Below are positions 1 through 24,715 of a stretch of DNA of 24,715 nt, one piece after another. The stretch covers positions 1-24,715 of IMG/VR virus record IMGVR_UViG_3300033145_000481, one strand, 5' to 3'. The position numbers and the translations under genes were made by a program. The notes beneath the pieces are model-generated. The model was not told where the DNA came from. It worked only from the letters and a program-made list of their open reading frames with translations, and ran no database searches. Position 1 is the stretch's first letter; each line of letters starts with the position of its first letter. The stretch comes from a virus.

Positions 1-697
1 CCAAAACAAATGACGGAAACTGCTTCATTGCCGAAACCGCATTAAGTCCCAACACTGCCACCACAGCGTTAGAACGCAGAAAGCGGAATGTCTTATCAAT
101 ATCACCAGTAGGCAAAGCATAGCGAGGGTTGGCACTATCTACCAACCATTTCTGTAAAACCTTATATACAGCATCCCCCTGTGTCTGTTTAATGGCAACA
201 GCTAGCGATTTCGCCTGAGTAGACTTACCGAGCAACTTCTGTAAGTCCATCACTACGGGCTGGACTTGGCTAAAGTAACTTATATCTCTTACCCGCCCCA
301 ACAAGACATCTATAATATTCCTGTCCAACGCCTCGATTGCTTTCCCTGAACGGGGTCTGGTAAATCCCTTGGGTATTTTTGCCGACGGGAAGGTAGCCCC
401 GAACACCATCCTCGCTAGTTTTTGGTCAGACGCCTTCCCTGTAAATGCCCACCCTATATCAGATAACGCACCCCTTAATACTTTAACGGGGAAGTAATCA
501 GATTCTAAAACTATTTCCTTACCATAATTAAACCGATAAGAGGCCTGCATATCTCGTTGCTGGAAACGGGCTATCTTGCCCAGTGTATCAGCAATCATCT
601 TTTCTTCTGGGGTTAGACTATCAGCTATCTTCTGGAACTGAGCGAAGGTTTTATCTGATTGGGATTTAAGCCCGTAAGTATGAGGGAGATGAGACAT
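1..697 (-). CDS. Large polyvalent-type virion protein, downstream part (runs off left edge)
   Basis: The minus strand is open from an ATG at 697 to the window edge, giving 232 visible residues and no stop. The text has features I associate with phage polyvalent or injected virion proteins: LTPEEKMIADTL, then an SDYFP stretch, then KGFTRPRSGKAIEALD, then a helical segment ending in LGLNAVSAMKQFPS. This order (YFP, F-T-R-R-G, then a hydrophobic LGLN..S..KQ..S segment) recurs in such large proteins. The ATG lies inside the end of the preceding reading frame (666-1172) and has no convincing ribosome site, and the protein text reads on sensibly from that frame. I therefore think this is the continuation of one long gene broken by a frameshift near 697-705. 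A free-standing overlapping gene is the alternative. Confidence 0.6.
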   Translation of the reverse strand, partial: MSHLPHTYGLKSQSDKTFAQFQKIADSLTPEEKMIADTLGKIARFQQRDMQASYRFNYGKEIVLESDYFPVKVLRGALSDIGWAFTGKASDQKLARMVFGATFPSAKIPKGFTRPRSGKAIEALDRNIIDVLLGRVRDISYFSQVQPVVMDLQKLLGKSTQAKSLAVAIKQTQGDAVYKVLQKWLVDSANPRYALPTGDIDKTFRFLRSNAVVAVLGLNAVSAMKQFPSFVL

Positions 698-1172
698 TGC
701 TGTTTTTATCTAGCCTAGTAAGTTCTACATTCCCCAGTTTTACACCAATATTTTGTGTGCCTAAATTATAAAGAGCCTGTATCCCGCCTTTAGGGACTAG
801 CTTATCCCCTAGTTTTGTCATGGCGTCCATACCTGCTACGGTTTTCCCCAAAGCCCCTTGAATGCCCGTATGCATCGATTCGTAAAAGGTTTTCCACATC
901 TTGCCACCCTCTTGAAAACCATCCATCTTCTCAAATAATCTTTCAGGATGGCTAGACTTTACGACATAAGAACTTAATCTTCCCTTAAGCCTTTCACGCA
1001 ATGTGGTATTCGCCCACGCAACTTCCTTAGCAAACATCCCTGGAGTTTTGATTTCCTGCTTTGCTATGTGCCCAATCCAATCCACCAATTCAGTAGCAGT
1101 TTCTTTAATCATCTTAGACTGTTGTCTTGGGTTAAGTCCCATATCAACATTATGTGGCAACTGGTTCTGCAA
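666..1172 (-). CDS. Polyvalent-type virion protein, middle fragment (frameshifted)
   Basis: A 168-codon frame that starts only with a TTG three bases after the preceding stop. The next internal ATG is at 1142, and neither start has a good ribosome site. The middle reads SHPERLFEKMDGFQEGGKMW followed by a helical TM-like or amphipathic region and GNVELTR. In polyvalent phage proteins an LDG-G segment followed by a G-x-x-LT-R segment precedes the YFP region seen in the next frame. Losing or gaining one base at 1175-1180 joins this frame to the 214-aa protein upstream, and a second shift near 697 joins it to the left-edge frame. Likely a fragment of one long virion gene, not an independent protein. 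Confidence 0.55.
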   Translation of the reverse strand: MQNQLPHNVDMGLNPRQQSKMIKETATELVDWIGHIAKQEIKTPGMFAKEVAWANTTLRERLKGRLSSYVVKSSHPERLFEKMDGFQEGGKMWKTFYESMHTGIQGALGKTVAGMDAMTKLGDKLVPKGGIQALYNLGTQNIGVKLGNVELTRLDKNSNVSSPSYLRA

Positions 1173-1174
1173 CT

Positions 1175-1819
1175 CTAATTAGCAAGTTTCTCCGCAATCT
1201 TCCCCATTGCCTTAGCTGGTAATGCTTCTGCTACGGCTACGGGTTTTAATGCTTTAGCTGCTACTGTTGCTGCTTTCCCTCCCCTTGCCAATAAAGCAGC
1301 CCTAGCCCCGATAGCGGAGGCAGCGGGGAGCATCGCCCAAGCAGGCAGTTCATACCCAAGTCGTTGGAGTTCTGGCAATTCTTTGTATGCTTCTTCATAT
1401 AGCGGCGAACTTGGGATTGCCCCAGCAAGAAACTCGGCTGGGTATTTGATAAGCCTGCCTTCTTTAGCCATGTATTTATACAAATCCTCTTCACTGTTGG
1501 GGTCAAACCCCGCCTCCTTCATCCCCTCAGCTATTTCACTCACTGTTTTCACTAACCGTTGAGTTACAAGCTGAGGCGCAGCAAGTGCTTGCCCACTAAT
1601 CTTAAATGGTAGGTTGAATAACTCACCTGCTGTTTGAGGCAACCAAGGTGAGGTGGGGGGTTTAATGGGAGGGGATGGTGGTGGCTCTTCCCCCCTCAAC
1701 TCCTTCATAAATTCAGAGGCACTCCCACCTTGCGGAGCTACTCTACTGGCTTCTTCTTCCTCTTCCTCCACCCGCTTCCACAATTTATTCATTTTAGGCT
1801 GCCATGCGATTGTTGCCAT
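1175..1819 (-). CDS. N-terminal part of polyvalent-type virion protein
   Basis: 214 codons starting at ATG 1819 behind AGAGGTAAGAT. The N-terminus has an acidic EEEEEE run and a proline-rich linker (EEPPPSPPIKPPTSPW). The C-terminal half is hydrophobic and alanine-rich (LPAWAMLPAASAIGARAALLA then KAATVAAKALKPVAVAEALPAK), which could insert in or cross a membrane during DNA ejection. The stop TAG is followed at once by the open frame 666-1172 in another phase. Restoring one base at AATTAG (1175-1180) gives a smooth KLANLELQNQLPHNVD junction. No enzymatic motif is visible. I infer the amino-terminal part of a large ejected or minor virion protein, with the exact role unknown. Confidence 0.5.
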   Translation of the reverse strand: MATIAWQPKMNKLWKRVEEEEEEASRVAPQGGSASEFMKELRGEEPPPSPPIKPPTSPWLPQTAGELFNLPFKISGQALAAPQLVTQRLVKTVSEIAEGMKEAGFDPNSEEDLYKYMAKEGRLIKYPAEFLAGAIPSSPLYEEAYKELPELQRLGYELPAWAMLPAASAIGARAALLARGGKAATVAAKALKPVAVAEALPAKAMGKIAEKLAN

Positions 1820-1822
1820 ATC

Positions 1823-1931
1823 TTACCTCTGCCTTTGGGGAAGCCACCTACCACGCCTTCCAATAGGAGCTTGGGGTTGCATCTGTAACATGTGGGCGTA
1901 TATGTCTTCAAGAGACCTAAGTAAAACCTTT
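1823..1931 (-). pseudogene. Out-of-frame C-terminal tail of the 437-aa virion protein
   Basis: Downstream of the apparent stop of the gene at 1917-3137, the +1 frame reads KVLLRSLEDIYAHMLQM and ends in QAPIGRRGRWLPQRQR. It stops at 1823-1825, directly next to the ribosome site and ATG (1819) of the next gene. One base too many in the AAA at 1929-1931 (or the nearby TTTT) would explain the shift. The tight coupling to the next gene, as for all neighbouring genes, and the arginine-rich ordered tail support this as the true C-terminus. The evidence is compositional only, with no motif. Confidence 0.45.
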
Positions 1932-3137
1932 AAGCCCCGCCTGAACCGATGGTGGAGTTTGCCCCCATAACTGACCACTGGGAGTTGGCATCTGTCCCTT
2001 TGTTATAGGTTGCCCTTCGGTAAGCCACGGTGCGAATTTATGCAGCCAAGCTGGTGTTGGAGGTGCTGTGGGTCTTGGGCGTGCCTTACCCTTCTTCGGA
2101 GTTTTTGTTACAAATTCACCTTTAACATCTTCATAAGAAGGAGTTTCTTGAGCAGATGTTTCTGCCTTCTTCTGTTGCCACGCTGTAAAAGCCCTACCTG
2201 ATGAGAAAGGTATATCAATTTCCCCATCAGGTTTGATGACTATATTACCGCTACCAACCTGTTCATTGGGTGGAGCATAAGTATAATCCTCTGGTTTCGG
2301 GTAGGGTTCACCCAATTGAGCAAGCGGTTCAGTTATAGACTCTACAGGGGCATAACCTTTCTGGACTAATTCCTCTAACCGTGTAGGGTCATACTTCTTT
2401 AAATAAGCAGCATAGGGGTTTCTGGAGCCTTCCTTATGCCACTCAGGGGAGCTAAATTGTGCTATTCTGGCTTGGTCAGCATACCACCTCTCAATCCATC
2501 CCTCCTCACCCAATCCAGCCATCTCTACCGCATACTGTAACTCGGTCATCCTTAACTGGGCATCCTGAAAATCACCTTGTTGTTTTAGTTGCTGCTGCTC
2601 TAATGCTATCTGGGATTTCTGGTAGTCATTCATTCCTAGTGTTTCAGTTCTACCTAAAGCATCACGGCTTAGCTCTTTACCAGTTTCGTCATAGCTGATA
2701 ACAAAGTCGTAACCACCCTCGGAAATTACCTTGGTATCGGCGGGATATTCTTCGGGGAGTTCTGGTGTTGCCGCCGCTGCCCACTTGTTATAATCCTTAT
2801 AAATGGCGGGTAACTTTGGTAGACCAAATTGCTCAGCCGTTCCCCACACTCCAGCATCTATTTGGGAAGCGGCATAGTTCTCCTCAACTCTATGTGCTTC
2901 AATTAAAAGTCTTTTCTTGTCTGGGTCTAACTCAGCCTCCTCTTCAGACTTGTTCCGTTCTTGTAATAGCGTGAGATACAAACGCCAGTCCCACTCCCCT
3001 ATACCCACCCTATCCGCAGGAGCAGACGGGGGTAATGTAGGTGATGGTTGCCCTGCTAGTCTATATTGCCCCCTACTCGCAAGCCAATCGCTTATCCCAG
3101 TTCCCCACGGCGACCATTTGCTTATTCCATCAGGCAT
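1917..3137 (-). CDS. Virion-associated protein, function unknown (about 437 aa if frame restored)
   Basis: The frame of 406 codons starts at ATG 3137, overlapping the previous stop as TAATG behind GGGAGGTTCA. No enzymatic motif was recognised. It has a charged N-terminal part, a long helical glutamine-rich centre (ALEQQQLKQQGDFQDAQLRM, a probable coiled coil), a middle with WYADQARIAQFSSPEWHKEG, and proline-rich C-terminal linkers (RPRPTAPPTPAW). It lies two small genes after the portal and just before a polyvalent-type protein, so a head-internal, scaffold-like or ejection role is possible. I see no capsid-protease or major-capsid signature. The end at 1917 is probably premature (see 1823-1931). 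Confidence 0.6.
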   Translation of the reverse strand: MPDGISKWSPWGTGISDWLASRGQYRLAGQPSPTLPPSAPADRVGIGEWDWRLYLTLLQERNKSEEEAELDPDKKRLLIEAHRVEENYAASQIDAGVWGTAEQFGLPKLPAIYKDYNKWAAAATPELPEEYPADTKVISEGGYDFVISYDETGKELSRDALGRTETLGMNDYQKSQIALEQQQLKQQGDFQDAQLRMTELQYAVEMAGLGEEGWIERWYADQARIAQFSSPEWHKEGSRNPYAAYLKKYDPTRLEELVQKGYAPVESITEPLAQLGEPYPKPEDYTYAPPNEQVGSGNIVIKPDGEIDIPFSSGRAFTAWQQKKAETSAQETPSYEDVKGEFVTKTPKKGKARPRPTAPPTPAWLHKFAPWLTEGQPITKGQMPTPSGQLWGQTPPSVQAGLKGFT

Positions 3138-3325
3138 TATGAACCTCCCAAGAAGTCATTTAATTGTTTGTCGTTCTCTATTTTGTCCATTATTTCAGCA
3201 TCCTTTACGGGTTCCATCCGCAGGGGCTTAGTTCTCTTATATTTCTTGTGTAGTAAATCCTTCACTAGATTGCGCCTGCGTAGCATCTCATCAACTACTA
3301 AATCACCGATATGCTCATCAGCCAT
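3137..3325 (-). CDS. Small hypothetical phage protein
   Basis: 62 codons starting at ATG 3325, overlapping the portal tail stop as TAATG, and ending in a TAATG overlap with the next gene, so it sits tightly in the virion operon. The sequence is highly charged and helical (VVDEMLRRRNLVKDLLHKKYKR, then MDKIENDKQLNDFLGGS). No family was recognised. The position directly after the portal suggests a head-assembly accessory, but nothing in the residues proves it. Confidence 0.6.
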   Translation of the reverse strand: MADEHIGDLVVDEMLRRRNLVKDLLHKKYKRTKPLRMEPVKDAEIMDKIENDKQLNDFLGGS

Positions 3326-3639
3326 TAGTAACCCCCCCCCATATCGGGTGGATGTCTTACTCCCTTGCTTTCTTGGGAAAGTTCAATCTCCTCTTGCCCC
3401 CGTTCAGTCTTGACTTCGCCCTGAACTCGTCTGCGCTGTGCGGAGGTTGTGCCACCTTGTCCTGATATTTCTGCACCCTTAGCCTGTAGCTTTTCAAGAT
3501 ATCCCTCTAATTCAGCCTCTTCAGCAAAGAGCATCTTGTATATTGCCCCTGCTTCCTCACTCATAGTCAGCTGGTCTACAATCCGTGCTGCCATAATCCC
3601 GTCAGCCTCTTCTTCATTGAACCCTGCCCGAAGTTCCAT
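3325..3639 (-). CDS. Portal protein C-terminal part (in shifted frame)
   Basis: Read alone this starts at an ATG inside the end of the portal frame. The frame is open further upstream, and reading ILTGREAMELRAGFNEEEAD directly after the portal's DPVEEDRK gives the usual portal pattern: a DP-EEDRK segment, a GRE-x-x-EL stretch, then helices to the clip or tail. It continues with TMSEEAGAIYKMLFAEEAEL and a low-complexity Q/R/E-rich tail ending in MGGGY. It is best explained as the last ~110 residues of the portal, separated by a missing base in the AAA at 3660-3662. A separate small protein starting at 3639 is less likely. Confidence 0.65.
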   Translation of the reverse strand: MELRAGFNEEEADGIMAARIVDQLTMSEEAGAIYKMLFAEEAELEGYLEKLQAKGAEISGQGGTTSAQRRRVQGEVKTERGQEEIELSQESKGVRHPPDMGGGY

Positions 3640-4946
3640 AGCTTCTCTCCCTGTGAGGATTTCCTGTCTTCCTCTACTGGGTCAGCTGCTTTGAGGTCTA
3701 TACTTATCTTGTAATCCACATCCAAGTCGCCCTTGTTTAGTTTGGCGGGTTTCCAGTCGGGGATTGTGTTGCATATCTCCAGCCCCATCTCAAGGATAGT
3801 CGCTTTGGCATTTTGGGTATTCTCTATAACTGTGTCGTATCTACGCCTTGAAAGTGAAGCTGTGATATCCTTACTCCTACCACTAACAGGAAATGGAAGA
3901 GCAGCGCCAATAAGGGGATACTTGCGCAGTATCTCTCCCTGTAAATCGTGTAACCGCTGGAACATCTCCCCAGAAGGGAGCACTCTTTCCATAAGTTCCA
4001 CCTCCTTTTGCCCGTAAACTTTAATAAGTATCGGCTGATGAGCAAAGATATGGAGAATAGAGGCTATATCACTACGGAGCATTGCCTCCTCCATAATTAA
4101 ATCCTTCGCAAAACGAATGTCGCCACAAATGAGTTCGGCCAATTCCCCATCAGGGGAACGCCTACCAAAACCAGAGTATTTTCTTACATAGGGAACGAAG
4201 GGGTAGATATTCTCCTCTATCCCATCTGTTACTGCTATCCCATTTGCCTCACAGTATCTAATATCCCTATCAATGTACTCCAGCCACTTTATTTGTTTCT
4301 CATCTTTTAGTAAGCTGAAGTCTATATCTGGGTATAGCGGGATAAGTTCCCTTAATTGTCTCTCATAGGAAACGATTACCCAATCTGGTCTGCCATCGTC
4401 ATCTTCCTGGGGTGAACCATAGACTACCATCGGTTCGGGCGTAATAAGTTTAACGGGAAGTCCTATTCGTTTACTGGCATCTACCTTCCCCTCACCCTTG
4501 CAATACTTACACTTACTTTTACCTATCTTGCCCCTCCCCCTACATTCGGGGCAATCAGCCCAATTCTCGTTATGGACTATCTTATAATATGCCTCCCCCC
4601 TTGATACCAGCCCCTTTACATACTCTTTGGTGGGATTGGGGCTTTGCCTCAGAAATGTTGGTATCCATTCTTGGTTTAATACCGCACTGATGCGCTTACC
4701 CGCTTCTTGTTTACCAGAAAGGACACTGACTAGAGCTTGTGGATTGGAGGTGTTAATCTGTTGTGCGGCGGCATCTACTATCTCTCTGGCAATGCCCGAA
4801 TGGAACTCTCTGTGGAGATTTTTAATATCAATCTTGAAGGTGTCGTTGATATAGGTTAATTCTTCTCTCTGTTTTCTTCTAGTCTCACCGTAGAGTTTAT
4901 CTTTGCAGTGTGGTTCCAATTCATGGATTTCTTTTATGGTTCGCAT
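3576..4946 (-). CDS. Phage portal protein (main part) with DnaJ-like zinc module
   Basis: Forms the dodecameric ring through which DNA is packaged; it lies directly after the large terminase, as usual. I prefer ATG 4946, behind TTGGAGGTGTTG, over ATG 4973. Residues about 130-160 hold CPECRGRG...CKYCKGEG, two CxxCxGxG units like the DnaJ zinc-finger repeats. Then come PEPMVVYGSP, DWVIVSYERQ, a long middle, and the portal-like EEAMLRSDIASILHIFAHQPI and VELMERVLPSGEMFQRLHDLQ. The conserved AADPVEEDRK lies near the end, after which this frame degenerates (KSSQGEKLWNFG) and stops at 3576. The proper C-terminus continues in the frame of 3325-3639, giving about 540 residues in total. Assignment rests on position and pattern and was not checked by alignment. 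Confidence 0.75.
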   Translation of the reverse strand: MRTIKEIHELEPHCKDKLYGETRRKQREELTYINDTFKIDIKNLHREFHSGIAREIVDAAAQQINTSNPQALVSVLSGKQEAGKRISAVLNQEWIPTFLRQSPNPTKEYVKGLVSRGEAYYKIVHNENWADCPECRGRGKIGKSKCKYCKGEGKVDASKRIGLPVKLITPEPMVVYGSPQEDDDGRPDWVIVSYERQLRELIPLYPDIDFSLLKDEKQIKWLEYIDRDIRYCEANGIAVTDGIEENIYPFVPYVRKYSGFGRRSPDGELAELICGDIRFAKDLIMEEAMLRSDIASILHIFAHQPILIKVYGQKEVELMERVLPSGEMFQRLHDLQGEILRKYPLIGAALPFPVSGRSKDITASLSRRRYDTVIENTQNAKATILEMGLEICNTIPDWKPAKLNKGDLDVDYKISIDLKAADPVEEDRKSSQGEKLWNFGQGSMKKRLTGLWQHGL

Positions 4947-4966
4947 CAACACCTCCAACAGAAATA

Positions 4967-4981
4967 GGGGCATACTGCCCC
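4967..4981 (-). promoter_or_regulatory. Small hairpin over the upstream portal start
   Basis: GGGGC-AGTAT-GCCCC is a perfect 5-bp stem with a 5-nt loop that contains the upstream candidate ATG (4973), 20 bases before the preferred portal start. It could mask this start or adjust initiation. This is seen in sequence only. Confidence 0.3.
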
Positions 4982-5001
4982 CCTCTTTTAGATATCTATT
5001 T

Positions 5002-5071
5002 AAGGGCGAGGCTTTGTCAGAAGAAAGCTATCATAGCCCTGTCAGCCACGCTTTATCCCCTGCTCGCCCTT
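5002..5071 (-). promoter_or_regulatory. Structured leader RNA of the portal transcript
   Basis: On the minus strand AAGGGCGAG (5063-5071) and CTCGCCCTT (5002-5010) are perfect 9-bp complements enclosing 52 nt. Inside is a second small palindrome, GCTA-TGA-TAGC. The outer stem begins at the predicted transcription start of the promoter at 5079-5087, so the transcript would begin with this fold. No run of U follows the stem, so an intrinsic terminator is unlikely. A cis-regulatory element or protein-binding leader for the portal and virion genes is the better guess. Confidence 0.5.
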
Positions 5072-5078
5072 CATACTT

Positions 5079-5087
5079 ATTATACCA
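5079..5087 (-). promoter_or_regulatory. Extended -10 promoter for portal/virion genes
   Basis: Reading leftward, TGTGGTATAAT contains a perfect TATAAT (5079-5084) preceded by TGG, the extended -10 element. There is no recognisable -35 box. It lies between the terminase stop and the portal leader, so the virion genes can be transcribed apart from the terminase. Confidence 0.6.
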
Positions 5088-5097
5088 CACTCGTTAT

Positions 5098-6627
5098 TTA
5101 CCACTTCTCCGCATACTGGAATGAGGATATGCCTACCTTGCCAGTCGTGGGCATATCCTTTCTTATCTGTAAGGCAATCGCCCACATCATCACGAAGTCA
5201 TCGTGCGCGCCGCCACGGGCTTCACCTGCCGCATATTTAGTAGTTCTTATGAAGGAACGAAACTCATCAATAACATCAATCTCTGGTTCATTAATATCCC
5301 TAATAAAGATAGCCTCAGCTAAATCAGATATCATATCTGACCTATTCGTTCCCGTCCACCAGCCCTCTTTTGTCTTAGCTTTATCGTGATAAAACCAATT
5401 GGTTATACCTAAATCCCGCAACTTTGTGATTAAGGTCAAGCCGCAGGAGTTGCTCTCCACGGCAGTAAATGGTTCAAAGTATCTCTCGTATAGGTCAAAC
5501 AGTATTAACGCCTGTTCCTCTAGTGTTATCCTTCCGTGGATGCTTACAACCCGTGTGTTCCACTTATCAAATACTCCACCCGCACAAGGATCTCCCTCCT
5601 TATTCCCCTCCGAGGAGTCCATAACCATACTGTACTTACCAGTAGTAATTGGTTCTTGGTATATCTTTACCAGACCGTTACGTTCTTCTCTTATCGGGGA
5701 TGTGCACCGCTTCGCCAAATCATTCAAAGCGTCAAGGTCAAACCTGCAGATTGTCTTTGATGGGGCTAGTGCCTGAGCAAGACTTTCGGGATATTCCTTC
5801 TCTCTTTGATATTCAGGATACTTGGGAATAATCTGCTTGGCAAACCACTCATCTAGGGAAAGTTTATCCGACCTGACGGGGCGCAATCTCCAGTTAGCTA
5901 AATCGTGGAGATACGCATTACTCAACCCATCCCTTGCCTCAATCACTCTCTGGTTAAGGTGGTTATTCATATCCTCAAAACTCAATGTTCCGAGGTCAAT
6001 CATCTGGGCGCCGCCAGCATCTATGGTCGGGCCAATAGCAGCAAAGTTTATTTCGCCATAAGGATGTGAAGCAAGTTCGTCTCTTACCACTAACGAGGCG
6101 TCCGTAGAACGCCCAGCACCCTTCACGGAGGCCAACGCCCTTATCTCGCTATTGGAGTCAACAAAATCAATTATCCCCTGATTATCTGGATGTTTCTCGT
6201 TGGGCTTTAAGAAGTCAGGGAGGTTATCATAAATAAAACGGCACTTGAATATCATTTGGAACGCTTCGGGTTCGCCCTTTGACATTATCAAAACTTTAGC
6301 AGCGTCGTTAAATAAAACCAGCCAGTCAATATAAATACAGACAAGCCACGTAATACCAAGCTGCCGTGCCTTCGGGATAACGATTTCCTTGTGCGTTAAA
6401 AACACATCAAGCGTATCAAGGAGATACTGCCAATCCTGCCACTTGACCTTTTTCTTCTTGTCCCTATCGATTATATGGCAGAATTTACTAGCGAAGTAGG
6501 ATAGGCTCTGCTTGCACGCCATCCTCTGTGCGACCTGTTCCTCCACTTGCGCTGGCGTTAGAATCTTTTTGGAGGATTTGGGCCGTGCGTTTGGCAATCC
6601 GCTCTTCTGCTTCTTTGGTAAACTCAT
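5098..6627 (-). CDS. terL: Terminase large subunit (TerL)
   Basis: The ATPase and nuclease that packages DNA through the portal. The ATPase half has a Walker A-like PKARQLGITWL (residues ~83-93). The lysine is upstream of the loop, a deviant form I know from other TerL proteins. The Walker B is SLVVRDELASHP (~178-189), with catalytic D-E. The nuclease half has MVMDSSEGNKEGDP (first aspartate), AVESNSCGLTLI, and GGAHDDFVMMWAIAL near the C-terminus (final acidic pair). These match the RNase H-like nuclease. Length 509 is usual. ATG 6627 lies inside the upstream frame, 140 bases before its end. ATG 6525 is a possible shorter start, but residues such as KILTPAQVEEQVAQR look genuinely coding. The frame is intact throughout, unlike the portal. 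Confidence 0.92.
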   Translation of the reverse strand: MSLPKKQKSGLPNARPKSSKKILTPAQVEEQVAQRMACKQSLSYFASKFCHIIDRDKKKKVKWQDWQYLLDTLDVFLTHKEIVIPKARQLGITWLVCIYIDWLVLFNDAAKVLIMSKGEPEAFQMIFKCRFIYDNLPDFLKPNEKHPDNQGIIDFVDSNSEIRALASVKGAGRSTDASLVVRDELASHPYGEINFAAIGPTIDAGGAQMIDLGTLSFEDMNNHLNQRVIEARDGLSNAYLHDLANWRLRPVRSDKLSLDEWFAKQIIPKYPEYQREKEYPESLAQALAPSKTICRFDLDALNDLAKRCTSPIREERNGLVKIYQEPITTGKYSMVMDSSEGNKEGDPCAGGVFDKWNTRVVSIHGRITLEEQALILFDLYERYFEPFTAVESNSCGLTLITKLRDLGITNWFYHDKAKTKEGWWTGTNRSDMISDLAEAIFIRDINEPEIDVIDEFRSFIRTTKYAAGEARGGAHDDFVMMWAIALQIRKDMPTTGKVGISSFQYAEKW

Positions 6628-6814
6628 ATGTGTGTGTCTCTTCCTTCTTGTCTATCATCTCGCCTTTTGATTTCAGGTAATCAGTTATCTCGCCCCTGCG
6701 CCCCTTTTCAATCCCCATCAAAAAGAGTATACGCTTAGAGAGTTCTATCATCTTATCGTGGTCGCCCTCTTCTGCGTATTTCCTGGCAGACCTCCTGAAT
6801 GGTGGGTCTAGCAT
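6488..6814 (-). CDS. Probable small terminase, C-terminal part (shifted frame)
   Basis: The first ~80 residues look coding (FRRSARKYAEEGDHDKMIEL then SKRILFLMGIEKGRRGEITD), as in the helical oligomerisation part of HTH-type small terminases. The last ~45 overlap the TerL start and are low in pattern. The ATG at 6814 lies inside the previous HTH frame. No ribosome site fits it, although an AGGAGG lies just after it. Reading ...ANARPPFRRSARKYAEEGD directly from the HTH frame is natural if CCC at 6804-6806 is read as CC. It is either the second half of one split TerS or a coupled overlapping gene. Confidence 0.55.
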   Translation of the reverse strand: MLDPPFRRSARKYAEEGDHDKMIELSKRILFLMGIEKGRRGEITDYLKSKGEMIDKKEETHTYEFTKEAEERIAKRTAQILQKDSNASASGGTGRTEDGVQAEPILLR

Positions 6815-7001
6815 TAGCCAATGGAACTAAGCCAAACTCTCGTTCATACTTACTACGGCTAGCCTTCCACCGTCTCAAAGTAAGCGTGGCAACATTGATA
6901 TTCTTAGCAAACTCTATCTGTGTTCTCGGCTCTCTATCCTCTTTAGGTGTATCAAGCCAATTAAAGAAGTCTATTACTGGTTGTTTATTTTTTATAGTCA
7001 T
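6753..7001 (-). CDS. HTH protein, probable small terminase N-terminal part
   Basis: 82 codons starting at ATG 7001 behind AGAGGAAA. Residues ~27-47 read TQIEFAKNINVATLTLRRWK, a helix-turn-helix with the pattern Q-x-EFAK-x-x-x-V-x-x-x-TL-x-x-WK that is usual in TerS DNA-binding domains. It recognises the packaging site in such proteins. Its neighbour is TerL, so small terminase is the natural call. After LANARP the frame loses likeness (TIQEVCQEIRRRGRPR), while the +1 frame continues with helical text (see 6488-6814). The start region carries the TATAGTCATTTTC repeat copy (6993-7005) found again after 7443. Confidence 0.65.
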   Translation of the reverse strand: MTIKNKQPVIDFFNWLDTPKEDREPRTQIEFAKNINVATLTLRRWKASRSKYEREFGLVPLANARPTIQEVCQEIRRRGRPR

Positions 7002-7456
7002 TTTCCTCTATAGTTGGGTTGGGGTTAGTGTTTTAACCCTTCTCAGATAACATTTCTTTTGCTGTTTCAGTGGGTGGATTAAGAACATAGTCAGAGATGG
7101 TTTTGAGTTCATAAACAATTATATCCCTGAGTATTCTACCCCAAGTCTCATCACTTAACTTGCCATCGGCCAAATCGCTACCCCTTGTCCAATCCTCCCC
7201 TGGTCTAGGTTTTCTACAGGAAGCTCCACAACCCAGATAATTCTCGGCAGCAGTTATATGATAGGAATGCCCATCTGTAAAGAATGTAACATTTGTCCGC
7301 TCCTCGTCATACTTCCAGATAAACTTGCTGCCCCTACCAAACTTCGCCCCCTCTAGTTCTGCTATGTATCCCTTTAGTTTTTCTCTGTGGTTTATTTCCT
7401 TTGCCATATTTCATCCTTTCTGCAAAGTATTTAACCCCAACCCTATAGTCATTTTC
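6993..7456. repeat. Gene cassette bracketed by direct and inverted repeats
   Basis: TATAGTCATTTTC occurs at 6993-7005 and again in the same orientation at 7444-7456. Just inside are inverted arms: CTATAG-TT-GGGTTGGGGTTA at 7008-7027 and TAACCCCAACCCTATAG at 7432-7448. These match over 17 positions with a 3-base gap. Between them lies exactly one gene (7033-7407). The layout resembles an inserted cassette with terminal inverted repeats and a target duplication, or recombination at shared borders. Confidence 0.5.
7033..7407 (-). CDS. Hypothetical protein in repeat-bracketed cassette
   Basis: 124 codons starting at ATG 7407 behind AAAGGATG. The family was not recognised. It contains KFIWKYDEERTNVTFFTDGH and a CGASCRKPRPGEDW segment with two cysteines, and no clear catalytic motif. 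It is surrounded by inverted and direct repeats (6993-7456) lying in the gaps on both sides, so it may have been acquired as a unit. Unlike most neighbours it does not overlap the adjacent genes, which fits insertion into an older operon between the 45-aa gene and the probable small terminase. Confidence 0.6.
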   Translation of the reverse strand: MAKEINHREKLKGYIAELEGAKFGRGSKFIWKYDEERTNVTFFTDGHSYHITAAENYLGCGASCRKPRPGEDWTRGSDLADGKLSDETWGRILRDIIVYELKTISDYVLNPPTETAKEMLSEKG

Positions 7457-7586
7457 GTTTTTTATGTGTTCCCTTGATAGTGCCCTTTTTCTGTGAAGCG
7501 TAGAAAACTTCTTTACCTTTCTTCGCCCCATAGTGCTTTTTCATTCTACCAAGTATTTTTTTACCCTTGAAAGTTACTGGACTCAT
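7449..7586 (-). CDS. 45-aa phage microprotein with YGAKKG-VFYAS-KG motif
   Basis: ATG 7586 overlaps the previous stop as ATGA, and the TGA lies at 7449-7451. The protein begins MSPVTFKGKKILGRMKKHYG and continues AKKGKEVFYASQKKGTIKG. The Y-G-x-K-K-G-x-x-V-F-Y-A-S-x-x-K-G pattern is one I have met in many tailed-phage small proteins of unknown function encoded near packaging or capsid genes. It is very basic, and a nucleic acid or capsid association is possible but unproven. The motif makes it much more credible than the overlapping antiphase frame at 7334-7531. Confidence 0.75.
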   Translation of the reverse strand: MSPVTFKGKKILGRMKKHYGAKKGKEVFYASQKKGTIKGTHKKRK

Positions 7587-7894
7587 TTTACAAACCTCAC
7601 TCCCAGTTCTTCGAGAATCTGATGCAACCCGTTTGAGAGTCCCCCGATGTCAGCCTCAGATAGGCGCCCCGCACAATACAATAATTCTACTGCGTGCATA
7701 TACTCATGTAGAAGCGTGCAACTCATCTCCTGGGGGGTAAGGTCGCTTTTTATATTGATGGTGCGAAGATGGTCAGAGTGCGTTCCCCTATAACTATTAG
7801 ACTCTAGTTGCCTGTCGGATTTTGGGTTCATTGAAATTGTATATGAGAACCCTGCTATCCTCAACTTCTTCGGGATTTTAACCTCGTGTTTCAT
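7583..7894 (-). CDS. HEYMH zinc metalloprotease-like protein
   Basis: 103 codons starting at ATG 7894, overlapping the previous stop, and ending in an ATGA overlap with the 45-aa gene. Residues ~63-70 read LLHEYMHAVE, an HExxH zinc-binding site with a following acidic residue. Upstream are an RGTHSDHLRTINIKSDLTPQ strand and a helix. Small phage proteins of this design (IPKKLRIAGFSYTI... HE..H) belong to a broad minimal gluzincin/SprT-like or IrrE-like group. The role could be cleavage of a repressor or a head protein. There is no signal peptide, so it should act in the cytoplasm. The third zinc ligand is not obvious, and E72 or E79 are candidates. Confidence 0.75.
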   Translation of the reverse strand: MKHEVKIPKKLRIAGFSYTISMNPKSDRQLESNSYRGTHSDHLRTINIKSDLTPQEMSCTLLHEYMHAVELLYCAGRLSEADIGGLSNGLHQILEELGVRFVK

Positions 7895-8151
7895 TTCGCC
7901 CCCTTCGGTGATTGTGGCAACATCTCTTTCATATGAGCAAGGTAGTCCTCTGGGTCAGCCCCTAATTCAATAAGGGTTTCCCGCCACTCTTCTTGTCTAC
8001 TTGGTGATAACGAATTCCACCACTGCCCGCTGGGTGTGATGATTACAGCTTCTTCGCTCCCAACCTTGCCTCGCTTCAATATAACCTCAGAAGCAAAATC
8101 GAGCACCTTTGTCTCTGGCTTTATTGGATATACTCTTCTTGGGTTGTTCAT
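7891..8151 (-). CDS. Hypothetical protein
   Basis: 86 codons starting at ATG 8151 behind AAGGGGGGAG, ending in an ATGA overlap with the HEYMH gene. It contains GQWWNSLSPSRQEEWRETLI then ELGADPEDYLAHM, which looks like a compact helical domain. The family was not recognised. It belongs to the leftward operon driven by the promoter at 8643, or by 9318. Confidence 0.6.
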   Translation of the reverse strand: MNNPRRVYPIKPETKVLDFASEVILKRGKVGSEEAVIITPSGQWWNSLSPSRQEEWRETLIELGADPEDYLAHMKEMLPQSPKGAK

Positions 8152-8169
8152 ACTCCCCCCTTTTTATTG

Positions 8170-8559
8170 TGAGTGGTTTCATCAATTATGGTAGTACTCA
8201 TCATTCTCTGACTGTTTCACAAACTGGCAATTCATACAAAGGGTTTGGTAGCCGTCAGGATAACTGTTTTTTCTAAGCCATCTATACAAAACACTACCAT
8301 ACAATCCCCATTTTTTGCGTTCTTGGTTTCCCCCTCCATTTATATGGTCGAGAGTTAAACAAACCATCCTGTTCTCCCCACACCTCACACAAGCAAGCGT
8401 GCCTCCCCCGTAATAGGTCAGCACTTGTCGTTTAATCCTTTCCCTATAATCTTTCAGTCGTAGTCTTATTCGGTCACGGTGGATTAGGCTATATTCTTTA
8501 TCGTATCGTTTCCGACTTTCTACATCACGCATCATTACCTCACTTTAATGAGTGGTTTC
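8170..8559. repeat. 11-bp direct repeats flanking an HNH gene
   Basis: TGAGTGGTTTC occurs at 8170-8180, just past the HNH stop, and at 8549-8559, just before its start. The second copy also forms one arm of a leader hairpin. Together they bracket only the HNH gene, as insertion borders would. Confidence 0.4.
8182..8535 (-). CDS. HNH endonuclease
   Basis: 117 codons. ATG codons at 8535 and 8532 both follow GTGAGGTA. The core is CVRCGENRMVCLTLDHINGG...LYRWLRKNSYPDGYQTLCMNCQFVK. It has two CxxC zinc pairs around an LDHI (first H of HNH) and a downstream YQTLCMNC-N/Q segment, the standard phage HNH homing-type nuclease. In this family the asparagine after the second CxxC is common; here it is glutamine (CQF). 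It could be a free-standing homing endonuclease, or a packaging-associated HNH as near many cos-type terminases. It is preceded by a structured leader and flanked by an 11-bp direct repeat. Confidence 0.85.
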   Translation of the reverse strand: MMRDVESRKRYDKEYSLIHRDRIRLRLKDYRERIKRQVLTYYGGGTLACVRCGENRMVCLTLDHINGGGNQERKKWGLYGSVLYRWLRKNSYPDGYQTLCMNCQFVKQSENDEYYHN

Positions 8560-8640
8560 CATCCTCGGTCTACCACTCAGGGCTTCTTTTAACTAGATAG
8601 CGTTGCGACCGCTTTCTCCGCCGAGTTACCCCTTCTAGTT
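8550..8640 (-). promoter_or_regulatory. Structured leader upstream of HNH gene
   Basis: On the minus strand AACTAGA (8634-8640) pairs perfectly with TCTAGTT (8591-8597) around 36 nt. Further on, GAGTGGT (8572-8578) pairs with ACCACTC (8550-8556) around 15 nt. Between promoter and start codon there are therefore two potential stem-loops. The predicted start of transcription (~8636) may fall within the first arm, so the first stem could instead be a DNA operator. Confidence 0.45.
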
Positions 8641-8642
8641 CT

Positions 8643-8651
8643 ATTATACCA
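8643..8651 (-). promoter_or_regulatory. Extended -10 promoter for HNH and downstream genes
   Basis: Reading leftward, TGTGGTATAAT contains TATAAT at 8643-8648 after TGG. It is identical over 11 bases to the portal promoter at 5079. No good -35 box is visible. Confidence 0.55.
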
Positions 8652-9016
8652 CAATGTTCTTTTATGCCCGAGTAATGTTTTCTTTACTACTTTAATTTAA
8701 CCCCTGCTTTACATAAGGGGGAGTGTTATTTTTAGTAAATGCGGTTTTAGGGTTAAACCATACTAATCAACCAAACCCTCACCCCAGCCATTCCTTCGTT
8801 TCTCGGGGCTTAAATTAAGGGCATAGAAAAGCCCAGCCCATAGTAGAGTATAGGTTGAGCATTACAAGTAGCGTGTCGTTGACTGTGTGGCTTAGTAAGG
8901 TAGGAACACGCAATGGCGACGGGACAGCATACTCTTATAGATTAGTAACCTTACCCTTGCCCATCTTCTTTTAGTCCAGCCCGACGGCAAGCCGAAGACT
9001 GGCTCACTCTTCTTTG

Positions 9017-9301
9017 TCATCTCACTGCCTCCAGTAGTCTATCAACGGTAAACATTGTTACCGGCTTATACCCGCAACCATACCAGACACCCTTTAGATA
9101 ATTCCTCTTACCTTTGACCGATAAGTGCTGGCATATTGTCCTCAGCTTCTCCCGTCTCTCTGGGTCGGCCAACGCGTAGACAATTGGTGGATACTTGCCC
9201 TCTACTTTAACAGCTCCCGTGATGTTGGCTATCTTGTGAACCTCATCAATATTCTGTGAACCTTCCCTGTGAACCTGTGAACCTTCACGCCTAGCTCTCA
9301 T
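9017..9301 (-). CDS. Hypothetical protein, first gene of leftward unit
   Basis: 94 codons starting at ATG 9301, only ~10 bases after the predicted start of transcription and without a ribosome site, so it may be translated as a nearly leaderless message. The family was not recognised. The first 25 residues are polar, with REGSQ twice; the rest is ADPERREKLRTICQHLSVKG then RNYLKGVWYGCGYKPVTMFT. It is the first gene leftward from the divergent switch, where phages usually place a regulator, but I see no helix-turn-helix. Its 5' end carries four TGTGAACC repeats in different frames. Confidence 0.55.
   Translation of the reverse strand: MRARREGSQVHREGSQNIDEVHKIANITGAVKVEGKYPPIVYALADPERREKLRTICQHLSVKGKRNYLKGVWYGCGYKPVTMFTVDRLLEAVR
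9235..9283. repeat. Four TGTGAACC repeats near the leftward promoter
   Basis: TGTGAACC occurs four times, ending at 9242, 9262, 9275 and 9283. Three of the copies extend to CTGTGAACC. The copies fall in more than one reading frame of the 94-aa gene, so protein repetition alone does not explain them. They begin about 28 bases past the predicted transcription start. A candidate operator array. Confidence 0.45.
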
Positions 9302-9317
9302 ATATTCTTTGTCTTTT

Positions 9318-9347
9318 ACTATACCATATTCGAGGCTGCTTTGTCAA
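9318..9347 (-). promoter_or_regulatory. Leftward promoter
   Basis: Perfect TTGACA (9342-9347 on the minus strand), 18-base spacer ending in TGG, then TATAGT (9318-9323). It drives the 94-aa gene and possibly the whole left arm. Confidence 0.75.
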
Positions 9348-9700
9348 GGTTAGCACGGATGTTCTGATGCCTGGGGGCGTGTGGGTGAGGCGTGAGCGTT
9401 TAACAAGCCAAGCCTACAACAGTAAACAGAGTCTGCAGCTAACAGGTAATAACCCCCCCACACCTGACACCATAGGTATAATCATACTCGGAGATAATTT
9501 AAGGGGCATTCTCGTCCATCTAGTGGCTTGTAATTCTTATGGTCTGCGGATGTTCTATTCTACTCAACCTCATACAGTTTAGCTCAGTGGAGGATACTTT
9601 ATTATGTATGTTGTCCAGCCATCCACTTATTCCACCATCGGCTTTATATATTGCTTACTATTTATTTTTAGCTAACTGGTCAAAATGCTTGCTAAAGGGC

Positions 9701-9730
9701 TTGACAGGTGCCTAGTTAGTGTGGTATTGT
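9701..9730 (+). promoter_or_regulatory. Rightward early promoter
   Basis: Perfect TTGACA (9701-9706), 18-base spacer ending in TGTGG, then TATTGT (9725-9730). It lies 30 bases before the first rightward gene and shares the TGTGGTAT core with the left-arm promoters. Confidence 0.65.
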
Positions 9731-9759
9731 AGATGTAGTGAAGGTTAAGGGAGTAGATT

Positions 9760-9948
9760 ATGAAACTAGTGCCAACCGACGCAACCGCAACAAGTGACAA
9801 CCCAAGGTGCAACCCGCCCATAGCAAGGGGGGACATTCTACGTGGCCTGCCGATGGTTACCCACAAGCGCGAGGCTATTGAGGCAACGCATTTCTTTTGG
9901 CAGTGGGCTTATGGTGTAACTGTTAAAGACGTAAGGATTATAGATTAA
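9760..9948 (+). CDS. Small hypothetical protein, first early gene
   Basis: 62 codons starting at ATG 9760 behind AAGGGAG. It is the first gene after the rightward promoter. It contains RGLPMVTHKREAIEATHFFW and ends KDVRIID. The family was not recognised. Promoter-proximal early phage genes often encode host-takeover or regulatory proteins, but the sequence does not show which. Confidence 0.6.
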   Translation: MKLVPTDATATSDNPRCNPPIARGDILRGLPMVTHKREAIEATHFFWQWAYGVTVKDVRIID

Positions 9949-9974
9949 ATATCACTATAACGGAGGCAGTGAGT

Positions 9975-10463
9975 ATGTATACTAGGGGATGGAAACTGAC
10001 AGACCAAGAAATTGCCCGAATAAATGAGGCGGGCAAGGATATTGAGGCGGCACAAGCACAAAAGCGGCAGGCATTTATAAAAGCTGGTGGGGTAATATTA
10101 AACCCCACTGCGACGAAACCACATTACTTTGAGCAGATAGTTAAAAAGGTGGCAGAGTTATTGGCTAGTATGTTTGGGGGAAGCTGGGAAGGCCAGATGA
10201 GGCAGGCTCGGCAGATAACCCAGACCATCGAACCCCTGATACGGCAGGATGAGGGGGCGAGGATACTTAAGGAAATGTTACCTGAAATTGTCAATGCCGT
10301 CGCAATGGTAAAAAAGGAGCTTTGTTTCGGTGGGGGGTGGGAAGATGCGAAAAGAAGGCTTGATAGGTTGCTTAGTAAAATCAAGGCTCCCAAAACCAAC
10401 CCATTGATGGTAAGTGGTATAGAACTAACTGGATGCGATGCTGAGGAGGAGAAGATTGATTAG
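9975..10463 (+). CDS. Hypothetical protein
   Basis: 162 codons from ATG 9975, eight bases after CGGAGG; the GTG at 9969 is too close to that site. It appears largely helical and charged, with a KLTDQEIARINEAGKDIEAA start and a GGSWEGQMRQARQITQTIEP centre. No family was recognised. The following 117-base gap holds a hairpin (10478-10494) with no T-run. Confidence 0.6.
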   Translation: MYTRGWKLTDQEIARINEAGKDIEAAQAQKRQAFIKAGGVILNPTATKPHYFEQIVKKVAELLASMFGGSWEGQMRQARQITQTIEPLIRQDEGARILKEMLPEIVNAVAMVKKELCFGGGWEDAKRRLDRLLSKIKAPKTNPLMVSGIELTGCDAEEEKID

Positions 10464-10580
10464 CTAATTTACACACTGCCGGTCAAACACTGGCGGGCAG
10501 TAGTAAGGGAGTTAGCACCTTAACAACCGAATAGCAACTACAGTCTTAATTACTGGGGGTGAGAAAAGGAGCGATATGCT

Positions 10581-10877
10581 ATGAGGAATTGGCAAAAAGT
10601 AGGGGAAATTGGAGTTGACGCTGGTTTATGTTGGCTCGGAGACCCCTGCTACATTCTAGGGAATGATGCCACCGAACAACCTACCAAAACTTGGGCTGAG
10701 TTCTGCGACCTTTTGGAAAAGAAGGAAAAGAAAGGCGTAGCTCAATGGCAATACAAGGCAGGACACGATGGGCTAGGGGTAACAGTATCAACAGGATATG
10801 GGGACGGATGTTACCCTGTATATATCAGGCGGAATGACGATGGTAGAATATCCGCTGTAAAGATAGTCTTTGATTAA
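10581..10877 (+). CDS. Conserved DUF4241-like hypothetical protein
   Basis: 98 codons starting at ATG 10581 behind AAAGGAG. It reads VGEIGVDAGLCWLGDPCYIL near the start and STGYGDGCYPVYIRRNDDGR near the end. The G-V-D-x-G-x-x-x-x-x-D-P-C-Y and G-x-G-D-G-x-Y-P-V-Y halves are familiar from widespread phage and bacterial proteins of unknown function, some annotated DUF4241. Length is normal for the small form. No enzymatic role is known to me. Confidence 0.7.
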   Translation: MRNWQKVGEIGVDAGLCWLGDPCYILGNDATEQPTKTWAEFCDLLEKKEKKGVAQWQYKAGHDGLGVTVSTGYGDGCYPVYIRRNDDGRISAVKIVFD

Positions 10878-10926
10878 ATAACACCCCCACCCTCAGCAAC
10901 TAGGATTGTAGAGAAAGGAGAGCGAG

Positions 10927-11127
10927 ATGAAGAAAGACGATATAGTTACTATTTTTAACGACCCTATCACCGAGGAAGTACCAATGGGCAAGGCGAAGTT
11001 ACTATGCCTTATCAATGGCTGTGGTTATGTTGAGGGGGATAAGCTAGAAATGTGGGAAGTGCGGTATCTTGGCGATAATGACGGGGACGAAACTTACCAG
11101 AGATTAATAAGACTGCATAACCACTAA
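10927..11127 (+). CDS. Small hypothetical protein
   Basis: 66 codons starting at ATG 10927 behind GAAAGGAGAG. It appears beta-rich: KKDDIVTIFNDPITEEVPMG, KAKLLCLINGCGYVEGDKLE, MWEVRYLG. This resembles a small barrel domain, but the family is uncertain. Confidence 0.65.
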   Translation: MKKDDIVTIFNDPITEEVPMGKAKLLCLINGCGYVEGDKLEMWEVRYLGDNDGDETYQRLIRLHNH

Positions 11128-11141
11128 TAGGGGGTGATGAG

Positions 11142-11405
11142 ATGAGAAGACCCAATAAGCCACATGTAGACGGCTACGAGGATGAGGAAGATTGTGAGGG
11201 ATACTACGACCCAGACGAAGCAGACAGGCGTGATTGCCACCATTTCTATATGAGTCAACGAAACCCCAAAGACCCTTGCCGTATATGCTATGAGAGCTGG
11301 AAAGCGAAGGATGATGCCAAGCGTAAGGCAGAATGGGATGCTAAATCCCCGGAAGAAAAGGCGGCACATGAAGCAATGGTCAAGGGGTTAAGGGAATTAT
11401 ACTGA
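11142..11405 (+). CDS. Small acidic protein with possible zinc site
   Basis: 87 codons starting at ATG 11142 behind GGGGGTGATGAG. The N-terminus is very acidic (DGYEDEEDCEGYYDPDEADR). The middle DCHHFYMSQRNPKDPCRICY could bind zinc through C, H and CxxC. The C-terminus is a charged helix. It overlaps the next gene by one base (TGATG). Confidence 0.65.
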   Translation: MRRPNKPHVDGYEDEEDCEGYYDPDEADRRDCHHFYMSQRNPKDPCRICYESWKAKDDAKRKAEWDAKSPEEKAAHEAMVKGLRELY

Positions 11406-11521
11406 TGCTCTATCCACGCAAATATAAAGCCAAGTCTTCAAGGCAGATATTCCTAGAGCGGAGACGCTGGCGTGTGTGGGCAAAGGATAATAGACGGAAG
11501 TTAGAAAGGATGGGACGATGA
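11405..11521 (+). CDS. 38-aa very basic protein
   Basis: ATG 11405 overlaps the previous stop (TGATG), and the stop overlaps the next ATG (ATGA at 11518). The sequence MLYPRKYKAKSSRQIFLERR continues into RWRVWAKDNRRKLERMGR. It is strongly basic and helical, so nucleic acid binding is possible. Support comes from the perfect coupling on both sides. Confidence 0.6.
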   Translation: MLYPRKYKAKSSRQIFLERRRWRVWAKDNRRKLERMGR

Positions 11522-11856
11522 AAGGATATACAAAGGGAGAATGGAGCGTTAAGGCACAGAACAAGCCACAGCACCCATTGCGGGTTTACACAACTATAAA
11601 TAGTCTGGAATATAATATAGCTGATATATTTATAGCAGCACCCAATCACCCGGGCGGCACGGAAGCTAACGCCCAGCGTATAGTAGACTGTGTAAATGGA
11701 TGCGAGGGGATAAATCCTAAAGCAGTTAAGGGATTGTATGAAGTGCTAACGGAGATTAAGTTGGTTTGGCCAGGGTTAGACCAAGACATTAAATTCCCGC
11801 ACTTAGATGAGGTAATACAACGGGCACTAGCCGAAGCGGAGAAAGACGATGATTAA
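11518..11856 (+). CDS. Conserved phage hypothetical protein (EANAxRIVxCVN family)
   Basis: 112 codons. It begins GYTKGEWSVKAQNKPQHPLR and contains GTEANAQRIVDCVNGCEGIN followed by PKAVKGLYEVLTEIK. The pairing of a G-x-W start, an EANA-RIV-CVN-G-I motif and a following helical tail is familiar in many phages, where it is of unknown function. It overlaps the HTH gene by eight bases. Confidence 0.7.
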   Translation: MKGYTKGEWSVKAQNKPQHPLRVYTTINSLEYNIADIFIAAPNHPGGTEANAQRIVDCVNGCEGINPKAVKGLYEVLTEIKLVWPGLDQDIKFPHLDEVIQRALAEAEKDDD

Positions 11857-12025
11857 CTGGACTAACACAGAGATAAAGAAGCTGAGATTGAGTCATCGGT
11901 TGAGCCAGGCTGAGTTTGCCGAGAAGCTGGGCGTTGATGCAGGCACGGTAAGTAGGTGGGAGTTGGGTAAGAAGAGACCGAGGTTGGTCTCTCAACGAAA
12001 ATTAGATAGATTGGTGAAGAAATGA
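11849..12025 (+). CDS. XRE-family HTH regulator (Cro-like)
   Basis: 58 codons from ATG 11849 to TGA 12025. Residues ~12-42 read LRLSHRLSQAEFAEKLGVDA then GTVSRWELGKKRP, a full Cro/CI helix-turn-helix: Q-x-x-F-A in helix 2, then the VDAGTVSRWE recognition helix. It is little more than the DNA-binding domain, as in Cro and other minimal regulators. A likely target is the divergent control region, but this is not shown. Confidence 0.85.
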   Translation: MINWTNTEIKKLRLSHRLSQAEFAEKLGVDAGTVSRWELGKKRPRLVSQRKLDRLVKK

Positions 12026-12038
12026 TGGAGGTTTAATA

Positions 12039-12440
12039 ATGCAAAGAGAGTTAAAATTTAGGGCTAGAGCGAAGTCTAATGGTGAATGGGTTTATGGTTA
12101 CTATTCTGTCATAGGTGATACTAGCTTCATATCCTTTATGAACGATAACCACCAATGGCAGGGTATAGAAGTCAACCCCGAGACTGTAGGGCAATACATG
12201 GAACTTCACGATAAACAGGGCAAGGAAATATATGAGGGGGATATAGTCCATAGGATATGGGATGATGGGGGAACAAAAAATTTATTTGCCATTAAATGGG
12301 ATGACAATAAATGCGGTTGGAATATCTCGCCCAAACTATTGGAGGTTTTATGTGAGTCCGCAAAAGGGTCTACTGCACAGGGGTTCGAAGTCATCGGCAA
12401 CATATATGAGCACCCAGAGCTTTTAGAGGTGAAGAAATGA
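12039..12440 (+). CDS. yopX: YopX family protein
   Basis: 133 codons from ATG 12039 behind GGAGG. Typical YopX text: RELKFRARAKSNGEWVYGYY at the N-terminus, VNPETVGQYMELHDKQGKEI, YEGDIV, then AQGFEVIGNIYEHPELL. The D-K-x-G-x-x-I-Y-E-G-D-I and G-N-x-x-E-x-P-E-L-L motifs are diagnostic. YopX proteins are very common in phage early regions, and their function is unknown. It overlaps the next gene (ATGA). Confidence 0.93.
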   Translation: MQRELKFRARAKSNGEWVYGYYSVIGDTSFISFMNDNHQWQGIEVNPETVGQYMELHDKQGKEIYEGDIVHRIWDDGGTKNLFAIKWDDNKCGWNISPKLLEVLCESAKGSTAQGFEVIGNIYEHPELLEVKK

Positions 12441-12973
12441 AACTACTAGGGATAGTTGCCTTTACATCTCTGTTCTTTTACTGGGCTGAGGCACAGGAAA
12501 CTATTCACCTGAATGAGCTTGTTGACTCCCATCAGGACACCATAGCCGAACAGCAGATAGAGATAACTAAGCATCAGGCTGAGATACAATATATTGAGCA
12601 CATGCTCATTCTACAGAGCGATACCATTAGACAGCTTGACAATGAACTAACTAAGGCCAATGAAACCATCGCTACACTAGAAGCCGAGATAGATAGCTAT
12701 GAGTTTATCAGTGATTCTACTTATAAACCCTGGGAGAGTAGAGCCGAACTCAAGGACTGGCTGGCTGATAATGATGTGAGTGAACGGGAATTCTCAGAAG
12801 ATTATGATTGTGATGACTTTGCTATGGCTCTATTCCTTGACGCTCTAGCCGATAACAGGTTAGTCCCGATGCGTGAGGATAAGCACCGATTTAACTTCGC
12901 CGATGTGGGGAATGTGATTTATGCCATTGAGCCACAGACTGATAAAACAGAGAAAGACGGGAGGGTAGATTGA
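12437..12973 (+). CDS. Exported or anchored coiled-coil protein with transglutaminase-like C-terminus
   Basis: 178 codons. The N-terminus MKLLGIVAFTSLFFYWAEAQ is a signal peptide or signal anchor with a possible cleavage after AEA. Residues ~25-85 form a coiled coil rich in E, Q, I and L. The C-terminal part has EDYDCDDFAMALFLDA, then HRFNF, then YAIEPQTD. In transglutaminase-like cysteine peptidases a DCDDFA cysteine, a later H-A-x-N and an EPQTD occur in that order. Here the distance between Cys and His is short, so activity is uncertain. It acts at or outside the membrane. Wall, lysis or superinfection roles are guesses. Confidence 0.65.
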   Translation: MKLLGIVAFTSLFFYWAEAQETIHLNELVDSHQDTIAEQQIEITKHQAEIQYIEHMLILQSDTIRQLDNELTKANETIATLEAEIDSYEFISDSTYKPWESRAELKDWLADNDVSEREFSEDYDCDDFAMALFLDALADNRLVPMREDKHRFNFADVGNVIYAIEPQTDKTEKDGRVD

Positions 12974-13161
12974 AGACCGAAACTTGTATTACTCCTAACG
13001 GACTCCTTGGGCGAATCGTATTGGAGGATGAAGAATACATCTTGATTTCTGACGATAGAAGCAGAATTGACTTCGACCCAATACGGCATATAGTTAGGAT
13101 TTATTCTGATGAAAGTTGGGAAGTTGAATCCTTCCGCCGTGATGGCCAATCCATAAAATGA
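12970..13161 (+). CDS. Small hypothetical protein
   Basis: 63 codons starting with TTG 12970, overlapping the previous stop and preceded by GGGAGGG. It is beta-rich (LLGRIVLEDEEYILISDDRS, then HIVRIYSDESWEVESFRR). No family was recognised. Coupling and a plausible ribosome site support it. Confidence 0.55.
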   Translation: MKTETCITPNGLLGRIVLEDEEYILISDDRSRIDFDPIRHIVRIYSDESWEVESFRRDGQSIK

Positions 13162-13206
13162 AGGGTGGCAGGGCAGGTAGGATTAGATTATTAAAGGAGG
13201 AATAAT

Positions 13207-13467
13207 ATGGACATAGGTAAACACTTTCGGGTGATAACAGACGAACTGAATGTGAAGCTACAAGAACGGTATATGAGCAAACCCAAAGACGGCACTCCAC
13301 CTGTAGAGATGTTTAAGACCATCGGCTACTATACCTCACTGGCTGACTGCTTTAAGGCACTGGTGGATTTGAAGGTCAAAGAGTCGGGGCTGGAAGACCT
13401 GAAGACAGTCATCGCCAAGCTGGATGAGATTTATAAGCTAATAGATAAAGCAGTAAAGGAGAAATAA
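13207..13467 (+). CDS. Conserved phage protein (GYYTSLADCFKALVDLK family)
   Basis: 86 codons starting at ATG 13207 behind AAAGGAGG. It contains MFKTIGYYTSLADCFKALVD then LKVKESGLEDLKTVIAKLDE. The pattern G-Y-Y-x-S-L-x-x-x-x-K-A-L-x-D-L-K followed by a leucine-patterned helix is common in small phage proteins, some annotated DUF5405. The role is unknown. Confidence 0.7.
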   Translation: MDIGKHFRVITDELNVKLQERYMSKPKDGTPPVEMFKTIGYYTSLADCFKALVDLKVKESGLEDLKTVIAKLDEIYKLIDKAVKEK

Positions 13468-13468
13468 A

Positions 13469-13660
13469 ATGGTAATGGCGGGTAAAGCAGAAGCAGTATT
13501 TAAGGAGCTACGGGAGCTAGTCAAGAAGTATCCTGGGATGACGGTGGCGGAATATGAGCGGATGAGGGCGGTAGATGAAGCCCTGATTTGTCAGCAGAGA
13601 GAACTGAACCAACTCAAGACCAGGGTGCATGATTTGGAAACTTTAACAGGGAAATACTAA
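13469..13660 (+). CDS. Small coiled-coil protein
   Basis: 63 codons from ATG 13469 (a second ATG is at 13475) behind AAAGGAGA. It is helical, ending in QQRELNQLKTRVHDLETLTG, a short coiled coil. No family was recognised. Confidence 0.6.
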   Translation: MVMAGKAEAVFKELRELVKKYPGMTVAEYERMRAVDEALICQQRELNQLKTRVHDLETLTGKY

Positions 13661-13671
13661 GGAGGGGTGAT

Positions 13672-13866
13672 ATGCGAGTCTTAACCGACAGACAGATATT
13701 TGGAGACCCTTACGAACCAGCCGTCCAGCCACCACCCTGGGAGGACTGCGAGCTACAGGGACGACACATAAGAAACCGCCCAGCACCAGATACGGCAAGT
13801 ATAAATAAAATTAGCAGGCGGCGGCTTACAGAAAATAGACGAGTATTCAGGAGGTTTGAGATATGA
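13672..13866 (+). CDS. Small basic hypothetical protein
   Basis: 64 codons from ATG 13672 behind GGAGGGGTGAT. It has a proline-rich centre (YEPAVQPPPWEDCELQG) and an arginine-rich C-terminus (SRRRLTENRRVFRRFEI). It overlaps the next gene as ATGA. No family was recognised. Confidence 0.6.
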   Translation: MRVLTDRQIFGDPYEPAVQPPPWEDCELQGRHIRNRPAPDTASINKISRRRLTENRRVFRRFEI

Positions 13867-14033
13867 ACACTAGCATCAAAGACAGAGAAGGGTGGATTAC
13901 TGAGAAGGCAGAGGAGATAGCCGAGGACTTATACTGTTTGGGCAAAGATATTGAAACCATTGCCCATCGATGGGCAGAACAGGAATATGATGATGCGCTG
14001 GCAGACTATGCTGAGAGCAGGGAGGAACGGTAA
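13863..14033 (+). CDS. 56-aa hypothetical protein
   Basis: ATG 13863 to TAA 14033, coupled on both sides (ATGA, TAATG) behind CAGGAGGTTTGAGAT. It reads EGWITEKAEEIAEDLYCLGK then IETIAHRWAEQEYDDALADY. Acidic and helical; no family recognised. Confidence 0.6.
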   Translation: MNTSIKDREGWITEKAEEIAEDLYCLGKDIETIAHRWAEQEYDDALADYAESREER

Positions 14034-14212
14034 TGGCATCGGGAATAGGTGATACTGTTTTAGCAGAACTGAAAGAAATACTAGAGGACTGTGCAAAAAG
14101 AAATGTCAAGCATCTAGGTATTAAATATCTTCAGTTGGATATAGCTAGGCGAGAAGCCTACCATCGAGCTAAGGCTGAAGAATGGAAAAGAAAGAACAGA
14201 GAGGATAGATAA
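14033..14212 (+). CDS. 59-aa hypothetical protein
   Basis: ATG 14033 overlaps the previous stop, with TAA at 14210-14212. It is helical and charged (TVLAELKEILEDCAKRNVKH, ending in EEWKRKNREDR). No family was recognised. Support comes from coupling and composition. Confidence 0.6.
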   Translation: MASGIGDTVLAELKEILEDCAKRNVKHLGIKYLQLDIARREAYHRAKAEEWKRKNREDR

Positions 14213-14213
14213 A

Positions 14214-14858
14214 ATGGAGAGCATTATTCTTGTTAAATCAGTAGAGAAGAAACACAAGGGGAAGGGGAATTGGCTGGAGGTGACAGACGAAAAGGGGTGG
14301 AAGCATAATATATTCCTAAAGGATAAGTTCCCGCTGATTAATGACAGCGTGGGGAAGCACCTGAAACTCACGATAGAAAAGGGGGATGACGACCAATACT
14401 GGAATACGACTGATGTGGAAGAGGTTGACGCCACCGAAGCAGTTAAATCACCTAGCAAATCATATAACGATGAGGATACTAGGCGAAGTATTGAGCGACA
14501 GGTTTCCGCTAAAATTGCCTGTGAATTCTTTAACACCGAAGGGATTGGTGTTGCCCTGACAACTGCAGAGAGGATATACCAATGGATTGCCAGCCCATCC
14601 AACGCTACACAAACAAAGCCGAAGAAGCCAAAGCCCGTAGTAGAGAAGACCATCAAAGCCGAGGATGTAGTGGAGGAGTGGGGGAAGATAGGTAACGAGG
14701 AAGAGCGAGACTTCAAGGACGCTGGGGCGTTTATGGCGGCTTGCTATGGCGAAAAAGGCTACGACAATGCTAAGGTAGAAGAGATACTGGATATGCCACT
14801 AGACAAGGTCACCAACTTCTCGGTGGCTTGGACATTGGTAGTAAACCATAAGGAATAA
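14214..14858 (+). CDS. Probable ssDNA-binding or recombination accessory protein
   Basis: 214 codons from ATG 14214. The N-terminal ~65 residues look like an OB-type barrel (KGNWLEVTDEKGWKHNIFLK, later VGKHLKLTIEKGDDDQYWNT). The middle has DTRRSIERQVSAKIACEFF and TTAERIYQWIASPS. A SIERQ-A-K-A segment followed by an A-x-x-I-x-x-W helix recurs in phage proteins near recombination genes. The C-terminal EERDFKDAGAFMAACYGEKG looks helical. A role with single-stranded DNA in replication or recombination is inferred from the fold guess and position upstream of the replication genes. Confidence 0.5.
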   Translation: MESIILVKSVEKKHKGKGNWLEVTDEKGWKHNIFLKDKFPLINDSVGKHLKLTIEKGDDDQYWNTTDVEEVDATEAVKSPSKSYNDEDTRRSIERQVSAKIACEFFNTEGIGVALTTAERIYQWIASPSNATQTKPKKPKPVVEKTIKAEDVVEEWGKIGNEEERDFKDAGAFMAACYGEKGYDNAKVEEILDMPLDKVTNFSVAWTLVVNHKE

Positions 14859-14876
14859 GATAGAAGGAGAAGACCA

Positions 14877-15350
14877 ATGACTGATAAGACTAGGTATAGA
14901 CATTTAGAGACTGAGTTGGGCAATGAGCACCCACCCTTGATAGACAGAGATGAAATGTTATGTTCTTCACTTAACAGTAATTACTGGTTTGATGCTGTAA
15001 AGGATGTAATCAGAGAGGCTTGTCTCCACCAACGAGACTTTGATATAGCTTGGTATGAAGCTGCTAAAACTGCCTCTATAAAAGAACAAGCCGAGTGTGA
15101 AGAGAAATGTGAGGATGCTTATAATTCTGGGAGTGTTGACTCAATAGCAGACCTACAACGACAATGCCAAGCCAGAGTAGAGAGGATAAAGAGGAAGACA
15201 AAGAAGAGTAAAGTTCTAGCTTATGAAATAGACTCTGATGATTATGTTGTGTCTTATAAACTACTAGAGGCTATCTGGAAGGAGGAGGAAATTGGAGAAG
15301 AGGAAGAGGTGCTAATGCCTTACTCAGGTTCTATTGAGAGAAAAACTTAA
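14877..15350 (+). CDS. Hypothetical protein with paired cysteines
   Basis: 157 codons from ATG 14877 behind GAAGGAGAAG. It is helical. It contains AECEEKCEDAYNSGSVDSIA then QRQCQARVERIKRKTKKSKV, and the C-terminus is very acidic (EEEIGEEEEV). No family was recognised. Confidence 0.6.
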   Translation: MTDKTRYRHLETELGNEHPPLIDRDEMLCSSLNSNYWFDAVKDVIREACLHQRDFDIAWYEAAKTASIKEQAECEEKCEDAYNSGSVDSIADLQRQCQARVERIKRKTKKSKVLAYEIDSDDYVVSYKLLEAIWKEEEIGEEEEVLMPYSGSIERKT

Positions 15351-15394
15351 CCCAGAAAGGAGAGAGTGATGGGCTTCAATAAAGAGAGGAGGAT

Positions 15395-15784
15395 ATGATG
15401 GGTAAATTACTGAGTAAAGAGCAGATAATACAGCTTATAAAGAAAACGGGCTGGGGTTTAGAAAGAGCACACTCCGTAAATCTGGTTTCTAATTATACCA
15501 CAGTAGCCCAAGCCCAGCTAGACCTTGATGAGGAGCGGTTTGATAAGGACCGGGAGGAGATACGGCAGGAGGAGAGGGAGAGGATAAAGAGGATGGCTCT
15601 CCAATCAATAGCCGATGAGCCTGAGTTTCCTAGTAAAATGCCCGATGAGGTATGGCAAGAGCTTGATGGTAATCGTGGCAATGTTGAGAAGGCTATGAAA
15701 GGGGCGGTAAGATTAACCAAGAACGGGATTACCAAGAGGTTTTTAGAAGCACTCAAAACTAAACCATTACAGGAGAAGGAATGA
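15395..15784 (+). CDS. Charged helical hypothetical protein
   Basis: 129 codons starting at ATG 15395 or 15398 behind AGAGAGGAGGAT. A long charged helix (DEERFDKDREEIRQEERERI) follows a small N-terminal domain. A 9-residue open frame (15369-15398) overlaps its start and could couple translation. No family was recognised. Confidence 0.6.
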   Translation: MMGKLLSKEQIIQLIKKTGWGLERAHSVNLVSNYTTVAQAQLDLDEERFDKDREEIRQEERERIKRMALQSIADEPEFPSKMPDEVWQELDGNRGNVEKAMKGAVRLTKNGITKRFLEALKTKPLQEKE

Positions 15785-15808
15785 TGAACAGAAGAAATAG
15801 GAGGCAAC

Positions 15809-16120
15809 ATGCAGCTTACACAAATTGAGTGGGTTAAAAATCCAGACGGCACACAAGGCTATACCTCTAATCCTGTGAAAGGCGAGTGCCCAGTTGGTTG
15901 CTCGTATTGCTATGTTAAACCTTTCCGCTCCCGATACGGCTGGCACAAGGACATTCGCTTCTATCCCGAAGAGCTGGAAGCCATACGGAAGCGCAAGAAG
16001 CCAGCGGGGATATTCCTCGGCTCTACGATTGAGCTATTTCACGACAAGACCATCCAGTATATGCCTGAGATTATGGACAGCACCGCTTCTATCTCCTCAC
16101 CAAGCAACCCCAGAACCTAG
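15809..16120 (+). pseudogene. Gp37/DUF5131-type radical-SAM-like protein, N-terminal fragment
   Basis: Starts at ATG 15809 behind AGGAGG. QIEWVKNPDGTQGYTSNPVK is followed by CPVGCSYCYVKPF, a C-x3-C-x2-C site for a 4Fe-4S cluster, and IFLGSTIELFHD, all as in phage Gp37/Gp68 (DUF5131) proteins. After EIMD the frame becomes TASISSPSNPRT and stops. The correct continuation (QHRFYLLTKQPQNLARF) starts directly in another frame at 16078. About six expected residues (of the type VVRACP) are missing, which together with the phase implies a deletion of about 19 bases at 16077/16078. The enzyme is therefore probably inactive. Confidence 0.7.
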
Positions 16121-16152
16121 CCAGGTTTTCACCCTTCCCCGATAACTGCTGG

Positions 16153-16857
16153 GTGGGGGTGACGGCTACGAATCCTCAAATGTTCCGTGAAGCAGAAATG
16201 TATCTATCAAGGATAGAAGCTAGAGTGCGATATATAAGTGTTGAGCCAATGTTAGAACGATTTTGGTTAGCTGATGTGCACTTCAAGATCAATTGGATAA
16301 TCAACGGTGCCCAGACCAAGCCCTACAAGCCCCCTGAGATAGATTGGGTAGAGGAGATAGTGAGGGCGTGTGATAGGGCTGAGATACCCGTATTTCTTAA
16401 ATACAATCTTGTCGGTCATATCCTAATTGAAGAACCTTTTTATAAAAATGACGGCTCTGCCCAAGTGAGAAAGACACCACTCAAGCAAGGCACTAAGCCA
16501 CTAAAGCGTGGACGGGTAAAGGGAGTATCACCCAAGCAGAAGGTCAAGAACAGGGAATGGAACGCCCTCGTTGCTCATCTAATAGAGCATAGGGCATATT
16601 TTAGAGATGAGCTAGACGGGAGCTTACCAGATTGGCGAGGATTACAGGGGCATCACATTATTAAGCGGTCTCAGGGCGGGACTAACACCGCAGGTAATTG
16701 CTTTATATTAAACGCCATCAATCACGACCACACTAAATACGGCTCAGGTATCCCGATAAAAGCAGAGCAGGCATTGTTTGAGGTGGCTCTACTCAATAAG
16801 GAACACGGCATACACCCAGAGCTTATTGGTAAAGAAGTGTTGGAGATGAAAGGTTGA
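16153..16857 (+). CDS. Gp37/DUF5131-type C-terminal part fused to HNH domain
   Basis: The frame is open from 16078 (QHRFYLLTKQ); the first usable start is GTG 16153. It continues the Gp37-type protein: WVGVTATNPQMFREAEMYLS, RYISVEPMLE, INWIINGAQTKP, and IPVFLKYN. After that it reads TPLKQGTKPLKRGRVKGVSP, the typical basic start of phage HNH proteins (KR-TPLK), and then GLQGHHIIKRSQGGTNTAGN and HDHTKYG, an HNH nuclease core. So an HNH gene appears fused in frame to the back of the Gp37 gene without a stop. The HNH part could still be made from an internal start. Confidence 0.65.
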   Translation: MGVTATNPQMFREAEMYLSRIEARVRYISVEPMLERFWLADVHFKINWIINGAQTKPYKPPEIDWVEEIVRACDRAEIPVFLKYNLVGHILIEEPFYKNDGSAQVRKTPLKQGTKPLKRGRVKGVSPKQKVKNREWNALVAHLIEHRAYFRDELDGSLPDWRGLQGHHIIKRSQGGTNTAGNCFILNAINHDHTKYGSGIPIKAEQALFEVALLNKEHGIHPELIGKEVLEMKG

Positions 16858-16901
16858 CAATGTTACCTAGTCTTGTTGACAATGGCGAGTGTGATATTAG
16901 T

Positions 16902-16930
16902 TTGACAACTTACTATAGGTGTGTTAGTAT
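16902..16930 (+). promoter_or_regulatory. Internal rightward promoter before zinc ribbon / replication genes
   Basis: TTGACA at 16902-16907, exact 17-base spacer, TAGTAT at 16925-16930. It would start transcription near 16937, just upstream of AGAGAGGGGG and GTG 16953, and feed the replisome organiser. Two further TTGACA copies (16856 and 16875) lie upstream. Confidence 0.55.
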
Positions 16931-16952
16931 GAGAGTAGAGAGGGGGTATGTT

Positions 16953-17081
16953 GTGCTGAAATGTCCAGAGTGTAAATCAGCTAAGATAACAAAGTTAGGC
17001 TTTACTTGGCGTTCCCGCAAGAAGGTTCAGCGATGGCGTTGTCTAAATTGCGGCAGAACATTTACAGAAGAGAGACAATAA
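16953..17081 (+). CDS. Zinc-ribbon protein
   Basis: 42 residues from GTG 16953, six bases after AGAGAGGGGG. The same frame is open back to a TTG at 16854, but the promoter at 16902-16930 lies inside that extension, so I prefer the short form. It reads LKCPECKSAKITKLGFTWRS and then WRCLNCGRTFT, a CxxC...CxxC ribbon like the N-terminal ribbon of IS1-type and other transposases. Here it stands alone, ending in a TAATG overlap with the replisome organiser. It may bind the origin or act with the replication protein. Confidence 0.6.
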   Translation: MLKCPECKSAKITKLGFTWRSRKKVQRWRCLNCGRTFTEERQ

Positions 17082-17839
17082 TGGGCAAACGCACTTGGGT
17101 GAAACTATACTGCGATAAGTGGTTAGATAGTTCTTTGCGCCAAGAAAGCCCTGCTGTTCGTGGTGTTTTTGCCGACCTTTTAGCCCTCTGCGGTGGGGGG
17201 AATTACAGCGAGGAGGGATGCATAAAAATACGGAATCGTGTCGGATTCAATAACTTGCAACTAGAAAAACTGCTAAACTTGACCCCGCAAATGTGGGGAA
17301 AATGTAAAATGCGACTGATAAAAACTGATAGAATTGAGGTAGCAGATGACAACATTTTAACCATAAAAAACTGGGGGAAATACCAATCTGAATACGAAAG
17401 GCAGAAACCACAACGAACTAAAAGTGCGGGAGAAAGTGCGGGAGAAAGTGCGGGGGATAGTAAGGTAGAAAGTGCGGGTATAGATTATAGATATAAGACT
17501 ATAGATATATATAGTGTTTTTAAGTATTGGAATTTCTTAAAAATAAAGACCCACAAAAAGCTAACCGATGGGATAAAGCAAAGGATACAAAGTAGGTTAA
17601 AAGATTACTCTATTGATGAGATAGAGCGGATGATGTTTAATTACGCCGAGGTGTTGAACAACCCTCAGTGTGAGCTTATGAACTATCGGTGGACATTGGA
17701 GACTTTCCTTACGGGCACAGACAGGCTGGAGAAATTTAGTGACCTCGCTGTCGCCATCCAGAATTATACCAAGAATAAGCCCGACAGTAACAGCACAAAG
17801 TCTGGCAGAAAAGTAGGAAAGGATTGGGCGGTAAGATGA
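17081..17839 (+). CDS. Replisome organiser / replication initiation protein
   Basis: 252 codons from ATG 17081. The N-terminal ~105 residues (GKRTWVKLYCDKWLDSSLRQ... IEVADDNILTIKNWGKYQSE) have the winged-helix look of phage replisome organisers. A linker with SAGESAGESAGDS follows, then a C-terminal helical domain (YWNFLKIKTHKKLTDGIKQR, later YRWTLETFLTGTDRLEKFSD), the form found at the end of many phage replication proteins that bring in DnaB. The linker DNA consists of 12-bp repeats followed by an AT-rich stretch, a candidate origin. It overlaps the methyltransferase as ATGA. Confidence 0.75.
   Translation: MGKRTWVKLYCDKWLDSSLRQESPAVRGVFADLLALCGGGNYSEEGCIKIRNRVGFNNLQLEKLLNLTPQMWGKCKMRLIKTDRIEVADDNILTIKNWGKYQSEYERQKPQRTKSAGESAGESAGDSKVESAGIDYRYKTIDIYSVFKYWNFLKIKTHKKLTDGIKQRIQSRLKDYSIDEIERMMFNYAEVLNNPQCELMNYRWTLETFLTGTDRLEKFSDLAVAIQNYTKNKPDSNSTKSGRKVGKDWAVR
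17421..17550 (+). other. Candidate replication origin (iterons plus AT-rich stretch)
   Basis: AAAGTGCGGGAG occurs at 17421 and 17433, AAAGTGCGGGGG at 17445, and AAAGTGCGGG again at 17469, all in 12-base phase. Directly after them 17479-17550 is strongly A+T rich, with TATAGAT three times. Iterons next to an AT-rich unwinding stretch inside the initiator gene match the lambda O / ori layout. Confidence 0.6.
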
Positions 17840-18489
17840 AGCCTTATTACCAAGATAAATATGCCACGATATATCACGGAGACTGTAGGGAGATATTGCC
17901 CCAGTTGCCGAAGTGTGATTTAGTGCTGACTGACCCGCTGTATGGGATAGGTGAGGCTCACGGGAAAAACTTATCACGAGGTAAGTGGGCAAATCCCAAA
18001 GATTATGGCGTGGAGTGTTGGGACGATGTAACAGTGGACTTTACCTTACTTGAACTTGCTATTAGCAAATCAACTAACCAAATTATTTGGGGTGGGAACT
18101 ACTATCCATTACCCCCAACCTCGTGCTGGCTGGTGTGGGATAAGGAGAACGGCAATAATGATTTTGCTGATTGTGAACTAGCATGGACATCTTTCAAATC
18201 TGCTGTGCGAATATTTAGGTTTAGATGGGCAGGGATGTTACAGGGTGATATGAAGAACAAAGATTATCGTTACCACCCAACACAAAAACCAACGGCACTA
18301 TTTAATTGGGTGATGGGGCGATATTCAAAAACGACTGACCTAATCCTAGACCCTTTCCTCGGTAGCGGAACAACAGCCTTCTGCGCCAAGAAACTCAACA
18401 GAAGATGTATCGGCATAGAGATAGAGGAGAAGTATTGCGAGATAGCAGCGAAAAGGTTAAGCCAAAGCGTAATGGAGTTGAAGATATGA
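17836..18489 (+). CDS. DNA methyltransferase (N6-adenine/N4-cytosine, beta type)
   Basis: 217 codons from ATG 17836, overlapping the previous stop; the TTG at 17824 is less likely. Motif IV is LVLTDPLYGIG near residue ~35, where DPPYG is usual, so the second proline is replaced by leucine. The target-recognition part lies in the middle (IIWGGNYYPLPPTSCWLVWD). The C-terminal HPTQKP and LDPFLGSGTTAFCAKKLNRR are motif X-like and motif I, the S-adenosylmethionine site, followed by GIEIEEKY. The order IV then I marks the beta class. The role could be protection from restriction. The leucine in motif IV may reduce activity. Confidence 0.85.
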   Translation: MKPYYQDKYATIYHGDCREILPQLPKCDLVLTDPLYGIGEAHGKNLSRGKWANPKDYGVECWDDVTVDFTLLELAISKSTNQIIWGGNYYPLPPTSCWLVWDKENGNNDFADCELAWTSFKSAVRIFRFRWAGMLQGDMKNKDYRYHPTQKPTALFNWVMGRYSKTTDLILDPFLGSGTTAFCAKKLNRRCIGIEIEEKYCEIAAKRLSQSVMELKI

Positions 18490-18731
18490 CTAAAGAGCAG
18501 TTGGAAGAGGAGATAAAAAATCAGTTTAGAGGCTTTGCCCCCGATGTCTGTAATCAGTGCGGGGAAGACCTAACACGTAATGTAATTTGCGTAGAAGATA
18601 GTTTTGCTAAGGCAAACCTCCGCCTCTTTGAACAATACTGTAAAGACAAAAGGATAGTGCAGGTGGTGGAGGGGAAGTTGCCCGAAAGAATAAAGTGGGT
18701 GACGTTAAAACCTGTGAGGTTAGTAGAATGA
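18486..18731 (+). CDS. Small protein, paralogue A (EQYC...VVEGK...PVRLVE)
   Basis: 81 codons from ATG 18486, overlapping the methyltransferase stop. It starts MTKEQLEEEIKNQFRG, then PDVCNQCGEDL, RLFEQYCKDKRIVQVVEGKL and ends KPVRLVE. It matches the protein at 18877-19185 at both ends and in the VVEGK core, although the middles differ. The function is unknown; the CxxC may bind zinc. Confidence 0.7.
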   Translation: MTKEQLEEEIKNQFRGFAPDVCNQCGEDLTRNVICVEDSFAKANLRLFEQYCKDKRIVQVVEGKLPERIKWVTLKPVRLVE

Positions 18732-18850
18732 AATACGGATTATGCACAAAATGTAAGAGAAAGGGAATGTATAGGATTAAATCTAGCCGTGTCGGTTATA
18801 CCACCTATAAATGCCGTTATTGCGGCGCAAAGGTGACTCATTCCAGTTAG
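18728..18850 (+). CDS. 40-aa zinc ribbon
   Basis: ATG 18728 overlaps the previous stop, with TAG at 18848-18850. It reads YGLCTKCKRKGMYRIKSSRV and then YKCRYCGAKVTHSS. Two CxxC pairs ~21 residues apart form a minimal ribbon. It lies between the two paralogues. Confidence 0.65.
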   Translation: MKYGLCTKCKRKGMYRIKSSRVGYTTYKCRYCGAKVTHSS

Positions 18851-18876
18851 AGGAGATAAAGCAAGGAGGTTAACAA

Positions 18877-19185
18877 ATGAGTATGACTAAAGAGCAGTTG
18901 GGGGAGAAGACAGCAAGGATTATCTTTGAGGCTGGATGTTCTGACGATTGGGATGTTCGCCCATACTGCGTCAAGGAAGGATGGCTTAAAGACGCAGACA
19001 AAGTTCTCCAAACTTTCCAAGACTACTGCGATGAAAACAACATCAAGCAGGTGGTGGAGGGGAAAGAGTTGACTAAACCAAACCCAAATGCCTGCGGTCA
19101 ATACCTTAGTGGGTATTGTGAGGCTCGTCAAGACATGCTCAAAGCTGGCTATGTAAAGGTAGAGCCAGTGAGGTTAGTAGAATGA
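18877..19185 (+). CDS. Small protein, paralogue B
   Basis: 102 codons from ATG 18877 behind AAGGAGG (a second ATG is at 18883). It reads MTKEQLGEKTARIIFEAGCS, VLQTFQDYCDENNIKQVVEG, and ends VKVEPVRLVE, paralogous to 18486-18731. It has an added cysteine-containing segment (NACGQYLSGYCEARQDML). It overlaps the helicase start as ATGA. Its position before DnaB may mean a link to replication, but this is unproven. Confidence 0.7.
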   Translation: MSMTKEQLGEKTARIIFEAGCSDDWDVRPYCVKEGWLKDADKVLQTFQDYCDENNIKQVVEGKELTKPNPNACGQYLSGYCEARQDMLKAGYVKVEPVRLVE

Positions 19186-20480
19186 CTAAAATCCCGAAAG
19201 ACCTTGACGCTGAAGAAGCAGTATTAGGCTCACTTCTGATAGATGGTGGAGCAATAGAGAAGATTAGCTCGCTTTCTAAAGATGATTTCTTCTCTGAACG
19301 CAACCAATGGATTTATGATGCCTGTCTTTCAGTAGTGGGAATAAACCAGATTACAGTTGCGCAGGAGCTTGACAGGAAGAATAGACTAAGGGACTGCGGC
19401 GGTGCTGCCTATCTAAGCCACCTGATTTCAATAGTCCCCACTTCGTTAGACATTGAACACTATGCCGAGATAGTCAGAAGGTTATCGGCAAGCCGTCAGC
19501 TAATAAACGCTGGTAACCAGATTACCTCACTAGGTTATGAAGCTGACCCTGATGTTGAGGAGAGTTTTGCCAGTGCGGGAGAGATAATAGCCAAGCTAAA
19601 GGGTGGGATAGTCCCACCACCAGACCTAATTAAACCAGAAGACATATCAAACAAAATGATGGAGTTTACCAGCAAACCTGACAAGCGGTTGACGATTGAC
19701 TGGGGCTGGATTGACTTAGATAATATAACAGGTGGGTTATATCCTGGGGAGTTGACTATCATTGGGGCAAGACCATCAGTGGGCAAGTCCGAGATTATGC
19801 TAGAGACAGCACTCAGTCTAGCCCAGCGTTACCAGCCGTCCTTGTTTGTTAGCCTAGAGATGTCTCTGAATATGCTTGTTGAGCGTCTAATTGCGATAAT
19901 GACGGGGATACCGATAATGTCCATTCGTCATTATGATTTAACACCAGAGCAGCAGGGGATGGTAGCAACGGCAGCGGGCGAGCTGGCTGAACTACCCCTT
20001 TACCTCTTAACGGGTATTCGGTCAACAGCGAACATAGCCGACAACGCTAGACGGATGAAAGAAAAACACGGATTGGAAGTTGTCTTTGTTGACTACCTCC
20101 AGATATTACCCGACTGCCATAACAATAAATTCGGTAATTCAAAGAATGAACGAGTGGGCTATGCCACACAAATGTTAAAGTCGCTGTCAGTTGAGATTGA
20201 GATACCCCTAGTTCTTGGTTGTCAGTTAAATCGCCAGCTAGAATATCGGGCAGTGAAGACACCGCAATTATCAGACCTCAGAGATAGTGGTGAAGTAGAG
20301 CAGATAGTTGACAATGTTTTATTCCTCCACCGTGAGGAGATGTACGACCCCAAGCCAGAAAATCAGGGCATACTGGAAATCAAGCAGGCGAAACACCGAC
20401 AATTAGGGGACAAGCCACCAGTAAAATTACAGTGGTTGGCAAAAGCGCACAAGTATGTAAATTTCAGTCGGGAGGTGTAA
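19182..20480 (+). CDS. dnaB: Replicative DNA helicase DnaB
   Basis: 432 codons. The N-terminal domain starts IPKDLDAEEAVLGSLLIDGG, as in DnaB. The RecA-like domain has Walker A GARPSVGKSE (~200-209), SLEMSL, Walker B VVFVDYLQIL (~285-294), the sensor LGCQLNRQLE, and the C-terminal DLRDSGEVEQIVDNVLFLHR with the arginine-finger region. Length is close to bacterial DnaB. It unwinds DNA at the phage fork. No separate helicase loader is visible; the organiser at 17081-17839 may do the loading. Confidence 0.95.
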   Translation: MTKIPKDLDAEEAVLGSLLIDGGAIEKISSLSKDDFFSERNQWIYDACLSVVGINQITVAQELDRKNRLRDCGGAAYLSHLISIVPTSLDIEHYAEIVRRLSASRQLINAGNQITSLGYEADPDVEESFASAGEIIAKLKGGIVPPPDLIKPEDISNKMMEFTSKPDKRLTIDWGWIDLDNITGGLYPGELTIIGARPSVGKSEIMLETALSLAQRYQPSLFVSLEMSLNMLVERLIAIMTGIPIMSIRHYDLTPEQQGMVATAAGELAELPLYLLTGIRSTANIADNARRMKEKHGLEVVFVDYLQILPDCHNNKFGNSKNERVGYATQMLKSLSVEIEIPLVLGCQLNRQLEYRAVKTPQLSDLRDSGEVEQIVDNVLFLHREEMYDPKPENQGILEIKQAKHRQLGDKPPVKLQWLAKAHKYVNFSREV

Positions 20481-20481
20481 A

Positions 20482-20727
20482 ATGGACACATTACCGTTGA
20501 GTGATGAGATAAGAGAGGGGATATATAGAATAATTATTGCCCAAGATTATAGAGATTATAGCTCACTAGAACAATTTGATTGGGAAAGAGACTTGGTTGG
20601 GAAATTGGTGTCCTATCTTCACTCTCGTAATGTAGTAATCCAGACCAAAATATCCAGACACCTAGATGATAGAGATAATAGTGATACAGGCTTTATTTAT
20701 GAATCACTGATTGAGGTAGAGAAATGA
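20482..20727 (+). CDS. Small hypothetical protein
   Basis: 81 codons from ATG 20482 behind GGGAGGTGTAA. It contains EIREGIYRIIIAQDYRDYSS and DLVGKLVSYLHSRNVVIQTK. No family was recognised. It ends in an ATGA overlap. Confidence 0.65.
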   Translation: MDTLPLSDEIREGIYRIIIAQDYRDYSSLEQFDWERDLVGKLVSYLHSRNVVIQTKISRHLDDRDNSDTGFIYESLIEVEK

Positions 20728-20888
20728 ATAAACAGAAAGAACTATGCGAGATGTGCGGGAAAAGGGCTGCGGTGCATTATCTATGGGAATTGAGACATCC
20801 TGATAGTAAAGAGAGGCATCGGCTTTGCTCTCTATTATGTGTTGCAAGATGGGCTAAGATGGAGATAGGGGTAAGTGTGAAAATATGA
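20724..20888 (+). CDS. 54-aa zinc-finger-like protein
   Basis: ATG 20724 to TGA 20888, coupled on both sides. It reads KELCEMCGKRAAVHYLWELR then RHRLCSLLCVARWAKM. CxxC and CxxxC pairs ~30 residues apart could bind zinc. No family was recognised. Confidence 0.65.
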   Translation: MNKQKELCEMCGKRAAVHYLWELRHPDSKERHRLCSLLCVARWAKMEIGVSVKI

Positions 20889-21334
20889 GCAGACTAGACG
20901 AATTACTTAAACGACATCAAGGGATTAAGAACCCCCCGTTAGCACAAGATGAGCTAGAGGAGTTACAACGGCTTCAGTATAAGGTGGATAAAAAGAGGGC
21001 GGGGGTAGTTAAAGAAAAGGATTTTCAAAGACAGATTGAGGATTTAGCTCATACCCTCGGCTGGACTATAGCACATTTCCGCACAGCTCGTACTATTAGC
21101 GGTTGGATGACCGCAGTATCAGGGGATGGTGTTGGTTTCCCAGACTGTGTGCTAGTGAGAAGGGATAGACTCATATTCGCTGAGCTTAAGTCAGAGAAGG
21201 GCAAGTTGTCTGAATCACAAGAGGGATGGCTTGATGCATTGATAGAAGTAGCCAAGTCTACTAACCACCAAGAAATACAGGTTTATGTATGGAAACCTCA
21301 TATGTTTGATGAGATTTGTGGCATATTGAAATAG
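20885..21334 (+). CDS. VRR-NUC nuclease
   Basis: 149 codons from ATG 20885. EKDFQRQIEDLAHTLGW is followed by HFRTARTISGW, then GVGFPDCVLVRRDRLIFAEL with KSEKGKLSESQEGWLDAL. The G-x-P-D...(15)...E-x-K core and following S-x-x-Q-x-x-W-L are the PD-(D/E)xK site of VRR-NUC proteins, which act as structure-specific nucleases in phage recombination or replication. Confidence 0.9.
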   Translation: MSRLDELLKRHQGIKNPPLAQDELEELQRLQYKVDKKRAGVVKEKDFQRQIEDLAHTLGWTIAHFRTARTISGWMTAVSGDGVGFPDCVLVRRDRLIFAELKSEKGKLSESQEGWLDALIEVAKSTNHQEIQVYVWKPHMFDEICGILK

Positions 21335-21346
21335 AGGAGGGGTGAT

Positions 21347-21487
21347 ATGCTTGTGGGCTATATTTTAATCTACTACAGCTACGAGGGAGTCAAAGCCAAT
21401 GGCTATGACGACTATGGCAATCCGCTATATTATTTTTGGAGTAAAGGAGGTATAAATGGACATAAAGGAACTAACACTAGGGGATGA
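21347..21487 (+). CDS. 46-aa hydrophobic/aromatic protein
   Basis: ATG 21347 behind GAGGAGGGGTGAT, stop at 21485-21487. It reads MLVGYILIYYSYEGVKANGY and continues DDYGNPLYYFWSKGG. Rich in tyrosine, with a hydrophobic start. It overlaps the next gene by 32 bases and contains that gene's AAAGGAGG. Supported mainly by the strong ribosome site. Confidence 0.5.
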   Translation: MLVGYILIYYSYEGVKANGYDDYGNPLYYFWSKGGINGHKGTNTRG

Positions 21488-21725
21488 GGAGATAAAGGAA
21501 GTTAAGGCTAGGGTTGGGTTGACTGATGAAGGTGACGGTATATTTAGTATGCATATCTATGATGAGGAGAGAGCCATAAGCATTGCCACCGCAAAGAAGA
21601 TATTTAAGCTGCTAGATGACAGGACATACGGGTTTGATGATGGTGATGGCGTGATGGTTTATACGACTGTCTGGGAAGAGGGGGAGTGGGAAGAGATGAG
21701 AAAATTACTGGAGAAGGAGGGGTGA
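21456..21725 (+). CDS. Small acidic hypothetical protein
   Basis: 89 codons from ATG 21456 behind AAAGGAGG. It contains MDIKELTLGDEEIKEVKARV and AISIATAKKIFKLLDDRTYG, then a DDGDG stretch. Acidic; no family recognised. It overlaps the next ATG by one base. Confidence 0.65.
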   Translation: MDIKELTLGDEEIKEVKARVGLTDEGDGIFSMHIYDEERAISIATAKKIFKLLDDRTYGFDDGDGVMVYTTVWEEGEWEEMRKLLEKEG

Positions 21726-21937
21726 TGAAGGATAATTGTAGTTTCAGGATGGTAAATACTGGTGAGGGGTTTGTTGAACTTGCTAGGATTGATGCGGAAA
21801 CATCTTGCCTAGAGATAAACTACAGCAGAATCTTCACTGGGCATTGGTGGCAAAGAATTGTACCTGCAATAAAAACAACTTGGTGTATTCTTAGGGCAAG
21901 AGATATGGGTATACTTGGCAAGAAGGGAGGAGATTGA
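21725..21937 (+). CDS. Small hypothetical protein
   Basis: 70 codons from ATG 21725 behind GGAGGGGTG; the open frame extends back to 21686, but this start is better. It contains FVELARIDAETSCLEINYSR and HWWQRIVPAIKTTWCILRAR, the second part fairly hydrophobic. No family was recognised. Confidence 0.6.
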   Translation: MKDNCSFRMVNTGEGFVELARIDAETSCLEINYSRIFTGHWWQRIVPAIKTTWCILRARDMGILGKKGGD

Positions 21938-22098
21938 TGGTAGATATTAACAGTTTATGTATCGGAATTTTAATGGGGATGCCTATTGGTATAGCCTCTT
22001 GGGCGGTGGGGAAAATAATCCAGCGAAGATATCAACAGAAGCACGGATGCTTTAATGTTTGTTATCACTGTGGGAAGCCACCATTTGAGGGAAAATGA
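21937..22098 (+). CDS. 53-aa membrane protein with CxxC tail
   Basis: ATG 21937 overlaps the previous stop, with TGA at 22096-22098. SLCIGILMGMPIGIASWAVG is a transmembrane segment. RRYQQKHGCFNVCYHCGKPP follows, with CxxxCxxC that could bind metal on the cytoplasmic side. Confidence 0.6.
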   Translation: MVDINSLCIGILMGMPIGIASWAVGKIIQRRYQQKHGCFNVCYHCGKPPFEGK

Positions 22099-22112
22099 AA
22101 GGAGGTGATGGA

Positions 22113-22295
22113 ATGACTAGATGGTTTGCTTGGTTTCGGTTTAAGGACTTACATCCATCGTTTAGAGTAGTGCTTGCTGAAAGCCTGGAAGTGGCTGAAA
22201 TGCTGGCTAATGATTTGGCTACCAGAAACAAAGTTAGACTCATAGGCATAATCATAGCATCAGAACAGTTCAATCCAGTAGAGAAGGAGGAGTGA
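22113..22295 (+). CDS. Small hypothetical protein
   Basis: 60 codons from ATG 22113; AAAGGAGGTGAT ends a few bases upstream, which decides against the ATG at 22095. It reads TRWFAWFRFKDLHPSFRVVL and LEVAEMLANDLATRNKVRLI. No family was recognised; a compact alpha/beta fold is possible. Confidence 0.6.
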   Translation: MTRWFAWFRFKDLHPSFRVVLAESLEVAEMLANDLATRNKVRLIGIIIASEQFNPVEKEE

Positions 22296-22299
22296 TGAG

Positions 22300-22512
22300 A
22301 TGAAAGATTGGGAATATAGATTTGTGCTAACTGGCATTCCGATAGAAGTTGATGGTATTCTTTATAAGGTTAGGGTGGTAGCTCACCCCGACTCCATTAA
22401 GGCAATGATTGGAATAAAGATGCTAGAGCTTGAGGAGATACCCAGAAAGGGTAAGACAAACCCCAAAGTGGGTAACGAAAAGAGCAAGGCAAACCCCATT
22501 GGTGCTGTGTAA
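22300..22512 (+). CDS. Small hypothetical protein
   Basis: 70 codons starting at ATG 22300, behind AAGGAGGAGTGATGAG. It contains YRFVLTGIPIEVDGILYKVR and VVAHPDSIKAMIGIKMLELE, then a basic tail with GKTNPKVGNEKSKANP, an imperfect repeat. Coupled to the next gene (TAATG). Confidence 0.6.
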   Translation: MKDWEYRFVLTGIPIEVDGILYKVRVVAHPDSIKAMIGIKMLELEEIPRKGKTNPKVGNEKSKANPIGAV

Positions 22513-22736
22513 TGATAAGCGAAGAAGCGAAGACAAAGGCTGTAGGGCAGTTCAAACTCCAACTCACTGGTGTTATGGATGTGTTCGATATGTATGGGAT
22601 GGGGCACGAAATCCCCTATGCTAAAGAAATCATTACCGAACTCGCCCTGCAGTTGCATAGGAGACTTATGGGCGAAGACCATCCGATAGACTTCAACCAC
22701 GCCGAGAAGCGATATGAGAGGAGAAGAGCTATATGA
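22512..22736 (+). CDS. Small hypothetical protein
   Basis: 74 codons from ATG 22512. It contains KTKAVGQFKLQLTGVMDVFD and YAKEIITELALQLHRRLMGE, helical. No family was recognised. It overlaps the next gene as ATGA. Confidence 0.6.
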   Translation: MISEEAKTKAVGQFKLQLTGVMDVFDMYGMGHEIPYAKEIITELALQLHRRLMGEDHPIDFNHAEKRYERRRAI

Positions 22737-22948
22737 TTAAGAAAAAGATGATTGAAGTGAGGGTTTGTGATAAGTGTGGAAGGGAATTAGAGACGGACTT
22801 TGCTGTATGCCCCGTATGCCACCGTGATTTGTGTGCGTGGTGTCGTGCTCAGTACATTGAGCCTGCCCCCAATAGCCAATTGTGTGTGTCTATAACATAT
22901 TATTGCACAGAGCATTTACCTGCCAATAAAGAGGGAAGAAATAAATGA
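22733..22948 (+). CDS. Zinc-binding protein
   Basis: 71 codons from ATG 22733. VRVCDKCGRELETDFAVCPV is followed by CHRDLCAWCRAQYI and later YYCTEH. Several CxxC pairs suggest a double or cross-brace zinc fold, RING- or B-box-like in spacing. The function is unknown. It overlaps the phosphoesterase start as ATGA. Confidence 0.7.
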   Translation: MIKKKMIEVRVCDKCGRELETDFAVCPVCHRDLCAWCRAQYIEPAPNSQLCVSITYYCTEHLPANKEGRNK

Positions 22949-23991
22949 AGAAACTATCGAAGGAGCGGAAGTTCTGGGAAGAAGTAGTTGCTAAATATCC
23001 TACTGTTCAGGAAGCTAAGGAGGCGTTAGATTGTGGCGAACGCACCATCTACAACCACCTTAGAGACCACAGGTTAAAGTTTAAGCCCATTATCACTGAC
23101 AGTTTACCAGAAGCAAAAGAGGTTGAGATAAAACATGTCCCATATCCCAAGCTGAATATGAAGCCATTCAAAGCACCGAAGGCACGGAGGGATACGGAGG
23201 ATATGGGGCTGGTTATTGCCGACCCTCACTTCGGGAAGGTTACTGAGAGTTACAATCTAGACATCGCGGGTGCTCGTCTAGATTATCTTCTGGATAGTGC
23301 GATGACTATTATAAACTTACACAGACCCATCCGAAAGTTATGGGTATTCCTTACGGGTGATAATGTTCAGGGCGAGAATGTTTATCAAGGTTCGAAGGTC
23401 GGAGATGTAGAGTGTGGTGCTTATGAGCAAATCCATTCATACGCAATACCCATCTTCTCTAAGTTTCTTACCACTCTTTCTCAGGGCGTAACAGGGGTGG
23501 ATGTAATCGGAGTGAATGGCAATCACGGAGTTTACGAAAAAGTTGCGCCGACTAGAACAAACTGGGATGGCTTCTTCTACTCTGGGCTAGAGTCTGCGAT
23601 GGTAAACCAGAAGAGCATTAACATTTATCCGCCGAAGTGGTTTTACCAGCTAGTTAATATCAAGGGGTTCAGGTTCTTCCTTATACACGGCAACCAATGC
23701 CCCGCCACGCAGGGCATCCCGCTAGTAGGGATGAGACGGAAGATGCAGGAATGGTATGCGTATGTTGGCGGTTTTAATTATGCCTATGCGGGTCATTTCC
23801 ACTCAGAGGCAAAAGACCAAGTAAACTCCTTGTTACTGGTGATAGCTGGGCGTTGGAGAAAGTTGGCAGAGCATCAGAGCCGAAGGCTATCTGCTTCGGG
23901 ATACACGGACACTATGGGCGGACATTTAACTACCAGCTACACACCGACAGGCTCTTCCTCCCCAAGCCATTTAATGAACCCGAGGGTATAG
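22945..23991 (+). CDS. Calcineurin-like metallophosphoesterase (main frame)
   Basis: The frame starts at ATG 22945. An N-terminal helical part (TVQEAKEALDCGERTIYNHL) resembles a helix-turn-helix. The catalytic domain has VIADPHFGK, FLTGDNVQGENV, VIGVNGNHGVYE, FFLIHGNQ and YAGHFHSEA, the five metal-binding motifs (D-x-H, G-D, G-N-H, H, G-H-x-H) in order. After SEAKDQVNSLLL this frame turns into unlikely text. The true end (VTGDSWALEKVGRASEPKAI) is in the -1 frame up to 24026. Likely a nuclease or phosphodiesterase of the phage DNA-metabolism set. The catalytic core is complete before the shift. Confidence 0.8.
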   Translation: MKKLSKERKFWEEVVAKYPTVQEAKEALDCGERTIYNHLRDHRLKFKPIITDSLPEAKEVEIKHVPYPKLNMKPFKAPKARRDTEDMGLVIADPHFGKVTESYNLDIAGARLDYLLDSAMTIINLHRPIRKLWVFLTGDNVQGENVYQGSKVGDVECGAYEQIHSYAIPIFSKFLTTLSQGVTGVDVIGVNGNHGVYEKVAPTRTNWDGFFYSGLESAMVNQKSINIYPPKWFYQLVNIKGFRFFLIHGNQCPATQGIPLVGMRRKMQEWYAYVGGFNYAYAGHFHSEAKDQVNSLLLVIAGRWRKLAEHQSRRLSASGYTDTMGGHLTTSYTPTGSSSPSHLMNPRV

Positions 23992-24026
23992 TAGATGTAA
24001 GTAAATCTCAGAGGAGCAGTGCCTGA
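23826..24026 (+). pseudogene. Phosphoesterase C-terminus in shifted frame (copy 1)
   Basis: In the -1 frame the text reads KLLVTGDSWALEKVGRASEP, then FGIHGHYGRTFNYQLHTDRL and FLPKPFNEPEGIVDVSKSQ, ending at TGA 24024-24026. This is the expected C-terminus of phage phosphoesterases (a G-D/S-W-x-L segment, then F-G-x-H-x-x-x-G). One base is missing upstream, in AAAA (23811-23814) or AAA (23823-23825). Its last part is matched by a second, diverged copy at 24491-24568. Confidence 0.65.
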
Positions 24027-24460
24027 TGATTAAGCTTAGACTCCAACTCCTGTATTCTTTTGGCCTTGGCTTGAAAAACCAGCGAGTGTTTGGGGGCTGG
24101 GAGGGCAACGAGATTGGCTGGTCTATTGTCGTCTGGAATACCATTAAGGTGGTGAATATGCCAACTCTTTGGCAGCGATTTATTGTGAGTAGTTTCCCAA
24201 ACAATCACATGCTCAAATACATATCCGCTTTTGTTTGCCCTTGGATGACTAGGGCGCATAAGGAAGATGTATCCAGCCCCAGTTCGCACCCTACCTCCCT
24301 TCCAACGATAAGCCCTTTCTCCTCGTGGGTAAATTCTATGCTTCCTACAATTGAGGAAACCAAAGTTAACGGGAACCCCACATACGGGGCAGGGGTGCTT
24401 GTGCTTCTCTCGGTATTGGCGTCTATATTCTCGCAAATCTTCCTTGTTATTCCAATCCAT
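24008..24460 (-). CDS. HNH homing endonuclease-like protein, opposite to neighbours
   Basis: 150 codons from ATG 24460 behind AGAGGTGAAGAA; a GTG at 24478 would add six residues. The N-terminal zinc part is CPVCGVPVNFGFLNCRKH. Then RWKGGRVRTGAGYIFL, FEHVIVWETTHNKSLPKSWH, and IHHLNGIPDDNRPANLVALP form the HNH core with the E-H-x-x-x-W-E and H-H-x-N-G-x-x-x-D-N-R-x-x-N-L motifs. It is transcribed against all its neighbours from its own promoter, and it sits between two copies of the phosphoesterase 3' end. A mobile homing endonuclease is the best explanation. Confidence 0.88.
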   Translation of the reverse strand: MDWNNKEDLREYRRQYREKHKHPCPVCGVPVNFGFLNCRKHRIYPRGERAYRWKGGRVRTGAGYIFLMRPSHPRANKSGYVFEHVIVWETTHNKSLPKSWHIHHLNGIPDDNRPANLVALPAPKHSLVFQAKAKRIQELESKLNHQALLL

Positions 24461-24478
24461 TTCTTCACCTCTATTCAC

Positions 24479-24507
24479 ATTATACCATACAATTATAAAC
24501 TTGACAA
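24479..24507 (-). promoter_or_regulatory. Promoter of the inverted HNH gene
   Basis: On the minus strand TTGTCA (24502-24507), a 17-base spacer ending in TGG, then TATAAT (24479-24484). The HNH gene thus has its own promoter, placed inside or next to the second phosphoesterase tail. Confidence 0.7.
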
Positions 24508-24568
24508 GCTAGGTGACAAGTTTTTGCCCAAGACATTTGACGAGCCAGAGGGAATAATTACAGTTTAA
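24491..24568 (+). pseudogene. Remnant of phosphoesterase 3' end (copy 2)
   Basis: Reading from 24491: NYKLDKLGDKFLPKTFDEPE then GIITV and TAA at 24566-24568. It matches the phosphoesterase tail NYQLHTDRLFLPKPFNEPEG-IVDV at about 60% of positions. It has no start of its own. It looks like the original end of the gene, cut off by the insert carrying the HNH gene and copy 1. Confidence 0.65.
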
Positions 24569-24577
24569 GGAGTAGAT

Positions 24578-24715
24578 ATGCCAGATATAGGATATATAGT
24601 TGGCTGGGTAGCTGTTGGATTTGGTATCGCTGTACCAATTCCGCAATTACTAAAGATTAAACGGGATGGCAGGGTGGATGGTATATCGGTTCACACTTAT
24701 ATATTTTTGGTTTGC
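24578..24715 (+). CDS. PQ-loop membrane protein, N-terminal part (runs off right edge)
   Basis: ATG 24578 behind TTAAGGAGTAGAT. The 46 visible residues begin MPDIGYIVGWVAVGFGIAVP and continue IPQLLKIKRDGRVDGISVHT and YIFLVC. A hydrophobic helix ending in P-Q-L-x-K-I, a short basic loop, then G-I-S and a second helix is the PQ-loop motif of SemiSWEET/SWEET and related small carriers. It would lie in the inner membrane. The substrate cannot be guessed. Confidence 0.6.
   Translation, partial: MPDIGYIVGWVAVGFGIAVPIPQLLKIKRDGRVDGISVHTYIFLVC

Follow-up and report, generated by a model that had tools for sequence, protein, structure and literature searches.

The virus record analysed here (the window; the whole linear record G000, 24,715 bases) stops inside an open reading frame that starts at 24578, and on balance we favour, with some confidence, the reading that this frame is the 5' part of a gene for a PQ-loop facilitator with a single repeat, carried by phages, which probably acts as a homodimer and has an altered substrate, the window copy being assumed to continue like its relatives. 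The PQ-loop match at the window end is itself a confirmed observation. Pfam PF04193 matches residues 4–45 of the fragment (E 6.6e-8, 32.6 bits at a cut-off of 22), and a six-frame scan of the record with this model pointed to a single place, the same ORF. A profile built without the window, from the five phage relatives then identified, gave the fragment 47.9 bits, against 8.9 bits for the best of 1000 shuffled fragments (972 of which received a score), and compared with 34.5 bits for a profile of four close Omnitrophota proteins and 18.8 bits for a profile of 31 classical-type proteins. The first-pass annotation, made from the letters alone, had read the 46 residues as a PQ-loop half and had pointed out PIPQLLKI, a basic loop and GIS; the model and profile scores agree with this reading, and all of these elements are present as described. 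PHROGs, phrog_25992 included, yielded no match for the fragment, none was listed with Pfam PF03083 MtN3_slv, and NCBIfam NF037968 SemiSWEET_2 gave 16.3 bits, below its cut-off of 80.

The end of the window and the exonuclease–HNH site

The window has PHROG matches to a terminase, a DnaB helicase, a methyltransferase and an exonuclease, and is therefore taken as phage. The carrier gene lies at the right end of a plus-strand gene block, nine bases past the stop codon of an exonuclease gene end (Table 1). Its 46 residues end ahead of helix 3 and of both substrate-pocket residues considered below: position 13 (LbSemiSWEET numbering) is Gly, and the record end precedes position 48. A 49-residue query of the viral collection produced 21 pattern matches, none of them confirmed as a relative; as the record ends at 24715 as well, helix 3 of the window copy is unreadable. 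DNA comparison of window positions 22945–24715 with the phage records gave no match.

Table 1. Features at the right end of the window and small ORFs at the carrier start in related contigs (positions without a prefix are those of the window)
Feature	Position	Strand	Evidence or remark
Exonuclease (metallophosphoesterase-type) ORF	22945..23991	+	phrog_284, E 3.6e-28; homology changes frame at ~23829
Exonuclease 3' end, copy 1, other frame	23829..24026	+	Matches the L002 exonuclease end (59 residues, 66% identical)
HNH endonuclease gene	24008..24478	-	Pfam HNH_3, E 3.1e-10; phrog_20891, E 2.1e-19
Exonuclease 3' end, copy 2, ~26 codons and stop	24488..24568	+	Local alignment to the end of the L002 exonuclease, score 75
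Likely ribosome-binding site (GGAG) for the carrier	24569..24572	+	5 bases before ATG; inferred from the sequence
PQ-loop / SemiSWEET-like carrier gene, 5' part	24578..24715	+	46 codons, open to the record end
Carrier fragment layout: first helix (contains the PQ motif), basic loop, GIS, beginning of the second helix	24578..24715	+	
Small ORF overlapping the carrier start	L002:6910-7074		
Small ORF overlapping the carrier start	L010:5783-6004		
Small ORF overlapping the carrier start	L011:5835-5996		
Small ORF overlapping the carrier start	L012:511-726		

The exonuclease of the window is 73% identical over 233 residues to that of a related virus contig (L002), and its homology continues in a second frame from ~23829 to 24005. 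Window positions 23829–24568 hold an HNH gene between two exonuclease 3' ends, with a frameshift just before, at a site where the homologues in L002 and L003 are intact; the end of copy 1 recurs in copy 2 in a different version. The arrangement resembles an HNH insertion by which the second gene end was brought in or left behind. It does not have the layout that an intron would show, because copy 1 of the exonuclease already has its own end. The first-pass annotation had placed the carrier after an HNH-disrupted gene: the genes do adjoin, but the HNH gene, on the minus strand, sits between two different exonuclease ends. Elsewhere in the window, a single ORF (16153–16857) has the end of a DUF5131 domain (Pfam E 1.2e-12) linked to a weak, sub-cut-off HNH match (E 0.0017), which may reflect a fusion or an HNH insertion.

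The frameshifted exonuclease next to the carrier, together with a record that simply ends within the ORF, would fit a window copy that is a decaying or mis-assembled fragment beside a damaged gene. We regard this as very improbable: all 46 codons are open and preceded by a likely ribosome-binding site, and dN/dS between the window and L002 over 40 codons is 0.15, at a high dS of 3.4.

A metallophosphoesterase-type gene is found at most 378 bases upstream of the carrier in four of the seven loci, those of the window, L002, L010 and L013, with spacings of 9 bases in the window, 164 in L002, and also 53 and 378. The upstream gene of L010 is 42% identical to the L002 exonuclease, and that of L013 matches PF00149 with E 4.7e-4, just under the cut-off. 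Such varying spacing is consistent with an add-on gene, and to this extent the suggested cargo region is possible, though not necessarily as cargo of the HNH element.

A small ORF of 53–73 codons with a shared motif overlaps the carrier start in four of the six complete loci (Table 1) and may be a functional partner. The same ORF is present in L003, from a record that gave no PQ-loop match. Neither the window nor L013 showed it, and L069 gave only a chance-level match (E 0.82).

Complete relatives and their predicted fold

With the window exonuclease as a lead, five virus contigs were identified; a PQ-loop scan of these contigs and the window found the domain in two of the six records, the window and the L002 contig. 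The latter carries a complete 78-codon PQ-loop gene starting at 7071, separated from the exonuclease by the 164 bases mentioned above, with one small ORF between. Scans with this protein retrieved L010 (85% identity), L011 (73%), L012 (68%) and L013 (62%), and a phage-only alignment added L069, 49% identical to L012. Thus, complete relatives are available from six virus contigs (L002, L010, L011, L012, L013, L069), each of 78–99 residues followed by a stop codon. PF04193 scores exceed the 22-bit cut-off in L002 (35.3), L010 (30.7), L012 (39.7), L013 (33.4) and L069 (25.3), and the score of L011, 14.8 bits, is below it. The glutamine of the PQ motif (Gln20) is kept in all seven proteins, the window fragment included; the motif is intact in the window, L002, L010, L012 and L013, and its proline is replaced by alanine in L011 and L069.

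The structure of L002, the only relative that was folded (the others were assessed by alignment), was predicted as a single chain from eight aligned rows. The model has helices at residues 2–24, 32–52 and 55–77, with a mean pLDDT of 85.4. Foldseek against the PDB ranked 15 SemiSWEET chains and AtSWEET13 as its top 16 rows, with probability 1.00 for 12 of them; the best E was 8.8e-3, so that no match reached E <= 0.001. A VIA comparison with the SemiSWEET 5uhs gave Z 11.9 and rmsd 2.3 over 77 aligned residues, and that with the mitochondrial pyruvate carrier gave a Z close to those of SemiSWEETs (Z 10.3, rmsd 2.0, 72 aligned). Because helical bundles can reach such Z by arrangement alone, the family assignment rests on sequence as much as on fold. 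In sequence, the eight-row profile matches solved SemiSWEETs (4rng, E 9.2e-8; 9kax, E 2.2e-7), and its PDB relatives at E up to 0.1 are seven, all of them SemiSWEETs or a SWEET. The mitochondrial pyruvate carrier, which also has a three-helix carrier subunit but is a heterodimer, is not among these seven.

The three-helix unit that the first-pass annotation had called SemiSWEET-like is thereby recovered in complete relatives, as a predicted fold for L002 only; this relative neither lacks the third helix nor belongs to another membrane family, the two outcomes that had been named as contrary to that call. PnuC proteins, vitamin transporters that are also carried by phages, consist of two three-helix units. 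Their layout of two such units with a linker helix is absent from the complete relatives, which stop after 78–99 residues.

The size and the number of helices would also suit a holin, and one may suppose a phage membrane protein for lysis or for a change of the host envelope that only resembles a carrier. Its gene stands at the right end of the plus-strand block of the window, and in L012 it is soon followed by large opposite-strand ORFs, which appear structural by eye only (one of them, of 754 residues, has no Pfam match). We nevertheless judge this explanation to have little chance of being correct, given that PQ-loop models match significantly over most of the unit, that Gln20 is kept in all seven proteins, and that bacteria have chromosomal sister proteins.

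The substrate pocket

All pocket positions are given in LbSemiSWEET numbering, to which the phage proteins align without gaps across helices 2 and 3. In SemiSWEETs, transporters of very small size, Trp48 and Asn64 bind sugar, mutation to Ala lowers uptake, and the two residues are described as highly conserved in general (PMC5972207). The phage relatives share with bacterial SemiSWEETs (LbSemiSWEET 4qnc/5uhs, TySemiSWEET 4rng, EcSemiSWEET 4x5m, BjSemiSWEET 9kax) a single PQ-loop repeat of three helices, the length of about 80 residues, the gapless alignment and the PQ glutamine, but differ from them in the pocket. Trp48 is replaced by Tyr in all six complete phage proteins, as it is in the four closest Omnitrophota proteins, whereas the remaining 26 of 30 Omnitrophota proteins read, all four solved structures and a plasmid SemiSWEET keep it. 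At position 64, Asn gives way to Gln in five of the six (L069 keeps Asn) and is present in 30 out of 30 Omnitrophota proteins; these 30 are not a random sample, as they were chosen as the best-scoring loci from the 95 with a match among 285 genomes. In addition, Thr13 is replaced by Gly, Tyr51 by His, Gly52 by Ala, and Ile60 by Phe in the six complete proteins. The Omnitrophota proteins L024–L027 resemble the phage proteins in Tyr48, Gly13 (Ser in L027), Ala52 and Phe60, and differ from them in keeping Asn64 and in having Arg rather than His at position 51.

SemiSWEET_2 (NF037968) assigns 43.2 bits to L002 (E 3.2e-11) and also 43.2 bits to L013, below the curated cut-off of 80, compared with 118.8 bits for the plasmid SemiSWEET. 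MtN3_slv (PF03083, sugar efflux; cut-off 23.7) is just exceeded by L012 (24.2), and L002 (22.2), L011 (21.5), L069 (22.9), L013 (17.7) and L010 (16.7) score below it. Judged from the aligned sequences, the complete phage relatives appear to have a SemiSWEET-like fold, but not the sugar-binding features of SemiSWEETs; the L012 score just above the MtN3_slv cut-off speaks against this.

Could these proteins still be true SemiSWEET sugar facilitators acquired from a host, with Tyr and Gln holding glucose or another sugar? The significant SemiSWEET_2 match of L002, the L012 score above the MtN3_slv cut-off and the restriction of the seven PDB sequence relatives to SemiSWEETs or a SWEET speak for it, and the two substitutions retain an aromatic ring and an amide. 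Since the replacements of Trp by Tyr and of Asn by Gln are mild, a sugar substrate keeps some probability. Still, the score of L002 amounts to 43.2 bits where 80 are required, the tryptophan lost in six out of six phage proteins is maintained in the Omnitrophota majority, the solved structures and the plasmid protein, and several other pocket positions change together, so that we hold a sugar facilitator to be unlikely. The sugar traffic envisaged by the first-pass annotation is unsupported, the sugar-binding Trp and Asn being altered in the complete relatives (the window ends before both). With the pocket altered, the cargo of the facilitator that we favour is probably another small polar metabolite, and not glucose or sucrose.

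Distribution, cellular kin and possible role

A tree of 42 proteins (six phage proteins, the window, four Omnitrophota and 31 Trp48-type proteins) separates the first three sets from the Trp48-type proteins with support of 100/100. The window pairs with L013 (94/81), and L069 stands apart from the other phage proteins, all seven coming together in 40% of bootstrap trees. An earlier tree, also of 42 rows, which lacked the window and L069 and included two distant cultured-phage proteins, separates the same 31 proteins (100/99). Selection was assessed for 28 pairs, of which 15 were saturated and 13 computable, with dN/dS of 0.08–0.44; in 12 of these 13, dS was at least 1.47. The only pair in a good dS range, L002 and L010 (dN 0.118, dS 1.163, dN/dS 0.10), points to purifying selection on the carrier genes.

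The closest cellular proteins found are 45–47% identical to L002. A genome scan with two degenerate patterns, a narrow net, gave 109 matches, of which two loci were confirmed, both from Omnitrophota, and a profile search of 285 genomes of this phylum added two further strong Tyr48-type loci. The resulting four metagenome-assembled genomes (L024–L027) encode PQ-loop proteins of a Tyr48 type, which differ from the Trp48-type SemiSWEETs read in 26 other loci of the phylum; in the first two (L014, L015), the gene stands alone between opposite-strand genes on bacterial contigs. These closest cellular proteins hint at Omnitrophota as a possible host. When window positions 5000–24715 were compared with 384 Omnitrophota genomes, with only two candidate places scored in each genome among the matches listed, short DNA matches appeared in 20 of the 384 (best E 1.6e-5), and the eight match loci fetched showed no CRISPR array (no 20-mer was present three times).

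The genes are uncommon in catalogued phages, as the first-pass annotation had supposed: a tblastn search of 50,697 phage records with the window fragment and the L002 and L012 proteins found nothing, and L069 gave one weak match without a fitting frame. That the carrier is borne by phages also holds, a terminase being matched in four of the seven PQ-loop-bearing virus records, the window included; this is not proof alone, as the same model also matches 11 of 14 control genomes. A search of the other seven virus records gave no relative of the window terminase, whose patterns have no match in the viral collection. The carriers thus seem to sit in otherwise divergent phages, the picture that a gene passed among such phages would give.

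Several weaker matches were considered. An Omnitrophota query reached five records of cultured phages (E 0.02–0.03). Hypothetical proteins of Methylophilales phage Melnitz (L054:2483-2746) and Synechococcus phage BUCT-ZZ01 (L055:2465-2743), both of them cultured Kyanoviridae, form a group in the tree and bear a very faint resemblance to SemiSWEETs. They were rejected as relatives, having Pro-Thr for Pro-Gln and a very long branch, and were left out of the second tree and of the relative count; neither has a PQ-loop match at E up to 1, and SWEET, MtN3 and PQ-loop are not mentioned in the Melnitz paper (PMC9004378). Of two gut-contig matches, L077, on an unverified scaffold, looks by eye like a SemiSWEET of the Trp/Asn type, and L078 showed no open frame that fits. 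L013 weakly matches a membrane protein that PHROGs files under moron genes (phrog_15604, E 6e-4) and a cystine-transporter model (E 0.0055).

A virus with a PQ-loop gene is not new. BFVD entries from giant viruses, Myoviridae sp. ctrf010 and uncultured Caudovirales are already named PQ loop or SemiSWEET; they have a similar predicted fold (TM-score 0.64–0.80 by query length, Foldseek E 0.04 to 2.4) at 14–26% identity (32% for the unnamed entry I1TK12). Several relatives also weakly match phrog_25992, a family of unknown function (L012, E 3.5e-6; L011, 4e-6; L002, 5e-5; L010, 0.003; L013, 0.04). The apparent novelty is a phage lineage in which the pocket is rebuilt consistently and which has a small sister group on bacterial chromosomes. 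Among the open-licence papers searched, no title or abstract beginning dealt with a phage PQ-loop carrier, and no paper on SWEET13 with N76Q was found.

By analogy with SemiSWEETs, two copies of the facilitator would pair in the host inner membrane, and the dimer would swing from inward-open to outward-open and back about the PQ kink (PMC5972207). A small solute would then move down its gradient with no energy source required, and a carrier made in infection would open an extra leak or uptake route, helping replication.

The dimeric action of SemiSWEETs (PMC5972207) and the heterodimer formed by the mitochondrial pyruvate carrier, a structural neighbour (PMC12007569), also allow for a phage protein that forms a pair with a PQ-loop carrier of the host, poisoning or re-tuning it, e.g., excluding other phages or redirecting host traffic. 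With the closest cellular proteins only 45–47% identical to L002, such interference appears highly unlikely. A broader proposal, which we put forward tentatively, is that half-transporters of a phage-adapted lineage, in which the most conserved SemiSWEET pocket has been rebuilt, move a non-sugar metabolite in infection, or pair with a host half-transporter and change its cargo.

For the single-repeat facilitator that we favour, a phage family that keeps the fold but alters the sugar residues would offer natural variants with which to test what sets the substrate, and it points to metabolite traffic as something that these phages may alter.
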